Shown here: positions 1 to 64,000 of the stretch, one piece after another | Layout of the letters: each line of letters starts with the position of its first letter | Numbering within the stretch: the first letter of the stretch is position 1 | From: Verrucomicrobiia bacterium | GTDB taxonomy: Bacteria; Verrucomicrobiota; Verrucomicrobiia; Opitutales; Cerasicoccaceae | NCBI GenBank assembly: GCA_030425485.1 | Contig: JAUIAM010000004.1 | Span: 1-64,000, forward strand | Length of the DNA: 64,000 bases | Direction of reading: 5' to 3' | The notes under the pieces: model-generated | The model's database searches: none | What the model saw: the letters and a program-made list of their open reading frames with translations, nothing else | Told to the model about the DNA's origin: nothing | Position numbers and translations under genes: made by a program

Positions 1-65
1 CCTTGCCCTTACGGCACTGCGTGCCTACCCTTGGCGCTTTCGATCGCGTAGCGAAAGTTCGCATT
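1..65. repeat. Direct repeat, copy 1 (left edge)
   Basis: About 65 bp that recur with few mismatches at 120-184, a period of 119 bp. No gene is seen in it. The copy touches the window edge, so the array may continue to the left. Confidence 0.75.
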
Positions 66-119
66 TCCCCAACCATACGCCACCACCACAAACGCGCGGC
101 GTTTGATCCGATTGAGGGG

Positions 120-184
120 CCTTGCCCCTACGGCACTGCGTGCCTACCCATGGCGCTTTCAATCGCGTAGCGAAAGTTCGCATT
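120..184. repeat. Direct repeat, copy 2
   Basis: Second copy of the 1-65 repeat; both copies share the segment gcgtagcgaaagttcgcatt. Open frames across it are not convincing. Nature unknown; it could be an intergenic tandem family. Confidence 0.75.
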
Positions 185-519
185 CTCTTACCACGCGGCC
201 CGCCACCTTGTTTCGAGCAAATTGCTCTGGCCACTGCCGGTCTTTACGCGCATATCCAATCGCCATCGTTTATCGCAAAGGCGTCGAGGGTAATCGAAGT
301 CGCCTTCATACTCTTTCGCAATTAAAGCAGGGCAACAATTATTCATCTTATCTATCCAATATTTTTAATAAAAAACATTAAAAGCAACTACTCCCGGTCG
401 GGCTAAAATAATGTAAAAGAAAAAAAGGGAGGTATTCCCCCATTGACTCAGCTAATCGCCATTAGATATCCCATTTTTATCCATTAGAAAATCGCAGGCC
501 ACTGCTAATCAAATTGACC
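185..519. other. Intergenic region without a recognised gene
   Basis: Non-coding stretch between the repeats and the first PEP-CTERM gene. It becomes AT-rich after about 300 and presumably holds the promoter of the gene at 520. No confident -35/-10 pair or Shine-Dalgarno sequence is visible. Confidence 0.5.
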
Positions 520-1302
520 ATGATAAAATATTCTACTCTCATCGCCGTACCTGTTTTACTGATGGCCGGGATCGTTGCATCACGGGCCGAGGTGAAAACC
601 TTCACTGCCATTGGTGAGCTGACGCAAGCCATCAACAACAGCCTTAATCCGCAAACCACCTTTGGTGCTGCGAAGGGAGATACGGTTTACACCATATTCT
701 CCTACGATGATGCCGCCAGCCCCACTGGCACGTCCACTCTACCTTCAGGGGGAACCCAAGCGGTTTATTCCGACCCCGGCTTTCAGATGGATGTGTATGT
801 ATTGAGTGACAGTGGCGTTTGGCATACCTGGGCTGACCTAAATAACATCGCACTTATTGACCAGGTAAGCGAAGGATATATTGAAAACCTGCAGTTTACG
901 ACAGAACAGTCTCCTGAGTTTTCGGGCGGATATTTACCATACGAAAACGGAACTCCAACGTATGCCAAGTTGGAATTTAAAAACGCAAGCCAGAATGCAT
1001 ACGAAGGGTTTGATGGCGTTGGCTTGCCCTCGGACCTACAGCTCGAAGACTGGCCCTTTTACAATCCGGCACTTTACCCTTATGATGTATTCGGAACAGT
1101 TTACTACTCTTCCGAATACGAGTCTAACACCTACAACCTCAGCTTCCAGTGGAATGTGACAGAACTGCATTCCGGTGCGATTGTGCCGCCGAGCGTACCG
1201 GAGCCTCGAAGCTATGCGATGCTTTTTGGCGTTGCCGCCCTTATGTTTTTCGGATCGCGAAGGACGATCCTTGGTCGAGGTTACAAAAACGAGTCTGCTT
1301 GA
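520..1302 (+). CDS. PEP-CTERM sorting domain protein
   Basis: Secreted protein of about 260 aa of unknown function. It has an N-terminal signal peptide (hydrophobic stretch about residues 5-18, ending near SRA) and a C-terminal PEP-CTERM module: VPEP, a hydrophobic helix, then an Arg-rich tail. In this family the module is recognised by exosortase/archaeosortase-type enzymes, and the cargo is often linked to exopolysaccharide; no exosortase gene is in this window. The tail runs about 12 residues past the Arg cluster, longer than usual, and ends next to transposase debris, so it may have been altered by insertion. ATG at 520 is preferred over TTG at 514; no clear Shine-Dalgarno sequence is visible. 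Confidence 0.8.
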   Translation: MIKYSTLIAVPVLLMAGIVASRAEVKTFTAIGELTQAINNSLNPQTTFGAAKGDTVYTIFSYDDAASPTGTSTLPSGGTQAVYSDPGFQMDVYVLSDSGVWHTWADLNNIALIDQVSEGYIENLQFTTEQSPEFSGGYLPYENGTPTYAKLEFKNASQNAYEGFDGVGLPSDLQLEDWPFYNPALYPYDVFGTVYYSSEYESNTYNLSFQWNVTELHSGAIVPPSVPEPRSYAMLFGVAALMFFGSRRTILGRGYKNESA

Positions 1303-1347
1303 AGAGTTAGTCTGGTGCTTTAGAAAAGCAAAAGACACACCACGCAA

Positions 1348-1512
1348 CAAAAAATCCAGATTCTACGCACGGCTGACGAGGTCGGTCAGACCATCATGGA
1401 CGTCTGCCGTGAGGCAGGGGTCAGCTAGCAGACTTTTCATCGGTGGCAGCGCGAGTTCGGCATGATGGACTTGGTCCAAGCCAAGGAACTGCTGAAGGAG
1501 ACACTGAAATGA
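1348..1512 (+). pseudogene. IS3-type OrfA transposase remnant
   Basis: Translating from 1348 gives a helix-turn-helix segment typical of IS3-family OrfA: QKIQILRTADEVG, then DVCREAGVS, a TAG stop at 1426-1428, then QTFHRWQREFGMMD and an AKELLKETLK tail ending in TGA at 1510-1512. The in-frame stop falls inside the HTH. No OrfB or intact terminal repeats are seen, so this is a dead fragment. It ends 2 bp from the truncated esterase gene on the other strand, suggesting that the insertion removed that gene's 3' end. Confidence 0.7.
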
Positions 1513-1514
1513 AG

Positions 1515-2108
1515 TTATGAGGACCGGTCGACCCTGGCTCGGGAGTAGTCCTTGCTCAGGGCATAGCCGCCCTCGTGCAGGATGTAGGCCGTAAAATAGT
1601 CAGAAAAACCCCGCCAGTCCCGGGAAAGTCCCGAGCCGATAATGTGGGCGCCGTTGCTGCTGCCTCCGACGAGGCGCAGCTCGGGGTCGATGTTGGGCAC
1701 CGCCTGCTTGACCGCCTCCAACATGGGTGCGTGGTAAGCCCAAAAGGCATCGATCTCTCCACCCTTCACGGCCAGACGCGCGGAGCGACCCTCCGGGGAA
1801 GGCAATGCCACCACGACAAATTCGTTAAAGTCCACCAGATCACGCGCGCTACGCACATGACAGGAGCCCTTCCCTCCGCTGAACCAGAGCAGCAGAGGAA
1901 AATCCCGGCCCGGCTCATACGTCGCGGGAATGTGTATTTCACAGCGTGTCGAGACTTGGTCTGCCATAGGCAGCAACTCTGGAAAATTCAGGGTGATGAT
2001 TTCCCCCGGGGCAAGCTCTCGGAAACCAGCACCTGCGTTCGCCTGCGCGGATGCTGCCGCAACACAGAGGCAGGATAGGAGCAAAATGGCAAGTAGAGCG
2101 GGTTTCAC
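1515..2108 (-). CDS. Secreted esterase-like alpha/beta hydrolase, probably 3'-truncated
   Basis: 197 aa with a clear signal peptide (about residues 1-21, ending ASAQA), a beta-strand/oxyanion region (PLLLWFSGG, about 71-79) and a nucleophile elbow GSSNG with Ser about 151. This is the plan of LpqC/PHB-depolymerase-type esterases. The usual catalytic Asp and His after the elbow are missing because the frame stops about 45 residues later, right beside the transposase fragment at 1348-1512. The last residues probably come from foreign sequence. Likely inactive; substrate unknown. Confidence 0.6.
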   Translation of the reverse strand: MKPALLAILLLSCLCVAAASAQANAGAGFRELAPGEIITLNFPELLPMADQVSTRCEIHIPATYEPGRDFPLLLWFSGGKGSCHVRSARDLVDFNEFVVVALPSPEGRSARLAVKGGEIDAFWAYHAPMLEAVKQAVPNIDPELRLVGGSSNGAHIIGSGLSRDWRGFSDYFTAYILHEGGYALSKDYSRARVDRSS

Positions 2109-2219
2109 CTGTAGTCAACAATGAGCCCGCAACGCCCCCCTTGGAAAGGAAAAATACGACAGCACAATAATTTCACATAAGCCGCATGCACGCAGCATCC
2201 CGCGCCGGGGCATAAAATA

Positions 2220-2243
2220 GCCCGGGCACTCACATACCCGGGC
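2220..2243 (-). terminator. Stem-loop after the sigma-factor gene
   Basis: Perfect 7-bp stem gcccggg/cccgggc with a 10-nt loop, about 40 bp beyond the sigma-factor stop. On the minus strand the next bases are ctattttat, a weak U-tract. It probably ends the sigma-gene transcript before the esterase gene. Confidence 0.5.
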
Positions 2244-2281
2244 ATTGCTGCTGCTATTCGTTGACCTCTTGGATCTGAAAC

Positions 2282-3025
2282 TTACTTCACGCGCTGGATA
2301 CTGCGGCGGAGGGTGCCGAGGGCCTGCGTGTGGATCTGGCAGATGCGGGCCTCGGAGACACCGAAGACTTCGGCGATTTCGGCCAGGCGCATGCCTTCGT
2401 AGTAGTACATGGCCAGCACCTTCTGTTGGCGCTCAGGCAGGTCCTGGATCATGTCGGCCATCAGGCCGATAAATTCACTCTTTTCGAGGTCTTCGTAGCA
2501 GGGGCGGCTGTTTTCGTCCGCAATGGCCTCGTGGAGGTTAACTTCGCCCTCGTCTTCCTGGGCAGGTGCGCCGTCGAGCGAGAGCAGGACGACCGGGCGG
2601 GCCTTTTCCTGATAGCGCTCGAGCTCGGCCAGAGTCAGGCCCATAGCATCGGCGGTTTCCTCGTTACGCGGGGCGCGGCCCAGCTTTTGCTCAAGCTCCT
2701 CGACCACGCGGTTGAGCTCGCGAACCTTGGCCCGGCGGGTGCGGGGCAGGGAGTCCATGCGGCGGAGCTCGTCGAGGATGGCGCCGCGGATGCGCATGGA
2801 GGCGTAGGCCTTAAAGGTTCCGGACTGCGCGGGGTCGTACTTCTGCACGGCGGCAATCAGGCCGGTGGTGCCTACGCTGTGCAGCTCTTCGAAGTCAGCG
2901 CAACGGGGCAAGTACGAGAGCATGCTCTTTACGACGTTGTCGACGAGCGGGTAGTGCTCTTCGAGGAGACGGTTACGGTCGGCGATGGACTGTGTCTCAA
3001 AGGTCGGGCAAGCTAATGTTTTCAT
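2282..3025 (-). CDS. FliA/WhiG-family RNA polymerase sigma factor
   Basis: 247 aa sigma-70-type factor (sigma-28 class). It has region 2 (VGTTGLIAAVQKYDP, FKAYASMRIRGAILDELRRMD), region 3 (LGRAPRNEETADAMGL) and a C-terminal region 4 helix-turn-helix (LAEIAEVFGVSEARICQIH). In flagellated bacteria this class drives flagellar genes, in Streptomyces sporulation genes; no flagellar gene is near, so its regulon is unknown. The start is the ATG at 3025 (MKTLACP). The frame stays open upstream, but that extension lacks sigma-factor features and is AT-rich leader sequence. Monocistronic, with a stem-loop at 2220-2243. Confidence 0.9.
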   Translation of the reverse strand: MKTLACPTFETQSIADRNRLLEEHYPLVDNVVKSMLSYLPRCADFEELHSVGTTGLIAAVQKYDPAQSGTFKAYASMRIRGAILDELRRMDSLPRTRRAKVRELNRVVEELEQKLGRAPRNEETADAMGLTLAELERYQEKARPVVLLSLDGAPAQEDEGEVNLHEAIADENSRPCYEDLEKSEFIGLMADMIQDLPERQQKVLAMYYYEGMRLAEIAEVFGVSEARICQIHTQALGTLRRSIQRVK

Positions 3026-3537
3026 GGCAGTATCGGGTTCGAGTTGAAAGTGTTGCCATATTATCACCATGTAGCGTGCCAATTCCTGCGACAGGTTTAT
3101 TAGTTGCTGTAATCCAATGAAATATAAAATTTTATTCCCAAAAACCTCCCTTATAGTGAAAATCGAGAATCGATTTATGCATTGCAAATTCCACATGCGA
3201 ATTGCATTTGCAATTTATTAACAATGCAGACCAAAGCACCGTGTCGCTACTCCCCTGCCCTAGCGGGAAGTAACCGCCGGATAGATAGCACGGCTGCCCC
3301 ACCATAACGCCTCACAGCACGGCTTTAGAGTAAACAGAAAATGCCGCAGCCAGTGCGCGGCGTAGCATCATCCGGCTAGGACACATTTAAACCGCGCTAA
3401 TGCCGAACCGGACCTATACGCACAAACCGATCAGAGCGCATCCGCGGACACAATATTCCCGATAAGCAGTCGGAAGGCTACATCCAGTCGGCACGCCACA
3501 AGGGCGCGGAGCAAATCAAAACCCGACGGTCGTGGGG
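3026..3537. other. 512-bp intergenic region, no gene found
   Basis: Lies between the sigma-factor start and the stop of the lipoprotein gene. The part next to the sigma gene is AT-rich (about 3050-3230) and presumably holds its promoter and leader. The rest has no convincing frame, tRNA or riboswitch that I can recognise. Confidence 0.5.
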
Positions 3538-4164
3538 CTACTGATTGTTATGGAATTCTTCGAGCGCCTCGGCCAAGTCTGCGCTAAGGCGGGTCAGCGT
3601 ATTGCTGAGGGCCTTGACCACGGCGTCGTAGTCCATGGACTCACCGGGGATGGGCTGCGTGTAGACGCGCTCGGAGACGAGGATGGTCTCGCGCTTGTCT
3701 GCGAGCTTTTCGATGCGGAAGACCGTACGCAGGACAACTTCGTTGCGGTAAGAGTGGGCCTCGAAATTCTGGATCACGACCTGCACATTATAATCGCGCG
3801 GAAAGTTCTGCATCCAGGGAAAGGCGGAAACCTTGTCGATACCGAGCTGGGCGGTGAGGTTCTGACGCAGGGTCTCGATGATGCCCTGATCGAGGGGCTC
3901 GCCCCAGCGGTTAAATTCGTTGTATTGGAGCTCGTTGGGCGAGATGGCGGTGACCATCTGCGGGCGGTCGAGGTAGGAGGGAATCTCAATGCGCGAAATG
4001 CCGATCATGGGCGTGTCGCCGTCGAGCTGCGATTCGCTGACCTCCGTCGCCGTCGCACTGAGGACGTAGAAGTGCGAGGGCGAGGACTTCTGACCGATGG
4101 AGCAGCCGCTGAGAGCGAGCAGACAGGTGAGCAGCAGTAAAGCGGAGCGTGTGGTGTGTCGCAT
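3538..4164 (-). CDS. PqiC/YmbA-type ABC transport auxiliary lipoprotein
   Basis: 208 aa lipoprotein with a lipobox (LSGC, Cys about 21) after a hydrophobic signal. The body fits the ABC-type transport auxiliary lipoprotein family (PqiC/YmbA): FYVLSA near the N-terminus, then IGISRIEIPSYLDRPQMV and a Trp-Gly-Glu-Pro-Leu segment. It is the last gene of an mlaE-mlaF-mlaD-pqiC operon, 11 nt after the MCE gene. By family knowledge it sits on the periplasmic side of the outer membrane and partners the MCE protein in lipid movement between membranes. Confidence 0.85.
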   Translation of the reverse strand: MRHTTRSALLLLTCLLALSGCSIGQKSSPSHFYVLSATATEVSESQLDGDTPMIGISRIEIPSYLDRPQMVTAISPNELQYNEFNRWGEPLDQGIIETLRQNLTAQLGIDKVSAFPWMQNFPRDYNVQVVIQNFEAHSYRNEVVLRTVFRIEKLADKRETILVSERVYTQPIPGESMDYDAVVKALSNTLTRLSADLAEALEEFHNNQ

Positions 4165-4175
4165 AGGTGGTCAGG

Positions 4176-5195
4176 CTAGTTGGAGTTGTTCTGTTTCCCG
4201 GTCAGGAGGGCGTCGGGATTACGCTCTAGGTAGTCAGCCAGTACGCGAATCGCGCGCATGGAGTCGGAAAGCTCGGTCAGGGCATTGCCAATCTGGTAGC
4301 GCAGCGGCGAGTCGGGCTCGAACATGTTGTCGAGGTTCTCCGCGAGCAGGTCGATCTTGCCCAAGGTGACACGTGCGCTATCGAGGGTCTTCTTCAGGTC
4401 CGTCACCAGCTCATCGACATCCTTGTCCAGGCTGTTGATGAACTTCTTGCCATCCTCCAGGGTGGAGTTGAGGTTGCCGGCGACTTCCTTCCACTTCGGG
4501 TCCTCGGTGATTTCGTCGAGGTTGTTCAGGAGCTCGACCGCCTTGTCGTTGATGGCCTTGAACTGGATCTCGGCCACGCCGTCGTCGAGACGGGTCAAGA
4601 GGTCTTCGGCCCGCTGCCCGATGCCCTGAAAGTCGATCTTGCTGATCTTGTCCACCATCGTGGTGACCTTCTTGATGACTTCGGTCAAGCCGGAGGAAAC
4701 GGTAGGGATTTCCTTGTATTCGAGTTCACCGACTTCGTTTTGCTGCTGGATGAAATAGGCGGGGCCTGCATCCGGGTAGTAGTCGAGCTCGATGAAGAGC
4801 ATACCCGTGACAAAACTGCCTTGCTGGAGCTGACCACGCAGCCCCTGCTGCTGCACTTGCACCCGGTACTCATCTTCCTGATCGAGGTTCACGTCCACAC
4901 CGAGCGTATTCTTCAGGCGATCCACGTCGATCTGGATAATGACCGGCACGTGAGGAGACTCGTCATCCTGGTTAAAGCGGATGCGGATGTCTGTCACTTG
5001 ACCGATACGCACGCCCTTGAACTTAACGGGCGCGCCGATGTCGAGGCCGTTGATCGAATCCTCGAAGTAGAGGACGAACTTCTCGGTCTTGGAGAAAAGC
5101 GCGCCGGAGCCGAAGATCACCACCGACAGGATCGCCAGGGTAAAGGCACAGACAACGAATACCCCGATAGCAGCTGGATTGGCCTTCTTGCTCAT
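4176..5195 (-). CDS. mlaD: MlaD/MCE-family lipid transport substrate-binding protein
   Basis: 339 aa with one N-terminal membrane anchor (about 8-30) and a single MCE domain (about 40-150: INGLDIGAPVKFKGVRIGQV, then GMLFIELDY). A long helical C-terminal part follows (about 180-330) with regularly spaced Asp/Leu residues. MCE proteins form hexameric rings that carry phospholipids between the inner-membrane ABC transporter and the outer membrane. The single MCE domain is MlaD-like, but the long helical tail and the PqiC-type lipoprotein next to it also recall Pqi/Let systems. Starts 58 nt after the ATPase stop. Confidence 0.88.
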   Translation of the reverse strand: MSKKANPAAIGVFVVCAFTLAILSVVIFGSGALFSKTEKFVLYFEDSINGLDIGAPVKFKGVRIGQVTDIRIRFNQDDESPHVPVIIQIDVDRLKNTLGVDVNLDQEDEYRVQVQQQGLRGQLQQGSFVTGMLFIELDYYPDAGPAYFIQQQNEVGELEYKEIPTVSSGLTEVIKKVTTMVDKISKIDFQGIGQRAEDLLTRLDDGVAEIQFKAINDKAVELLNNLDEITEDPKWKEVAGNLNSTLEDGKKFINSLDKDVDELVTDLKKTLDSARVTLGKIDLLAENLDNMFEPDSPLRYQIGNALTELSDSMRAIRVLADYLERNPDALLTGKQNNSN

Positions 5196-5253
5196 ATGCT
5201 GAATAGAGTGTTAAGTGATGGGATGAATTGGGCAATGGTCTTTTTCATGCGGA

Positions 5254-6033
5254 TCAGAGGACGGCGGGCACCTCCTCTTCGCCGCGACGCAGGAAGTTGC
5301 GCACAGCCATGTTCTCGGTCTGGTCGCGTAAATCGTAGGGGTTGCCGATAGCGCCCTGCTCGCGCTTGGCCGCGTCGAGGAAGATGCACTTGTCGGCAAT
5401 GGCAAAGATGCTGGCCAACTCGTGTGTAACCACGACCACGGTCGCCCCGAGGCTGTCGCGCAGTTCCAGGATGAGGTCATCGAGTCGGCGCGAGCTGAGC
5501 GGGTCGAGACCGGCTGAAGGCTCGTCAAAGAAAAGCACCTCGGGGTCGAGGGCCATGGCACGGGCCAACCCGGCGCGCTTGCGCATACCGCCGCTGATTT
5601 CCGACGGGTAAAAATCTTCGAAGCCACGCAGCCCGACGAGCGAAAGCTTGTAGGTGGCGATGTCGTTGATCTCCTTTTGCGAGAGCGAGGTAAACTCACC
5701 CAGCGGGAGGCCAACGTTTTCGGCCAAAGTCATGGAGCTCCAGAGGGCACCGCCCTGATAGAGCACGCCAAACTTTTGCAGCATCTTGAGCTTTTGCTCG
5801 TCCTCGGCCTGCGTAAAGTTCTCCCCGTCGTAAAAAATCTCGCCCTTGGCCGGGTCTTTCAGGCCGATGAGGTGCTTGAGCAGGGTGCTCTTACCGCAGC
5901 CGCTGCCCCCCATGATGACGAAGACCTCGCCGCGGTTAATCTCGAAATTGAGGTCGTTCATGACCACGAACGAGCCGTAGGCCATGGTCAGGTTCTCAAC
6001 GTGGATTTTGGGTGCGGTGGCCTCTTCGCTCAT
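5254..6033 (-). CDS. mlaF: MlaF-type ABC transporter ATP-binding protein
   Basis: 259 aa ATPase of the Mla-type lipid ABC transporter. Visible motifs: Walker A GGSGCGKST (42-50), Q-loop LYQGGALWSS (about 91-100), the signature SEISGGMRKR (144-153), Walker B VLFFDEP (about 166-172) and the H-loop VVTHE. The ISGGM form of the signature is typical of MlaF/Ttg2A. Its ATG overlaps the stop of mlaE by 4 nt (ATGA), which sets the start at 6033 and implies translational coupling. The upstream in-frame extension is only the shadow of mlaE. Confidence 0.93.
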   Translation of the reverse strand: MSEEATAPKIHVENLTMAYGSFVVMNDLNFEINRGEVFVIMGGSGCGKSTLLKHLIGLKDPAKGEIFYDGENFTQAEDEQKLKMLQKFGVLYQGGALWSSMTLAENVGLPLGEFTSLSQKEINDIATYKLSLVGLRGFEDFYPSEISGGMRKRAGLARAMALDPEVLFFDEPSAGLDPLSSRRLDDLILELRDSLGATVVVVTHELASIFAIADKCIFLDAAKREQGAIGNPYDLRDQTENMAVRNFLRRGEEEVPAVL

Positions 6034-7172
6034 ATGCCAATGATGTTGAAGACGACGGCGAAAATCGCATCCGCCACGATGATGCAAGTGATGCCCGTGA
6101 CCACCGCCGAGGTGGCAGCCAGACCGACCGCAGCCGAACTGTCGCCGCACTGCATACCGCGCAGGCAACCCGTGGCTGCGACCAAGACACCGAAGACGGT
6201 GGACTTGATCAGGCCCGAACTGAAGTTGAGCAGGTCGATGGAATCCACCGTGCGGTTGACGTACTGGGTAAAGGTGATGTCCAGCGTGGTCACGCTGACA
6301 ACCAGACCACCCAGGATGCCGATAAAGTCGGAAAAGATAACCAGCAGCGGAAGCATGCAGCACAGGGCCAGCATGCGCGGGAGCACGAGGAACTCCATGG
6401 GCGATATACCCAGGGTCTGGAGCGCATCGATCTCCTCGGACACCTTCATCGTACCGAGCTGGGCAGCAAATGCCGCGCCTGTCCGGCCACACATGACGAT
6501 CGCCGTCATGATGGCACCCATCTCACGCACCATGGCCAAGCCCACGAGATCGGCTACGTAGATCGTGGCCCCGAACTGCGCGAGCTGAACCGCACCCACG
6601 TAGGCCAGAATCAGGCCGACCAGAAAGCTGATGAGCGAAACAATAGGCAGGGCCTCAGCCCCGGTTTGCTGGACGATAACCCAGAGATCGCGCCAGCGGA
6701 AGCGCGCACGCCCGGTCAGGAATCGGGTAAAGGCGATCGTGGCTTCGCCCATAAAGGTCAGAATCTCCTTGGCCTCTGTTGCCAGGTGAATACTGCCCGA
6801 GCCCACCATGTAGAAAAGTGAGCGCGTATTGGCCCCACGGGCGGCGTCCTTTTTCTCCGGCACGGCGGTGGCCAGCTTCATCAGGCCCGCGCCACCCTCG
6901 GGCAGACCGTCGTAGCTCACCTCGATCTGCTTTTCTTCGCCGAGGTCGCCGCACTTGAGGACAAAGGTCATCAGGCCAGAGTCCCAACCGGTGATCCCTT
7001 CGCACTGGAAGGTAATCCGCTTAAGGCCGGACTGCCCCTGCACCGCCGTCTCGACCTCGGACACGGAGGGCAAGTCCTGCTTCATCTTCCATACCCCCTT
7101 CAGGACAAGGCAAAGCCCGTCGCCGCCATCACGGTTGATTTCCAGGGTGGGTGATTGGTCCGTCTCCGGCAT
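6030..7172 (-). CDS. mlaE: MlaE-type permease with N-terminal STAS-like domain
   Basis: 380 aa permease, the first gene of the lipid transport operon. Residues about 1-115 form a soluble STAS-like region (ends with a DSGLMTFVLKCGDLG segment). The MlaE membrane domain follows from about residue 165 with several helices and the family motif region VREMGAIMTAIVMCGRTGAAFAAQLGTM (in part). The cytoplasmic STAS-like part is an addition absent from the short E. coli MlaE, where the separate protein MlaB plays that role; here B and E appear fused. The start at ATG 7172 (MPETDQS) is preferred; an ATG at 7235 is also in frame. Confidence 0.88.
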   Translation of the reverse strand: MPETDQSPTLEINRDGGDGLCLVLKGVWKMKQDLPSVSEVETAVQGQSGLKRITFQCEGITGWDSGLMTFVLKCGDLGEEKQIEVSYDGLPEGGAGLMKLATAVPEKKDAARGANTRSLFYMVGSGSIHLATEAKEILTFMGEATIAFTRFLTGRARFRWRDLWVIVQQTGAEALPIVSLISFLVGLILAYVGAVQLAQFGATIYVADLVGLAMVREMGAIMTAIVMCGRTGAAFAAQLGTMKVSEEIDALQTLGISPMEFLVLPRMLALCCMLPLLVIFSDFIGILGGLVVSVTTLDITFTQYVNRTVDSIDLLNFSSGLIKSTVFGVLVAATGCLRGMQCGDSSAAVGLAATSAVVTGITCIIVADAIFAVVFNIIGI

Positions 7173-7283
7173 AAATTTGGCAGTGAGAGATTTACCGCTG
7201 CGACATAAGCTCCATTTCCAGCCGCATCTCGTCAAGCAAAAGGCTCGCCAAGTTACACATGAATCTTAGGGTCTGATGACGGT

Positions 7284-7988
7284 ATGTCCTCCGCTAGATC
7301 CATCAAAACCGTCCTCTTCGACCTGGACGGCACGCTCATCGACCACTTTACGACCATTTACCGCTGCTACTGCTACGCGCAGGAAAAGCTGGGGCTGGAG
7401 CTGTCCAGCTACGAGAAAGTCCGCGCCACCGTGGGCGGATCGGTCAACATCACCATGGAGCGCCTCGTCGGTAAAGAGCACGCCCCCAAGGCCGTCGAGC
7501 TCTTCCGCTACCACTTTAAGGATATCTGGCAGGAAGACCTCCATGAACTGCCCGGCGCGGGACGCCTGCTCCAGTGCCTCCACGCCGAAGGCTACGAACT
7601 GGCCCTCTTTACCAACAAACACGGCGAAGCCGCCCGGGACATCTGCCAGCACCTCGGCTTCACCCCCTACCTAAAGCGTGTGTTCGGCACGGGTGACACC
7701 CCCTGGCGCAAGCCCGAGCCGGAGTTCACCCACCACGTCGTGACCGAGATGGACGCCGATACAAAGACCACGCTCATGGTAGGCGACTCCCCCTGGGACA
7801 TCGCCGCCGCCCGCAACGAGCACCTGCCCTGCCTCGTCCTGGCCACCGGCAGCCACAGCCTGGAAGAACTTGAAAAATGCGACCCCGCACCCGAAGGTGT
7901 CTATGTCAACATCTTTGACATGGCCAAGTCCTACTTCGGCATCGACCTCAACCGCGACGCCGAAGACGCCCTCGCAACCGCTGACTAA
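7284..7988 (+). CDS. HAD-superfamily phosphatase, phosphoglycolate phosphatase-like
   Basis: 234 aa HAD hydrolase. Motif I FDLDGT (nucleophile Asp13, acid/base Asp15), motif II in LFTNK (about 110), motif III KPEP (about 148) and motif IV MVGDSPWDI (about 170) are all present, with a helical cap between motifs I and II (class I cap). This matches Gph/phosphoglycolate phosphatase or a related sugar-phosphate phosphatase; the substrate cannot be fixed from sequence. The recD2 gene starts 2 nt after its stop, so the two are probably one transcript. It is divergent from the mla operon. Confidence 0.85.
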   Translation: MSSARSIKTVLFDLDGTLIDHFTTIYRCYCYAQEKLGLELSSYEKVRATVGGSVNITMERLVGKEHAPKAVELFRYHFKDIWQEDLHELPGAGRLLQCLHAEGYELALFTNKHGEAARDICQHLGFTPYLKRVFGTGDTPWRKPEPEFTHHVVTEMDADTKTTLMVGDSPWDIAAARNEHLPCLVLATGSHSLEELEKCDPAPEGVYVNIFDMAKSYFGIDLNRDAEDALATAD

Positions 7989-7990
7989 CC

Positions 7991-10225
7991 TTGCCCCCGC
8001 CAAGCAACAGCCCCGACAGCCTGACCGGCACCCTGGAGCGGATCATCTTCGCCAACGAGGAAAACCACTACACTATCGGCGAATTTCGCGCTGAGGGGCA
8101 TCGCCAGGCCGTTACCATCTCCGGCAATCTCCCCGGTGTGCAATGCGGCGAGACGCTTGAGCTACAGGGCGAGTGGGTGCGCCACCCCACCCACGGCGAT
8201 CAGTTTAAGTTCAAGCACTTCACGAGCAAGCTCCCCTCCTCCGTCCACGGCATCCGCAAGTACCTCGGCAGCGGCATGATTCCCAACATCGGCCCGAAGT
8301 TTGCCGAGAAGATCGTGGGGCACTTCGGGGCGGACACGCTGAAGGTCATTTCCGAGCAAAGCGGGCGCTTGCGCGAAGTCCCCGGCGTGGGCAAGCAGCG
8401 CGCCAAGGACATCAAGCTCGCCTGGGAAGCTCAGCAGGCCCAGCGCGAGATCATGCTCTTTCTGCACACCTACGGGGTCAGCACCAACCTCTGCGTGCGC
8501 ATCTACAAAAAATTTGGCAACGAGGCCAAGCGCATCCTCGAAAGCGACCCCTACCGCATCGCCCGCGACATAAAAGGCATCGGCTTTAAGACCGCCGACC
8601 AGATCGCCCGCAACCTCGGCCTGCAAAACGACAACCCCCGCCGCCTGGAAGCCGGGCTCGTCTTTGCCCTGGAGGAGTTTGAGGGTGAGGGCCACACCGC
8701 CGTGACCAGCACCGACCTGATCGAGGGCGGGGCCAAGCTGATGGACATCGAAGCCGGCATGCTGGGCGAACCGCTCAAGCGACTCGTGGCCGACGGCTCA
8801 CTGGTCAGCAACGAAGCCGACCCGGAGGGGCAGCCCATTGCCCTGCCCGGCAGCCTGCTCCAGCTCCCGAACTCCCACCGCGCGGAAACCGTCGTCGCCC
8901 AGTCCGTGCGCGACATGCTCGATGCCCCCTCCAGCCTGCCGCCCATCATCGTGGACAAGGCCGTCGAATGGGCCCAGGAACGCGCGGGCTTTAACTTCGC
9001 TCCGGAGCAGGCCGACGCCGTACGCGCCGCCCTGACCAACAAAGTTTCCATCCTCACTGGCGGCCCCGGCACCGGTAAGACCACCATCCTCAAGGCCGTA
9101 GCCGACATCCTCAAGGCCAAGAAAGTCCGCCTCATGATGGCCGCCCCCACCGGGCGCGCCGCCCAGCGCATGGGCGAAACCACCGGCACCCAGGCGCAGA
9201 CCGTTCACCGCCTGCTCCAGTTCGAGCCCTCCGAGGGCGGCTTCCTCCACCACGCGGACAATCCCCTGCCCTGCGATTTCATGGTGGTGGACGAGGCCTC
9301 CATGCTGGACAACAAGCTCGCGGCCTGCCTGCTGCGGGCCATCCCCCACCGCGCGCACCTCATGCTGGTGGGCGACGCCGACCAGCTCCCCAGCGTCGGC
9401 GCGGGCAACGTCCTGGCCGACTTGACCGCCTACGGAAGCGCGCAGGCCAAGATCCCGGCCCCCGCGGTGACCCGCCTTTCGCACATTTTCCGCCAACAGG
9501 CCCGCAGCCGCATCGTGCTGACCGCGCACGGCATCCTGCAAGGCGAAGCCGATCCGCCCCACGTAGCCGAGGACCCCGTCCACCTCGACCCCGAGGACGA
9601 CCTGCACTTTATCCACGCACCCGAGCCGGAGCGTTGCGCCGAGGCCATTGTCACCCTCTGCCGGGACTGCATCCCGCGCTGGTACCCGCACCTGGACAAG
9701 ATCATGGACGTGCAGGTGCTTCCGCCCATGCACAAGGGCGCGGGCGGCACGATGAACCTCAACGCTGTGCTGCAAGACGCGCTCAACCCCGGCCAACCGG
9801 GCGTGACGCTCGGGCCCGCGCGTTACCACAAGGGCGACAAGGTCATCCAGCAGCGCAACAACTACGACAAGAACCTTTTCAACGGCGACCTCGGGCGCAT
9901 CGCCGCGGTCAACCCGGAGTCCGGCACGCTGGCCGCCCGCTTTGACCGCGAGACCCACGACTTTACCCGGGGCGAGATGACGGATCTCTCACTCGCCTAC
10001 GCGATCAGCATCCACAAGAGCCAGGGCAGCGAGTTCCCCATCGTGGTCATCCCGCTGCTCAAGCAGCACTACGTCATGCTCCAGCGCAACCTGCTCTACA
10101 CCGCCATCACCCGCGGACGCAAAAAGGTCTTCCTCGTGGGCGACCCCGCCGCCTACGCCATGGCCGTACGCAACAAGGAAAGCGCCCGACGCCTCACCGG
10201 CCTCGGTGAGAAGCTGCGGGCGTAG
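7991..10225 (+). CDS. recD2: RecD2-type ATP-dependent DNA helicase
   Basis: 744 aa SF1B 5'-3' helicase of the RecD2 class. The N-terminal OB-like and helix-hairpin-helix region includes IRKYLGSGMIPNIGPKFAEKIV and a second HhH near VPGVGKQRAKDI. Then come Walker A GGPGTGKTT (about 357-365), AAPTGRAAQRM (motif Ia), DEAS (motif II), GDADQLPSVGAG (motif III) and the C-terminal SIHKSQGSEFP and YTAITRGRKKVFLVGD (motifs V/VI). RecD2 acts in DNA repair independently of RecBC. The start is a TTG at 7991, directly after the phosphatase stop; no better ATG keeps the N-terminal domain. Confidence 0.92.
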   Translation: MPPPSNSPDSLTGTLERIIFANEENHYTIGEFRAEGHRQAVTISGNLPGVQCGETLELQGEWVRHPTHGDQFKFKHFTSKLPSSVHGIRKYLGSGMIPNIGPKFAEKIVGHFGADTLKVISEQSGRLREVPGVGKQRAKDIKLAWEAQQAQREIMLFLHTYGVSTNLCVRIYKKFGNEAKRILESDPYRIARDIKGIGFKTADQIARNLGLQNDNPRRLEAGLVFALEEFEGEGHTAVTSTDLIEGGAKLMDIEAGMLGEPLKRLVADGSLVSNEADPEGQPIALPGSLLQLPNSHRAETVVAQSVRDMLDAPSSLPPIIVDKAVEWAQERAGFNFAPEQADAVRAALTNKVSILTGGPGTGKTTILKAVADILKAKKVRLMMAAPTGRAAQRMGETTGTQAQTVHRLLQFEPSEGGFLHHADNPLPCDFMVVDEASMLDNKLAACLLRAIPHRAHLMLVGDADQLPSVGAGNVLADLTAYGSAQAKIPAPAVTRLSHIFRQQARSRIVLTAHGILQGEADPPHVAEDPVHLDPEDDLHFIHAPEPERCAEAIVTLCRDCIPRWYPHLDKIMDVQVLPPMHKGAGGTMNLNAVLQDALNPGQPGVTLGPARYHKGDKVIQQRNNYDKNLFNGDLGRIAAVNPESGTLAARFDRETHDFTRGEMTDLSLAYAISIHKSQGSEFPIVVIPLLKQHYVMLQRNLLYTAITRGRKKVFLVGDPAAYAMAVRNKESARRLTGLGEKLRA

Positions 10226-10250
10226 TGATATAAAAATACGGTTTATCTAT

Positions 10251-11066
10251 ATGAAGCCAAAACTACTTAATCCCCTCCTGTTGCTTACCCTCGTATTCTT
10301 CAGCTTCTCGCTGATGGGTACGCTTGTGATTACGCAGTTACTGCATCCAAGGTCACAAGCATTGGCCAACAAACTTGACCTCAACATCTATGGCATTCCT
10401 GACCTCAATTGGTTGATGCCGTATCCGAGAGTGCCGCTTGAGCTTTTGGTAGCTCTGGCCGTCATTTTTAGCATAATAGTGATCCTCTGGCTAGTGCCGA
10501 CGATACGTGCCAAGTTTAGCGGCGTGTTAGTGATATTCACGACGATACTAAGCCTCATTAACCTCGTAATCTTCATCTTAGCTGCGGTGGGCGCCTGGAT
10601 GTATAGCCACTACGTTTCCACCGACTTAAGCCTAAGAATGCACGCTTACGAACGAGTCATCAACGATTATGCGCTGGAAAGCGTTCTGCGCGACAAGCTA
10701 GACACCCTAGATGCCATCAACAGGCACCTGTACGGTACCTATATTGTCACTCTCGAGAGTCCGGATGCACTCGAAAAAGGCGAAAGAGAAGAACGCATAG
10801 AGTCTTATATCCAAGCATTGAAGAAGGCACACGACCCGGCGATAACGAAAAAATTGCTATCTACATTGGCACAGTTTGAGGGTAGTGAGATTGAGCACGA
10901 GGATGAGGATTTGATTGTTTTGAATGCGACACAGGACATTAGTGGTCAGAAATTCACCAATACCAGTGAGGCACTGGACTGGATCAGTTCTCAATCGGAT
11001 GGAAATGGCTGGGAAGCGATTCCGATTATCGTCCAGCGTTACGAGGAGCCATTACCCATAAAATAG
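10251..11066 (+). CDS. Membrane protein of unknown function
   Basis: 271 aa not assigned to a family. Three hydrophobic segments are visible (about 5-24, 62-80 and 88-112), followed by a soluble, charged C-terminal part of about 150 residues rich in Glu/Asp/Lys, probably on one side of the membrane. Start at ATG 10251 (MKPKLL), 26 nt after the recD2 stop. The codon use looks distinctly more AT-rich than that of recD2, suggesting a recent arrival. Confidence 0.7.
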   Translation: MKPKLLNPLLLLTLVFFSFSLMGTLVITQLLHPRSQALANKLDLNIYGIPDLNWLMPYPRVPLELLVALAVIFSIIVILWLVPTIRAKFSGVLVIFTTILSLINLVIFILAAVGAWMYSHYVSTDLSLRMHAYERVINDYALESVLRDKLDTLDAINRHLYGTYIVTLESPDALEKGEREERIESYIQALKKAHDPAITKKLLSTLAQFEGSEIEHEDEDLIVLNATQDISGQKFTNTSEALDWISSQSDGNGWEAIPIIVQRYEEPLPIK

Positions 11067-11192
11067 TGGTCCTAGTGCTTCTTTACCGGTCTGATGTTGA
11101 AACCACGTTCGCGGTCTACACGTTAGCCGCAAGGAACTCGCAAGCCACAGCGTTAAGCAACTTCTGTCGTTCGAGGAACATGAATAAGGCAT

Positions 11193-12023
11193 TCACCACA
11201 CCCCGTAGAACTGATCCCGGCCCCAGATGAGGAGGCCGGAGGTCACGCAGCCGAGTACGAGGCAGGCGATATAGACCCGGAAGAGGAAGGCTTCGCTACA
11301 TGCGTGGTACATGCGCGCACCCGCCCAGCCGCCGAGGAAGAGTAGCGGGAGCAGCAGCAGGGCCGTCCCGAGGTTGCCCATATGCAGGATGCCCAGCAGG
11401 ATAAAGGGCACGAGCTTGGCCAGATTTTGCGCTCCGAGGAAGAAGGCCTGCGCGGCCACAAAGCGGTCCTTGCCCATGTGGAAGCGGACGAAAAATACGG
11501 TCAGCATCGGGCTGCCGGAGTTGGCCAAGACCTGGCTGACGCCCACGGCCGAGCCCGCCGCGAAGACCTCCCACGCCTTGGGGTCACGCTGCGGCCCGCC
11601 CTGGGCGATTTTTCCCCGCAGGGAGATCAAGATGGTGTAGAAAAAAGTCAGCGCGCCCACGACCAGCTCCATGCGGTGCAAGATGGCGGCTTCCTCGCCG
11701 GAGGAAACCAGTGCCCAGAGGATGAGCCCCCCGATAGCCGTGCCGATGACAGCCGAGGCCAGGAGCGGCCTGAGCAGCGGCCACTGCACTTCGCTGCGAT
11801 GTTGCCAGCAACTGATGACGCTGGCCACCACCATGAGCGTGGCCAACACGGCCAGCCCGTCCTTGGGCCCGATGGCCAGCACCATGAGCGGCGAAACGAC
11901 GAAGCCCCCCGCCCCGAAGCCGCTCCGGGTGAAGCCCATCAGGAACGCGGCAAAGACACCAAGCGCGGCGCAAAACCACGGGATGGGCTGGTCGATGAGA
12001 GGCGCAAGCGCAGCGTCAAACAT
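11193..12023 (-). CDS. TauE/SafE-family sulfite/anion exporter
   Basis: 276 aa polytopic membrane protein with about eight hydrophobic helices. Family hallmarks are the early GFTRSGFGAGGFVVSPLM segment (about 30-47) and the second-half repeat around NSGSPMLTVFF (about 167-177). TauE/SafE proteins are proposed to move sulfite, sulfonates or related organic anions across the inner membrane; the substrate is unknown here. Monocistronic, reading away from the TPP riboswitch region. Confidence 0.85.
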   Translation of the reverse strand: MFDAALAPLIDQPIPWFCAALGVFAAFLMGFTRSGFGAGGFVVSPLMVLAIGPKDGLAVLATLMVVASVISCWQHRSEVQWPLLRPLLASAVIGTAIGGLILWALVSSGEEAAILHRMELVVGALTFFYTILISLRGKIAQGGPQRDPKAWEVFAAGSAVGVSQVLANSGSPMLTVFFVRFHMGKDRFVAAQAFFLGAQNLAKLVPFILLGILHMGNLGTALLLLPLLFLGGWAGARMYHACSEAFLFRVYIACLVLGCVTSGLLIWGRDQFYGVW

Positions 12024-12132
12024 GGCCAGAGCGTGAACGATCAGCTGGCTGGGCGCGAGTCAAATTGCCATCCACCAGATACCTCGGATAAAGGTTGCAA
12101 CACGGCGACAGGGCATCTTTGATAATTGCTCA

Positions 12133-12224
12133 ACACTGGGGGAGCTCCGAGCGCGGGGCTGAGAGGGTGGCACGAGCGGCCATCGACCCAACAACCTGCT
12201 ACGGATAATGCCGACGAAGGGAGA
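12133..12224 (+). promoter_or_regulatory. TPP riboswitch (thi box)
   Basis: All conserved TPP aptamer pieces are present in order: actggggga (P1/P2 5' side), ggggctgaga (P2/J), the P3 arm ggguggc pairing with gcc..gaccc, acaacctg, then ggataatgccgacgaaggga (P4/P5/P1 3' side). It binds thiamine pyrophosphate and normally shuts off thiamine genes. It lies about 720 nt upstream of thiC with two small genes between. The ATG of the next frame (12208) lies inside the conserved ggataatgcc element. Confidence 0.88.
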
Positions 12225-12423
12225 TATAGCTGCAAAACGTAAACGCATCGGGTACCTGCGGATCGCCGCCGGGATCGTGTGCTTCATTGCGCTAGGTGTG
12301 CTCATGTTTACACAGGCACCCGAAGAGCGCTCCACCGGCGCCATCCTGCTCTTTGGCGCCTTCGGCCTGATCAACATCTGGTTCGGCTATACCCTGCTCA
12401 AGCCCGAGAAGCCGAAGTCATGA
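12208..12423 (+). CDS. Small two-helix membrane protein in the thi operon
   Basis: 71 aa with two hydrophobic helices (about 18-34 and 44-63) separated by a short polar loop, and a basic N-terminus (KRKRIG). No family recognised. The only ATG that keeps the first helix whole is at 12208, inside the 3' part of the TPP aptamer; a GTG near 12289 would cut the helix. If the ATG is real, TPP binding would hide the start codon directly. Its stop overlaps the next ATG (ATGA at 12420). Confidence 0.55.
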   Translation: MPTKGDIAAKRKRIGYLRIAAGIVCFIALGVLMFTQAPEERSTGAILLFGAFGLINIWFGYTLLKPEKPKS

Positions 12424-12836
12424 ATGTGGTCAATCCGCAGATTCCGCAGATGAGCGCAGATTCAATTCAGCGCGATTCTGAGACCTATGCCATCATTGGA
12501 GCAGCGATGACGGTGCACAATGAGCTAGGCTGTGGTTTTCTTGAGGCGGTATATCAGGCAGCATTCGCAATCGAACTAACACGTCTAAATATCCCATTTT
12601 CACGCGAAACAGAACTTCCGATCGTGTATCGGGGCCAGCAGCTCCCAGTCATGTACCGATCTGATTTCATCTGCTTTGAAGAAATTATCGTAGAATTAAA
12701 AGCCTTGGATAACTTGACTGGAAAAGAGGAAGCACAAGTCCTTAACTACCTCAAAGCTACCGGCATCAAACGCTCCATACTTCTCAATTTTGGGGCAAAA
12801 TCATTGCAATATAAACGTCTGGTAAGAGAACTCTAA
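12420..12836 (+). CDS. GxxExxY protein
   Basis: 138 aa protein of the GxxExxY family, named for a motif present here as GFLEAVY. Other family features are GAAMTVHNELG before the motif, a central VMYRSDFICFEEIIVELKA segment with a nuclease-like D...E.K pattern, and EAQVLNYLKATG. The family is common in Verrucomicrobiota and Planctomycetota; the fold resembles PD-(D/E)XK enzymes but its function is unproven. Start at 12420 (ATGA overlap) or 12450. The first residues are encoded by a repeat that recurs inverted downstream (12896-12931), so the gene looks like an inserted cassette. Confidence 0.78.
   Translation: MNVVNPQIPQMSADSIQRDSETYAIIGAAMTVHNELGCGFLEAVYQAAFAIELTRLNIPFSRETELPIVYRGQQLPVMYRSDFICFEEIIVELKALDNLTGKEEAQVLNYLKATGIKRSILLNFGAKSLQYKRLVREL
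12433..12466. repeat. Inverted-repeat arm left of the GxxExxY gene
   Basis: Contains tccgcagat and gcgcagattcaa. The reverse complement of 12896-12931 carries the same words in the same order (tccgcagat ... cgcagattaa). The two arms bracket the GxxExxY gene. Confidence 0.5.
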
Positions 12837-12895
12837 TCACTATACCCGTACATTCCACAGGCTAACGCTGAGTCAATTTCTGAGGTGTTTCCTCA

Positions 12896-14885
<1,990 letters not shown>

Positions 14886-14888
14886 GAA

Positions 14889-15113
14889 ATGAACTATCAG
14901 GAACGCATCACATTTAACCCCGGACAGTGTGGTGGGAAGCCCTGCATTCGGGGGATGCGTATCCGCGTAAAGGATATTCTCGATATGCTGGCCTCCGGCA
15001 TGACCGAGGCGGAAATCCTGCAAGAGCACGAGTACCTGGAAATCGAAGATATTCGCGCGACACTCGCCTTTGCCTCCACTCAGGCAGACCACCCCGTGCT
15101 CAAAGTCAGCTAA
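14889..15113 (+). CDS. DUF433 antitoxin-like protein
   Basis: 74 aa. It matches DUF433 proteins: an N-terminal ITFNPGQCGGKPCIRGMRIRVKD (in part) followed by a predicted helix-turn-helix, VKDILDMLASGMTEAEILQEHEYLEIEDIRA. DUF433 genes are usually paired with PIN-like DUF5615 toxins, exactly as here: the partner starts 1 nt after this stop. It begins 3 nt after the thiC stop, so it may be cotranscribed with thiC. Probable antitoxin and autorepressor by family knowledge. Confidence 0.85.
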   Translation: MNYQERITFNPGQCGGKPCIRGMRIRVKDILDMLASGMTEAEILQEHEYLEIEDIRATLAFASTQADHPVLKVS

Positions 15114-15114
15114 G

Positions 15115-15444
15115 GTGAAATTCCTGATCGACGCTCAACTATCGCCAGTACTCGCACGCGTCATGCAACGAAACGGCCTTGCAGCCGCGCACGTCATAGC
15201 ATTGGGTCTGCTCAACGCAGCCGATTCGCAGATAGCGGACTATGCCACAGAGAACGACTACGTTGTTATCACCAAAGACGAAGATTTCCTGCGCCTTAGA
15301 CATCCCCTACAAGCCAAGCTGCAAGTCATCTGGATAAGGATAAGCAATTGCAAGAACCGCGAACTGATCAATCAAATCGTGAACAACCTGCCACAAGCAA
15401 TCAAGTTGCTTGAGCAAGGGGAATCCGTGGTTGAGATCCGCTGA
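15115..15444 (+). CDS. DUF5615 PIN-like toxin
   Basis: 109 aa, start GTG at 15115 (VKFLIDAQLSP). PIN-like acidic residues are visible: Asp6 in FLIDAQLSP, the Asp of NAADSQIADYA, and TKDEDF. DUF5615 proteins are minimal PIN-fold putative ribonucleases that form toxin-antitoxin pairs with DUF433 proteins. 2 nt after its stop begins the second copy of the thiC 3' end, so the module sits precisely between the two thiC tails. Confidence 0.83.
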   Translation: MKFLIDAQLSPVLARVMQRNGLAAAHVIALGLLNAADSQIADYATENDYVVITKDEDFLRLRHPLQAKLQVIWIRISNCKNRELINQIVNNLPQAIKLLEQGESVVEIR

Positions 15445-15445
15445 C

Positions 15446-15530
15446 CATCACCGAGGAAGAAGCCCTCAGCGAAGGCATGAAAGCCAAAGCTGACGAGTTT
15501 AAGGAAAAAGGCGCGAAGGTGTATAGTTAG
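15446..15530 (+). pseudogene. Displaced copy of the thiC 3' end
   Basis: In frame it reads [18 protein letters not shown], then KEKGAKVYS and stop, matching the last residues of ThiC with a few changes. It has no start of its own. It is either the original thiC tail pushed away when the toxin-antitoxin module inserted, or a duplication made during that event. Confidence 0.88.
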
Positions 15531-15569
15531 ATGCTTAGCGAATACAAGCTAGCAGCCAGCCGACTAACC

Positions 15570-15734
15570 CTAGGGTGTGTTTTCAAATTCATCAAGGTCG
15601 GTAGAAAAGGGTCTTTTCGCGTCTTTTTCCGTTTTCTCAGTTCATGAATCTGGATTCACACCACTTCGAAAGCCGAAAAAATCCTCAAAATTACCTCTTT
15701 TTCCCTCGTTTCTTAATTTGAAGACACACCCTAG
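15570..15734. mobile_element. 165-bp MITE-like element, copy A
   Basis: Bounded by CTAG on both sides, with terminal inverted repeats ggtgtgt.ttcaaatt / aatttgaagacacacc. The interior is non-coding. Copy B at 53697-53861 is the same sequence in inverse orientation, with differences visible only in one terminal repeat. Size, terminal repeats and lack of a gene fit a non-autonomous element mobilised in trans by an IS with similar ends (CTAG/TA target; IS5- or IS630-like by inference). Confidence 0.78.
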
Positions 15735-15917
15735 CTTATTTCGCATTTCTTTTCGATATAATCGCCGCAATTCACGAACACGTAGCTTGATATATAAACC
15801 ACGAGCTCTGCCGATGTCGCCATCACCTTTCTCAATGGCCTCGGCCCAACAAGCACTATCCATTTTATCCTTTTTAATCTCACTGGCAACAATAGCGTAA
15901 AACTCGGTCTTTTTCAT
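15642..15917 (-). CDS. Small protein with C-terminus supplied by the inserted element
   Basis: 91 aa. Residues about 1-61 (MKKTEFYAIVASEIKKDKMD, an ACWAEAIEKG segment, then ARGLYIKLRVRELRRLYRK) resemble a family of very small proteins that end soon after the basic ...YIKLRV segment. From about residue 62 the frame runs into the 165-bp element (copy A), which encodes the last 30 residues. It is therefore probably a natural gene whose end was replaced by the insertion. Start at ATG 15917; an upstream ATG at 15941 is less likely. Function unknown. Confidence 0.5.
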   Translation of the reverse strand: MKKTEFYAIVASEIKKDKMDSACWAEAIEKGDGDIGRARGLYIKLRVRELRRLYRKEMRNKLGCVFKLRNEGKRGNFEDFFGFRSGVNPDS

Positions 15918-16150
15918 CGCAATTATACCAGTATGATTCAACGCACATACACCATTAAATAGTATTACGGGTCAAAGCTATTTTATACCGCAATGCCAAC
16001 ACTATCGTTCAAAAAGCAAGTTAGCATTGGAAGATATTGAACGCAGAGGGTAACAGTAATTTACCACGGATACTTTGGGTACTACTCAATTAAGCGGCAT
16101 AGCTAATACTCATATACCCCACCCATGGTATTTCCCTAAAAATGCCATCC

Positions 16151-16187
16151 GCGATGCGGAGCATCGCAGGTGCAGGACTCGTCCTGC
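16151..16187. repeat. Double hairpin, REP-like
   Basis: Two adjacent perfect stems: gcgatgc/gcatcgc with a 3-nt loop (16151-16167) and gcagga/tcctgc with a 4-nt loop (16172-16187). They lie just after the stop of the esterase gene at 16195. They may act as a terminator or be a repetitive extragenic palindrome; there is no strong U-tract. Confidence 0.5.
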
Positions 16188-16194
16188 CGTGCGC

Positions 16195-17010
16195 TTAAAA
16201 GCCCAGGCGCATGAGCCAGTTTTCGGCCAGGGAGCGCCACTGGCCAACGCCGGGCACGCGGCGGTCGCCGATAGTGACGAGGCCGAGGCCGTGACGACCA
16301 TGCGGGAAGACGTGAACCTCGTGCGGGGTCTTATTCTTTTGCAGGGCGGTGGCCAGCATGTAGGTGTTTTCCACCGGCACGGTGGCGTCTTCGGCGGTGT
16401 GCCAGAGAAAGCTCGGGGGCGCATCAGGATGGGCATTCTTCTCCCAACTGATAAAGTCTGCTTTCTCCGGGGTGACGTCGTAGCCGAGCAGGTTGCGGAA
16501 ACTGCCCACGTGGGCGTAGTCCACCGATGAAATGACGGGGTAGCACAGGATCGCCGCGTCGGGGCGCGCACTGACACTGCCCAACGTACCGTCCGGGTCA
16601 ACGAGACAGTCCGGACGGTCAAAGCCGTGCGATACGCAAGCGCAGAGATGCCCGCCAGCAGAGAAGCCAATCACGCCGATACGCTGCGGGTCGATGTTCA
16701 GCTTGGCGGCATTGGCCCGCAGCGTGCGCATGGCATAAAGCGCCTGCTGCTGCGGCTCGGGGTAAATCGGGCGGCCATTCTCGCCTTCGCGGTTGACCGT
16801 GTACTCCAGCACCACGGCAGAGATGCCCAGCGAGTTCAGCCACCCGGCCACGGGAGGCCCCTCCTGGTGGCTGACGTTACCATAGCCCCCACCCGGCAGC
16901 ACCAGCACGCAGGCCGGATTTTCGGCGTCCTCCAGAAAGTATTCGTAGAGGCGCGCTTGGGACAGGACCGGGTCGGTCGGATGCAGGAGGCGTGAAGGTT
17001 CGCTGAACAT
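16195..17010 (-). CDS. Acetyl-esterase/lipase-like alpha/beta hydrolase
   Basis: 271 aa cytoplasmic alpha/beta hydrolase (no signal peptide). Visible: an oxyanion-hole region PGGGYG (39-44), nucleophile elbow GFSAGG with Ser117, acid Asp208 in HTAEDATVP and His240 in PHGRHGLGL. This is the layout of Aes/Axe2-like carbohydrate acetyl esterases, which in such bacteria often remove acetyl groups from oligosaccharides. Substrate unknown. Monocistronic; a double hairpin follows the stop. Confidence 0.83.
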   Translation of the reverse strand: MFSEPSRLLHPTDPVLSQARLYEYFLEDAENPACVLVLPGGGYGNVSHQEGPPVAGWLNSLGISAVVLEYTVNREGENGRPIYPEPQQQALYAMRTLRANAAKLNIDPQRIGVIGFSAGGHLCACVSHGFDRPDCLVDPDGTLGSVSARPDAAILCYPVISSVDYAHVGSFRNLLGYDVTPEKADFISWEKNAHPDAPPSFLWHTAEDATVPVENTYMLATALQKNKTPHEVHVFPHGRHGLGLVTIGDRRVPGVGQWRSLAENWLMRLGF

Positions 17011-17149
17011 AGGAATCGCAGCTTAGGTGCTCGGGATTACACCGACAAGCCCGCACTATGATTCTGGAAATAAAAACCGAATGCTCTAGAACGCTCTGCG
17101 CATTTGCTCGAGTATTGCAGACAAAAACTTCGCTAACCGGGGCAGTGTC

Positions 17150-18166
17150 TCAATCGCTGAGCACTTCGGCGATCGTCTGCTGCAAGATCGGGCGCAAGCG
17201 CTCGGCCAGCGCGGGGTTGGCGTAAGCCACCCAGTTGACCGGAGACACGGTGTCAAGCGGGCAATCCAGCGGTGAGCCGTCCGGCTGCTCCAGCACACAG
17301 CCTGCCTCCGTCAGGACAAGGGCCGCTGCGACATCATAGGGGTGGCAAACCAGCAGTTGAGGCAGCCCGAGCTTGGTAAAGGCCAAGGGACGCAAATCCG
17401 CGATAAAGCGGTCGTGCCCGGCTAGCACTTCATAAAACTGTCCCCCCGTGGAGATATACTGGTCGTTAAAGACAACAGGATTTCCCCCCGGGGCATCGCC
17501 GCCCACGTGTCGCCAGAAGGTCTCCTCCAACTGCGCCAGTAAGGTCATTCCGTCCGGGAAAAAGCGTGACACCGTGCCAAAGGCGTGCCGCACCTCCGTG
17601 GCCTGACTCGGACGATAGCTGACTGGGGTCGACTGCCCGGTGACGAGGTCGTCGCGCGTTGCGCGTATCCCCTGCCCTTTGACCGCGCATATCTGGTCGG
17701 CCAGGGTCTGGCGGGAGATGGGCAGCTCGGTCATGACTGCCACTTCGACGTCCTGCAGGGTATTGGCCTCAAAGCGCTGTGGGGCCAGCCCGGCCAGCAC
17801 CCAGGCCGAGCGTTTGTCAAACATCATGTTTCGGGTGCCATCGATGGGGTCCATGATGCACTTGTAAACCGTGTCGGCAAGAGCCGTCTCCTCCGGGAAG
17901 GTAACCGCCGGGCGGTCCTCCAGCCCCTCCATAACGAGCTCAACCGGGCACTGCGCGGGCCAGTGCTGCGCAAACCACTTCAGGATGACGTCCTCGCAGA
18001 GGTGATCGATGGCGTAGATGGTGTCCGCGCTCGTCACCGTGGCCACGCCCGCAAGCTCACGGTCGTGGTCTGCATTACGCGCGCGCAGCACTGCCTTCTG
18101 GATAGCGCATTCGAGTTGGCACAGTAGCTCAACCGCCTCGTCGTGTTGAAGGGTTTGGTTCGACAT
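17150..18166 (-). CDS. Inositol monophosphatase-family protein
   Basis: 338 aa. It has the metal-binding MDPIDGTRN motif (Asp106 to Thr111) and an upstream PEET acid motif (about 91-94) typical of the IMPase/FBPase superfamily. The second family motif, usually WDxAA, appears as CHPYDVAAA. The C-terminal half is longer than in ordinary inositol monophosphatases, so the substrate is uncertain. Start at ATG 18166 (MSNQTLQ); the frame stays open upstream but that part lacks family features. Divergent from the DUF983 gene. Confidence 0.8.
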   Translation of the reverse strand: MSNQTLQHDEAVELLCQLECAIQKAVLRARNADHDRELAGVATVTSADTIYAIDHLCEDVILKWFAQHWPAQCPVELVMEGLEDRPAVTFPEETALADTVYKCIMDPIDGTRNMMFDKRSAWVLAGLAPQRFEANTLQDVEVAVMTELPISRQTLADQICAVKGQGIRATRDDLVTGQSTPVSYRPSQATEVRHAFGTVSRFFPDGMTLLAQLEETFWRHVGGDAPGGNPVVFNDQYISTGGQFYEVLAGHDRFIADLRPLAFTKLGLPQLLVCHPYDVAAALVLTEAGCVLEQPDGSPLDCPLDTVSPVNWVAYANPALAERLRPILQQTIAEVLSD

Positions 18167-18251
18167 GGGATTAAGTTCCGCAATGCTGTGGTGTGTTGCA
18201 AACCTCGAAACACGGGTACGCGTTGAGAATTCACCCTCCCCTCCAAGAACG

Positions 18252-18659
18252 ATGAAAACCCCACCAGTCAGTCGCCGGGACATCCTGATGCGCGGCTTGC
18301 GCGTGCGCTGCCCCAACTGCGGCCAACCCGGGCTCTTTCGCCACTGGTTCCGGCTGCGTCCGCGTTGCCTGCAGTGCGGCTTCAAACTCACCCGCTCGGA
18401 CGGCTTCTTTCTCGGCGCGATGGTCTGGAACTACGGGCTGACGGTTTTTGGCGTCCTGCCCTTTATCCTGCTGGCCACGATCCTAGGCTGGCTGAGCGTC
18501 ACAAGCTGCATCGTGCTCTGCATCGCTGCGGGCTTCATCATCCCGTGCATCACCTACCCCTTCGCCTGGAGCCTGTGGCTGATGAGCTACTACCTCACCC
18601 TCCCCCACGAGCTGCCTGCCAATGAGACAGAGCTCATCCCCACGGACGAGGACGAGTAG
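18252..18659 (+). CDS. DUF983 membrane protein with zinc ribbon
   Basis: 135 aa. An N-terminal zinc ribbon (CPNCG at 20-24 and CLQCGF at 39-44) is followed by GFFLGAMVWNYG and two hydrophobic helices (about 60-105), the plan of DUF983 proteins. Biochemical role unknown. Start at ATG 18252 (MKTPPVSRR); the longer frame upstream overlaps the divergent phosphatase start. Its stop directly abuts the stop of the convergent amidase gene. Confidence 0.8.
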   Translation: MKTPPVSRRDILMRGLRVRCPNCGQPGLFRHWFRLRPRCLQCGFKLTRSDGFFLGAMVWNYGLTVFGVLPFILLATILGWLSVTSCIVLCIAAGFIIPCITYPFAWSLWLMSYYLTLPHELPANETELIPTDEDE

Positions 18660-19964
18660 TCATCGCCAGTTGCGCAATGCATGGAGCAACTCATCCACGC
18701 ACAGGCACTGCCTACTGCAAAAGATAAACTGCACGCCACCGGTGCGCCCCCCCTCCAGCGCAATAGGCACCGTCAAGGCCGGTAATCCGCAAAAGCTGGC
18801 TGGCACGTTCAGTTTGAGCAATTCGGTGCGCAGGTCCGCATCGCAAGCCTCCTTCTTCGGCGTGGCCACGGGGCTGATCGGCATGGCGAGGTAATCATAC
18901 CGCTCAAAGAGCTCCGCGAACGCCCCTGAAGCCGAGCGATGCTTTCCCCAAGCCTGCTCAATCGTGGCCTCATCCCGCACGCGCCCACGGTTGATCCGAT
19001 CCCAGACCACGGGGCTGTATTTTGCTTTCATGGTATCAAGCCAGCGCTTATGAACCTCAAACACCTCCGCATTGCGCAGGGTGTCAAACGCCGGCAACGT
19101 ACCCTTCAGCGATTCCTCCAGCCAGGCGAGCGTCTCGGGGTCACGGTCCAGTTCCAAATAGTGCACCAGTTCGCAGATTGACTTGTCCAGCTCCGGCTCG
19201 ATCGCCACTCCCTGCGGCACATAATAAATACCGCGCAGCCCCCCACAGCGCGAGGGCGAGATCAAGGCGCTGGTTACGCTGGCCATATCATCGGCATGGG
19301 CAGTCATCCACCCCGGAGAATCAAAACTCGGAGCGAGTGGGAAACACCCTTCTTGTGTCCATGTGCCGGGCGAGAGCTTCAGACCGTATAATCCGCAAAA
19401 AGCCGAGGGCACCCGTATCGATCCCGCCGTGTCCGTCCCCAACGCAAGCGGTACCATCCCCGCCGCGACGGCCCAGGCCGAGCCACTACTGGAGCCCCCC
19501 GTCAACGCGCCCGAGACAAGCGGGTGCGGACAGTCGCCGTAGTGGGCATTTTCCCCGCTTAGGCCGAAGGCGAACTCGTTCAACTGGCTCTTACCCGCAT
19601 AGATGGCGCCTCGCTCGATTAACTTCTCCACCAGAGGGGAGGACACGCTCGGCACTTGACGTATATCCGCCAGAAAGGACGAGCCCGCACCCGTCCGCTG
19701 TCCGGCCACGTCAAAGAGGTCTTTCACCACGAAGGGCACCCCCGTCATCCGCCGATCAGGCGAGGTGCGACGAAGGAGCTGCGACTCGATGCACGTCCTT
19801 TCGGGAACGGCAGCGTAGACCGCGCGCTTCAAGTCTTCAGGCAAAGACTGCACTCTGGTCGTGAGCGAATTCAGGTAGGTTTCGCGCTCGTGCCAGAAAC
19901 GATCCTGCCATGTCTCAAAGTCATCCCGAGGGAAGCGGGGAAGATATGTGCTTTGGCTTACCAA
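18660..19964 (-). CDS. Amidase signature family enzyme
   Basis: 434 aa. The Ser-cisSer-Lys triad is visible: Lys81 in PFVVKDLFD, cis-Ser158 in TGGSSSGSA and nucleophile Ser182 in GTDTAGSIR. The spacing (77 and 24) matches GatA/amidase-signature enzymes. No gatB or gatC lies next to it and the C-terminal part is short, so it is more likely a stand-alone amidase (AtzF-like or another amide hydrolase) than the tRNA amidotransferase subunit. Converges on DUF983. Confidence 0.85.
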   Translation of the reverse strand: MVSQSTYLPRFPRDDFETWQDRFWHERETYLNSLTTRVQSLPEDLKRAVYAAVPERTCIESQLLRRTSPDRRMTGVPFVVKDLFDVAGQRTGAGSSFLADIRQVPSVSSPLVEKLIERGAIYAGKSQLNEFAFGLSGENAHYGDCPHPLVSGALTGGSSSGSAWAVAAGMVPLALGTDTAGSIRVPSAFCGLYGLKLSPGTWTQEGCFPLAPSFDSPGWMTAHADDMASVTSALISPSRCGGLRGIYYVPQGVAIEPELDKSICELVHYLELDRDPETLAWLEESLKGTLPAFDTLRNAEVFEVHKRWLDTMKAKYSPVVWDRINRGRVRDEATIEQAWGKHRSASGAFAELFERYDYLAMPISPVATPKKEACDADLRTELLKLNVPASFCGLPALTVPIALEGGRTGGVQFIFCSRQCLCVDELLHALRNWR

Positions 19965-20051
19965 CGTTAGTTTTTAGGTCTGTGTACAGGTAGAACAACA
20001 TCGAGCGCCATTTTAGCATGCCACAGGCCAATTGCCTATACAGTCTAGAAC

Positions 20052-21332
20052 CTATCTGCTCATTAAACTTTGGCTTACGCTCATGATACTCATGAGAATG
20101 CCGAGGGTGAGCACGGCCACGATGAAGAAGGCGGAAGCCAGGGTCAGGCCCGAGATCAAACCGGTGGAAAACTTCACCTTCGACTCCAATTCCTCGGCGT
20201 GGGTTTTATAAACCTCACGGAAACCATCCACCAGGCTCCCTGTGTTTTCGCCGATGCTGATGATGTCCAGATCCAGATCGGGCAACAACTGGTACCGCTT
20301 GAGCGCGGCGGAGAACGGTGCCCCGTCGTTAATCATGGCGCGCGCGGCCTGATAGCGCCCCAGCAGAATGCGATTCTCAATCGTGTTTTCAGACAGGCGA
20401 AGCGTTTCGGTCGTGTTCACGCCATTGCCCAGCAAAATCCCCATCACATTGGTCAGGCGGCAAATCTCCGCATTATAGACAATGCCCTTAATCAGGGGCA
20501 GCTTGAGTAGCCAGCGGTCCGTGGCCAGTCGGCCCTTATCCGACTTCCTCCACTGCAGGATCAAAATCGCCCCAATTAGCACCGCCCCCAGCACAAAGGG
20601 GCCATCCTTGAGCAGGAACTCCGAAAACCCCATCAGTACGCGAGCCGAAAGGTTGAGCTCAGCGTCCATCGCATCGAGCATGGTTTGCAGGCGCGGCATG
20701 AGAAAAAACAGAAAAATCCCCACCACGCCCATGGCCACGGTAATCAAAAATATCGGGTAGGCCAGCGCGGAGAAGAGCTTCTTCTTCAGAGCGGCGTTCC
20801 GCTCCAGGTGGGCGATAAGGTTATCCAGAATGGGGGCGATGTTACCCGTGGCCTCGCCCGCCTCGACCAGGTGCGACATCATCGAGTCGAACACCTCGGG
20901 ATTGGCCCGCATGGACGTGGCCAGGGTGCGCCCTTCGCTCAAGTCCTTATAGACCCGCACGGACAAATCGCGCAGCCCCTCATCGGCCATACGCTGGGTC
21001 ATCAGGTTGACTGCATCGCCGATGGACATTCCGCTCCCGTGCAGTTGATACAGCTTGCGAAAGAACGGCAGCGTCAGGCGCTTATCACTTTTAAAGCGAC
21101 TGAAAAAACCACTGCCCGACGCGCGGGGCTTATCCTGCCTGGCCTGGACGGGAGCAACCTCCACCTCAGCCTTGGCCCGCTTGCTGCGGCGGCCACTGTT
21201 CAAGCGAATCTCAACTGGCTGGATGTTGCTCGCCCGCAGCTTTTGGATGACCTGTCGGCGGTCAGCCGCCTCCAGCGTACCGCTGCGGCTCTTGCCCCCC
21301 TTTTCGATCCCCCTGTAGGAAAATGTCGGCAT
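20052..21332 (-). CDS. gspF: Type II secretion inner-membrane platform protein GspF
   Basis: 426 aa. The N-terminal FSYRGIEKGGKSRSGTLEA is typical of GspF/PilC. Two T2SSF domains follow (about 90-215 and 290-415) with three membrane helices (about 190-215, 245-265 and 395-420). Duplicated motifs include LVEAGEATGNIAPILDNLI and ISIGENTGSLVDGFREV. It is the last gene of the operon, 3 nt after gspE. GspF links the ATPase to the pseudopilus assembly platform. Confidence 0.94.
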   Translation of the reverse strand: MPTFSYRGIEKGGKSRSGTLEAADRRQVIQKLRASNIQPVEIRLNSGRRSKRAKAEVEVAPVQARQDKPRASGSGFFSRFKSDKRLTLPFFRKLYQLHGSGMSIGDAVNLMTQRMADEGLRDLSVRVYKDLSEGRTLATSMRANPEVFDSMMSHLVEAGEATGNIAPILDNLIAHLERNAALKKKLFSALAYPIFLITVAMGVVGIFLFFLMPRLQTMLDAMDAELNLSARVLMGFSEFLLKDGPFVLGAVLIGAILILQWRKSDKGRLATDRWLLKLPLIKGIVYNAEICRLTNVMGILLGNGVNTTETLRLSENTIENRILLGRYQAARAMINDGAPFSAALKRYQLLPDLDLDIISIGENTGSLVDGFREVYKTHAEELESKVKFSTGLISGLTLASAFFIVAVLTLGILMSIMSVSQSLMSR

Positions 21333-21335
21333 GGC

Positions 21336-23033
21336 TTATTTCTCCACCCCGTCCGCGTCACTTTCGTCCGCGATGAGGTCCGCGTAGCGCATGACTTCGT
21401 CCAGCGAGGTAATGCCGCGCTTGCACTGTTCCCAGCCACTGGTCTGCAGCGTGCTCATGCCCTGCCCCTCGGCCTTGTGGCGGATGTCTCGCGCGGAAGC
21501 CTTGTGGATAATCATTTCGTGGATGTCCTCGTTTACGCGCAAAATTTCAAACAAGCCCACGCGCCCGCGGAAACCGAGCTTGCGGCAATGGTCGCAACCC
21601 ACGGGCTCGCGCAACAGGTGCCCATGCTCGATCTCGGACGGCTCCACGTGCAGCGCGACGAGGCACGAGCCCAGACGGGCCAGCTCCATGTCTGCCGGGC
21701 GCTTGCACTTATCGCATAGGCGACGCACCAGACGCTGCGCAATGACCAGCTCCACCGACGAGGCGATGAGGAACGGCTCGATCTCCATGTCGATCAAACG
21801 GGTCAAGGCCCCCGGCGCGTCATTGGTGTGGAGGGTACTCAGCACAAGGTGACCCGTCAGCGAGGCACGAATGGCGATCTCCGCCGTCTCACGGTCACGA
21901 ATTTCCCCCACCATGATGACGTCCGGGTCCTGGCGCAGGACGCTCCTGAGCGTACTGGCAAAGGTCAGCCCGATTTCGTGGTGTACCTGCACCTGGTTCA
22001 CGCCCCCGACCTCGTACTCCACCGGGTCTTCAATCGTGATAATACGGCGACGCGGGTCACGAATTTGCCGCAGAAAGGCGGTCAGCGAAGTCGATTTCCC
22101 CGAGCCGGTCGGGCCCGTGGCGAGGATAATCCCGTGCGGGCGGGCCAGAATCTGGTCGATGCGGCCGATGTCGCGCGGCAGAAACCCCAGGTCTTCAATG
22201 GTGACTGGTTGCGACTTGTTGCTGAGCAGACGCAAGCTCACGCTTTCGCCGTACATCGTGGGCAGCGAGGAGATACGGATGTCGATATCTTCCTTGCCCA
22301 CGGTAAAGCTTATGCGGCCGTCTTGCGGGCGGCGACGTTCGGAAATATTCAGACGCGCCATGATTTTCAGGCGCGAGATGATCGCCCGCTGAAACTGCAC
22401 GAGGTTGTCCGGCACGCGTACCGGCACCAGCTCGCCGTCTATGCGGTAACGGATTTGCAGCGACTCCTTCTGCGGCTCAAAGTGGATGTCCGTCGCACGG
22501 TCGGCGATAGCCTTGGTAATGACCTCGTTGACGAAACGGATCAGCGCCGCATCCTCGTCTTCCTCATCCTGCGTATCGGCGACCTCGGCAAAGCCCTCCA
22601 GCTCATCCGCATCGAGACTGTCCGAGCCCACCCCGAAAACCTGGGTAATCGTTTCGGTAACCTTGCGCGAGGGCCCGAGAAACCAGTGCGGTTGACGCCC
22701 GCAGGCAGCCAGTATCCAGTCGTCCATAACGGAGTCCGGCGGCCACACCGTGACGAGATTCAACGCGCCATCCCCGCCCCCCTCAGACTGCACGGGCAGG
22801 CACTGGTACTCGTGAATCAGACGCAACGGCAGGCTGTCTTCCTGCGAGTCCGAAAGCACGATCGTGTCCACGACCTCAAGCCCGCACTGCGCAGCTAACT
22901 CGGCCATGACCGCATCCTCGTGCTTATCCCAGGCCGTAGCCAAAAAGGCCATACGCTCCTGACGCGGCAGCTCACCAAAGGCTTCCTGCTGCTCCTCACT
23001 CAGACGCGCGATGATGGAATCGGTCAGGTTCAC
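21336..23033 (-). CDS. gspE: Type II secretion ATPase GspE
   Basis: 565 aa hexameric assembly ATPase. Walker [10 protein letters not shown] (307-315), the Asp box region, Walker [14 protein letters not shown] and a His box ([20 protein letters not shown]) are all present. A C-terminal four-Cys zinc module (CDKC ... CDHC) is also seen, typical of GspE. The N-terminal part (1-150) is the N1E/MshEN-type domain with an acidic linker. Lies between gspD and gspF with 3-nt gaps. Confidence 0.95.
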
Positions 23034-23036
23034 GGC

Positions 23037-25154
23037 TTATCGGGATTTGGCAGGGCCGTACTGCTTGGTGGGAGTGCGCAGGTCGCGCAAGGGAGGTTCG
23101 GCCGTCTCCTCGTCAAAGATGACGGACATGTCCGGCGTAGTCAGGAACTTCCTCGCCTGCTCGCCATTGTCCAGGTACTCCAGCGTTTTGTCCGCCACCC
23201 GCGTGGCGTCGGTCTGGGTGTAGATCACGGTCGGCTTGATAAAGAGCATCAGCTCACGGCGGGTATTATCATCGCGCTCGGAGTTGAAAATCTCACCGAA
23301 GATCGGGATGTCGCCGAGCAGAAAAACCTTCTGGTCGGTACGGTTGACCTTGGACTCCTGCAAGCCCGCCAGCACGATAATCTCCTGGTCGCTCACGCTG
23401 ACGAATGAGGTTGCCTCGCGCTTGGCAATGATGGGCTGCTCCGTGCCATTGACTTCAACATTGCTGCCCGTGGTGTTCTCCACGATCTGCTCAATCTCCA
23501 TCTGCACGATCCCGTTCGAGCCAATGAGCGGCTTGACCGTGAGCTGGATGCCGACGTCGCGGTACTGCACCGTGTTCGTCACCGAGTCGGTGTTAATGGT
23601 CGAGGTCGCGCTACCGGTGATGAACGGCTGCGACTGGCTGACGTTGATCGTCGCCTCCTGGTTATGCGTCGTCGCGATAACCGGAGCCTGCAGGATGCGC
23701 ACCTTGCCCTTGGAAACAGCCGGGCCGAAGGCCACCGTAAACTCCTTCAGGTCCAGTGTGGTGTTGATGCTAAAGGCTGGGTCGTCACCAATGGACGGCG
23801 TTTGCGTGTTAAAAGAAATACCGCCGATGCCGCTACCCTCACGCTTGATCCCGAGTGCGTTCAAGCCACTGACCTCGTCCTCCTCCAGCGTAACTTCCGC
23901 AATGACCACTTCGATCATCACCTGGGCCAGCACGACGTCGATCTTGTCGATCAAGGCAGACACCTGCTTGATGTCCGTCTTGGTCCCGTAGACGATAATC
24001 GCGTTGCTGCGCTCGTCCGCCACAATGGTGATAAACTGGCTGAACTGGAGGTTGTCCGAGTCGACTCCATCCGAGCCGGGGCGCGGGGCAGACGTCCCGG
24101 GCGTGCCTCCGGGAGGTGTAGGCAGGTTATTGCTCCCGGCGGGAGGAACGTCAGCGGTCTGGTTAATATTGGGCGTATCCTGTTGCAGTGTGTCCGGCTC
24201 GTCCTCGCGGGTCTTCTGCTGCCCGGTGATGACCTCTTCCAACACTGCTTCGACCTCAATGGCCTGGGCATGCTTGATGTAAAACACCTCACTACTGGTC
24301 TGCGGATCGACCTCAATGTCGAAGCTATCGATGATCTTGCGCAGCAGCTCTTCATTGCTGGGGTGTGTGAGCACGACAAGCTGGTTCGTACGCTCGTCCG
24401 ACTCCAGTGTCGTGTTACCAATAAAGTATTTGCTCAGGGAACTGTTCTGGTTGAGCAGCATGCTTTGCAGCCGCGACTGCAACTCGCGCGCCTGCATATT
24501 CTTGAGCTGAAAAAAGTAAACCTGATCCTCGATGGCGTGCGGCTCATCGGCAGTCTGGAGCACGGACTGCACGCGCTGGAGGTTGAGCAGCGTATCGGTC
24601 AGCAGCAGCGCGTTGGCCTTGGGCAAGTTCACAATCTTGCCAATCGGCGAAGGCGACATGATGGGCTCGAGAATATTCTGGTGCTCATTCGCGGCCACGT
24701 TGAGGTACTGCAGGCGCACCATCATGGTGTAAAACTTTTCGCTCGCGGGCAGGTCGCGCGGGTCCACCTGAAGGTACTCGGGCACTTGGCGCACCACGTC
24801 CTGAAACGTCACCGCCTTGATGAACTTCTCGCCGATGGGGGTCAGGGCGATGCCGTTGATGCTGAGCAGACTCTCCAACGCGACAAGGGCCTCCGCCCGC
24901 GAAATCGGGCCATAGCTGTTGAAGGTGATCTTGACCGCGGGAAGGTTCTGCGCCCGGATGACGGACTTGCCGGTAATGAGCTCGATCAGGGAAAGCACCT
25001 GCCCCGCGCTGTCACCAGCAAGATTGATGCTAATCGGCTGCTCGGCATCGACAGGCTCAAGCTGCGCATGGATCGGCAGCGAGAAAACGGCCAGCAGGAG
25101 CGCGCACGTCGCCCACACACGAAGGGGAAAAGAGGATGTTACTGGGGATATCAT
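23037..25154 (-). CDS. gspD: Type II secretion outer-membrane secretin GspD
   Basis: 705 aa from the preferred start. Signal peptide (ending LPIHAQ), then N0/N1-N3 ring domains, a Pro/Gly/Thr-rich linker (about 345-380: DTPNINQTADVPPAG to PGTSAPRPG), and the C-terminal secretin domain with VPVxx-like core segments (FITGSATSTINTDSVTNTVQ, VGIQLTVKPLI, ETSFVSVSDQEIIVLAGLQ in parts). It forms the outer-membrane pore. Alternative in-frame starts are 25169 and 25211; the latter would overlap gspM. No Shine-Dalgarno sequence distinguishes them; the start giving the cleanest signal peptide was chosen. Confidence 0.93.
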   Translation of the reverse strand: MISPVTSSFPLRVWATCALLLAVFSLPIHAQLEPVDAEQPISINLAGDSAGQVLSLIELITGKSVIRAQNLPAVKITFNSYGPISRAEALVALESLLSINGIALTPIGEKFIKAVTFQDVVRQVPEYLQVDPRDLPASEKFYTMMVRLQYLNVAANEHQNILEPIMSPSPIGKIVNLPKANALLLTDTLLNLQRVQSVLQTADEPHAIEDQVYFFQLKNMQARELQSRLQSMLLNQNSSLSKYFIGNTTLESDERTNQLVVLTHPSNEELLRKIIDSFDIEVDPQTSSEVFYIKHAQAIEVEAVLEEVITGQQKTREDEPDTLQQDTPNINQTADVPPAGSNNLPTPPGGTPGTSAPRPGSDGVDSDNLQFSQFITIVADERSNAIIVYGTKTDIKQVSALIDKIDVVLAQVMIEVVIAEVTLEEDEVSGLNALGIKREGSGIGGISFNTQTPSIGDDPAFSINTTLDLKEFTVAFGPAVSKGKVRILQAPVIATTHNQEATINVSQSQPFITGSATSTINTDSVTNTVQYRDVGIQLTVKPLIGSNGIVQMEIEQIVENTTGSNVEVNGTEQPIIAKREATSFVSVSDQEIIVLAGLQESKVNRTDQKVFLLGDIPIFGEIFNSERDDNTRRELMLFIKPTVIYTQTDATRVADKTLEYLDNGEQARKFLTTPDMSVIFDEETAEPPLRDLRTPTKQYGPAKSR

Positions 25155-25182
25155 GGTCACAGAAAACATGGCATCGGGCGCA

Positions 25183-25722
25183 TCACTGCACCGTCTCGTC
25201 GTTGAACTCAAATGAATTTATGATGTAAAGTACATCGTGTTTATCGGGGTTGTTTTTCCCGTCACGGCGGCTTACCTGCACGCTCTCGATCTTGATGTAA
25301 GGCCACTCGCTCTGGACCTTGTTCTCAAAGTCCAGGATCTCGGGCATACCGTCACTCTTCAGGCTGACCCGCATCGTGTGGAGGTTGAGCTTGTCGTCCG
25401 AGCGCGTGCGCGGGGTGTTGATCGTAGGCGTAACTTTCGAGCTGCGGGCCAGGCTGTCAATGCGACCTGCCAGCGACGCCCCCGAGAAGGTGTTCTTAGG
25501 GTTCAGCTGCTCAAGGATGCGCTCGCGATCGGCTTCCAGCACAGGCTCGAGCTGATACCACTGGTCCTGCATCACGAGCATGTCACCCGACTGCTTTAAC
25601 TCGCGCACGACCTTGACATAGGCCCCGACCAGGAAAAAGGACACGATAATCAGGCCACACCAGATCAGCGCACTCAGGAGCACCTTCTCACGCAGACTGA
25701 GTTTTTGAAAAAGCTTACGCAT
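25183..25722 (-). CDS. GspM-like type II secretion assembly protein
   Basis: 179 aa. A short basic N-terminus, one membrane helix (about 14-36), a coiled region and a small ferredoxin-like C-terminal domain give the topology of GspM/PilO proteins. Sequence similarity is weak, as usual for this subunit; position between the GspL-like gene and gspD supports the call. It overlaps the upstream gene by 8 nt. Confidence 0.7.
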   Translation of the reverse strand: MRKLFQKLSLREKVLLSALIWCGLIIVSFFLVGAYVKVVRELKQSGDMLVMQDQWYQLEPVLEADRERILEQLNPKNTFSGASLAGRIDSLARSSKVTPTINTPRTRSDDKLNLHTMRVSLKSDGMPEILDFENKVQSEWPYIKIESVQVSRRDGKNNPDKHDVLYIINSFEFNDETVQ

Positions 25723-26926
25723 CAGACTCCTCCGCTTGGGGTTCGGACTGAGCAGTCGTCGCGCTCTCGGTCGGCGGCAGATAGCGCATACGCAGCTTGA
25801 AGCTCGTGCGGTTGCTACTCGTCTGGTACTCCGGCGGGCTCATCGCCTCGAAGCGACCGGAGGCAATTAGCGCGTCGGCGTAGCGGTTCACCTCACCGAT
25901 GTTCCCTGCGTAGCCGCTGACGAGGATTTCGTTGTCCTTGTTCAGCCGCACCGTGTCGAACTCGATACCGCCGTTCATGAACTTCTCCAGCCGCACCTGA
26001 TTCAGCGCTTCAAGGATCTTAAAGGGTTGGAACGGAGACCCGGCAAACTGCTTCAGGTCGTTTAAGTTCTGCTCTTTCAGCTCGAGTGCCTCGACTTCGG
26101 GCGCCTGGCGGGCAATGCGCTCCAGGCGAGAACCCTGCCACTGCTGCAAAGCAATCAAGCCGACACCGCCCAGGAAAAACACAAGGGCTAAAATTGCCGC
26201 CGCGAGCATCCCCTTCCAAAGTCCGCCCGCTAACTTGCGGGCCTTGCGCTCCTGCTGCTTAAAGCCGGGATCGCGCACGTCAGCCGTCCAGAGTGTATCC
26301 AGATTTTCGATACGTAAATCCGGCATCGGTGAAGGCTCCGCCTCGGGGCTATCGATATGCTGGAGCGCGAAGAGCAGTTCACCGTCTTTGCCCTCGCGTG
26401 CGGTGGCAATGCGCAGGTAGCCCGTAGCGGGGAAAGCTTCCGCAGGCGGCACGAGCTCGCCTGCCTCTTCTTCCTCGACTTCCGGGCGGGGAAGCGGTCT
26501 GTGGGTGAAGCGCACCGGCAGGGGGCACCCATCCTCGTAGTAGGCCGTCGTCAGGCAATCCGCTTCGAGGATGCACTGCTGTTTCCCCTGCGAAGGTCGG
26601 CGCAAAAGCAGCGGCAGAAAACTCGGCAAGACATAGAGCGCGGCATCCCACTCGGCCTGCTCGGTCGGCGGGACGCGGGGGCGGCAGACGGCCATGATGC
26701 AGACCCAGCGGCTGCTGTTGTCCAGCACATAGCCCCAGGCCAACTGCTCCAGAGAAAAGGGTGACATCTCCTCAAGGGTCAACTCCACGAACGAGGGCAC
26801 ATCCGCCGCGAGCATTCCCTCAGGCAGCTCCAGCGTGCGGGTAAAAAACAAGTGCCCGGAAACGTACGACACTGCGGCGCTGACCTCCACGGTATCCTTG
26901 GCTTGATCTGTCGTTTCGGCGGCCAT
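25715..26926 (-). CDS. GspL-like type II secretion assembly protein
   Basis: 403 aa with the GspL plan: a cytoplasmic N-terminal half (actin-like/PilM-like, about 1-215), one membrane helix (about 236-260: GMLAAAILALVFFLGGVGLI), then a periplasmic PilN-like ferredoxin domain (about 300-380, ILVSGYAGNIGEVNRYADAL). It would anchor GspE to the membrane through GspM. An acidic linker is seen around 148-160, and the C-terminus ends in a low-complexity Glu/Ser/Thr tail. Confidence 0.75.
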   Translation of the reverse strand: MAAETTDQAKDTVEVSAAVSYVSGHLFFTRTLELPEGMLAADVPSFVELTLEEMSPFSLEQLAWGYVLDNSSRWVCIMAVCRPRVPPTEQAEWDAALYVLPSFLPLLLRRPSQGKQQCILEADCLTTAYYEDGCPLPVRFTHRPLPRPEVEEEEAGELVPPAEAFPATGYLRIATAREGKDGELLFALQHIDSPEAEPSPMPDLRIENLDTLWTADVRDPGFKQQERKARKLAGGLWKGMLAAAILALVFFLGGVGLIALQQWQGSRLERIARQAPEVEALELKEQNLNDLKQFAGSPFQPFKILEALNQVRLEKFMNGGIEFDTVRLNKDNEILVSGYAGNIGEVNRYADALIASGRFEAMSPPEYQTSSNRTSFKLRMRYLPPTESATTAQSEPQAEESDA

Positions 26927-26927
26927 C

Positions 26928-28001
26928 TTAGTTGATCTCCAAGCTTTCCGTCAGGCGGGTAATGGTAAAGGGATAGTCGGTGCCGGAGCCGCTGGATGCG
27001 TTCTGGCGTCCGCCCCCGGCGCCCTGCTGATCGCCCTCGCCACGATCCCCTGAGCCCGAACCCTGGCTACTCTCAACCTCGGTCAAGGCACTGAGCAGGT
27101 AAGCCTTTTCACCAAAGTTAACCCGTACCTCGACCTTCAGCAGTGTGCAGTCATAGCCCACCGGAAGCCCGTCGACCTGAAAGCCACCCGCCTGGAGGTC
27201 AGCCTTTTCGCGAAAGACGATATCGTCATCGGTGCCGCCGACGCGATCCGTGCCTTCGCGGTAGTCCAGGAAGTAGTCCACATCGAAGCCATGCATCTCG
27301 TACAGGGTCTCCAGCACATCTGTGGGCGCGGTGTTCACGTTGGGATCGGAGGTGGTGTGAAGGGAAAATGCCTTTGTAAATCGGCGGTGGTAATCGTTAG
27401 GAATCCCGTTTTCGTCAAAAAAGAGTTCCTTAAATCCTTGAATATAGCGCAAAGATTCCCAGCTCTTCAAGGGCGCATTCGGGGGAGTTAGGGGGGGCTC
27501 CTCGCCCTCGTAGTAGCGGGATTCGGCCCCGTTGAGCCGCGCATCGTCGTCCTCATCCATCCAGTCCAGCAGCGAATCCGTCATGGTCTCAGCATCGCCG
27601 TAGTCGATCCCCATCATCTCGAAAAAGGCGTTCAGCACCTTCGGGTCGGCCTCCTGGAGGGAGAACTTCCCGCTCTCGTCGGTGATCGTGACCGCGACGG
27701 TGACGCCATCGGGCCAGGTAATCGTCTCGGCATAGGCCAGGGGATCGGCCCAGCCCTGGGCGGGGCCATGCAGCCCACCGTCGATCTCCTCGATTTCGCT
27801 CAGGACGGCCATCGTGGTCTCAAAGGCCGAGAGCCCCACGTAGCGCAGATCATCGCGAGCCACCTGGACGGCTTGTGCGCGGATCTGCATCGTCAGCTCA
27901 TCGAGGATTTTCACCACCAGCACAGAGATGAGCAGGATGAAAAACAATGCCATGAGCAGCACCGCCCCGCGTTGACGCGTCTGCCTAGACCAACGGGACA
28001 T
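26928..28001 (-). CDS. gspK: Type II secretion minor pseudopilin GspK
   Basis: 357 aa. The N-terminal RQRGAVLLMALFFILLISVLV (in part) is a prepilin-like hydrophobic helix, followed by the large GspK body with SAM-like helices (ALTP ... LLDWMDEDDDARLNGAES, NVNTAPTDVLETL). GspK caps the pseudopilus tip with GspI and GspJ. The C-terminus has a Gly/Ser/Gln-rich low-complexity insert (about 310-340). Its start overlaps gspJ by 17 nt. Confidence 0.85.
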   Translation of the reverse strand: MSRWSRQTRQRGAVLLMALFFILLISVLVVKILDELTMQIRAQAVQVARDDLRYVGLSAFETTMAVLSEIEEIDGGLHGPAQGWADPLAYAETITWPDGVTVAVTITDESGKFSLQEADPKVLNAFFEMMGIDYGDAETMTDSLLDWMDEDDDARLNGAESRYYEGEEPPLTPPNAPLKSWESLRYIQGFKELFFDENGIPNDYHRRFTKAFSLHTTSDPNVNTAPTDVLETLYEMHGFDVDYFLDYREGTDRVGGTDDDIVFREKADLQAGGFQVDGLPVGYDCTLLKVEVRVNFGEKAYLLSALTEVESSQGSGSGDRGEGDQQGAGGGRQNASSGSGTDYPFTITRLTESLEIN

Positions 28002-28644
28002 CGGCCTCCTCGGGTGGCAGCAACAGGTCGAAAACCAGTTGGGTGTTATCCTTTGGGTGGGTAAAGTAAATGCGGATCATGTCCGGGAGCGCCAAGCCGC
28101 CCTCGGCCGCATCCTGAAACTCCTGCTCCTCCTCCCAGGTCTGAAACTCCTCGTCGTAGTACGCGTAGGTGATGGCCGTCACGTAGGGCGAGAGCGGCGT
28201 GCGGCGCAGGTCGTCCGCGTCTTCGTTCGCCATCTGGTCAGACTGCCAGAGCAGGTACAGGCCCGCCTCTTCGTCAAAAACGAGGTAGCAATCCAGCTCG
28301 GCCAGGTATTGCCCGCTGTCGACAAACAAGGGCAGCTCGCCATTGATGCGAAAGGCCAGCGCCTCCGCATCCCCCAGGCTGGCTCCGGGTGGTTGCTGGA
28401 TAGAAACCGCAGCCTCGTTTTCCTCGGCGATGGCGTTGGCAAAGGCGAAGTCGAGAAAGCGCACCACGCCGTTCACATGATCCTCATAAGCCGGGCGCTC
28501 CTCCAGGATGGTTTTGAGATTGAACAGGCCAAAGAGGTAGCTCGCGGCTGCCGTCAGGAGCAAGCCGCCCAGAAAAATCGCCATGAGCACCTCCAAAATG
28601 GTGAAGCCCCCGCGCGCCGTCCTATGTATCATCGCCCGCCTCAT
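27985..28644 (-). CDS. gspJ: Type II secretion minor pseudopilin GspJ-like
   Basis: 219 aa with a class III prepilin signal: GGFTILEVLMAIFLGGLLL (Phe14, Glu18) for cleavage by prepilin peptidase. The body is acidic and beta-rich, like GspJ/PilW. Its position between gspI and gspK supports GspJ. The start overlaps the gspI stop by 4 nt (ATGA), so 28644 is well supported. Confidence 0.8.
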   Translation of the reverse strand: MRRAMIHRTARGGFTILEVLMAIFLGGLLLTAAASYLFGLFNLKTILEERPAYEDHVNGVVRFLDFAFANAIAEENEAAVSIQQPPGASLGDAEALAFRINGELPLFVDSGQYLAELDCYLVFDEEAGLYLLWQSDQMANEDADDLRRTPLSPYVTAITYAYYDEEFQTWEEEQEFQDAAEGGLALPDMIRIYFTHPKDNTQLVFDLLLPPEEADVPLV

Positions 28645-29093
28645 AGCCCGCCAAATCGGTTTTCGTACTCCGTGGTTTTATCCTGCAAAAGGCTGCTGCG
28701 TTCGTCCGCATAAGACCAGGCCGGACGCAAAAGGTACACCTCCTGCTCACGCACGACCGGGCCGCTGAGATAGTCGCCCTGCGCGAGCCACTCCATCGAG
28801 ATCATGACCTTGAACAGGTCCAGCATCTCCGTCTCCTCGATGGTGGCCTGCCATGTGATCGTACCCGAGCCCAGCGTCTCGATGTCGCCCCCGTCCTCGA
28901 ACTCCTCTCGGCCGGACACCTGCAAAATTTCCCGCATGGCAAAGCGAAACTCCTGCTCGCGGCTGCGATCGGTGTCCAGATCGGCCATGACGTTGAGCGC
29001 GATCGTCACGGCCTGACTCAGCACCGCCACCACGGAGGTAAAGATGGCCAACGCCACCACGACCTCGATCAAAGTCATGCCCCGGCGCTTCAT
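28641..29093 (-). CDS. gspI: Type II secretion minor pseudopilin GspI-like
   Basis: 150 aa with a short basic leader and prepilin signal RRGMTLIEVVVALAIFTSV (Met in place of Phe at +1, Glu at +5). Size and position fit GspI. The ATG at 29093 overlaps the gspH stop (ATGA), excluding the longer upstream frame. Confidence 0.78.
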   Translation of the reverse strand: MKRRGMTLIEVVVALAIFTSVVAVLSQAVTIALNVMADLDTDRSREQEFRFAMREILQVSGREEFEDGGDIETLGSGTITWQATIEETEMLDLFKVMISMEWLAQGDYLSGPVVREQEVYLLRPAWSYADERSSLLQDKTTEYENRFGGL

Positions 29094-29641
29094 TCGAAAA
29101 GCTCCTTGCTGGCCAGCGGTCCGCTGGAAAAGGGGTCTAGCGTGAGCACGGCCTGCCTGCCGTCGCGCCACCGGAAATGTATATCCGCCGGAGTCCCACT
29201 GCCCGAAGGATGAAAGACCAGAAAGGGCACGGGCTCCTGCTCCAGCGCGGCACTCAGCGTCTCGCGCCCGTCCTTGTCAGTGGCCGCCACACGGTAAAAC
29301 GTCACCTCAACCTCCGGATCGAGAAAAACCGCACTCCCACGGGTAAAACCCGACTCCTCGCCCGTCTCATCGGCGAGCTGCCGCACGACCTCAAACTCCT
29401 CCCCCACCCGGTCGTAACGCAGGTAAACAGGACGGCTCTCTTGTGCGGCGGCAATGCGCGCCTCGCGGGCAGCAATGCGGAATTTTTGTTCAATCGAAAC
29501 CGACTCAAACGACCCGATGATGGCCTCGAAATTAACCGCAACCAAGCCCGTCATCACACTGGCCAGCGCGATAACAATGAGCACCTCGATCAGGGTAAAA
29601 CCCGAGCGTGGCAGAGGAGGTTGGGCATTCCGCAGGGACAA
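29090..29641 (-). CDS. gspH: Type II secretion minor pseudopilin GspH-like
   Basis: 183 aa with prepilin signal SGFTLIEVLIVIALASVMTG and a beta-rich C-terminal body (EARIAAAQESRPVYLRYD, VTFYR, DIHFRWRDGR) resembling GspH. Second gene of the operon, starting 58 nt after gspG. Confidence 0.78.
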   Translation of the reverse strand: MSLRNAQPPLPRSGFTLIEVLIVIALASVMTGLVAVNFEAIIGSFESVSIEQKFRIAAREARIAAAQESRPVYLRYDRVGEEFEVVRQLADETGEESGFTRGSAVFLDPEVEVTFYRVAATDKDGRETLSAALEQEPVPFLVFHPSGSGTPADIHFRWRDGRQAVLTLDPFSSGPLASKELFE

Positions 29642-29699
29642 AACAAAACGTTAAACCGGGCAGATTGAATAAAGTCGCAGCACAGGGCAGTTTTCGGAA

Positions 29700-30146
29700 C
29701 TACTTATCCCAGTTGCCGATGTCGTCGTCGCTCTCCACACCGTCCGGGCCAAATGACCAGAGGTCGTAGCTGTCCTTGTTGTGGACGCCCGGCTGGCGGT
29801 ACTGGTAAGGCTTTTGCCACGGGTCGATCGGGTCGCGCTCCAGGTACGGGCCCTTCCAGCCCGTTGCACCCTCGGGCGCGGTGCGCAGCGCAGCCAGACC
29901 CTGCTCCGTCGTCGGGTAGCGACCCACCGCGATACGGTAGCTCATGAGCGCGGTCTTGCCCGTGGTATCAACAAAGGTCTGGGCCACGTTCTCCTGGCCA
30001 CCGCTGAACAAGGAGTTGAGCCCCACGATGGCGGAGCCGGCCAACATCGCGATCAGCGCAATAACGATCAGGATTTCGATCAGGGTGAACCCGCGCTTCA
30101 CACGCGTCGTGAGTCCAGCAGAGAGGTGGTGTGTGGTCATAATCAT
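29700..30146 (-). CDS. gspG: Type II secretion major pseudopilin GspG
   Basis: 148 aa, first gene of the T2SS operon. Prepilin signal RGFTLIEILIVIALIAMLAG, then GspG hallmarks: GRYPTTEQGLAAL, DPWQKPYQYRQPG and the calcium-site loop DLWSFGPDG (about 129-137) with further acidic residues. It builds the pseudopilus shaft. Start at 30146 or 30140; no clear Shine-Dalgarno sequence. No gspC is found next to the operon. Confidence 0.93.
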   Translation of the reverse strand: MIMTTHHLSAGLTTRVKRGFTLIEILIVIALIAMLAGSAIVGLNSLFSGGQENVAQTFVDTTGKTALMSYRIAVGRYPTTEQGLAALRTAPEGATGWKGPYLERDPIDPWQKPYQYRQPGVHNKDSYDLWSFGPDGVESDDDIGNWDK

Positions 30147-30289
30147 TGAGTTAAATCAGATAAAGCCAGAACAGGTGTCCATCATTAGCGCCGCCGGAGG
30201 AAAATCCAAGCCCGAACTCGGCAATCCTGCCAACACGGAGACCGTTTCCATAAGTGATTGATAAGATGTTGGTAAGCCATGATGTTGGT

Positions 30290-30339
30290 AGCCGCGGACG
30301 GCTGCCCTCAGCCGTCCGCGGCTGCCTGGGGCAGGCAGC
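30290..30339. repeat. Strong palindromic repeat
   Basis: A perfect 15-bp stem agccgcggacggctg with a 4-nt loop (30290-30323), immediately followed by a second stem, gctgcct/aggcagc, with a 5-nt loop (30321-30339) sharing gct. It lies upstream of gspG in the gap to the next minus-strand gene. It looks like a repetitive extragenic palindrome. Confidence 0.7.
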
Positions 30340-30412
30340 CCTACCCCGCGCACTGACTGCATTGTTTTTACGCGAAACGGCATCAGACGCGGGGAAAGTT
30401 GCCAAAGAAAAA

Positions 30413-30437
30413 GGGTTACTGCCCGAAGCAGTAACCC
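30413..30437 (-). terminator. Rho-independent terminator
   Basis: A 10-bp stem gggttactgc/gcagtaaccc with a 5-nt loop, about 30 nt after the stop of the PEP-CTERM gene. On the minus strand it is followed by ctttttcttt. A good intrinsic terminator that ends the 32269-30467 transcript before gspG. Confidence 0.8.
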
Positions 30438-30466
30438 CTCTGAGAAAGAAAAGTTGCGCGGTAAAA

Positions 30467-31162
30467 CTAGGCCTGGCGACGACGGCGGAGCTGAAGCACC
30501 AGCAGCGTGGCCAAACCAAAGAGCGCGGAGTAAGTCGAAGGCTCAGGAACCACGGCCCCGGTGAGAATCTTCGAGCTCCCAGCCCCGACACCACCGTCAG
30601 GCACAAGCGTACCCCACAGAACCGTATCAATGGTATTGGTCCAGTTGTCATCAAGCGTACCGGTTCCACCAGATCCCAAGGGCATGATACCCCAACTCGA
30701 ATCAGTGTAAATGGCGTATTCAGCTACCGCTAAAACCTGGGCCTCGGTATATTCGCTAACTCCGGGCAAAACAAATACGTATAATGGCATACCTACCGCA
30801 GATGATCCTGGCTCCATATCTGTGTAGATATTGCTAGAATTTGAGAGTGCACCCTCAAATCCATCAGCTCCAGGCCCTGAAACACCTGAACTGGCTAACA
30901 GAACAAAATTACTGTAAACACTTGATATATCAGAGGCATACGTACCAACAGAAGGATCTGTAAAATATCCTAAACCTAAAAAAGCAGTGTTAGTGGTCGC
31001 ATTAAAGAGAGTATCTGAAGAATCACCTAATGTGTAATAGGAGCCCAACAGAGGGTTATTACTGCCCCACTGCACTACAGTATAGTCAGACTGCGCATTT
31101 GCTTGTTGAGCGGCCACTAACAAACTAATGGCAAGAGCGAATTTAGAAAGCATACGGTACAT
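30467..31162 (-). CDS. PEP-CTERM sorting domain protein
   Basis: 231 aa secreted protein of unknown function. Signal peptide (about 1-23, ending QANA), a Ser/Tyr/Thr-rich body, and a C-terminal sorting signal: VVPEPSTYSALFGLATLLVL (in part) followed by RRRRQA. The neighbouring TIGR02597-like gene starts upstream in the same direction, 33 nt away, so they are probably one operon. Start 31162 or 31153. Confidence 0.82.
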   Translation of the reverse strand: MYRMLSKFALAISLLVAAQQANAQSDYTVVQWGSNNPLLGSYYTLGDSSDTLFNATTNTAFLGLGYFTDPSVGTYASDISSVYSNFVLLASSGVSGPGADGFEGALSNSSNIYTDMEPGSSAVGMPLYVFVLPGVSEYTEAQVLAVAEYAIYTDSSWGIMPLGSGGTGTLDDNWTNTIDTVLWGTLVPDGGVGAGSSKILTGAVVPEPSTYSALFGLATLLVLQLRRRRQA

Positions 31163-31195
31163 AGTAACTTTTTTGTGTAGATAATAATTGAAATA

Positions 31196-32269
31196 CTAGT
31201 TGCTGAGAGTAAACGGCTGAGGCAGAGACCATTCTACTGCAGTAGCATCACGACGAAAAACAATAATCATGCATCCCGCCTCAAGAGCAATGTTGCCTTG
31301 ATCTTCAGTCAAGCTGCCGCCAACCTGCCGCCATCCCTCATAGATGGGATCCGCAGGATAGACCTGATAGTAGTAGCGCTTAAAATCCCCATCAGAAAGA
31401 ATATAAACTTGGTCTAGCTGGTTACTATTCAAACCACCATCCAGAACATCAGATAGGCCCGTAGAATCCAGTGTATAACCGACAGGGAATTTCAGAGTGA
31501 GAGCATTGTAGCCAGGCTGTATTGTCGTTCGTGCAGTATTCAGTTTTACATCCCCCACCGTAACAAGTTCGACATCATTGGTACCACGACGGAATAGAAT
31601 TAAACCAAAATCTGGATCTATACATAAGTCTCCAACATCTAGTGTCAGAGAACCGCCAACGATTCTCCAACCATTGTATAAGGAGTTCGCGTGCTCTTGA
31701 TAGTAAATCCTTTCGAATTCACTATTAAATACATTATAAATAATATCTAAAGTATTAGTGTCCAATCCACCCTTGAGCCCCACCTCATTATCTGCGCCGA
31801 AGACGTCAGCAATGGTGCGTTTTTTGCGGATGGCGAAGGTTTCGCCGACGAGGTCAGGCTGGAGGCTGGAGAAGTCGCCGCCGACGGTCAGGGTGGCCGG
31901 ATCGCTGTCGCTGGTCGCGATCACGTCGAGGATCTGCCCGGTCTTGTCGCCGGAGGTGATTTCGACGTAGTACAAAGGCACGTTGCGGAAATTAAACTGC
32001 GCGAGGCCACCGGGATTGGCAAAGTTGTTGGTGCTCCAGTTCTCGGGGATGTTGGAAACCTCCAAAACGGTGTCGCCTGAGTCGATAGAAAGCGCGTCGA
32101 TGAGCCCAGTTGCTTCGATCGGGTTCAGCGCATTGATGCTGACAACCGAGTAGCCCGGGCCGAGGCTTTTGCTTTGAGCCATGACCGGATCGGTGTAGGC
32201 GGTTTCCGCTTGCAGCATGGGAAGGGCTGCCGCGGCGAGTAGAGTGATGGCGCAGATGGTGGTTTTCAC
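31196..32269 (-). CDS. TIGR02597-family secreted protein
   Basis: 357 aa with a signal peptide (ending LQAE). The body has two related halves, each with a W..VGGSLT(L/E)D segment (NGWRIVGGSLTLD at about 199-211; EGWRQVGGSLTEDQGN near 314) and YYQ...P-type strands. This matches the TIGR02597 family seen in PEP-CTERM-bearing Verrucomicrobiota and relatives; function unknown. The 5' part (about 31770-32269) looks GC-rich while the 3' part is visibly AT-richer, as if the gene were mosaic. Confidence 0.7.
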   Translation of the reverse strand: MKTTICAITLLAAAALPMLQAETAYTDPVMAQSKSLGPGYSVVSINALNPIEATGLIDALSIDSGDTVLEVSNIPENWSTNNFANPGGLAQFNFRNVPLYYVEITSGDKTGQILDVIATSDSDPATLTVGGDFSSLQPDLVGETFAIRKKRTIADVFGADNEVGLKGGLDTNTLDIIYNVFNSEFERIYYQEHANSLYNGWRIVGGSLTLDVGDLCIDPDFGLILFRRGTNDVELVTVGDVKLNTARTTIQPGYNALTLKFPVGYTLDSTGLSDVLDGGLNSNQLDQVYILSDGDFKRYYYQVYPADPIYEGWRQVGGSLTEDQGNIALEAGCMIIVFRRDATAVEWSLPQPFTLSN

Positions 32270-32485
32270 GATTGGATCCTTTGGAGTTAAATGAGATTAC
32301 GTCGCAAATATCGGGGATTCAGTCAACGCAAAACTATTCATCGGAGTCGCAAAGACAAGTAAAATTCCCCCACCCATCCAGTCAGTGCATATTTTTTCGC
32401 ATCACATCGAGAAGAGGAAACACTCCGTCAATCAGGCAATCGCGGGTCTTGACGCCAAACCCATGAGCACCCATGGTCTATCGAG

Positions 32486-33286
32486 ATGGACCGCTACTGC
32501 TTGGGGCAAGTAAAGAAACTTCGGCTGGAGGACTGGCCGACCGATGATAAATCCCTTTGCCCCGATGGCAAGGAGGCAAGCCTTGAGCTACTGGCTAAAA
32601 TCAAGGCCGAGCTCTACGACCTGCAGGTCAGACTGCACGCGGAGAAAAAGCACCGCCTGCTCGTCATCCTGCAAGGCATGGACACCGCCGGAAAAGACGG
32701 CACCATACGCCACGTCTTTGGCGGACTCGACCCACAGGGCGTCCATGTGGCCACTTTTGGCAAGCCCACGGCACTTGAGCTCTCCCACGACTACCTGTGG
32801 CGCATCCATCAGGAAGTCCCCGCCCGGGGCGAAATCGCCATCTTTAACCGCAGCCACTACGAGGACGTTCTCGCCGTGCGGGTGCGCCACCTCAAGCCCC
32901 CGCAGGTGTGGAAAAAACGCTTCGACCACATCAATGACTTTGAGCGTATGCTCACCGACGAGGGCGTGAGCATTGTTAAGATTTTCCTCCACATCTCTCT
33001 GGACGAGCAGCGCGAACGTTTGCTCAAGCGCAAGAATGATCCGCGCAAACAGTGGAAGCTGATGCCCGAGGACGTCAAGGACCGCGACCTGTGGCCGCAC
33101 TACGTCGAGGCCTACGAGGAAGCCATCGCGCGCACCTCCACTGCACACGCCCCCTGGCACATCATCCCGGCCAACCGCAAGTGGTACCGCAACGTCGCCG
33201 TGGCGGACCTGATCCGCGACACCCTTGCCAAGCTCAAGCCCACCTTCCCCAAGCCCGATTTCGACGTCGCCGCCATCGACATCTAA
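32486..33286 (+). CDS. Polyphosphate kinase 2 family protein
   Basis: 266 aa PPK2-family kinase that moves phosphate between polyphosphate and nucleotides. Walker A GMDTAGKDG (64-72), Walker B region FNRSHYEDV and the lid KRKNDPRKQWK are visible. A single-domain enzyme of this length with the EYE-less N-terminus is usual for class I/III PPK2 (NDP or AMP/ADP phosphorylation); the subclass cannot be fixed by eye. Monocistronic. Confidence 0.9.
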   Translation: MDRYCLGQVKKLRLEDWPTDDKSLCPDGKEASLELLAKIKAELYDLQVRLHAEKKHRLLVILQGMDTAGKDGTIRHVFGGLDPQGVHVATFGKPTALELSHDYLWRIHQEVPARGEIAIFNRSHYEDVLAVRVRHLKPPQVWKKRFDHINDFERMLTDEGVSIVKIFLHISLDEQRERLLKRKNDPRKQWKLMPEDVKDRDLWPHYVEAYEEAIARTSTAHAPWHIIPANRKWYRNVAVADLIRDTLAKLKPTFPKPDFDVAAIDI

Positions 33287-33344
33287 TGGATAGGCCCGTG
33301 ACGCCGACACGTCCAGCCTTCCCTTATCCCAAGCAAAAGTGACG

Positions 33345-33374
33345 GCGGAATGCGTTCGCAACTTTTTCTTTTGA
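33345..33374 (+). terminator. Possible terminator after PPK2
   Basis: Short stem gcgga/ttcgc (one G-T pair) with a 5-nt loop, followed by aactttttctttt, 59 nt after the PPK2 stop and before tRNA-Pro. The stem is weak but the T-tract is good. Confidence 0.4.
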
Positions 33375-33415
33375 CAGATGGGCCCCCGTGCCCTTTTTTC
33401 CTCTGTTTCTGGTCG

Positions 33416-33493
33416 CGGGCTGTAGCGCAGTCTGGTTAGCGCACTACACTGGGGGTGTAGGGGTCGGAGGTTCGAATCCTCTCAGCCCGACCA
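33416..33493 (+). tRNA. tRNA-Pro (anticodon GGG)
   Basis: Complete cloverleaf. Acceptor cgggctg/cagcccg, D arm gcgc...gcgc, anticodon stem ctaca/tgtag with loop ctggggg giving anticodon GGG, T arm ggagg-ttcgaat-cctct, discriminator A and an encoded CCA. It stands at the start of an AT-richer accessory region that contains integrase remnants. Confidence 0.95.
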
Positions 33494-33497
33494 TTTC

Positions 33498-33516
33498 CTA
33501 ATCCGCGAAGGATTAG
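33498..33516 (+). terminator. Stem-loop after tRNA-Pro
   Basis: A 7-bp stem ctaatcc/ggattag with a 5-nt loop, 4 nt after the encoded CCA. The U-tract is poor; it could be a processing or termination hairpin. Confidence 0.4.
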
Positions 33517-33679
33517 TCACTTAGAACGCCCATGAAATGGATCGCGCGCCTAAATAAGAATATAGCGCATATATTTCTATATGCCCGGGGAGGCACATTG
33601 GCCCTCTTACGTGGGTCAGTTTAGCAGTGTCAGTCAAGTCTTGCGAAGGATATCCTAAGTGTGCTGATCATTTGCCTCG

Positions 33680-34222
33680 GTGAACAGATGCTTGCCGAAG
33701 CTGATGGTGCGAAAAAGATTTCCTCACACTAAAGCCTTTCCGGTATTTGATATTAGTGCTGTCGAAGATGAGTTCGAGCACCGCCCTCTTTTTGATGATA
33801 ACCTACGCTCGAAAATGGGCCATGACAACGCAGAGCGGCAAGCAAACCTTATCTACTTCCAAAAGATTATTTCAGACTTTGAACATGAATACAAAGATAT
33901 CAAAGTCCTGCGCCCAAGCGAAGAAGCCCGCCTTTTCGATGAGGTGATCAAAGATTACCTGCAGCACAGATCTAAAGATAAACAAATATCCAGTGGGCAT
34001 TTCTATGCTTCGATCAGTCGTATCCAAACCGCAATATTTGCAACTATCATCAGGCACGCTCTAGTCGATATTGAAGGCTATCGTCGTCCACGTCGCCATT
34101 TTGAAGTTCAACCAGCACCTCGTATTCCACCGGCGACCTGGGGCACATGGAGGGTTAAGCGCCTAACCTTGATACACATTAAGTCCCCCACTGGAATAAA
34201 GTATGATCCTCAGTTTTTTTAG
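33680..34222 (+). CDS. Hypothetical protein
   Basis: 180 aa, family not recognised. The start could be GTG 33680 or ATG 33704 (MVRKRF). It is polar and predicted helical, without a signal peptide or membrane segment. The C-terminal 15-20 residues overlap the 3' end of the convergent esterase gene by 44 nt, so the true end may have been lost. AT-rich codon use and position just after tRNA-Pro suggest acquired DNA or a decayed gene. Confidence 0.4.
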   Translation: MNRCLPKLMVRKRFPHTKAFPVFDISAVEDEFEHRPLFDDNLRSKMGHDNAERQANLIYFQKIISDFEHEYKDIKVLRPSEEARLFDEVIKDYLQHRSKDKQISSGHFYASISRIQTAIFATIIRHALVDIEGYRRPRRHFEVQPAPRIPPATWGTWRVKRLTLIHIKSPTGIKYDPQFF

Positions 34223-35051
34223 ACCAGTCGATAAGCAACGTACGCTCTGCGCAAGGAACGCTCACGAGCGAGCCTTGCTCAAAATCGTTGCACTGAGGGA
34301 CTTCAGCACTCCATTCAATGAATTCGCTCATAGCTTGAAAGGCGGCGAGTTTGTCAGTTGCCGGTTGCAGTCCGTGATCTCCCTCATATTCGATAAGGCG
34401 TGCCAGTTGACCCGACTTAGTGAGCTTATCGGCCAGAACCAGGCCATGCGACTCATGCGGAACGGTCGGGTCAACCGTTCCGTATTCTAAGTAAACCGGG
34501 CAAGGGATTCCCTCGGCCATTTCCAATGGACTACGCACCTCCAACTCCCAAGGAGCAAAATAACGCCCCGATAATGCCTGAAATTTTGCATCAATGTGCG
34601 TGAGTGGACAGGAAACGTAAAGCCATGCAAAGGTTTTGGGCGCATATAGGGCGGAAAGCAGCGCAATTTGCCCTCCCTGGCTTCCGCCATAGTGAAAAAC
34701 ACGACGATGATTCACCTGTGGCCTTTGGCTCAGGATATGGCGCAGACCATTGAGGACATCGAAAACCTGATAAAACCCGGCATCATAGGGCAAGCATGCA
34801 CCCAATCCCTTTACGGGGTCAAAATCGTAGCCACTTTGGCGAAACTCCACACTAACAGTAACGAGGTCAAACCGCTCAGCGGCCCACTCCATTTTTTCTT
34901 TGTGTTGAAAACGATTCCCATGCCACCCATGAGTGAAGAGCATCACACCCGTTTTGGAGGTGATCATCTCCGGCTCAATCACGAGCATAGAAATTGGCTT
35001 GGAATGATAGGCGCTATTGATGCTGCGGTAAACCAGTTCAGTTGTTTTCAT
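34179..35051 (-). CDS. Alpha/beta hydrolase, acetyl-xylan-esterase-like
   Basis: 290 aa, no signal peptide. The triad is visible: Ser124 in YGGSQGGQ, Asp194 in YGTVDPTVP and His226 in EGDHGL. An oxyanion/strand region FTHGWHGN is at 39-46. This is the arrangement of the S9/CE7-like hydrolases, including acetyl-xylan and cephalosporin-C deacetylases. It ends a minus-strand run of sugar-related genes, about 100 nt after the DegT gene. Substrate unknown. Confidence 0.78.
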   Translation of the reverse strand: MKTTELVYRSINSAYHSKPISMLVIEPEMITSKTGVMLFTHGWHGNRFQHKEKMEWAAERFDLVTVSVEFRQSGYDFDPVKGLGACLPYDAGFYQVFDVLNGLRHILSQRPQVNHRRVFHYGGSQGGQIALLSALYAPKTFAWLYVSCPLTHIDAKFQALSGRYFAPWELEVRSPLEMAEGIPCPVYLEYGTVDPTVPHESHGLVLADKLTKSGQLARLIEYEGDHGLQPATDKLAAFQAMSEFIEWSAEVPQCNDFEQGSLVSVPCAERTLLIDWSKKTEDHTLFQWGT

Positions 35052-35149
35052 TATCTACACAAATATTGCTGAAACGGAGGCCGCTCCATTGTAGCCAGCC
35101 CGACTGCAAGCTGACTAATTGGGAGGACTATCCTTAAGCAGTTAACGTG

Positions 35150-36367
35150 TCACCGCCTCAGCCTTAGACATGCATCGCGAATATGCATGGCCAAGAGGTC
35201 GATATACTCATCCGTCATGTTCTCTGTTAAGGGTAACTTAATGGCTGTTTCGGTGATGTGCTCAGCCTTGGGGCAGACGACATCCCTATAATCCATGGAG
35301 GTGAGGCCAAGGTCACGCACCGGCCAGGTGCCGCCAAACATCGAACCATTCTGAAACAGTGGATAACGATATAGCGGCATAGGCAGGTAGCCTGCTGCCG
35401 CCTCAATCCCCCTACTCTCTAGCTCCTGGCAGATACCTTCCCGGCCTCCCTCGAAAACACTCGGATCGATCCGGAACATAAAAAACCAGTATGAGGAGAG
35501 GTCCCCGTCCTCCACATGCGGAGGAAATAAGCCTGGAATGCCGGCCAGAGCCTTTCGCAAACGCTCTCCGCTCATATGGCGTCGCTCTGTAATCGCCCGC
35601 ACCTTTGTCATTTGCACCCTGGCGATAGCAGATTGAGGCTCCGTTATACGATAATTGGGGGCCAACATGCCCGGACAGCGTGTTCCCTTTTCGCGGTCAT
35701 ATCCCTTATCACCCATAAGCTGCAGCCGACAACCCAGCTCATAGCTCGCAGTCGCCACAACACCCCCGTCACCACAACTAATATGCTTGAAATCATTTAA
35801 TGAGAAGCACCCTAAATCTCCTAGCGTGCCAACAAGCTTCTCCCGAGAGTAAGCACCCCAAGCCTGAGCCGCATCTTCGATCAGGAATAACCCATGACGA
35901 TCTGCGATCTCACGCAGTTGATGAATCCCTGCCGGATTGCCCGCTAAGTGAACCGCCAGAATCGCCCGCGTTTTACTGGTAATCGCTTCTTCGACCGCAT
36001 GAGGATCAAGGTTGTAGGTATTCTCATTCAGGTCTGCAAAGACCGGAACACCCAACTGATACAGTACGCCAATAACTGACCCCATATCAGTTATTGGACT
36101 AGTGATAACCTCCTCTCCAGGCTTCAACCCGATGGCCAGCATAGCGATATGCAGTGCTGCCGTCCCCGATGAGCAAGGCATCATATAGGACAAACCAGAG
36201 TACTCCCTAAATGCGTCCCGCAGCTTGTCCGTTTGAGGTCCGTTCCAATAAAAAAGAGAAGACTGCCGGGTCATTTCAGTGAGGCATTCAGCCTCCCGCT
36301 CATCCCAGCGCCTGCGATCGGTCAGCGCAGGCAACGCCTGCATGGTGGATTTGAACGATGTTTTCAT
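35150..36367 (-). CDS. DegT/DnrJ/EryC1/StrS-family aminotransferase
   Basis: 405 aa PLP enzyme of the sugar aminotransferase class. Features: CSSGTAALHIAMLAIGL (cofactor phosphate loop), IEDAAQAWGA (Asp165) and the Schiff-base Lys194 in FSLNDFKHISCGDGG. These enzymes usually aminate nucleotide-linked keto-sugars, but in catabolic clusters related proteins have other roles. Here the neighbours are secreted and hydrolytic rather than nucleotide-sugar genes, so the role is open. An ATG at 36397 is an alternative start. Confidence 0.85.
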   Translation of the reverse strand: MKTSFKSTMQALPALTDRRRWDEREAECLTEMTRQSSLFYWNGPQTDKLRDAFREYSGLSYMMPCSSGTAALHIAMLAIGLKPGEEVITSPITDMGSVIGVLYQLGVPVFADLNENTYNLDPHAVEEAITSKTRAILAVHLAGNPAGIHQLREIADRHGLFLIEDAAQAWGAYSREKLVGTLGDLGCFSLNDFKHISCGDGGVVATASYELGCRLQLMGDKGYDREKGTRCPGMLAPNYRITEPQSAIARVQMTKVRAITERRHMSGERLRKALAGIPGLFPPHVEDGDLSSYWFFMFRIDPSVFEGGREGICQELESRGIEAAAGYLPMPLYRYPLFQNGSMFGGTWPVRDLGLTSMDYRDVVCPKAEHITETAIKLPLTENMTDEYIDLLAMHIRDACLRLRR

Positions 36368-36460
36368 AAAAATAAGCGATCTCATAACCTGCTTCATTTA
36401 TACGCACACCGCGTGCATATCACGGCATTCGCGCTTCGCGATCGACTTAATCCGACAAGC

Positions 36461-38446
36461 TCAGTCGCCTATCCTTAGCCCGATTAAATGCCCGGATGAA
36501 GCCAGGTATAGTATTCCTGAGGACACGGGACCCACGTCAGTAACAGGCATGGGAAATGATGCCCGCTGATCTAAATCCCCCGTTCTGTTATCAATTTCAA
36601 AGAGAGCCTTCTGCGCAACGAGGAACAGTCGACCGTCGGGAAGCGCGAAGAATGCAGTATCACCACGGCGCGATGCAGGACCACCATAGCTGCCTAAATC
36701 CACATCGGCCCTGATCGTGTCATCGCTAAGATTGTAGAGATAATAATGATTCCCCGCAACCACGTGCAGACTGCGTCCATCTATGCTTATAAGATCGCTG
36801 ATCGTCTGCACGTCCTCGGGAAAGTCCCAACAGTCCGTTACCGCTTGCGATTCCCAATCAAACCGCGCCAAGGACGCCCTTTCGGCAACAGGCTTTGCGC
36901 CGCCTGGCGTGAGAATACTCCCCCCAAGGATCAAGTTGCCATCAGGCAGCTCTGTGATTGCAGTAATAGATTGGCTCGGTATGAGATTATCTGCCCCGGT
37001 GAGCGATACCACCTCATCTTTAGTATAGTCATAAATCAACATTCCACCCCCGATGTAGCCGTACCCGGGATAGCCCGTGGAGACAAGGTGCTGACCGTCG
37101 GAATGCTTGATCAGAGCACGTGGTCTCCCGATGAGCGGGTGAGTCTTGGCAAGCACCTTAGGGTTTAATGCCTCACCCTTTGCAGCCGGTAGCACAGGCT
37201 GGCTTGAATCGATGGCATAGAGATTGCCGAGGGCATAGGAGTTGGAAATCAGTCGCCCGTTGGCCTCTATAAAACGGGTAAGATTTCCACCACCCAGCTC
37301 GGGTATACCTCCATGTACCTCAAATGAGCTGGTCTTGGGGTTAAACGTCCATAACTGGTTGGGATGGTCGCAAGAGCCCATGATTCTGCCATCTGGTGTG
37401 GCGATCATTGAGGAGATGGATGCTCCCGGCGAAGTAAAATCAAAGTCAATCTCGTAGACGGCATTATCTGCGTCCTGATAGCGAAGTTTCCGCGTCTGAA
37501 CATCGAAAGAGATCACCTTGAGTCCATCCTCTAGTTCGAAACGTCGCTTCAACCAATAAACGGATCCGCTTTGATCCACAATCTGAGGATCTTCCATAAT
37601 TTCCCCCACCTCACCATCTTCTAGTAGTCTCCACGGCTGGGAAGAATGGGCTCTGCCAATCACTGTGCCGTCCGTCAATGTCTGGACCAAACCAGAACCA
37701 ACGCCTCGTTCAGATTCCTTAGCCAATTGTCTAAGCTCACCGGTAGAAGGATGATAGGCTACGAGATTGGATTTGGCATTCCCCATCCCAACATAGACCC
37801 AACCGTCTTGTCCGATCTTCATATAGCTGGGATATTGCTCATGGGCATCCAAGCGGATTACATCCCGAATCTCCTGCCTTATCGGGTCATAAACATATAG
37901 CTGAGATTTTGGGTAGGTAGCCACGTAAATCAAACCATCGTCAGACTCAGCCATGGACATTACGAGCCCTTCGATCGCCCCAGTCGTGAACAGGTATTCC
38001 TGATCCACTAAGTCAAATTCATGAAACGTTACCGTATCCTGATAAATGAAAGTGCCCCAACTGGTAGCGAGAATACAGTATGCCGCGCCATTGGCCGCAT
38101 CTGGGTCTGGGTAGAAATGTTGCGAGGACTCTCCGGTTAATAGCTCAACCATCAGCAGTGATGCACGTGAGGCATCTTTACCCTGAGGGCGATCCAATAA
38201 TATCGAAGCTAATATCGGGCCGTCGGCAGTTTCCGTAATCAGCGCCCCCCGGACCTCTGGAACGACGGCAGCCGGCCCCAAGTCGATCATCTCCCAAGCT
38301 TTTAGATCCTCCACAGAGGGTGCATTCTCTCCACCTACGCTCTCCGCGCGGCAGGACGACCATACTCCGGACGCCATGAGTAAGAATATAATTCGGAGTA
38401 AATTTCTACACATACCGATAGCGCTTCTTGATGCCAACTTCATCAC
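36461..38446 (-). CDS. Secreted beta-propeller-like protein
   Basis: 661 aa. An N-terminal signal (about 15-35, with Cys at SSCRAES, possibly lipid-modified) precedes many repeated strands of the type DG.IYVATYPKSQLYVYDP, DGWVYVGMG, DGRIMGSCDHPNQLWTFNP, DGNLILGGSI and DGRLFLVA. This suggests a multi-bladed propeller of the SMP-30/WD40-like kind. No catalytic residues can be assigned; it may bind or act on carbohydrate outside the cell. Its start overlaps the pseudopilin stop by 4 nt, so they are coupled. Confidence 0.65.
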   Translation of the reverse strand: MMKLASRSAIGMCRNLLRIIFLLMASGVWSSCRAESVGGENAPSVEDLKAWEMIDLGPAAVVPEVRGALITETADGPILASILLDRPQGKDASRASLLMVELLTGESSQHFYPDPDAANGAAYCILATSWGTFIYQDTVTFHEFDLVDQEYLFTTGAIEGLVMSMAESDDGLIYVATYPKSQLYVYDPIRQEIRDVIRLDAHEQYPSYMKIGQDGWVYVGMGNAKSNLVAYHPSTGELRQLAKESERGVGSGLVQTLTDGTVIGRAHSSQPWRLLEDGEVGEIMEDPQIVDQSGSVYWLKRRFELEDGLKVISFDVQTRKLRYQDADNAVYEIDFDFTSPGASISSMIATPDGRIMGSCDHPNQLWTFNPKTSSFEVHGGIPELGGGNLTRFIEANGRLISNSYALGNLYAIDSSQPVLPAAKGEALNPKVLAKTHPLIGRPRALIKHSDGQHLVSTGYPGYGYIGGGMLIYDYTKDEVVSLTGADNLIPSQSITAITELPDGNLILGGSILTPGGAKPVAERASLARFDWESQAVTDCWDFPEDVQTISDLISIDGRSLHVVAGNHYYLYNLSDDTIRADVDLGSYGGPASRRGDTAFFALPDGRLFLVAQKALFEIDNRTGDLDQRASFPMPVTDVGPVSSGILYLASSGHLIGLRIGD

Positions 38447-39192
38447 TGTGGGGCGGACTCAAAGTTGCGGAACATTGCTGTGGTGGGAGTGGCGGGAAAT
38501 TGTTCTTTGTTAATGTAATCCACTTTACCATTAAGCCTTAGTACATGGATACCCCCATCCTTGTTGTAAGCAGACACCGCCGCGGTCTGCCACTGCTCGA
38601 AAGCAATAATCACATCAGGATCATTAAACAAACTGAACCTGGGTTTGAGAGCCGATTCAACCGCCGCGGGTCCGGCGGGAAGTGCATCGCGTGTCCCCGG
38701 ATGTACATAGATGTAATGATAGCTGGAGTATTCATTCACGTAAATGCCTGCTTCCGGATGCTGAGCCCACCCACTCTCATCAATTGTTGCAGTCTTGGCC
38801 ACATCATTAGGAGCCATAAAAATAGCTGGTGAGTCCACAAAACCCTTATCTACTACTCGCTTGAATGCCTTGTTCAGCGTTCCGGATGTGCTGTAGCGGC
38901 TAGCCCAGAATGGAGGCAACATTCGGCTCGAGTCATCCTGAGCGTAGAGGTTGATCGCTACGCCGATTTGACGTAAGTTCGAACCCGAAACGGTCTTGTT
39001 GCGCATTTCGGTAACACCGCCCATCATCACGATCAAAAGAGCAGCCAGAATACCAATTACACCAATGGCCACAAGTAACTCGGTAATGGAGAATCCACGA
39101 TGGGAGAAAGTGTGTCCAGAGTTGGGGACAGCCCCATCCGGGTTATTACCGGACAGGGCTGCCTTAACATGACTACTTAAATACATCGGCAT
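38443..39192 (-). CDS. Stand-alone pseudopilin-like protein
   Basis: 249 aa with prepilin signal HRGFSITELLVAIGVIGILA preceded by an unusually long leader (about 32 residues from 39192). The body has the SNLRQIGVAINLYAQDD segment common to the type II pseudopilins of Verrucomicrobiota, Planctomycetota and Lentisphaerota, and a C-terminal GGIHVLRLNGKVDYIN that resembles a modified H-X9-DG motif. Such genes are often scattered beside glycan genes. ATG 39186 is an alternative start. Confidence 0.75.
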   Translation of the reverse strand: MPMYLSSHVKAALSGNNPDGAVPNSGHTFSHRGFSITELLVAIGVIGILAALLIVMMGGVTEMRNKTVSGSNLRQIGVAINLYAQDDSSRMLPPFWASRYSTSGTLNKAFKRVVDKGFVDSPAIFMAPNDVAKTATIDESGWAQHPEAGIYVNEYSSYHYIYVHPGTRDALPAGPAAVESALKPRFSLFNDPDVIIAFEQWQTAAVSAYNKDGGIHVLRLNGKVDYINKEQFPATPTTAMFRNFESAPQ

Positions 39193-39230
39193 GACGGGTG
39201 TGGGTTTCCCAGATTCCAGGGGACACGGAG

Positions 39231-41036
39231 TCAATTTTTCTTCCGGCGCATCATAACGCATCTTGCGAATACGATGAGTCCTAAACCAAGAGCATAGGAT
39301 GCCGTAGTTGGCTCAGGAATAACACTAATACTCAGTACGCCGGTGCTGTGATCAAAATCCCAATTGAGCCCTGGATCCAGTTCAGGCAGATCAAAATCGG
39401 CAAAAACCCCGCTCTGATCCGTAAATCCGCTAAAGAGGGCAAAGCTCTGGCCCGCCATAGGGGTGGCACTCAGAGCAATTGCCAATGTCCCCCCGTAGCT
39501 CAGCTCACCGCTCAAATCAGCAAAGGCAAATTCATCGATACCCGTGCCACTGATACTAAAGCTGATGATACTGTCTGCCAGAAGGGTCAGGTCACCAAAT
39601 CGGTGCTCATTCAGCCCCGTCAGTGCGAGCGTAGCAGTATCCCCAGAGCCATTACCCACCGTAAAATTACCAGCCTCGGTAACAACTGCAGGGTTGAAGA
39701 CATCAACATTCAGCGTGCCGCTGTTGAAGCTAAAGCCGTTTTCACCATTAGCTATTCTCACTTGGTCCACCGTAAGCGTAGCGCCATCAATACTTATGCT
39801 ATTGCCGCTGGTTGCCCGCAGGTATCCAGTTCCCGACGTATCCTGGATGGTAACATTGCCGCTGTTAAACGTAGCGGAGTTTCCAGAACCTGTAACCAAG
39901 AAGTAGCCAGCCGCGCTATCGCTGCCAACATTCAGCGTGCCATCGTTCATCGTAAAGACGTTACTGGAGGCCCCTGTCACACCCACTTGAATCCAATCGG
40001 ACGAAAGCTGAGTGTCTGCACCCGACATGGTGAAGGTGTTACCACTGCTGTTGGATGTATTGGCAATTTCAATCTCGCCCGCTGATACCTGAGAACCACC
40101 AGTGATGCTTACGGCATGACCCGTCTGTGATGATGAGCTTGCCATTACCATCTTCGACGCAACATTCACTTCAGCTTGGTCAGATATATTGATTGAATTT
40201 TCAAAGCTCCTCACTTCAAGGTTATTGGATATATTTACGACGGTATCCTGCCCTGAAATAGTCAGCCCATTATTATTAGCCCCGGCAAAGTTCGCGATAA
40301 TAATATCGGTCGTGTCAACTTGAGAACCTCCGCTAACGTTCACAAAATTATTAGTGGCATCCGTCCAGCCGATTGTGATCTCTCCGTCCAAGTCTACAGT
40401 GGATCCTGAGGTAATATCGATCGTGGTATCAAATATCCCCCCAGATAGCCCTGAGCGCATGATACGCGCATTGACGGTTGAATTCTCAAAAACAAGCGTA
40501 TGACCGCTCAACCCGTTTGTGTTAGAGCCAGCGCTATATCTGCCTACTAAGATGTCCCGATTGAGCTCATCTCCCGCAAGAAAATTCAATGTTACATTAT
40601 TAAATGTGACTGTTCTGCCATTCAAAACAGTCCCACCACCCATAGTAAGTCTGCCATAGCTATTGATAGTACCATTACTAAAGGTTGTCGTAGAGCCACC
40701 GTGGCGTCCGTCAAATTCGAGAGCTTCTCTCGCAGTACTACCCGTCAGGCTCAAGGTAAACGTGTTGCCATCCAAGTCAAAGGTAGGGTTGCCAGTCTGG
40801 TTTTGGAGGTTACGAGCCTCCCGGTCCTGATCAAAGGTCACCGTGTAAGTGCCATTGATGTTATTGGGATTGTTGAAAAGGATAGGATCTGTTCCGGTAG
40901 GAATCCCTGCCGGGTCCCAATTACTGCTGTCTCCATAGATGCCACCAGTTATGTCTATCCAGTTGACCTGGGAGTTGAGGGGCATTGCCGAGATAATCGT
41001 CAGGGCAATTATCAATGTCGGTATACGAGTTTTCAT
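39231..41036 (-). CDS. PEP-CTERM protein with beta-helix-type repeats
   Basis: 601 aa secreted protein. After a signal peptide, the N-terminal WIDITGGIYGDSSNWDPAGIP (in part) is typical of autotransporter-like repeat proteins. A long Asn/Ser/Thr/Gly-rich region with repeated short strands (GGSQV.., SGSTVDLDGEITIG, GNSATFNSGNVTI, NGTLNV) follows, probably a parallel beta-helix. It ends with IPEPTTASYALGLGLIVFA and MMRRKKN, a PEP-CTERM signal. Likely a surface or matrix protein. Sits between an amidohydrolase gene (46 nt) and the pseudopilin gene. Confidence 0.82.
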   Translation of the reverse strand: MKTRIPTLIIALTIISAMPLNSQVNWIDITGGIYGDSSNWDPAGIPTGTDPILFNNPNNINGTYTVTFDQDREARNLQNQTGNPTFDLDGNTFTLSLTGSTAREALEFDGRHGGSTTTFSNGTINSYGRLTMGGGTVLNGRTVTFNNVTLNFLAGDELNRDILVGRYSAGSNTNGLSGHTLVFENSTVNARIMRSGLSGGIFDTTIDITSGSTVDLDGEITIGWTDATNNFVNVSGGSQVDTTDIIIANFAGANNNGLTISGQDTVVNISNNLEVRSFENSINISDQAEVNVASKMVMASSSSQTGHAVSITGGSQVSAGEIEIANTSNSSGNTFTMSGADTQLSSDWIQVGVTGASSNVFTMNDGTLNVGSDSAAGYFLVTGSGNSATFNSGNVTIQDTSGTGYLRATSGNSISIDGATLTVDQVRIANGENGFSFNSGTLNVDVFNPAVVTEAGNFTVGNGSGDTATLALTGLNEHRFGDLTLLADSIISFSISGTGIDEFAFADLSGELSYGGTLAIALSATPMAGQSFALFSGFTDQSGVFADFDLPELDPGLNWDFDHSTGVLSISVIPEPTTASYALGLGLIVFARCVMMRRKKN

Positions 41037-41081
41037 AGCATTTCTTGTGAGGGGGGTTCTATTATCGTGAGTAGTTTTTGT

Positions 41082-41876
41082 TTAAACTTCCAAACGCTCG
41101 AGTTTCGCCACAGCTTCGCTGCCAGAGTCCTCTATGGGTGGGAGGCCCTTCAGCAGCTTGTCCGTGCTGGCCTTGATCTGTGCTTCCAATTTAGCAGCTT
41201 TGACTTTCAGGCGAGCAGAGGTGGGACAGAGAAACGGACTGTGAGTCCCCAAAAGCAGCCGATCCGGAGCAGTCGGAGTACCCAGTGGCGTAGCGCCTCC
41301 ATCAAGGAAAGATGTTTCTACATAGAGGTTGTCCACTTCGGTAAAGTCTGCCACTTCCCGACGGTTTGCACACAGGGCAACGATCTTCAGCTCAGGAAGT
41401 AAACTGGCCAACTGGGCGACAAATGCAGATTGTGGAGGCTCGACTTTCAATAAGGGGTACTGATTTCGTTCGTCCTCTATCCGCATCTGCACTGCCAGCG
41501 GAATCCCGCTGGCGATCAGCTTCTTGCCCAAGTCCAGCGTTGGCTGGTCGATCAGGCTATACATATGGTAGCTCGGTATTATCCTGACCATACGCGCTCC
41601 TAGCCGAAGCCCCCATTCCAGACTCTCTCTCCAGTTGGGCGCTGCCAGGTTAACCGTTTTTACTGGCAGTAGCTGAGGATAAGCATCAAGAGAGGCAAAA
41701 AGCTGCTCATCAGGAACATCAGGGTCTGGATAGAAGATGCTCCCGATTGAGGAGACCAGTGAATGTGAAATACCATTCTCCCGCATCCTCCTACACAGGC
41801 AATCGAGACTAAACCAAGAGAACTCCATCCAAGGCCAGTGCCCCAGAGAAACATTAACATCTACTAAACTGTTCAT
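41082..41876 (-). CDS. Amidohydrolase-related TIM-barrel protein
   Basis: 264 aa from ATG 41876 (a GTG lies just before at 41879). The N-terminus MNSLVDVNVSLGHWPW resembles amidohydrolase-2 proteins, but the usual HxH metal motif is replaced (D-V-N-V), and a conserved C-terminal LLLGTHSPF stands where the last metal-binding Asp is normally found. It may therefore be an inactive or altered paralogue of the upstream gene, from which it is separated by 2 nt. Confidence 0.68.
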   Translation of the reverse strand: MNSLVDVNVSLGHWPWMEFSWFSLDCLCRRMRENGISHSLVSSIGSIFYPDPDVPDEQLFASLDAYPQLLPVKTVNLAAPNWRESLEWGLRLGARMVRIIPSYHMYSLIDQPTLDLGKKLIASGIPLAVQMRIEDERNQYPLLKVEPPQSAFVAQLASLLPELKIVALCANRREVADFTEVDNLYVETSFLDGGATPLGTPTAPDRLLLGTHSPFLCPTSARLKVKAAKLEAQIKASTDKLLKGLPPIEDSGSEAVAKLERLEV

Positions 41877-41878
41877 CA

Positions 41879-42658
41879 CTATCCTTTAGAATTTATACCG
41901 AGCAGGTACTCGGCGTTTTTTCTCAATACGCATTCCCTCTCGCTAGCATTCAGCCCGGAGTCATAGATGCGCCCCAACTGGCTTTCATAGCAGCGAGCTG
42001 GATAGTCCGAGCCATACACAACACGCTGGCTACCTAGCTTCTTGACCGCATAGTCAACCAGCCCGGAAAAAGGCTGCCCTCCAGATGTATCGAGCCAAAC
42101 GTTGTCACAGTCCTTTATGTCCAGCACTCCATGAATTCCGCTTCCTGTTAAATGCGCCATCAAGATGCGTGCCCGGGGGTGACGTCTGGCCAAATGTGCG
42201 ATATCTGACGGGGATGATTCACAGCCCATCAGGTCCACGGTCTTATACCAGGCGTGATGCAGCAGGAAGACATTGCGCTCGGCCACAATCTCCATGATCG
42301 GGTCGAGCCGTGAGTCGCGGGCATTCACCTCGAACTCCAGTTTGACACCGGAAAGGCCGGCATCCAGGCAGCGGGTAACTTCTTGACGCAAGAAATTCTC
42401 CGGCAGTGCAGGGTTGAGAAAAGCCAAACCAAATAGCTTGTTTGGCCGATGCTTAACCATAGCAATCGTCTGGTCGTTGATCCTGCGGACACCCTCTTCG
42501 TCTGGATAAGGATAAAACCGCCCAAGTAAGCATAGTTTTTCAACCCCATGCTCGGTAGCCGCGATCTGAAGCATCAGATCAGCATCTTCCTCTGGTGAGG
42601 GGTAGCTAAGCTGCGTCCAGCTCTTAAAATGATTGTGTGTATGAATATCAATAATCAT
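41879..42658 (-). CDS. Amidohydrolase-2 family metal-dependent hydrolase
   Basis: 259 aa. Metal ligands visible: MIIDIHTHNH (HxH), a central His in LLHHAWYK, LMAHLTGSG, and the C-terminal VYGSDYPA Asp. Amidohydrolase-2 members include sugar lactonases such as L-fuconolactonase as well as decarboxylases; the nearby fucosidases make a lactonase role attractive but unproven. It is first in a minus-strand run and divergent from the GntR-SBP regulator, with a palindrome at 42723-42734 upstream. Start at ATG 42658 (MIIDIHT). Confidence 0.8.
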   Translation of the reverse strand: MIIDIHTHNHFKSWTQLSYPSPEEDADLMLQIAATEHGVEKLCLLGRFYPYPDEEGVRRINDQTIAMVKHRPNKLFGLAFLNPALPENFLRQEVTRCLDAGLSGVKLEFEVNARDSRLDPIMEIVAERNVFLLHHAWYKTVDLMGCESSPSDIAHLARRHPRARILMAHLTGSGIHGVLDIKDCDNVWLDTSGGQPFSGLVDYAVKKLGSQRVVYGSDYPARCYESQLGRIYDSGLNASERECVLRKNAEYLLGINSKG

Positions 42659-42722
42659 CAGGCGATACGCTCTCGGTGGATTGAGGAACAGGAGTAATTT
42701 CTCACCACAATAATTTGACATA

Positions 42723-42734
42723 TTGACATGTCAA
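42723..42734. promoter_or_regulatory. Putative operator TTGACATGTCAA (amidohydrolase promoter)
   Basis: A perfect 12-bp palindrome 65 bp upstream of the amidohydrolase start. Near copies occur at 42981-42992 and 42999-43010 before the divergent regulator gene. The arrangement suits a dimeric GntR-type repressor. Confidence 0.6.
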
Positions 42735-42980
42735 CATGATAATTAAAAAGCCTTATCAGCCTTGAACCCTTAAACCGCTACCCTGAACTATCCAGCATGG
42801 ATAAGCCCTTTGCTCCGCAGTTCAGGTCTGAGCCACATCTAGCACCCACTAGAGAAAATCACACAGAACACATTGACCACCAATATTTAAAAGTCATTTC
42901 AGTTTATTGAAAAAATAGATGCGACGACTAAACCCCAATCAAGCAACGCGCCCCTATGACCGACCTTTCAATCTGCAAAG

Positions 42981-43010
42981 TTGACTTGTCCACAGAATTT
43001 GTCATGTCAA
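42981..43010. promoter_or_regulatory. Two near copies of the TTGACATGTCAA operator
   Basis: TTGACTTGTCCA (42981-42992) and TTGTCATGTCAA (42999-43010), 10/12 and 11/12 matches to the palindrome at 42723, 12-41 nt before the regulator ATG. Probable autoregulatory sites. Confidence 0.55.
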
Positions 43011-43021
43011 ATTTGTAATCA

Positions 43022-44518
43022 ATGGCTAGATCATCACAAACCAAAGCAGGCAGCACTTCATCTGATATGAATCGAGAAGATGCCTTCATGCCGCTATACT
43101 TGGCAGTCAAGCAGGACATCGAAAAGCGCATCAGCAATGGCGAATTCAGCACGGGAGACCGCCTGCCCACCGAGAAAGAGCTATGTGAGTATTACTCAGT
43201 CAGCCGAATAACGACACAAAAGGCCTGCAACCTCCTCGTAGGGGAAGGAACCATTTATCGCATCCAAGGCAAAGGATCATTTGTTAAAAAAATTCCGCAC
43301 ATCTCCACAAAGCCCAGCGCAGACATCACGCCGAAGCTCACCTGCAGCCTACCTGGAGTCCTCTGCCGCTATTTCTCTACCCCCTCTTTCCAGAAGGCTT
43401 TTGCCAAGGAGTTTCCCAATGTCAAACTGGTGTTACGAGACGCTGCACAAGCAATTGAATCCTGTGATCTGGACAGGTTTTCCGGAGCGGACATCTTCTG
43501 GCTGAGCCGGAATGAATATAGGCAGGCAAAACGCTACGGGCTATTGGGCGAATGGCGGCAACTCCTGGGCCGCCAGGATTACGATGCTCTGATAGAGGAC
43601 ATACCAGAAAGCCTAGTTGAAGCCGTGGGCCAAGCCCCACTCAGACACTTGCTCCCATTTGCCTATTGTCCAGTCAGCCTAGTATTCAACTCCAATCTGC
43701 TTGAAGCTAGCGGGATCAGCATAGACGACGGCAAATGGGACAAAAAACGCTTCACTGAGACCTGTCTCCTTATCAAAGAAGCGAGCGCAACGCCGAGAAC
43801 CATCCCCTTTCTGTGCGAACAGTCCAATGAGAAACGATGGCCCTTCTTGATTTACAGTAATGGGGGAAAAATTTGGAGCCAGGATGGCACCCAATGCCTG
43901 ATCGATAGCGATGAAGCATTACGGGGTTTCGATTTCATACGCCACCTTACCGATGACCTTAAGGTTGCACGCCTTTTTAATTTAGGGGATTCCAGCATAG
44001 ATCAGACACTCTTCCCGAGCGGACGGGTAGGCTTTCAATTAGGGACAATCCTCAACTGCATGCAATTCCAGAACCAAGGCTGTGACTTCTTCGATGTCAT
44101 CGCGACTCCAACCGGGAAAAGCAACAATACCATGATGGCAGAGTTCTTCCTGGCTCACTCTTCTCATTCCCGCGATCCTGAGTTGCTGGCTGATTTTATC
44201 CACTTCCTCAAGCGCGCGGAAAACCAACTCAAAATCTTTCGCCACTGGGATACCATGCTGCCCTGCTCGAAGTCAGGGTTGCATACCATCCAGAGAGATG
44301 CAGACGACCCCAGAGCACGCTATCTTAAGAAATTCATTTCCCTCACACCGCGCATCGCCCCGGTGGAGTATCCGGCATCCATCAAAGCCCACCTGCACCT
44401 GAGCAAACTCATGCACCACATCTGGATCGACCTGGCTCATTATAAGACCATTGCCAAGGAGGTAGTACGCGAAGTTGATCAAATAATCGAGCAAACGTTA
44501 GCCCCGGAGCGCATGTAG
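43022..44518 (+). CDS. GntR-family regulator fused to a solute-binding-protein-like domain
   Basis: 498 aa. Residues about 22-90 form a GntR winged helix (PLYLAVKQDIEKRI, GDRLPTEKELCEYYSVSRIT, GEGTIYRIQGKGSFV). The rest (about 105-480) resembles an ABC-type extracellular solute-binding protein (SBP type 1, sugar class): FQKAFAKEFPNVKLVL, PVSLVFNSNLLEASGI, KRFTETCLLIKEA, GFDFIRHLTD and a typical FLKRAENQLKIF C-terminal lobe. There is no signal peptide, so the SBP-like part acts in the cytoplasm, presumably as the effector sensor. Divergent from the amidohydrolase genes with palindromic sites between. Confidence 0.83.
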   Translation: MARSSQTKAGSTSSDMNREDAFMPLYLAVKQDIEKRISNGEFSTGDRLPTEKELCEYYSVSRITTQKACNLLVGEGTIYRIQGKGSFVKKIPHISTKPSADITPKLTCSLPGVLCRYFSTPSFQKAFAKEFPNVKLVLRDAAQAIESCDLDRFSGADIFWLSRNEYRQAKRYGLLGEWRQLLGRQDYDALIEDIPESLVEAVGQAPLRHLLPFAYCPVSLVFNSNLLEASGISIDDGKWDKKRFTETCLLIKEASATPRTIPFLCEQSNEKRWPFLIYSNGGKIWSQDGTQCLIDSDEALRGFDFIRHLTDDLKVARLFNLGDSSIDQTLFPSGRVGFQLGTILNCMQFQNQGCDFFDVIATPTGKSNNTMMAEFFLAHSSHSRDPELLADFIHFLKRAENQLKIFRHWDTMLPCSKSGLHTIQRDADDPRARYLKKFISLTPRIAPVEYPASIKAHLHLSKLMHHIWIDLAHYKTIAKEVVREVDQIIEQTLAPERM

Positions 44519-44838
44519 CGCTTCTTGCTCATTCCAACAGCCGCAACAAACACCAGCTCATGAAGCGAAGCTTCTCAGGCATTCCATAACGAGGAGTCTA
44601 ATTATAAGCCATTTTTGAATAGCAAAGGGCGCTGCTCAGTGAAAACCATACGCATTCCTTACCAGTCATGCGAGAGTGGGCACAACATACTTCTAGCGAA
44701 AAAAGAGGACATCCTAAACTGCCCCCTGAAAACGATTCACTTGCTCTTGCCTACCGATCATATAGGCATTCCACTTCTTCTAAATATTGAGTCCCGGAGC
44801 ATACACTGACTGAATACTCGCGCCAAATAAACAATCGT
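44519..44838. other. 320-bp region without a recognised gene
   Basis: Between the GntR-SBP stop and the end of the integrase remnant. No frame with family features, no tRNA and no convincing terminator; only a weak 5-bp hairpin (gaagc/gcttc) near the start. Confidence 0.45.
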
Positions 44839-45441
44839 TTAGAAATTGATGTCAGGGAGTTTTTCAATTGCTCGTCACTTGGCGTCATCTTCGATATGGG
44901 TGTAGTGGGTGCTAATCGCGGCAGAGTCATGGCCGATGATGTCCATTGCAACCGCTTCAGATACCCCGGCGTTCTTCAGCAATGAAGTCGCAGTATGGCG
45001 CAGACAATGAAAGCTGAGCCCACCCCTCTCCCTGCGCGTCGAATGCCCCTGCCTGTACTTACCTTGGAGCGCTTCTCCGCCAAGCCCGCTTCCACCATGA
45101 AACTGGCTGCTCAAGCTACTGGTGCGATCTTGCTCGGATACCGTTTTATCAGCCACCGGAAAAACGGGCAAGCTCGGCTCGATCGGTGCAGGCAAGGTCT
45201 TCAGGTGTTTATACAGCGGAGCCGTAATCGGGATACTGACCGTTCGCCGGGTTTTGATGGTGACGATTGATAGCACCTTCTCATCCATGTCGACCGCCGA
45301 CCACTTCAGCGTGGCAATATCCCGGAGGCGTTGCCCCGTAGTGTGCCGTAATCTCAGACGCGATGCGGTAGCATCGAAAGTACAGGCTATGCCTGCTGCG
45401 GGGGTTGGGGGCGCATAGCCCTCAAAATCGATAGCATGCAT
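44839..45441 (-). pseudogene. Tyrosine-recombinase (integrase) remnant
   Basis: The catalytic half of a phage-type integrase. It keeps GQRLRDIATLKW (first Arg), HCLRHTATSLLKNAGV (His-x-x-Arg), IIGHDS (His) and STHYTHIED (Tyr). The N-terminal half is absent. Past the TGA at 44877-44875 the frame continues as RAIEKLPDINF to a TAA at 44841-44839, a normal integrase tail, so the TGA is a nonsense mutation that removes 11 residues. A related fragment lies at 47855-47996, across the GH2 gene. Confidence 0.8.
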
Positions 45442-45462
45442 AAGACCTGGCTAAAACAGGTC

Positions 45463-47730
45463 TCATAGATTCATCACGTTAATAGGGCGTTTGTTCTTTT
45501 CTTCTTTTTGTCTAAGGCGATAGGAGAGCTCGTAGCATGACGACCACTCAGGTTCCTGCTCAGAATCCAGGTGCAACTCGAACCTGTCGGTTTCCCACGG
45601 CGGCAATTGCCACTTCAGAACGGGACCACATAGATTGCACATCGGTGCCGTACCCTCGTGGCTCCAACTCAAAACTTCATATGCATTACCATTGCAGCAT
45701 ATGGATGCACGAATCGTTCCTGATGGAATCGCGGTCATACCGTCATGCAAAAGCCATATTTCAGCAGCGAATAATTCGCCTCCATGCCACTGGAATTTTG
45801 ATATTTTGGCAGAAACCACAGTTGGGCGACAAGCCTTCCCTACTGTCACTAAGGCCCGCTTTGCCTCCGCAGGCCATGCCAACAGACTATTATTCGCAGC
45901 GCAGGGCCATGGCTCGTTAAAGCACCAGTTGAGCGCCATGGACGAAACTGGCTTTTGCCGACGCGACTCCTCAAATAAGCCACGAAGACCTTCAGCCTGT
46001 ATCCATTGTCCGTGCTCAACCAGGGCTGACAAACTATTCATGGGCCCGAAGTAGCGCTCTAGGACAGGAAGGAGCAGATGGCTCTCCGGAAGCCACGCAT
46101 CAAATGCATGGTGGCTTCCCCATGCCGTATCTGGCTCTGGCGGGAACAACTGATCGCTGGGCATGAAGCTTTTAAGAACAGCTTCTGATGACGGACCAGG
46201 AATACCAAACTCCGTGTATGCAGTACAAGACGATCGCTGGAAGATCTGCCAAACTTCTTCGTCGGCCTCGATGTCATAAAACGTATAGTGCCCATGCCCC
46301 ATACCGAAAACGGGAGAAGTCGGCAGGAAAGGCCGTGATCGATCCAGTTCGAAACAATTTCGATCCAGTAAGCGAATCGCATGGGACTGCGGCGTCATCC
46401 CTGACCAACTGTTGAACAACTCATTGCCTCCGCACCACAAAGCCACGGACGTGTGCGCTCTCAAACGCATAATAATAGCGCGTGACTCAGCATCTAGCAC
46501 CCGCAGATAGTTATGATCATCGCTATAATCATTGCAAGCTAGCGGGAACTCGACCCAAACCAGCAGCCCCCGCTCATCGCATAAATCAAAAAACTCTTTT
46601 CCCGGCACAGGTGCCCCACCCCACAGTCGAAGCAGGTTGAAATGAACTCCTTGAGCCATGTCGAGCAGAGGACGCCATCGCTCACGGTCAACCGTACCAG
46701 CAAAGATATCTGGTGAGACCATATTCGTGCCCTTCGCAAATATCGGCTGTCCATTCACCTCTAAGGTAATTGGTGGCGTACTAGGCCCTTTAGGAAAGAC
46801 ACTGGGCTCATCCCATGTCTTTTCATGCGGAACTAAGCGAATCGTACGGAATCCAATCTGGAAAACACGGGAATCAATGGAACGCTTGTGATCATCAAGC
46901 AGCTCTAACGTGAGGGTATAAAGCGGTTGTTCTCCATAGCCATTTGGCCACCACAAGCTGGGGTTGTCCAAAGTGGCTCCTTGAGCTTCTTCACCAAGCC
47001 TACCAGATACCTCAAGGCAAAGCGCCCCCTGCGGATCTTTGAGTAACCATCGATATTCATGGCCCTGAGCCTCATCGCTAGCGACAATATCAACTTGGAT
47101 TGCAGCTGACATAAGCGCTGGGTCGAGCTCATACCGAGGCTCAACGTGCAGTAATCGTGCTGCCGGGCCGACCGTTAATTGTACGGGACGCCATATTCCG
47201 AGAGGAATTAATCTCGGATGAAAATCCCAACCGTAACTTACGGCGGGCTTGCATGACAGGTTGGCCTGACTCCGGCAATCCGGTTCAGGTGATGATTTGG
47301 GTGCAGGATCAACAATAATCCTAAGCTCTGTCTGCCCATTGAATACCTCAGCCGGTAGCTCGATTGATGCACGCTGCTGCATTCCCTCACACCGATGCAT
47401 GATGCTATCGTCTACCCAAACAGACCACGAATAGTCGACCCCTTCGATTTCAAGGGTGGCACATTCGGCTGCATCTAGCTTCAAGTCCGGCAGTGTCGTA
47501 CGATACACCCACCAAACATCCTCCATCCATTTGTAGCGCTTAAACTCCTCGCCGATCCAGTGAGATGGCCATCCCTCAGCCTTCCCCCAATCCAACTGTA
47601 CGGCTCCAGGAACAGAAGCATCTACGTAGCGGACCGGAGAGAGCTCTGGATCCTTTGTCCAGCCAAGCATCCATACCAGTGAAACATTTTCGCCTGTGGT
47701 TGTAGCAACAAGATTACCCATACCGATCAT
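45463..47730 (-). CDS. GH2 beta-mannosidase-like glycoside hydrolase
   Basis: 755 aa. GH2 plan: N-terminal sugar-binding domain (SVPGAVQLDWGKAEGWP, WWVYRTTLP, LEIEGVDYSWSVWVD), Ig-like domain (LWWPNGYGEQPLY), then a TIM barrel with acid/base Glu437 in WCGGNEL and nucleophile Glu507 in TEFGIPG. The DNPSLWWPNGYG and GGNE signatures are closest to beta-mannosidases. No signal peptide, so it would act in the cytoplasm on imported oligosaccharides. Starts at 47721 or 47844 are possible. Flanked on both sides by integrase fragments. Confidence 0.85.
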   Translation of the reverse strand: MIGMGNLVATTTGENVSLVWMLGWTKDPELSPVRYVDASVPGAVQLDWGKAEGWPSHWIGEEFKRYKWMEDVWWVYRTTLPDLKLDAAECATLEIEGVDYSWSVWVDDSIMHRCEGMQQRASIELPAEVFNGQTELRIIVDPAPKSSPEPDCRSQANLSCKPAVSYGWDFHPRLIPLGIWRPVQLTVGPAARLLHVEPRYELDPALMSAAIQVDIVASDEAQGHEYRWLLKDPQGALCLEVSGRLGEEAQGATLDNPSLWWPNGYGEQPLYTLTLELLDDHKRSIDSRVFQIGFRTIRLVPHEKTWDEPSVFPKGPSTPPITLEVNGQPIFAKGTNMVSPDIFAGTVDRERWRPLLDMAQGVHFNLLRLWGGAPVPGKEFFDLCDERGLLVWVEFPLACNDYSDDHNYLRVLDAESRAIIMRLRAHTSVALWCGGNELFNSWSGMTPQSHAIRLLDRNCFELDRSRPFLPTSPVFGMGHGHYTFYDIEADEEVWQIFQRSSCTAYTEFGIPGPSSEAVLKSFMPSDQLFPPEPDTAWGSHHAFDAWLPESHLLLPVLERYFGPMNSLSALVEHGQWIQAEGLRGLFEESRRQKPVSSMALNWCFNEPWPCAANNSLLAWPAEAKRALVTVGKACRPTVVSAKISKFQWHGGELFAAEIWLLHDGMTAIPSGTIRASICCNGNAYEVLSWSHEGTAPMCNLCGPVLKWQLPPWETDRFELHLDSEQEPEWSSCYELSYRLRQKEEKNKRPINVMNL

Positions 47731-47761
47731 ATATAATTCTGATTTGCTCAGGCGGACAAGA

Positions 47762-47775
47762 CAGTTATGCAACTG
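47762..47775. promoter_or_regulatory. Inverted repeat cagtt-atgc-aactg before the GH2 gene
   Basis: A perfect 5+5 bp inverted repeat 32 nt upstream of the preferred GH2 start. It resembles but does not match the GTTAnnATAAC motif of the locus downstream. Possible operator; weak evidence. Confidence 0.3.
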
Positions 47776-47854
47776 AAGTGAAAAATGGAAATCGGCCAGG
47801 CCAAATCCATGTAAATTGAGCCGCTGGCCCAGTTTAAGCGCCACAGGCAGATTG

Positions 47855-47996
47855 TCCTCTGCACGTACTTAGCTTGGAACGCTCTTCGACCAAGCCCGCA
47901 GCTACCATGACAGGGTGAAACTGGTTGCTCAGGCTACGGGTATGATCCTGCTCGGATACCGTTTTGTCAGCCACCGGAACAATGGGCAGGCTCGGG
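47855..47996 (-). pseudogene. Second integrase fragment
   Basis: On the minus strand it reads PSLPIVPVADKTVSEQD, then SLSNQFH and GLVEERSKLS, matching the middle of the integrase remnant at 44839-45441 (PSLPVFPVADKTVSEQD). Both fragments have the same orientation and bracket the GH2 gene. No start or catalytic C-terminus remains. Confidence 0.75.
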
Positions 47997-48080
47997 GTTT
48001 AGGCAGCTGCTCAGCCAAAATCCCTTAACGGTGTGCGCCTCTGAGAGATTGGTATGTTTGTGCGTAGCCGCTCCTTGAGT

Positions 48081-48132
48081 GTTACCATAACCCATCTTTG
48101 GGTTTGTCCTGTGAGTCCCATGCTGCTTTAAA
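48081..48132 (+). promoter_or_regulatory. Conserved activator-type site and promoter, site 1 (fucosidase 1)
   Basis: GTTACCATAAC (48081-48091), 11 nt, then TTTG; -35 TTGTCC (48104-48109), 17-nt spacer, -10 TTTAAA (48127-48132). The leader to the fucosidase ATG is long, about 175 nt. One of five sites with the same geometry. Confidence 0.65.
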
Positions 48133-48313
48133 GCTTAAACTGTATACACTTAACGACCATCTTGGGATACTTAAATATTACCCAATTCCCCCTCCGAAAT
48201 CGGCCAGCGAAATATCCGCCCTGCTCTAAAGCGATACCTCTCCAACCTCCTTTCACTGGCCAAATTGCAGTGCTAGTTGCGCCAGCGGTCCAACCTCACT
48301 CCCCCTTGAACTC

Positions 48314-50089
48314 ATGATATCACGTGCGCTAAAACCCTGCCGCTTCGCCATAAAATGGGCGCAGCAATTACCCCTTGCCCTTCTTTTCTTAACGGCCACT
48401 TTTCCCCTGGCCGCCAGCATACCCACCTTTCCCGGAGAAACCGAAGCCGAGCGTGATGTCCGCATGCAGTGGTGGCGCGACGCCAAGTACGGCATGTTTA
48501 TCCACTGGGGTGCGTCCGCAGAACTACGCGGCAACTGGAAAGGCACACCCAAAGGCGATGGCTACAACATCATGCGCCGGGTTAAGATGCCTCTATCTGA
48601 ATACGCAGAGGCGCTCAGCCACTTCAACCCGGTAGAGTACGACCCTGAAGCATGGGTAATACTGGCCAAGGAAGCAGGCATGAAATACATCGTCTTCATC
48701 GCCAAGCACCACGACGGGTTTGCGCTTTGGGATACACAGGCTTCCGAATTCGACATCATCGACCATACGGAGTACAACCGCGATATTCTCAAGGAGTTGG
48801 CCGAGGCCTGTGCCAAGTATGACATGAAACTCGGCATCTATTATTCGCACTCGCGAGACTGGTATCACCCGGGCGGTGCCATCGCGGGCAGCGACACGCG
48901 CTGGGACGAGGCGCAGGAAGGCGACTTTGATGAATACCTGAAAACAGTAGCCGAGCCGCAAGTGCGCGAACTACTCACTAACTACGGCCCCATCGCCGTA
49001 ATGTGGTGGGACATGCCAGAGAACATCACCACAGAGCAAGCCGAGCGCCTCAACGCCTTGATGTCCCTGCAGCCAGGTATCATCTCCAATGACAGACTGA
49101 TCAGCGGAAGCGGTGACTTTGATACACCCGAACGCTACATCCCTGCATTTCGTAATCCGCCCGATCGCGATATCGAAGCGTGCATGACCATCGGCAAGTA
49201 TTGGGTATACAGCGAAACTGATCGCGAATGGGAATCCCAGAAGCAGCTTCTGCGTAACCTGCTCGACTCCGTGGGCCGCGGCGGCAACCTCCTGCTAAAT
49301 GTCACGCCGGACGAAAAGGGTAATGTCATACCCGAAAACACCGAGCCGCTACTGGCGATTGGCGAGTGGCTCGACCAGTATGGTGAGTCTGTCTATGGCA
49401 CCACGCAGGGACCGTTTCGCCATTGGCCCGCGGGCAGCGCAACGGTTAAGGGAAATACGCTCTACCTGCATGTGTACGACTGGCCGAGCCAAGGTCCATT
49501 GCTCATACCGATAAGCAATACGCCCTTGAAGGTATCGTCACTGGGACCATCCGGACAGGCAGCGCTATCCTTTGAGAGCACACCGAATGGCTTGCTGATC
49601 GATGTACCACAAAAGCCACTTGACCCCCTGGTATCCGTGCTGGCAGTGGATTTAAAGGAACCTGCGGTAGCAATCCGCCAAGGGTACGAGCCCAACGCAA
49701 AGGGCGTCTACGATTTAACGCCGGATATTGGCGAGCGGCGCGGCGCATGGATTCAGATCGATGACAACGCAATCGTTCGCTGGAACAACAGCACCTACCG
49801 CATGAACTGGCCGATGTATATCGACACGCCGGGCACTTACCGGGTGGAAGCGGTTTACAGCTGTAGCCCCGAGCTTGCAGGCAGCGCCTTTCAGGTTAAG
49901 ATAGGTGACCGCACGCTCAAGGCCGACTTCCAATCCTCAGCAACACCCAAAGCGTTTACTATAGGGACGCTCAAGGTCGATCATACGGGTACGTTTGAGG
50001 TCGAGCTTAGCCTGCCAAAATTTAGGACTGCCGAGGAGGCCAGCTTCCACGCAGTGCGACTTGTACCTGAATTCATAAGTGAAACGTAA
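48314..50089 (+). CDS. GH29 alpha-L-fucosidase (secreted)
   Basis: 591 aa. Signal peptide (about 1-34), then the GH29 catalytic domain: WWRDAKYGMFIHWGASA, YIVFIAKHHDGFALWDT, YYSHSRDWYHPGG and the nucleophile Asp233 in VMWWDMP. After about residue 400 there are beta-rich C-terminal domains, the last (about 465-585) resembling a carbohydrate-binding or jelly-roll module. It hydrolyses terminal alpha-L-fucose from glycans or fucoidan oligosaccharides. Closely related to the gene at 60221 in the same locus. Followed by a strong hairpin; preceded by regulatory site 1. Confidence 0.92.
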   Translation: MISRALKPCRFAIKWAQQLPLALLFLTATFPLAASIPTFPGETEAERDVRMQWWRDAKYGMFIHWGASAELRGNWKGTPKGDGYNIMRRVKMPLSEYAEALSHFNPVEYDPEAWVILAKEAGMKYIVFIAKHHDGFALWDTQASEFDIIDHTEYNRDILKELAEACAKYDMKLGIYYSHSRDWYHPGGAIAGSDTRWDEAQEGDFDEYLKTVAEPQVRELLTNYGPIAVMWWDMPENITTEQAERLNALMSLQPGIISNDRLISGSGDFDTPERYIPAFRNPPDRDIEACMTIGKYWVYSETDREWESQKQLLRNLLDSVGRGGNLLLNVTPDEKGNVIPENTEPLLAIGEWLDQYGESVYGTTQGPFRHWPAGSATVKGNTLYLHVYDWPSQGPLLIPISNTPLKVSSLGPSGQAALSFESTPNGLLIDVPQKPLDPLVSVLAVDLKEPAVAIRQGYEPNAKGVYDLTPDIGERRGAWIQIDDNAIVRWNNSTYRMNWPMYIDTPGTYRVEAVYSCSPELAGSAFQVKIGDRTLKADFQSSATPKAFTIGTLKVDHTGTFEVELSLPKFRTAEEASFHAVRLVPEFISET

Positions 50090-50100
50090 GCGTGGGCATA

Positions 50101-50146
50101 CAGGGAAGCTCTGCATAGCCAGAGCTTCCCTGGCATCCGCTTTTAG
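50101..50146 (+). terminator. Terminator after fucosidase 1
   Basis: A perfect 13-bp stem cagggaagctctg/cagagcttccctg with a 6-nt loop (50101-50132), then gcatccgctttt. It lies 11 nt after the stop and between convergent genes, so it may serve both strands. Confidence 0.7.
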
Positions 50147-50273
50147 ATTTATCTGCCCATGCAATGAGTACAGCCGTGGAGCAGAAAGACTGCGCAAGGA
50201 CAGCCCCAACCAGGAAACAGGGTTTCCTCGGAGCGCACTCTGCAAAAAACCGCTTTATCCCCTACAGGGTGTA

Positions 50274-51293
50274 TCAGTCGCTAACGCGATAGCGCACGAT
50301 TTCACCAAGAGCATGGTTGGCGGAGAGTATCGTATCGGATTCGATGACAACGATGTTGGCCGGGCCGACTCCGGTATCTAGAATTTCGGCCAGCATGTCC
50401 AATGACCCTTGCCGCTCTGGGCGCATGAGGACGAGCTCCTTCTCCCCTCCCCGGTTACCAACGACCAACGCCGGGCGATCGTTCAGCATGCCCGCCCAAA
50501 CCACGTGCCCAAAGTTGATCGCGAGACGGCGCACCTCACGCCATACGCCCTTTTTGAAACGCTTATAGAAAACCAGACCATCCCCGTGAAACGGCTCAAC
50601 CGTGACAAGCTCCGGCTCGCCATCTCCATCAATGTCGAAAACCGCCATGTCACTAACATCGTGGTTGAGCAATCGCTCGCAGGCCCATGCATCGGTATCG
50701 CCGTGAGGTGCCGTCAGCATAAAAAGACCGTCAATTCCCGACACAAATAGCCGCGGTTTCCCATCGACCGAGGCCATAGCCATACCATGGTTACGACGGA
50801 TGCCCTGGCAGATAACCTTGGGACGCAAAGGTGTCCCCCACTCGGGTGAAAGCGGGGCCGCGATAACCGAGCCGGGCATGGACCAGTCCTCCTGCGCCGT
50901 CTTACCGCCAGCCATAGTTGCCCCAATGACCCAACCCTCGAAAAGCGCTAAACGGTGTGCAAATGGAAGTTCGAGAACATTAGTCGATTGCCAGGCTTGC
51001 GCCCCGCTATCGGTAGGGCGAACATCTACCACCCTGGCCTGCTCAAAATGATAGATAGGCCAAGCTTGTTGAATGGCCAGAAAGCGTCCACTTCCATCGT
51101 GTACCGGCACCAGACTCATGGTCCCGCCGGGACGGTCCCACACTTCCACGGGCTCGGAATCATCGGAGCTGAAGGCTAAGCAGGGACCATAAAGTTCTGT
51201 CGCCGCGAGAACGACCAGCCGCCCACCGACACGCTGGGCACTCACGGCATAGACCATCGGCAGGTGGCCGACTATGGTTTTCTCAACCGGCAT
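50274..51293 (-). CDS. FG-GAP/VCBS-like propeller protein
   Basis: 339 aa without an obvious signal peptide. One clear calcium-binding repeat, VFDIDGDGEPELVTVEP (about 219-235), is set among weaker propeller strands (RLVVLAATELYGPCLA, PRLFVSGIDGLFMLT, RPALVVGNRGGEKELVLM). Probably a seven-bladed propeller that binds sugar or protein partners. Third gene of the sialidase operon: it overlaps the isomerase gene by 11 nt, so translational coupling is likely. Function not assigned. Confidence 0.6.
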   Translation of the reverse strand: MPVEKTIVGHLPMVYAVSAQRVGGRLVVLAATELYGPCLAFSSDDSEPVEVWDRPGGTMSLVPVHDGSGRFLAIQQAWPIYHFEQARVVDVRPTDSGAQAWQSTNVLELPFAHRLALFEGWVIGATMAGGKTAQEDWSMPGSVIAAPLSPEWGTPLRPKVICQGIRRNHGMAMASVDGKPRLFVSGIDGLFMLTAPHGDTDAWACERLLNHDVSDMAVFDIDGDGEPELVTVEPFHGDGLVFYKRFKKGVWREVRRLAINFGHVVWAGMLNDRPALVVGNRGGEKELVLMRPERQGSLDMLAEILDTGVGPANIVVIESDTILSANHALGEIVRYRVSD

Positions 51294-52236
51294 CCGCCCA
51301 CTCCTCCTGCATCACGCGTGCGCTGGCAGCGATCAGCATACTCTGCGCATGGCGCACGAATTCCCTACCCGGCGCCCTCGGCCAGTTGCGTTCTTCGATG
51401 GCAATGCTAACTGGGCTGGAATCGGTCCCCTTGAGTTTTTTCACGCGCTTAAGAATGGCCGTTAGCTCGTCCGCACCGACAACGCTACCCGGCTCCCCCA
51501 CACACATATGTGTATCGCCAAACCACGGATGAAGGCGGGTAAGCACGGGGCTGGAGATGTGGAGCTGCGAAAGAACAGGCCAGCAAAGTTCCAATGAATC
51601 CAGCAGCTTCTCGCCATTGAGCAGCGCGTGCCCACTGTCCCAGCAAAGGGAAAAGCGGGGCGAGATAGCACGCACTCGACGCGCGAGTGCTACGGCATCC
51701 TGCGAACACCCAACGAGCATGCACTTGTGGGCGTTGCGGTCTAAAGGCTCCAGCAAAATGTCGAGTCTGCGCGCCTGCTCGGCCTCTGCGCACAATGCGA
51801 TCAGGCTGGTTTCGAGAGCCCGAATCGCCTCTGGGCGGCGAGTCGGTTCCACGTCCGGACCACTGCGGACACAGACAGCGCTAGCGCCGCAGGCCAAGGC
51901 ATCGCCAATCAGCCGTCGCATGGACTCAACGGCGGCCCTCCGCACGGATTCGTCCAGCGACGACAGGCTGAGCCCAGGTGAATCGATGTCAGGCCTGGCC
52001 CAGAGATACAGTTCGCAGCCGCTATCTTCAAACAGCTCACGCATGCATCGGTGCTGTTGCGAGGAAAGTTCTTCCGCCATCCACTCGATGCGCGAAAAAA
52101 ACTGCCCCTCCAGGATGGACTCACAGGCTTCCCGCACGACCTCCCATCGCTCGTTCCACGGATAGAATGCCTCGGAAAGAAGCAGACTTGGCACAAACCA
52201 TAAGGGCAGGTTTCCCTCATCAACAGGCGGCGTCAT
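51283..52236 (-). CDS. Sugar isomerase/epimerase-like TIM-barrel protein
   Basis: 317 aa of the AP-endonuclease-2/xylose-isomerase-like superfamily. Typical segments are ACGASAVCVRSGPDV, DILLEPLDRNAHKCMLVG (metal Glu), FSLCWDSGHALLNG (Asp, His) and QLHISSP. Members isomerise or epimerise sugars or act on inositols; the substrate is not clear. Second gene of an operon after a sialidase-family gene. ATG at 52236 is chosen over TTG at 52260. Confidence 0.72.
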   Translation of the reverse strand: MTPPVDEGNLPLWFVPSLLLSEAFYPWNERWEVVREACESILEGQFFSRIEWMAEELSSQQHRCMRELFEDSGCELYLWARPDIDSPGLSLSSLDESVRRAAVESMRRLIGDALACGASAVCVRSGPDVEPTRRPEAIRALETSLIALCAEAEQARRLDILLEPLDRNAHKCMLVGCSQDAVALARRVRAISPRFSLCWDSGHALLNGEKLLDSLELCWPVLSQLHISSPVLTRLHPWFGDTHMCVGEPGSVVGADELTAILKRVKKLKGTDSSPVSIAIEERNWPRAPGREFVRHAQSMLIAASARVMQEEWADAG

Positions 52237-52263
52237 CGGAGCATGTCCCGCACATCCCAATGC

Positions 52264-53550
52264 CTATTCAGTGGCAGGAGCCCGATTGACGAGGTGGGGT
52301 GAGCCGGTACCCCGATGCACAAACTTGCCCGCTTTAATATCTTCTTCGGTAAAGCTGATGCAGTATATCTCGCGCTCATCCTTGCGTCGGTGGTCGTAGG
52401 CAATGACGACCATACCGTCGTCGAGCTGATCACCGTCAGGATAGGAAATCTGGGTGCGATCATCCAGCAGCAAGCCACCTTCCCAGGTCTTGCCATCGTC
52501 ATACGAAAGGTATGCCGTGAGATGTGAACGGTCAGCAGAAGGACGCTTGCGCGCGACCCGATCCTTAATCTCCTTTTGTGATAGCCCGGTTTCGTCGGGT
52601 GTCTGGTGACGCACGAGCAGGAGCTCGCCCGAGTCCAGCCGTCGGATGTAGAAGCGCGAACGAATGTGCGGGATGCCTGCCAACTCCGGAGTGGTCCACG
52701 TCTTTCCACCGTCCGTAGAAGTCGTCTCGAGGATTCCCTTTAGTCCGCGGATAAGGAGCCAGAGGCTTCCGTCGTTGCGCTCGACAATCATGTGCTCATC
52801 GTAGCGAACGTCCTGAGTCGGTATCTGTGCAATCTGCTGGAAGCTCTTGCCATTATCGCTAGATTCTACGACGAGCGTGCCCGCCTTGCTGGGATCCCAA
52901 TGGTTGTACTTGTCAGGCACGTGACGCTCCGGGGCCCCTTCCTTGTCTTTGGGCGCATGGCTCCACATTGCCACTGGCAGCAGCCAACGTCCGTCATTCA
53001 GCACGGTCGGCTTGTTCATCATGATGCCGTCAATCAGATAGCGAGGCTCTGACCAAGTCGGCATCTCCGAGTCGGGATTGGAACAGCTGATCGCCCAGAC
53101 GCCGCCCCGACCATCCCACCAGCCGTATGCCTGTGCATAGAAAACCCATAAGGCCCCATCCGGAGCCGTCCAGATGACCGGATCGAATGTGCGGACGTGG
53201 GGATTCTCGTGGTCGATAACCAACTCGATGTCGGACCATGTTTCACCGCGGTCATCGCTGTGTGCCAGCATGACGTAATTAAGCGGACCTTCGTCGTGGC
53301 CACCGCCGTACCATAGCGCCCACAGCCGCCCGCTGGGCGTTGCCGCCAAGCCCGGGATACCCTGAAAATCACGGGGCGCAGAGAGATCAGATTCCGACTT
53401 TGGCTTGAATAGCTTGGCCGGAGTCAGGGCCGGATCATCGGCTTGCGCAGTAAGTGGCAAGGCCATTGTCAGGCAGCAAGCACCAGCGTAAAGAAATCGC
53501 CGAAGGAGTTTTGCTGCTGGGTAGAAAGAAACGCGAGAGATGCACTTCAT
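52264..53550 (-). CDS. Sialidase-family (BNR/Asp-box) secreted protein 1
   Basis: 428 aa. Signal peptide (about 14-36), then a six-bladed propeller with Asp boxes SDDRGETW, SSDNGKSF, STDGGKTW and SYDDGKTW. Conserved LAATPSGRLWALWYGG and the Arg/Tyr residues of the sialidase fold are present (RFYIRRLDSGELLL; QISYPDGDQLDDGMVVIAYD). Such proteins may cleave sialic acids or other acidic or deoxy sugars; specificity is not provable here. First gene of a three-gene operon. Site 5 of the shared regulatory motif lies 86 bp upstream. Confidence 0.8.
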   Translation of the reverse strand: MKCISRVSFYPAAKLLRRFLYAGACCLTMALPLTAQADDPALTPAKLFKPKSESDLSAPRDFQGIPGLAATPSGRLWALWYGGGHDEGPLNYVMLAHSDDRGETWSDIELVIDHENPHVRTFDPVIWTAPDGALWVFYAQAYGWWDGRGGVWAISCSNPDSEMPTWSEPRYLIDGIMMNKPTVLNDGRWLLPVAMWSHAPKDKEGAPERHVPDKYNHWDPSKAGTLVVESSDNGKSFQQIAQIPTQDVRYDEHMIVERNDGSLWLLIRGLKGILETTSTDGGKTWTTPELAGIPHIRSRFYIRRLDSGELLLVRHQTPDETGLSQKEIKDRVARKRPSADRSHLTAYLSYDDGKTWEGGLLLDDRTQISYPDGDQLDDGMVVIAYDHRRKDEREIYCISFTEEDIKAGKFVHRGTGSPHLVNRAPATE

Positions 53551-53594
53551 GATGCTGAGCAAAATGGGGGTTAACGGATTGAGGGGGATGCGAT

Positions 53595-53646
53595 CATCGT
53601 TCACGATCTCGTCACGCGAGCAAGTGCTTCGATGTGTTATTCTAAC
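53595..53646 (-). promoter_or_regulatory. Conserved activator-type site, site 5 (sialidase 1 operon)
   Basis: On the minus strand GTTAGAATAAC (53646-53636), 11 nt, then CTTG (53624-53621), giving -35 TTGCTC; the -10 at 17 nt is poor (ACGATG). Same geometry as the other four sites. Confidence 0.6.
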
Positions 53647-53696
53647 ATCGAGAACATCCACGCCCTTGTTTTACTTAGGCCGTAGAGAAACTCACG

Positions 53697-53861
53697 CTAG
53701 GGTGTGTCTTCAAATTAAGAAACGAGGGAAAAAGAGGTAATTTTGAGGATTTTTTCGGCTTTCGAAGTGGTGTGAATCCAGATTCATGAACTGAGAAAAC
53801 GGAAAAAGACGCGAAAAGACCCTTTTCTACCGACCTTGATGAATTTGAAGACACCGCCTAG
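53697..53861. mobile_element. 165-bp MITE-like element, copy B
   Basis: Reverse complement of copy A (15570-15734), same length, bounded by CTAG, with differences confined to the right-hand terminal repeat as far as can be read. Near identity over 38 kb implies recent movement. It sits between two genes of the sugar locus. Confidence 0.8.
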
Positions 53862-53947
53862 TCAGGGAAGGGATTAAGAAGCAGACAGAGTCGTAAAAAC
53901 CAGATCGGCCCAAGTTGCACCGGCCTATCGTGCGGGGAGTGTCCCGC

Positions 53948-54721
53948 TTACGGATTCAGCGGTGTCATCGGTCCCCAGATATCCTTCACCCCCGGAAGAG
54001 GCTCCTGGCAGGCGTCAGTTTTCTTCCACCAACGGTGATTGATCGCGTCGGTTTCGCTCATTTTGTTATCTGCCTGGGGCGCATCACCCACGTATTCGAG
54101 ATAGAGAAACTCCACAAGTTTACCATCGAGTTCGGCAAGGTATATCGACAGGTTGCGGTTGTTACTGCGAGCTACCTGATCGACAACCCCAGGCCAAACG
54201 GTCTGATGCAGCGTCCGGTAATCCTCCTCTTTATCCGGTCGCACCGTCGTCACAAGCATGACCTGACTGTCTGCCGGACCAGGGACATTTTTACCACGGA
54301 TATAAGTGATCCATTCCATCTGAAGCCAGTGCGTCTCCAGCCGTTCTGCCCGCGGGTGGGAGCGAGTCAATTCCGTCAAGGCTGCCGTTTCCTCACAGGC
54401 AGACTCGAACGCACTGGCCGCCTGGAGATAGTCCCGCTTTCCATCATAGAGAAAATGCAGCACAACCCATTCATGCTCTCCGATCTTGTACGTAAACGCG
54501 CGGACATTCTCAATGCCTGAAGCGGCAAGTGACCTGCGGGCACTGTCGGTACCGAGAGCTTCGATAGCCGTGCTCAAGTCTCCCGTTTTCCCAGGACCAA
54601 TTTCTGCGATAAGGCCAACGACTGTGGTGCGGTCAGATAACAAATAGTTCTCGTAAGGCGAGAATGCCGAAGCCATGAGCGAGGTGATGAGGGCGATCGT
54701 TGTAACAAGCAAACATTTCAT
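53948..54721 (-). CDS. Exported RhaM-type sugar mutarotase-like protein
   Basis: 257 aa with a signal peptide (about 1-20). The C-terminal half (about 135-245) matches the L-rhamnose mutarotase family: VRPDKEEDYRTLHQTVWPGV, NLSIYLAELDGKLVEFLYLEYVG and HRWWK with the final PLPGV...PM. The N-terminal half (about 35-130) looks like a degenerate second copy of the same ferredoxin-like fold, making a fused dimer. In human and other systems a RhaM-fold protein is an L-fucose mutarotase, which fits the fucosidases beside it. No copy of the shared promoter motif precedes it. Confidence 0.7.
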   Translation of the reverse strand: MKCLLVTTIALITSLMASAFSPYENYLLSDRTTVVGLIAEIGPGKTGDLSTAIEALGTDSARRSLAASGIENVRAFTYKIGEHEWVVLHFLYDGKRDYLQAASAFESACEETAALTELTRSHPRAERLETHWLQMEWITYIRGKNVPGPADSQVMLVTTVRPDKEEDYRTLHQTVWPGVVDQVARSNNRNLSIYLAELDGKLVEFLYLEYVGDAPQADNKMSETDAINHRWWKKTDACQEPLPGVKDIWGPMTPLNP

Positions 54722-55017
54722 TTTTCAATACGGTTGAGGTTGTAGATGAGATGTCGAGCAGGGGTAGGTGCCGCATAAATAGCGTGCAATCTCGTCTCAA
54801 GCTGGGTTTAATCAAAGTGTCCTGGCAACGAAGTAAAAGCCCGACACGTGTTGCTTCGTTACGGTCCGCTTTTCAAGTAGTCAAGAGCTTTCATCACGAT
54901 GCAGCCCGAAGACACTCCCACAAACCAAGCTCATAGCAGGCGTTTATTTCCAGCGGGATCACACGGGCAATGTGCCCGCAACCCCTGCCCCCCGATCACC
55001 CCCTCGAACGGTCTTTT
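54722..55017. other. Intergenic region between divergent genes
   Basis: About 300 bp between the mutarotase start and regulatory site 2. It should hold the mutarotase promoter, but no shared motif or confident -35/-10 pair can be seen. Confidence 0.45.
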
Positions 55018-55069
55018 GGTAACATAACACAGCAAGTGATTTGCTAGATTTTAAGGATGCCAATAGACC
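55018..55069 (+). promoter_or_regulatory. Conserved activator-type site and promoter, site 2 (propeller-symporter operon)
   Basis: GGTAACATAAC (55018-55028), 11 nt, TTTG (55040-55043); -35 TTGCTA (55041-55046), 17-nt spacer, -10 TAGACC (55064-55069). The -10 ends 9 nt before ATG 55079, which favours ATG 55115 as the true start. Confidence 0.65.
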
Positions 55070-55114
55070 AACGACAAGATGAGTAGTTCATCTATCCCCT
55101 GCCCCCGATTCCCC

Positions 55115-57175
55115 ATGATATATCGTTTCCCACGCTTACTTCTCTCATTACTCACAGCGACACTTCCACTGGCGATACACGCTGCGGAAAACTCAGAAGA
55201 CCTTGTACGCCTAAAGTACAACGCAGATCACGCTATCGCCGACCTCGGCGTCGGCCTCTGGGGCTGGCCCTTCCCCGTGGACCGTAACGAAGACGGAAAA
55301 ACTGACCTCATCGTTATCTCCGGTTCGTCGCCCTACCGAGGAACCTATTACTTTGAAAACACCGGACAGCGTGACGACAACGGTGCAGAAATCTTCAGAC
55401 GTGCCGTCCGCCTCGGGGAAGGCCGCAACGACACCACGCCCTCCTACCTCCCAGATGGTACCATGCGTGTGCTTGGTCCCGGCTGGGAATATCCCGACTT
55501 TTTGCAGACGGGCACAGATAAGCGCGTTCGCATGCCGAACATAGACCCCAAGGCCATTCACCAAACAGCCAGTCGTGTCCGCGGCCAGCAGTACAGCCTT
55601 GTGGATTTCGACGGTGACGGACTGCTTGACCTCGTTGTCGGTCTTGGCGACTGGACCGACTACGGCTGGGACAACGCCTTCGACAAAAATGGGCGTTGGG
55701 TCAACGGCCCATTACACGGCTACATCTACATCCTTAAAAATACAGGTACGAACGAAGATCCCGTTTACCAAAAACCCATTCGCCTCCAAGCCGATGGACG
55801 TCCCATCGATGTCTACGGGATGCCCTCCCCGGTCTTCGGTGACTTCCGCAACACCGGCAAGCTCGACCTCATCTGCGGCGAATTCGTAGACGGGCTCACC
55901 TTCTTTGAAAACATTGGTACCCGCACCGAGCCGCGTTACGCACCCGGTCGGCGACTTACTTACGGTAGCGAGCCCATCACCCTCCCCTTGCAGATGATTG
56001 TCGTCACCGCCTATGACTGGAACAACAACGGTCTGCTTGACCTCGTCGTCGCTCAAGAAGACGGTCGCGTCGCCCTGCTCGAAAACACCGGACGCGTGCT
56101 CAGTACCGAGCAAAGAAACTCACCCAGTTCGCCCGCCTTCACCATCAACCTCCCGGAGTTCGCCCCACCCAGGTTCTTCCGCCAGGAAGCCGACGAGGTG
56201 AAGTTCGGTGTCCTGACTTCACCCTCCATTATCGACTGGGACAGTGACGGCCAGGCCGACATTGTCACGGGGAACGCCGCCGGAGAAGTTGCTTACATTA
56301 AAAACCTCGGCGGCACCCCCACCCAATGGGCCGAGCCCGAAGTACTCACAGCCGGTGATCCCCCCATGCCCATCCGTTTTATGGCGGGATACAACGGATC
56401 AATACAGGGTCCCGCCGAATCCAAATGGGGCTACACCAACCTTTCCACGGGAGACTTCGATGGAGACGGACTCCCCGATATCATCGTCAGCGACATCACT
56501 GGTCGCGTGTACTGGATAAAGAATCTCGGCGCTAACACCAAGGGCACGCCCCCCGCTCTCGCCCAAGCCGAGAAAATCCGTGTCTGGTGGGACGGCGCGC
56601 CCGCCCAGAAAACCGCCTGGAACTGGTGGAATCCCCAGGATGACGAGCTCGTCGTCCAATGGCGCTGCACACCTGCCCTCGTCACCCTACCCGGTCAATC
56701 GGACCCGGGCCTCATAACCGTCGACCCCGAAGGCTACCTCGCCCTCTATACTCTGGAAACCCGTGATGGCGAAACCCGAGTCCTGCCCGGCAAACGTATC
56801 TTCCACATGCGCGGCCCATCCTCCTTCGACGGTCACCACCGCCCAACGGGTGAGACAGACGGCTTGCTGCGGATGAATACGGCGGAAGCTGGCCGTAGTG
56901 GACGACGCACCTTTACCTTCACCGACTGGGATGGCGACGGTCGCATCGACCTTCTCGTCAACAGCCGCAACCTCAATTTTCTCAAGAATATTTCCGACCA
57001 ACCGGGCGAGTTCATCTTCGAAGACCAGGGCCCCATTGCCGAGCGCAAGCTGGGAGGACACAGCACTTCGCCCGCCTTCGGCGATATCAATGGCGATGGC
57101 AAGGAAACCCTGCTTATTGGCGCGGAAGACGGCTTTTTCTACCAGTTTCGCACACCCGAAGAGCCTGCCCCTTAA
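55115..57175 (+). CDS. FG-GAP/VCBS repeat propeller protein, secreted
   Basis: 686 aa. Signal peptide (about 1-23, ending IHAAE), then at least eight acidic calcium-binding repeats: DRNEDGKTDLIV, DFDGDGLLDLVVG, DFRNTGKLDLICG, DWNNNGLLDLVV, DWDSDGQADIVTG, DFDGDGLPDIIVS, DWDGDGRIDLLVN and DINGDGKETLLIG. This is a large propeller, often found in polysaccharide utilisation loci of Verrucomicrobiota where it may bind glycan. It is 27 nt before the symporter gene, in one operon. The start at 55115 is preferred on promoter geometry; ATG 55079 is in frame. Confidence 0.82.
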   Translation: MIYRFPRLLLSLLTATLPLAIHAAENSEDLVRLKYNADHAIADLGVGLWGWPFPVDRNEDGKTDLIVISGSSPYRGTYYFENTGQRDDNGAEIFRRAVRLGEGRNDTTPSYLPDGTMRVLGPGWEYPDFLQTGTDKRVRMPNIDPKAIHQTASRVRGQQYSLVDFDGDGLLDLVVGLGDWTDYGWDNAFDKNGRWVNGPLHGYIYILKNTGTNEDPVYQKPIRLQADGRPIDVYGMPSPVFGDFRNTGKLDLICGEFVDGLTFFENIGTRTEPRYAPGRRLTYGSEPITLPLQMIVVTAYDWNNNGLLDLVVAQEDGRVALLENTGRVLSTEQRNSPSSPAFTINLPEFAPPRFFRQEADEVKFGVLTSPSIIDWDSDGQADIVTGNAAGEVAYIKNLGGTPTQWAEPEVLTAGDPPMPIRFMAGYNGSIQGPAESKWGYTNLSTGDFDGDGLPDIIVSDITGRVYWIKNLGANTKGTPPALAQAEKIRVWWDGAPAQKTAWNWWNPQDDELVVQWRCTPALVTLPGQSDPGLITVDPEGYLALYTLETRDGETRVLPGKRIFHMRGPSSFDGHHRPTGETDGLLRMNTAEAGRSGRRTFTFTDWDGDGRIDLLVNSRNLNFLKNISDQPGEFIFEDQGPIAERKLGGHSTSPAFGDINGDGKETLLIGAEDGFFYQFRTPEEPAP

Positions 57176-57202
57176 CAAGACTGCACCCTTAGCCCCACCC
57201 AC

Positions 57203-58711
57203 ATGCAACCCCCTTCACACTTCACCGTGCTCGATGGCATCGTGCTCGCAGTCTACTTCGCGATCACGATGGGCATCGGCTTCTTCTTCTGGCGTAAAAG
57301 CAAATCCGTAGACGGGTTTACTGCGGCCAATCGCAGCTTGCCCGGGTGGCTTACCGGCCTTTCCATCCTCGGCACATACGTCAGCAGCATCAGCTTCCTG
57401 GCAGTTCCCGGACGCGCCCTATCGGGAAACTGGAACGCATTTGTATTCAGTATTTCGATACCTTTCGCGGCGTGGATTGCGGTGCGATGGTTCATGCCGT
57501 TCTATCGTAGCGGTGGACACATTTCGGCCTATGAACATCTGGAGGAGCGCTTCGGCCCCTGGGCACGCATTTACACCAGTGCCTGCTACCTGCTTACGCA
57601 GCTTGCCCGGATCGGCACCGTTATGTATCTGATGGCCCTGCCGATGAATGTGCTGCTGGGCTGGAGCATTCACTGGATCATCCTTGTCACCGGAGTCGCC
57701 GTCACCCTCTACACCTTTGTCGGCGGCATCGTAGCAGTTATTTGGAACGATGCCATACAGACTGTGGTTCTCATCGTTGGCGCCCTGGTCTGTCTGGTTA
57801 TAATGATCACCGCCCTCCCCGGTGGATTCGGCCAGTTTATGGAACTCGGCATCACACACGACAAGTTCAGCCTCGGTTCATATGGACTTGATCTAGCCGC
57901 CCCCACCTTCTGGGTAGTTCTGGCCTACGGTGTCGTAATCAATCTGCAAAACTTCGGCATCGATCAAAATTACATCCAGCGATACCATGCGGCGTCCTCG
58001 GATCGTGAGGCGGCCAAGAGCATATGGCTTGGCGCGCTCCTCTATGTCCCCGTCTCTGCGATTTTCTTCATTATCGGCACCGCCCTCTTTTCCTACTACA
58101 CGGCGGGGGCAGCAGTCCTGCCAGAGGCGTATCAGGGCGAGGCTCAAGCGGACCGTGTCTTTCCTTATTTCATCGTCACCGCCCTGCCCGATGGGGTTAC
58201 CGGTTTACTCATCGCAGCCATTTTTGCCGCCGCCATGAGTACCGTCTCAACCAGCCTAAACTCTTCGGCGACGATTATTTTAAGCGACTACTACAAGCGC
58301 TATTTCCGGAAAAACTCTGACGAGCGAAGCGACATGCGGGCACTCTACATCACCACGATTATCGTCGGCATTCTCGGCACTGGTATCGCGCTTGCCCTGA
58401 CCAAAGTCTCCAGCGCCCTCGACGCCTGGTGGCTACTCGCAGGCATCTTTGGCGGTGGCACTCTGGGGCTCTTCTTACTCGGCTTTCTCTCTCGCCGCGC
58501 TACCAACCTGACCGCCATTATCGGCGTTACCTGCGGCGTCGTCCTCATCATCTGGATGACGCTCTCGCCCAAAGCCGGAGACTGGTTCAGCGACTCCCTG
58601 CGCAGCCCCTTCCACAGCTTCCTCATTATTGTCTTCGGCACCACCACGATCCTGATCGTTGGCTTGGTTGCAACGAGCATCCTCAAGCCGGGAAAAGCAC
58701 ACACCTCATGA
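57203..58711 (+). CDS. Sodium:solute symporter (SSS family)
   Basis: 502 aa membrane transporter with about 13 hydrophobic helices. SSS signatures: DGFTAANRSLPGWLTGLSILGTYVSSISF, VGGIVAVIWNDAIQT and AAAMSTVSTSLNSSATI (in parts). The SGLT-like pattern suggests uptake of a sugar with Na+, consistent with a marine or saline habitat and with the glycosidases around it. It is the only clear importer in the locus, so it may carry the fucose or other monosaccharide released outside. Confidence 0.9.
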   Translation: MQPPSHFTVLDGIVLAVYFAITMGIGFFFWRKSKSVDGFTAANRSLPGWLTGLSILGTYVSSISFLAVPGRALSGNWNAFVFSISIPFAAWIAVRWFMPFYRSGGHISAYEHLEERFGPWARIYTSACYLLTQLARIGTVMYLMALPMNVLLGWSIHWIILVTGVAVTLYTFVGGIVAVIWNDAIQTVVLIVGALVCLVIMITALPGGFGQFMELGITHDKFSLGSYGLDLAAPTFWVVLAYGVVINLQNFGIDQNYIQRYHAASSDREAAKSIWLGALLYVPVSAIFFIIGTALFSYYTAGAAVLPEAYQGEAQADRVFPYFIVTALPDGVTGLLIAAIFAAAMSTVSTSLNSSATIILSDYYKRYFRKNSDERSDMRALYITTIIVGILGTGIALALTKVSSALDAWWLLAGIFGGGTLGLFLLGFLSRRATNLTAIIGVTCGVVLIIWMTLSPKAGDWFSDSLRSPFHSFLIIVFGTTTILIVGLVATSILKPGKAHTS

Positions 58712-58771
58712 GACTTGGCACTCCGCCTCATTCTAAGGAAGCACGCTTACACCCACCCAATTCTTCCGCAT

Positions 58772-58823
58772 GTTAGCATAACCTGCATTAGGTTTTGTTC
58801 TACTGGATCATTCGTCCTATCTT
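58772..58823 (+). promoter_or_regulatory. Conserved activator-type site and promoter, site 3 (sialidase 2 operon)
   Basis: GTTAGCATAAC (58772-58782), 11 nt, TTTG (58794-58797); -35 TTGTTC (58795-58800), 17-nt spacer, -10 TATCTT (58818-58823). The leader to the ATG is about 20 nt. Very similar to site 1 beyond the core. Confidence 0.65.
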
Positions 58824-58849
58824 AAGTACTCCCAAGTTAAAGCCCCCCT

Positions 58850-60169
58850 ATGACCATATCTCTTGCCCACCCCTCAGCCATCCTTCTGGCAGTCTGCTCG
58901 CTTCTCATCAGCAGCGTGACCAGCGCCAACCCTGTTCGTCCGCTTGCTCAAGACCATGTTACGGTTTATGAGTCGCCCAATCCCAAAAACGTCCCACTTT
59001 ATAACCCAAGTATTATCAGCCTTGATTCAGGCCGCCTCGTCGCCGCCTATTTGGTCAGCGGCAAGCGCGACCCCAAGCTACACTCCCGGACCGACATCGT
59101 GACCTCTGACGATGGCGGGCTAACTTGGCAAAAGCGCGCGGAAAGCAAGATCGGTCAATCTCGTCTCTTTCAGGTTGGTCATGACCTCTACCTGATCGGC
59201 ACCTCCATGGGCCTGAACATACAACGTTCTACAGACGACGGACTCACCTGGTCTAAGCCCACCAAGATAGCCACGGGTCGCTGGCATCAATCGGCGACCA
59301 ACTACTGGCTCGCCAATGGCAATGTTTACCTCGCCCTGGAAAAACGCGTCGGAGAAGAGATCAACGGCTGGTATGTCGGCGAACTCTCCCCCATTCTCCT
59401 GCGCGCCAAAGTCACGGACGATCTCACCAAGCCTGAGTCCTGGTCTTTCTCACCTGACTACACCTTTAAGGACATCATCCCCGGCTACACAGAGAACTAC
59501 CCCATCATCGAATTTGTGGGTATCCCTTTTTACGCTCAGGACTTTCCAGAGCGCAATGTTTTCGAGAAGGGTTATAATATGCCTCCGATGGGCTGGCTGG
59601 AAGCGAACGTCGCTCAGATCACTGACCCCGACCACTACTGGTACGATCCCAAAGGCAAAACATTCCACCTGCTGATGCGCGCCCATACAGGGGGAACCGG
59701 CTATGCCGCAATGGCCAAGGTTGTAGAAAACGAAGACGGCATCATGACCACCTCTCTGGAAACTGTCCCCTCAGGGCAAAGCGTCCTCTACCTTCCCATG
59801 CCCGGCGGACAGATGCGCTTCCACATTCTTTACGACGAGGAAACCAAGCTGTACTGGCTGCTCTCCTCACAGGCTACCGACTCTATGACCCGCGCAGAGC
59901 GACTCCCCCCGGAGCGCTATAACCTCCCCAACAATGAGCGGCACCGCTTAGTCCTGTATTTTTCCAAAAATCTCGTCGATTGGTGCTTTGCAGGCGTCGT
60001 CGCTATCGGCAACTCGCCAAAGGAGGCACGCCACTACGCCAGTATGGCAATAGACGGTGAGGATATTGTCATACTCTCCCGCTCCGGGGACGAACGCGCA
60101 CGCTCAGCCCACGACGGAAACCTCATCACATTCCACCGCGTGAAGGACTTCCGCGACTTAGTTTACTAA
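58850..60169 (+). CDS. Sialidase-family (BNR/Asp-box) secreted protein 2
   Basis: 439 aa. Signal peptide (about 1-25, ending TSAN), Asp boxes SDDGGLTWQ and STDDGLTWS, and repeated propeller strands (YNPSIISLDSGRLVAAYLVSG, LFQVGHDLYLIGTS, FHLLMRAHTGGTG). Only distantly like the sialidase-family protein at 52264, with fewer Asp boxes, so substrate specificity probably differs. It is 51 nt upstream of fucosidase 2 and under site 3. Confidence 0.78.
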   Translation: MTISLAHPSAILLAVCSLLISSVTSANPVRPLAQDHVTVYESPNPKNVPLYNPSIISLDSGRLVAAYLVSGKRDPKLHSRTDIVTSDDGGLTWQKRAESKIGQSRLFQVGHDLYLIGTSMGLNIQRSTDDGLTWSKPTKIATGRWHQSATNYWLANGNVYLALEKRVGEEINGWYVGELSPILLRAKVTDDLTKPESWSFSPDYTFKDIIPGYTENYPIIEFVGIPFYAQDFPERNVFEKGYNMPPMGWLEANVAQITDPDHYWYDPKGKTFHLLMRAHTGGTGYAAMAKVVENEDGIMTTSLETVPSGQSVLYLPMPGGQMRFHILYDEETKLYWLLSSQATDSMTRAERLPPERYNLPNNERHRLVLYFSKNLVDWCFAGVVAIGNSPKEARHYASMAIDGEDIVILSRSGDERARSAHDGNLITFHRVKDFRDLVY

Positions 60170-60220
60170 GGCCGATGCACCTCAGCAACAATACGACCTC
60201 AATCCCTTATTTAATATAAA

Positions 60221-61990
60221 ATGATAATCAAACGACTGAAATCTGCTGCCATGCCCCTACGCCTACCACACATCCTGACCGCTCTCCTTGTCGCTACCTT
60301 CACTATACCCTCATATGCACAACAAACCGTGCCCGGTGAAACCGATGCAGAGCGTGACATACGCATGCAGTGGTGGCGCGACGCCAAGTATGGCATGTTT
60401 ATCCACTGGGGAGCATCGACATACCTCGGCGGCGAGTGGAACGGAAAAATTTACGGGGATAGCCACGGACTCATTCGTGATGCCAAGATCCCACCCGAAG
60501 AGTATGCCGCCGCGCTTCAGCCATTCAACCCAATCGAGTTTGACGCAGAGCAGTGGGTGCGTGACGCCCAGCGCTTCGGCTTCAAGTACATCGTTTTCAT
60601 TGCCAAGCACCATGACGGCTTTGCCATGTGGGATTCGCAGGCGTCCGACTTCAACATTATTGATGCTACCGAGTTTGATCGCGACATCCTGGCTGAACTA
60701 TCCGCCGCCTGCCAGAAGTATGGCATGAAATTCGGTGTCTACTATTCACATGCGCGAGACTGGTATCACCCAGGTGGCGCAATGGGACTGCGAGACATGC
60801 CCAACTGGCATCCCTCCCAGGAAGGCGAATTCGCGGATTACATCCACGATGTCGCTGTGCCACAGGTACGCGAGTTAATGACCAACTATGGTCCCATTGC
60901 CGAGCTCTGGTGGGACACGCCCGACAAGATGACACCGGAGCTGGCCGCTGAGTTCACCGAACTCCTAAAGCTACAGCCCGGCATCGTGACGAACAGCCGA
61001 CTGCTCAACCGCGACGGCACCGGTGGCGACTTTGATACGCCCGAGCGCTACATTCCAGCCAACCAGGAGCATGGACTCGACTTTGAAGTCTGCATGACAA
61101 TCGGTCGTACCTGGATGTGGAGCAAGGAAGACGAACGCGAAAAGTCAGCTCAGGACATCCTCGACAACCTACTCAATATTGCCAGCAAGGGAGGCAACTA
61201 CCTCCTTAACATCGGGCCCACCCCACAGGGTACCTTCGCACACTGGCAGGTCGAGCGACTCGAATACGTCGGCGACTGGCTGGCAGACTACGGTGAGGCC
61301 ATCTATGGCACCAGCAAAGGACCCTTCCGCTATTGGGAAAACGGCTACGCCACCACAAAAGGCAATTCGCTCTACCTGCTCGTGACCGATTGGCCGACAG
61401 ACGGCAAGCTGTACGTCCCCATTGCCAATGTCCCTACCTCAGCGCGCGCGTTGGGGACACCATCACAACCCTTTACCTTTAAATCCACCGACAAGGGATT
61501 ATTCATCGACGTTCCACGGCAGCCGCTGGATGAGCGCGCGTCAGTCATCGTGCTCGACATGCCCCAGCCAGCCATACCGATTCGCCAGGGTCAACTAGCC
61601 GACGAGCGCGGTGCTTACGAACTCACTGCGGTGGACGGCGAACGCTACGGACTACGCCTGCGGCTAATCGGTGATGTGATCCCAAGCTGGCCGACCGGTC
61701 TGTACAGTGTGACCTGGCCGATCTATATCGAGCAACCCGGTACATACCGCGTACTCGCTACTTATGCCTGCGATCCCGATAAGGCAGGCGGCACCCTCGA
61801 TTTGACATTCAATCAGCAGAAGCTAACCGCAATCACCCAGCCAACGGCTTCAACTACGGATTTCCAGACGGTCGATTTGGGCACCGTTACCTTCGACCAC
61901 GAGCAATCTGTTGAAGTGGTGCTCAAGCAGCTAAAAAGAAAAGACCCCAAAGCAGTCAGCTTCAAGTCCCTGACCATCATACCTGATTAA
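60221..61990 (+). CDS. GH29 alpha-L-fucosidase 2 (secreted)
   Basis: 589 aa, closely similar along its whole length to the gene at 48314. Signal peptide (about 1-33, ending SYAQ), WWRDAKYGMFIHWGAS, YIVFIAKHHDGFAMWDS, YYSHARDWYHPGGA and nucleophile Asp232 in AELWWDTPD. The same beta-rich C-terminal modules follow. Loop differences (LLNRDGTGGDFDTPERY here, LISGSGDFDTPERY there) suggest separate linkage or aglycone preferences. Second gene after sialidase 2. Confidence 0.92.
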   Translation: MIIKRLKSAAMPLRLPHILTALLVATFTIPSYAQQTVPGETDAERDIRMQWWRDAKYGMFIHWGASTYLGGEWNGKIYGDSHGLIRDAKIPPEEYAAALQPFNPIEFDAEQWVRDAQRFGFKYIVFIAKHHDGFAMWDSQASDFNIIDATEFDRDILAELSAACQKYGMKFGVYYSHARDWYHPGGAMGLRDMPNWHPSQEGEFADYIHDVAVPQVRELMTNYGPIAELWWDTPDKMTPELAAEFTELLKLQPGIVTNSRLLNRDGTGGDFDTPERYIPANQEHGLDFEVCMTIGRTWMWSKEDEREKSAQDILDNLLNIASKGGNYLLNIGPTPQGTFAHWQVERLEYVGDWLADYGEAIYGTSKGPFRYWENGYATTKGNSLYLLVTDWPTDGKLYVPIANVPTSARALGTPSQPFTFKSTDKGLFIDVPRQPLDERASVIVLDMPQPAIPIRQGQLADERGAYELTAVDGERYGLRLRLIGDVIPSWPTGLYSVTWPIYIEQPGTYRVLATYACDPDKAGGTLDLTFNQQKLTAITQPTASTTDFQTVDLGTVTFDHEQSVEVVLKQLKRKDPKAVSFKSLTIIPD

Positions 61991-62008
61991 ATGGCAGACT
62001 GAAGCCTT

Positions 62009-62061
62009 GTTAACATAACACAAGACGACATTTGACCCTCACACCCATACTAACTTACACT
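62009..62061 (+). promoter_or_regulatory. Conserved activator-type site and promoter, site 4 (PEP-CTERM/pseudopilin pair)
   Basis: GTTAACATAAC (62009-62019), 11 nt, TTTG (62031-62034); -35 TTGACC (62032-62037), 18-nt spacer, -10 TACACT (62056-62061). The best -35 of the five. Confidence 0.65.
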
Positions 62062-62116
62062 CATTCCGTGCAGTGTTTTTAAAGCACTATTGCTAACCCT
62101 ATAACTAATATACCTC

Positions 62117-63001
62117 ATGAAGATCACACGCCCATTCACTAAGCTCCTCACCCTAGCCGCTATCCTGCCTCTTTGCGCCCAGGCCAATACGGTCATACTG
62201 GATCAAGACTTTAATAACGGCAGTCGCTCGATTCAGGACCTGCCCAGCTCTGCGCAGTGGTTCCAGTCGTTCAACAACCTCGACATGGTCGAAACCTCAC
62301 CTGGAGAGTACTCGCTCGAGAACGCTCCGAGCAGTGCTACGATTCGTCATGGAGTTGCTTATTACGCTCCCACAAGCACACCCATTTCGATAGCTGCTGG
62401 CCAAACCATTACAGCTTCACTCAGCATTACCCCGAGCTCAAAAACCCCCGATAATAGTGACAGGATATTGCGTATCGGCCTGCTTCATTCCGGTGCAAAC
62501 CGACTGACCGAGGACGGCAACCCAAACATTGCCATGAGTGGGTACGGCTTTTTTGTTAACCCCGAAACCCTGAGAGTCAATACTTACGGACGCACGGAAG
62601 ACGCCGGCCCTGTCTTCTCCTCCTTGACCAACGGCAATGGCTGGACTGGCGGTACCACTGGTGGACAAATATCCGACATCACCCCGGAGGACGCCTTCGC
62701 CATGGTGCAAAACACCGCTTATGACATCACGCTCAGCATCGAGCATCTCAGCAACGGCGACCTGAACATCTCCTACACGACCAGCAATGGCGTAGACTCG
62801 GTGACCACCAGCTTCGTGGAGAGCAACTATCTGGTTACGGATTTCGATACGATTGCCTTTGCCTGGGGGAATCATTTCGGCGACGGCCTTATCGACAATG
62901 TCGCAATCACGGTTGTCCCCGAACCTTCCCAGTTTGCTCTGCTCGCTGGTTTCGCCGGATTCATCGCACTCGGTATCAAGCGCCAAAGAAAAAACGCCTG
63001 A
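62117..63001 (+). CDS. PEP-CTERM sorting domain protein
   Basis: 294 aa. Signal peptide (about 1-23, ending AQAN), a lectin/jelly-roll-like body (VILDQDFNNGSRSIQDLP, RILRIGLLHSGANR, DTIAFAWGNHFGDGLIDNVAIT) and the sorting signal VVPEPSQFALLAGFAGFIAL followed by KRQRKNA. The body resembles proteins of glycan loci whose fold is concanavalin-like. Shares the site-4 promoter with the pseudopilin 59 nt downstream. Confidence 0.82.
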   Translation: MKITRPFTKLLTLAAILPLCAQANTVILDQDFNNGSRSIQDLPSSAQWFQSFNNLDMVETSPGEYSLENAPSSATIRHGVAYYAPTSTPISIAAGQTITASLSITPSSKTPDNSDRILRIGLLHSGANRLTEDGNPNIAMSGYGFFVNPETLRVNTYGRTEDAGPVFSSLTNGNGWTGGTTGGQISDITPEDAFAMVQNTAYDITLSIEHLSNGDLNISYTTSNGVDSVTTSFVESNYLVTDFDTIAFAWGNHFGDGLIDNVAITVVPEPSQFALLAGFAGFIALGIKRQRKNA

Positions 63002-63060
63002 AAACTGAGCGCTCGGTCTTTAGGCGTTTCGTTCCCCATTACACCTAAGAACCCCAACCT

Positions 63061-63816
63061 ATGCCCTTAACCTTCACCCGGTTCCGGTTCCAGTCCGAAC
63101 GCGGATTCACGTTGATTGAGCTGTTAGCCGTTGTAGCAGTCATCGGTATTCTTGTTGCCGTCCTCATTCCGGTGATCAGCTCCATCCGTGAATCCGCGTA
63201 CCAATCACAGTGTGCAAGTAACCTGCGCCAGATCATGAGCGCATTTCAGCTCTATGCATCGGAAAACAACGGCTACCTGCCTGCCGCCTCGCGCGCTACA
63301 GATCCCACTGTCCCTGCGAACCAGTCTCCTAACTCTCGATGGTCACGTGACCTCGAGGCTTACCTACCGCAGTCCCGCCGCGCCAATTCAGTCAACCAGA
63401 TCTGGGACAATGAGGTTTTCGTCTGCCCCGCCGCCGTCACCCCCTCGGGAAAATCTGACCCGGGAGACATCAAAATGGCCTATAACGCCAGCCAGGCACT
63501 CTACGGCGAGAATGGAGACAGTGGCTTTGGCACCTCACGCTTTGAAAGGCGAAAACTCATGACCATCGAGGACCCCGCCAAAACCCCGCTGGTTTATGAC
63601 GCACCACTGCTCGCAAATTTCGACGTCCAAAGCAACTACTACGCCACCTGGCCACAAGTCCGCTCTGACTTCACACGCAGCATAGAAGACATGAGATACC
63701 TTTCCTTCCGCCACAAGGATAACATGAATGTCCTCATGGCTGACGGTGCCGTCCACACTGTTGGACCTGAATACCTCCAAACCCTCGACGTGCGCCGATG
63801 GAGGGGGCTGGAGTAA
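63061..63816 (+). CDS. Stand-alone pseudopilin with H-X9-DG motif
   Basis: 251 aa. Prepilin signal ERGFTLIELLAVVAVIGILV (Phe16, Glu20), then CASNLRQIMSAFQLYASENNG (in part), a four-residue cysteine pattern (CASN, CPAAV) and a C-terminal H-X9-DG motif, RHKDNMNVLMADGAVH (about 218-233). These T2SS-type pseudopilins are numerous in Verrucomicrobiota and related phyla and may serve dedicated secretion of neighbouring enzymes. Paired with a PEP-CTERM gene, like the pair at 38443-41036. Confidence 0.88.
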   Translation: MPLTFTRFRFQSERGFTLIELLAVVAVIGILVAVLIPVISSIRESAYQSQCASNLRQIMSAFQLYASENNGYLPAASRATDPTVPANQSPNSRWSRDLEAYLPQSRRANSVNQIWDNEVFVCPAAVTPSGKSDPGDIKMAYNASQALYGENGDSGFGTSRFERRKLMTIEDPAKTPLVYDAPLLANFDVQSNYYATWPQVRSDFTRSIEDMRYLSFRHKDNMNVLMADGAVHTVGPEYLQTLDVRRWRGLE

Positions 63817-63955
63817 TTCCGGCCATCCAGCCGCATCACTGCTGTGGCCTGCTTTCTTTATCTGCTCCGAAATTTGAAAAGTCCGGAGCTGTAGCATCAG
63901 CTAAGCCAGCGTAGTAGTACGAATGCCAGGCCTAATAACGCAGAGCCTCTGCAGC

Positions 63956-64000
63956 CTAGGTCGTGTCTTCAAATTATGGAGCGAGTCCGCGCAGGTTGGT
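63956..64000. mobile_element. End of a third CTAG-bounded element at the window edge
   Basis: CTAG followed by gtcgtgtcttcaaatta, close to the terminal repeats of the 165-bp elements (ctag-ggtgtgtcttcaaatt). The sequence beyond differs from their interior, so this may be the edge of a full-length IS that shares their ends. Cut off by the window. Confidence 0.5.

Follow-up and report, generated by a model that had tools for sequence, protein, structure and literature searches.

A putative phased, oriented operator at a fucosidase and sialidase-like locus of a Verrucomicrobiia bacterium and its probable LacI-family activator

Proteins of the LacI family are mostly repressors, and CcpA and Cra are known activators among them. 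The relevant sections of PMC3463425 and PMC2329647 describe activation by CcpA from cre sites upstream of the -35 at ackA, pta and ilvB in Bacillus, and in Lactococcus, where the cre centre precedes the -35 by 21 or 31 bp. The system described here resembles CcpA/cre in the combination of a LacI-family protein with a palindrome upstream of the -35, and the effect of CcpA is stated in these sections to depend on helix face and distance. In contrast, CcpA is a global and mostly repressing regulator, acting at many positions through an even cre with a central CG, whereas the present system would be a regulon of local extent whose operator is odd, oriented and placed at one distance. The candidate regulator scores 30.9 with the CcpA equivalog model TIGR01481, for which the cut-off is 442. 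The LacI-family proteins GntR and IdnR (GntH) of E. coli are similar in having a sugar-acid regulon, and they share with the present regulator a recognition helix of the MTVSR type and operators of the TGTTAC type. The title of Tsunedomi 2003a reportedly calls GntH an activator. The equivalog models for these two proteins give scores far below their cut-offs (25.1 of 433 for NF011563 and 30.5 of 500 for NF047913). IdnR is termed a repressor in the text of a review (PMC4052901). The local LacI regulons covered by that review (Ravcheev 2014, PMC4052901) are like the one proposed here in having one regulator, nearby catabolic operons and a site beside the regulator's own gene; autoregulation is given there for 72% of LacI-TFs. 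It is noted that 1251 of the 1303 LacI motifs in this source are palindromes of even symmetry, most of them with CG at the centre, and 4% are odd; the present operator is odd, unlike this even majority. The word Verrucomicrobia does not appear in the main text of PMC4052901.

The window, i.e. the whole 64,000-nt stretch of contig C56 from which this analysis started, had been described in a first-pass annotation as carrying five copies of an 11-mer upstream of (T/C)TTG boxes. The coordinates and the gap of 11 nt between the 11-mer and (T/C)TTG were reproduced at 5/5 sites, while the count was corrected to four exact copies of GTTANNATAAC and one near-copy, because the 55018 site reads GGTAACATAAC and carries one mismatch. 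The site at 48081..48106 (+; GTTACCATAAC, N11, TTTG) lies upstream of a GH29 alpha-L-fucosidase gene (48314-50089), and the one at 53621..53646 on the minus strand (GTTAGAATAAC, N11, CTTG) lies upstream of a unit composed of a BNR sialidase-like gene with a probable start near 53550, an AP_endonuc_2-type isomerase gene and a third gene. The near-copy at 55018..55043 (+; N11, TTTG) is followed by genes for an FG-GAP protein (55079-57175) and an SSF symporter (57203-58711). Downstream of the site at 58772..58797 (+; GTTAGCATAAC, N11, TTTG) are a BNR propeller gene (58850-60169) and a second GH29 fucosidase gene (60221-61990). The site at 62009..62034 (+; GTTAACATAAC, N11, TTTG) precedes genes for a PEP-CTERM-like protein (62117-63001), which has no Pfam match and whose PEP-CTERM-like tail was judged by eye, and for a pseudopilin (63061-63816). 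Three further sites, all on the minus strand, are found beyond the window in C56 numbering, at 75373-75398 (one mismatch), 82627-82652 (two mismatches) and 88356-88381 (full pattern). This gives eight sites on C56, five with the full pattern and three with mismatches (55018, 75398(-) and 82652(-)), each 51-282 nt upstream of the assumed start of the next gene. The proposed regulon of glycosidases, propellers, a transporter and the PEP-CTERM/pseudopilin pair is supported but was too small in its extent; also predicted as targets are a 1457-aa NHL/Ig/BNR protein and two gene pairs, KDPG-aldolase/sugar-kinase and pseudopilin/sulfatase. The operator has odd symmetry with a centre that is mostly N-C-A, and it is not the even palindrome with central CG that is typical of, although not obligatory for, LacI/GalR operators.

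In the window, six matches at ≤2 mismatches were counted, one of them being the minus-strand reading of 58772 with two mismatches, against a shuffle mean of 0.87, and none of 100 shuffles reached six. Equal frequency of the pattern elsewhere in the genome, which would have spoken against a regulon, was not observed: the 3.81 Mb assembly contains five occurrences of the full pattern and one of the reversed control, and all five are within 40.3 kb of C56, between 48081 and 88381. By itself the 11-mer shows no genome-wide enrichment: it has 12 matches, located at 11 places, and the reversed control has 18. Six of these 11 places are in the 48-88 kb region of C56; four of the other five are on other contigs inside stop-to-stop open frames of 262-1003 codons, the fifth (C56:155667) is outside such a frame, and a TTG at the required distance is present at 0/5. 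A matrix scan of C56 1-120000 returned exactly eight matches at ≥12 bits (22.9-32.1), all of them belonging to the matrix's own 29 training sites, and none in the reversed sequence. The -10 boxes named in the first-pass annotation are weak one by one, whereas over the 29 sites, which share descent in part, hexamers with ≥4/6 matches to TATAAT occur more often at spacers 16-19 (14/116) than at the other tested spacers (7/406, p~1e-5). Without this genome's own sites the counts of TATAAT-like hexamers are 8/84 and 5/294 (p~0.002).

The regulator of the sites is most likely the LacI-family protein encoded at 82661-83698 (+) on C56, 18.7 kb beyond the window end; the first-pass annotation had noted no obvious regulator within the window. 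The 82652(-) site is situated 8 bp ahead of the regulator's start codon and faces the KDPG-aldolase/sugar-kinase pair, which is divergent from the regulator gene. The protein has an N-terminal LacI helix-turn-helix (PF00356, 68.6 bits, cut-off 27) and a periplasmic-binding-protein-like effector domain (PF13377, 33.4 bits, cut-off 26.5), and its predicted operator is written as GTTANCATAAC. The AlphaFold model (mean pLDDT 79.4, pTM 0.64) resembles LacI-family structures, with 3kjx as the best match (E 2.5e-16; over the whole chain, TM ~0.5 and rmsd 14.8). All 15 orthologues retain the recognition helix S[AVS]M[TS]VSR. A hinge P[DN]Pxxx[RQ]LM is present in 13/15, with a linker longer than in the other two and in a region of low model confidence; the canonical LacI/GalR hinge has a short linker.

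Orthologues of the regulator (E≤1e-75) were found in at least 14 of the 372 genomes of the order; because up to five first-look candidates were scored per genome, an orthologue may have been missed in LacI-rich genomes. No further orthologue was found in 104 relatives with up to 20 candidates scored each. The strict pattern occurs in 11/14 orthologue-bearing genomes versus 16/358 others (Fisher p~1e-11). By hand count, the 14 genomes have 21 pattern matches versus 2 for the reversed control, and the other 358 have 18 versus 50. The 130 bp preceding the regulator gene contain the palindrome (≤1 mismatch) at 13/15 orthologues versus 5/60 LacI paralogues, and the palindrome with TTG at the right spacing at 9/15 versus 0/60. 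A TTG exactly 12 nt after TAAC follows 23/32 exact GTTAN3TAAC palindromes overall (null 2.95%). The upstream regions of orthologous loci, whose comparison had been suggested earlier, also carry the pattern: after leaving out this genome's six palindromes and two loci that had been retrieved by means of the pattern, the TTG is at 12 nt in 15/24 exact palindromes at orthologue loci and missing from the remaining 9/24, and among those 15 the promoter-proximal A is present in 15/15 and the mirror T in 7/15. Together with the genome-wide counts, this recurrence supports the earlier proposal of a regulon in which an inverted GTTA-N3-TAAC core keeps a constant spacing from a -35-like box. The strict match is on a different contig from the regulator gene in G089, G120 and G296. 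It is absent from the orthologue-bearing G280, G291 and G318, of which G318 carries ATTG at the proper distance and the other two have the palindrome without TTG. In G005, sites are located at orthologous promoters, at 44554 (compare 53646(-)) and 51578 (compare 62009), and no site (≤1 mismatch plus TTG) precedes the orthologues of the 55079 gene, the 58850 gene or the aldolase.

The 18-bp geometry did not emerge as a general rule for LacI paralogues. A crude test on the upstream regions of 60 paralogues, with 20 taken from each of G000, G001 and G005 out of a pool of 228 LacI HTHs in five genomes, gave no peak of palindrome-to-TTG distance at 17-19. Single paralogues with a distance of 17-18 were seen (L203, L206 and L208).

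We propose, with a probability of roughly 0.6, that the sites are the operator of the local LacI/GalR-family regulator and that this protein activates the marked promoters. An activator bound just upstream of the -35 is favoured because spacing and orientation are fixed. The regulator dimer would bind the oriented odd palindrome TGTTANCATAACA on the same helix face at each promoter. The operator centre would lie at about -53 from the inferred start; it precedes the first T of the -35-like TTG by 18 bp, a distance 3 bp off the nearer activating position of CcpA in Lactococcus. From there the dimer could touch the alpha C-terminal domain or sigma region 4 of RNA polymerase, and such contact would compensate for a poor TTTGNC/-10 promoter. 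The predicted targets would comprise the fucosidase/propeller/sulfatase locus, the SSF transporter, the surface-type PEP-CTERM-like protein and pseudopilin, and the intracellular KDPG-aldolase/sugar-kinase pair, and the regulator may adjust its own synthesis through the operator beside its start. The aldolase/kinase pair adjoins the regulator in 6/14 orthologue-bearing genomes and was not found in the regulator flanks (≤1.5 kb) of G356 (two genes), G318, G291, G279, G296 and G280; on the basis of this adjacency, a 2-keto-3-deoxy sugar acid or its phosphate might be the effector and is the first choice.

The same protein could instead act at the same operator as a repressor, blocking alpha-subunit/UP-element contact or another activator and leaving with the sugar. 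Repression is the usual mode of the family, upstream repression is described for CcpA at the lev operon in the corresponding section of PMC3463425, and either sign would account for the co-location and for the site next to where the regulator gene begins. However, a blocking repressor requires neither a single exact spacing nor a single orientation, while the unselected palindromes show the one in 15/24 and the other in all 15 of those, and the promoters appear weak unaided; we consider repression less likely than activation.

It is improbable that a different protein binds the sites. A GntR/FCD protein (70853-71629) is kept with the locus in G005 (75%), but no relative of it was found among the genes listed around the sites of G003, G002, G041, G099 and G089, a span of 14 kb or as far as the contig reached. 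A LacI paralogue at C12:8923 has a similar recognition helix (SHMTVSRVVRN), although its upstream palindrome, TGTTCACATTAACA, is related but even, and an exact GTTAN3TAAC is near only 1/60 LacI paralogues. These two proteins and the GntR hybrids at 43022 (a GntR+solute-binding protein, 43022-44518) and 97309 were set aside on co-occurrence. That the upstream sequences are alike by chance would fit the lack of enrichment of the 11-mer by itself, but it is hardly credible in view of the spacing, the clustering, the recurrence in relatives and the co-occurrence with one regulator.

LacI-family activators as such are already known; what is unusual in the activator model is an operator that is odd, oriented and free of a central CpG and that stands at one distance. 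We tentatively suggest, as a possibility that goes further than the local model, that a LacI-family subgroup of Verrucomicrobiota may be a dedicated, strictly phased activator of surface glycan digestion, with an odd oriented CpG-free palindrome, a longer non-canonical hinge and one fixed RNA polymerase docking distance. According to PMC8857213, in which the word LacI does not appear, Verrucomicrobiota specialise in consuming sulfated methyl-pentose polysaccharides. At the level of titles and abstract openings of the papers searched, no binding motif or LacI-type regulon for Verrucomicrobiota was found. The candidate regulator, its putative operator and the target list are now open to direct testing. 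The operator, the fixed gap and the TTG form a sign readable from the genome that predicts the members of one sugar response, among them PEP-CTERM-like and pseudopilin surface genes.

All five sites that the first-pass annotation had described across the fucosidase/sialidase locus (48081, 53646 on the minus strand, 55018, 58772 and 62009) are present, and at each a (T/C)TTG resembling a -35 box begins 11 nt after the 11-mer GTTAnnATAAC (core GTTA-N3-TAAC). Four of the copies are exact, but the one at 55018 starts GGTA and carries one mismatch. A search of the whole assembly (3,813,870 bases in 62 contigs, 98.2% complete) bears out the proposed pattern: the 11-mer followed by N11 and (T/C)TTG occurs five times, every time on the 226,120-base contig whose positions 1-64000 are the window (48081+, 53646-, 58772+, 62009+ and, beyond the window, 88381-), with one match in the reversed control. 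The 11-mer alone shows no genome-wide enrichment; the palindrome is unremarkable in number because its 12 matches, at 11 places, compare with 18 in the reversed control. What is special about it is where the copies stand and what adjoins them, not copy number. Of five further copies, four are on other contigs, within open frames of 262-1003 codons, and one, at 155667 of the window's contig, is not in such a frame; none of the five has a TTG at the right distance.

A relaxed scan of contig positions 1-120000 added two minus-strand operators beyond the window, at 75373-75398 (GTTG in place of YTTG) and 82627-82652 (two mismatches), to that at 88356-88381. A weight matrix built from 29 sites recovers these eight sites and no others at 12 bits or above (22.9-32.1) in the same stretch, and none in its reversed sequence; since the eight belong to the training set, it is the clean gap that is informative, not the matches themselves. 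The predicted targets in the window are a GH29 fucosidase (48314), a BNR propeller operon (~53550 down to 50274), an FG-GAP protein with an SSF symporter (55079, 57203), a BNR propeller with a second GH29 (58850, 60221) and a PEP-CTERM-like protein, its tail recognized by eye, with a pseudopilin (62117, 63061). Beyond it, a pseudopilin and a sulfatase (site 75398-), an aldolase and a kinase (82652-) and an NHL/Ig/BNR protein of 1457 aa (88381-) would be added. PEP-CTERM-like proteins and pseudopilins turn up repeatedly between the glycan genes (62117-63816, 74455-75273, 92973-93890 and 96372-97154 of the contig), some of them under this operator; the PEP-CTERM-like ones were recognized by eye, the pseudopilins at 63061 and 74455 from Pfam matches (N_methyl/DUF1559) and the one at 96372 again by eye. 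A MITE-like element of 151-152 bp with GTGTCTTCAAATT-type inverted ends is found at 15577-15727, inverted relative to the other copies, at 53704-53854 and at 63963-64114, the last extending beyond the window end; the operator at 53646 has one of these copies 57 bp upstream of it. A Phage-integrase-family fragment of 188 aa (PF00589, 44875-45441) adjoins a GH2-type gene at the left edge of the locus.

The 82652 site is flanked on one side by a KDPG/KHG-type aldolase (PF01081, 187.5 bits; TIGR01182, 207.4 against a cut-off of 156) and then a PfkB kinase, and on the other, 8 bp away, by the start codon of a LacI-family gene, 82661-83698(+). The first-pass annotation had seen no obvious regulator in the window and suggested looking just outside it; this gene is the probable regulator. 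Its 345-aa product matches PF00356 (68.6 bits) and PF13377 (33.4 bits) and is placed solely as a LacI-family member, because it scores far below the cut-offs of the CcpA, GntR and IdnR equivalog models. The predicted structure has an ordinary LacI-family fold (mean pLDDT 79.4), with 3kjx, CcpA, RbsR, LacI and PurR as the closest structures.

Sampling 372 genomes of the order yielded orthologues (E<=1e-75) in 14, a total of 15 genes counting this one; the other 14 are 41-61% identical to the 82661 protein. Of the 372 genomes, 27 have the strict pattern; it occurs in 11 of the 14 that carry an orthologue, compared with 16 of the remaining 358 (Fisher p ~1e-11). By hand count, the 14 genomes contain 21 matches against 2 in the reversed control and the 358 contain 18 against 50, so that the pattern does not exceed background where the orthologue is lacking. 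Pattern and regulator gene share a contig in 8 of the 11 genomes and lie on different contigs in G089, G120 and G296; the three orthologue-bearing genomes with no strict pattern (G280, G291, G318) have exact palindromes immediately upstream of the regulator. Within 130 bp upstream, a palindrome with at most one mismatch precedes 13/15 orthologues (9 exact) versus 5/60 LacI paralogues (1 exact); a correctly spaced TTG accompanies it in 9/15 and 0/60, respectively. This co-occurrence, together with palindromes far more often upstream of orthologues than of paralogues, is good evidence that the predicted operator belongs to the 82661 regulator. The LacI family is heavily expanded in five genomes, with 33 helix-turn-helix domains (E<=1e-6) in the genome under study and 54, 58, 28 and 55 in G001, G002, G003 and G005. 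One LacI paralogue of the genome under study (contig C12, 8923-9060; locus L152) has nearly the same recognition helix, SHMTVSRVVRN; upstream lies an even palindrome, TGTTCACATTAACA, that has the outer half-site letters of the operator but a different spacing.

In seven orthologue regions, a TTG stands exactly 12 nt past TAAC at 17 of 20 exact GTTAN3TAAC places, the exceptions being G005 16100, G005 33403 and G041 94800. With the remaining orthologue loci the count is 23/32, against 2.95% of random positions of the same DNA, although the 32 include six from the genome under study and loci L090 and L108, both fetched via the pattern itself. Leaving these out gives 15/24, for which the binomial value of 1e-17 is an overstatement because the sites are partly related by descent. 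Read in the direction of the TTG, all 15 of the unselected sites that have it carry the promoter-proximal A, and 7/15 have its mirror T on the far side; the eight asymmetric ones among them all point in one direction, and the operator is therefore oriented. The full set gives 23/23 and 7/23, the A there being partly built in by the pattern. Downstream of the TTG, position +28 is C in 19/29 sites (TTGNC, compare TTGAC). TATAAT-like hexamers (at least 4/6) occur at spacers 16-19 in 14/116 cases versus 7/406 elsewhere, a range chosen after seeing the table; the same post hoc range gives 8/84 versus 5/294 (p ~0.002) when the genome under study is left out. The operator centre precedes the first T of TTG by 18 bp, at about -53 from the inferred start. 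Among 60 LacI paralogues surveyed there is no general use of this distance. Upstream of three G005 paralogues (L203, L206, L208), TCGAACGGTTCGA or CTTTACAATAAAG palindromes lie 17-18 bp before a TTG, hinting at a similar geometry in single cases.

A regulator that activates by touching RNA polymerase would need one exact distance and one orientation to the -35 box; a repressor that blocks the promoter would need neither, and for this reason an activator is favoured. We give a probability of roughly 60% to the LacI-family regulator activating the marked promoters, with sign, effector and contact inferred. As a general rule stated in PMC3463425, CcpA activates from cre sites upstream of -35, and for Lactococcus PMC2329647 gives activating CcpA sites whose centre is 21 or 31 bp ahead of -35. 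Ravcheev 2014 (PMC4052901) counts 1251 even palindromes, mostly with a CG pair at the centre, among 1303 LacI-family motifs and puts the odd ones at 4%; the operator here is of the odd kind and lacks the central CG. The word Verrucomicrobia is absent from the main text of that source. The hinge reads P[DN]Pxxx[RQ]LM in 13 of 15 orthologues, with a longer linker behind it than the remaining two have, and is modeled at low confidence as a single helix, 54-68; that this hinge form goes with the odd operator is guesswork.

In G005 the fucosidase, propeller, PEP-CTERM and pseudopilin genes are 66-89% identical but differently ordered. An equally spaced site stands at two orthologous promoters there (44554 for 53646, 51578 for 62009), whereas a search allowing one mismatch plus TTG found none ahead of the 55079 and 58850 relatives. 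Most locus proteins fall in that identity range, versus 49% for the LacI protein (G005 C15, 48689-49735), 58% for the aldolase relative and 42% for an amidohydrolase, which may reflect faster change or replacement. Six of the 14 genomes with an orthologue (G000, the genome under study, G002, G003, G041, G099, G120) have aldolase and kinase next to the regulator; in G005 the distance to an aldolase relative is 28 kb. Neither was seen in regulator flanks of up to 1.5 kb in G356 (two genes), G318, G291, G279, G296 and G280, or on the 7.8 kb contig of G089. Given this patchy adjacency and the distribution of sites in relatives, a history of a core regulon with later additions, as the aldolase pair suggests, is no more than possible. 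The sites described here form a real and well-supported local regulon with a probable regulator and a presumed mode of action; the regulon is ordinary in kind, and its operator form and strict geometry are unusual.
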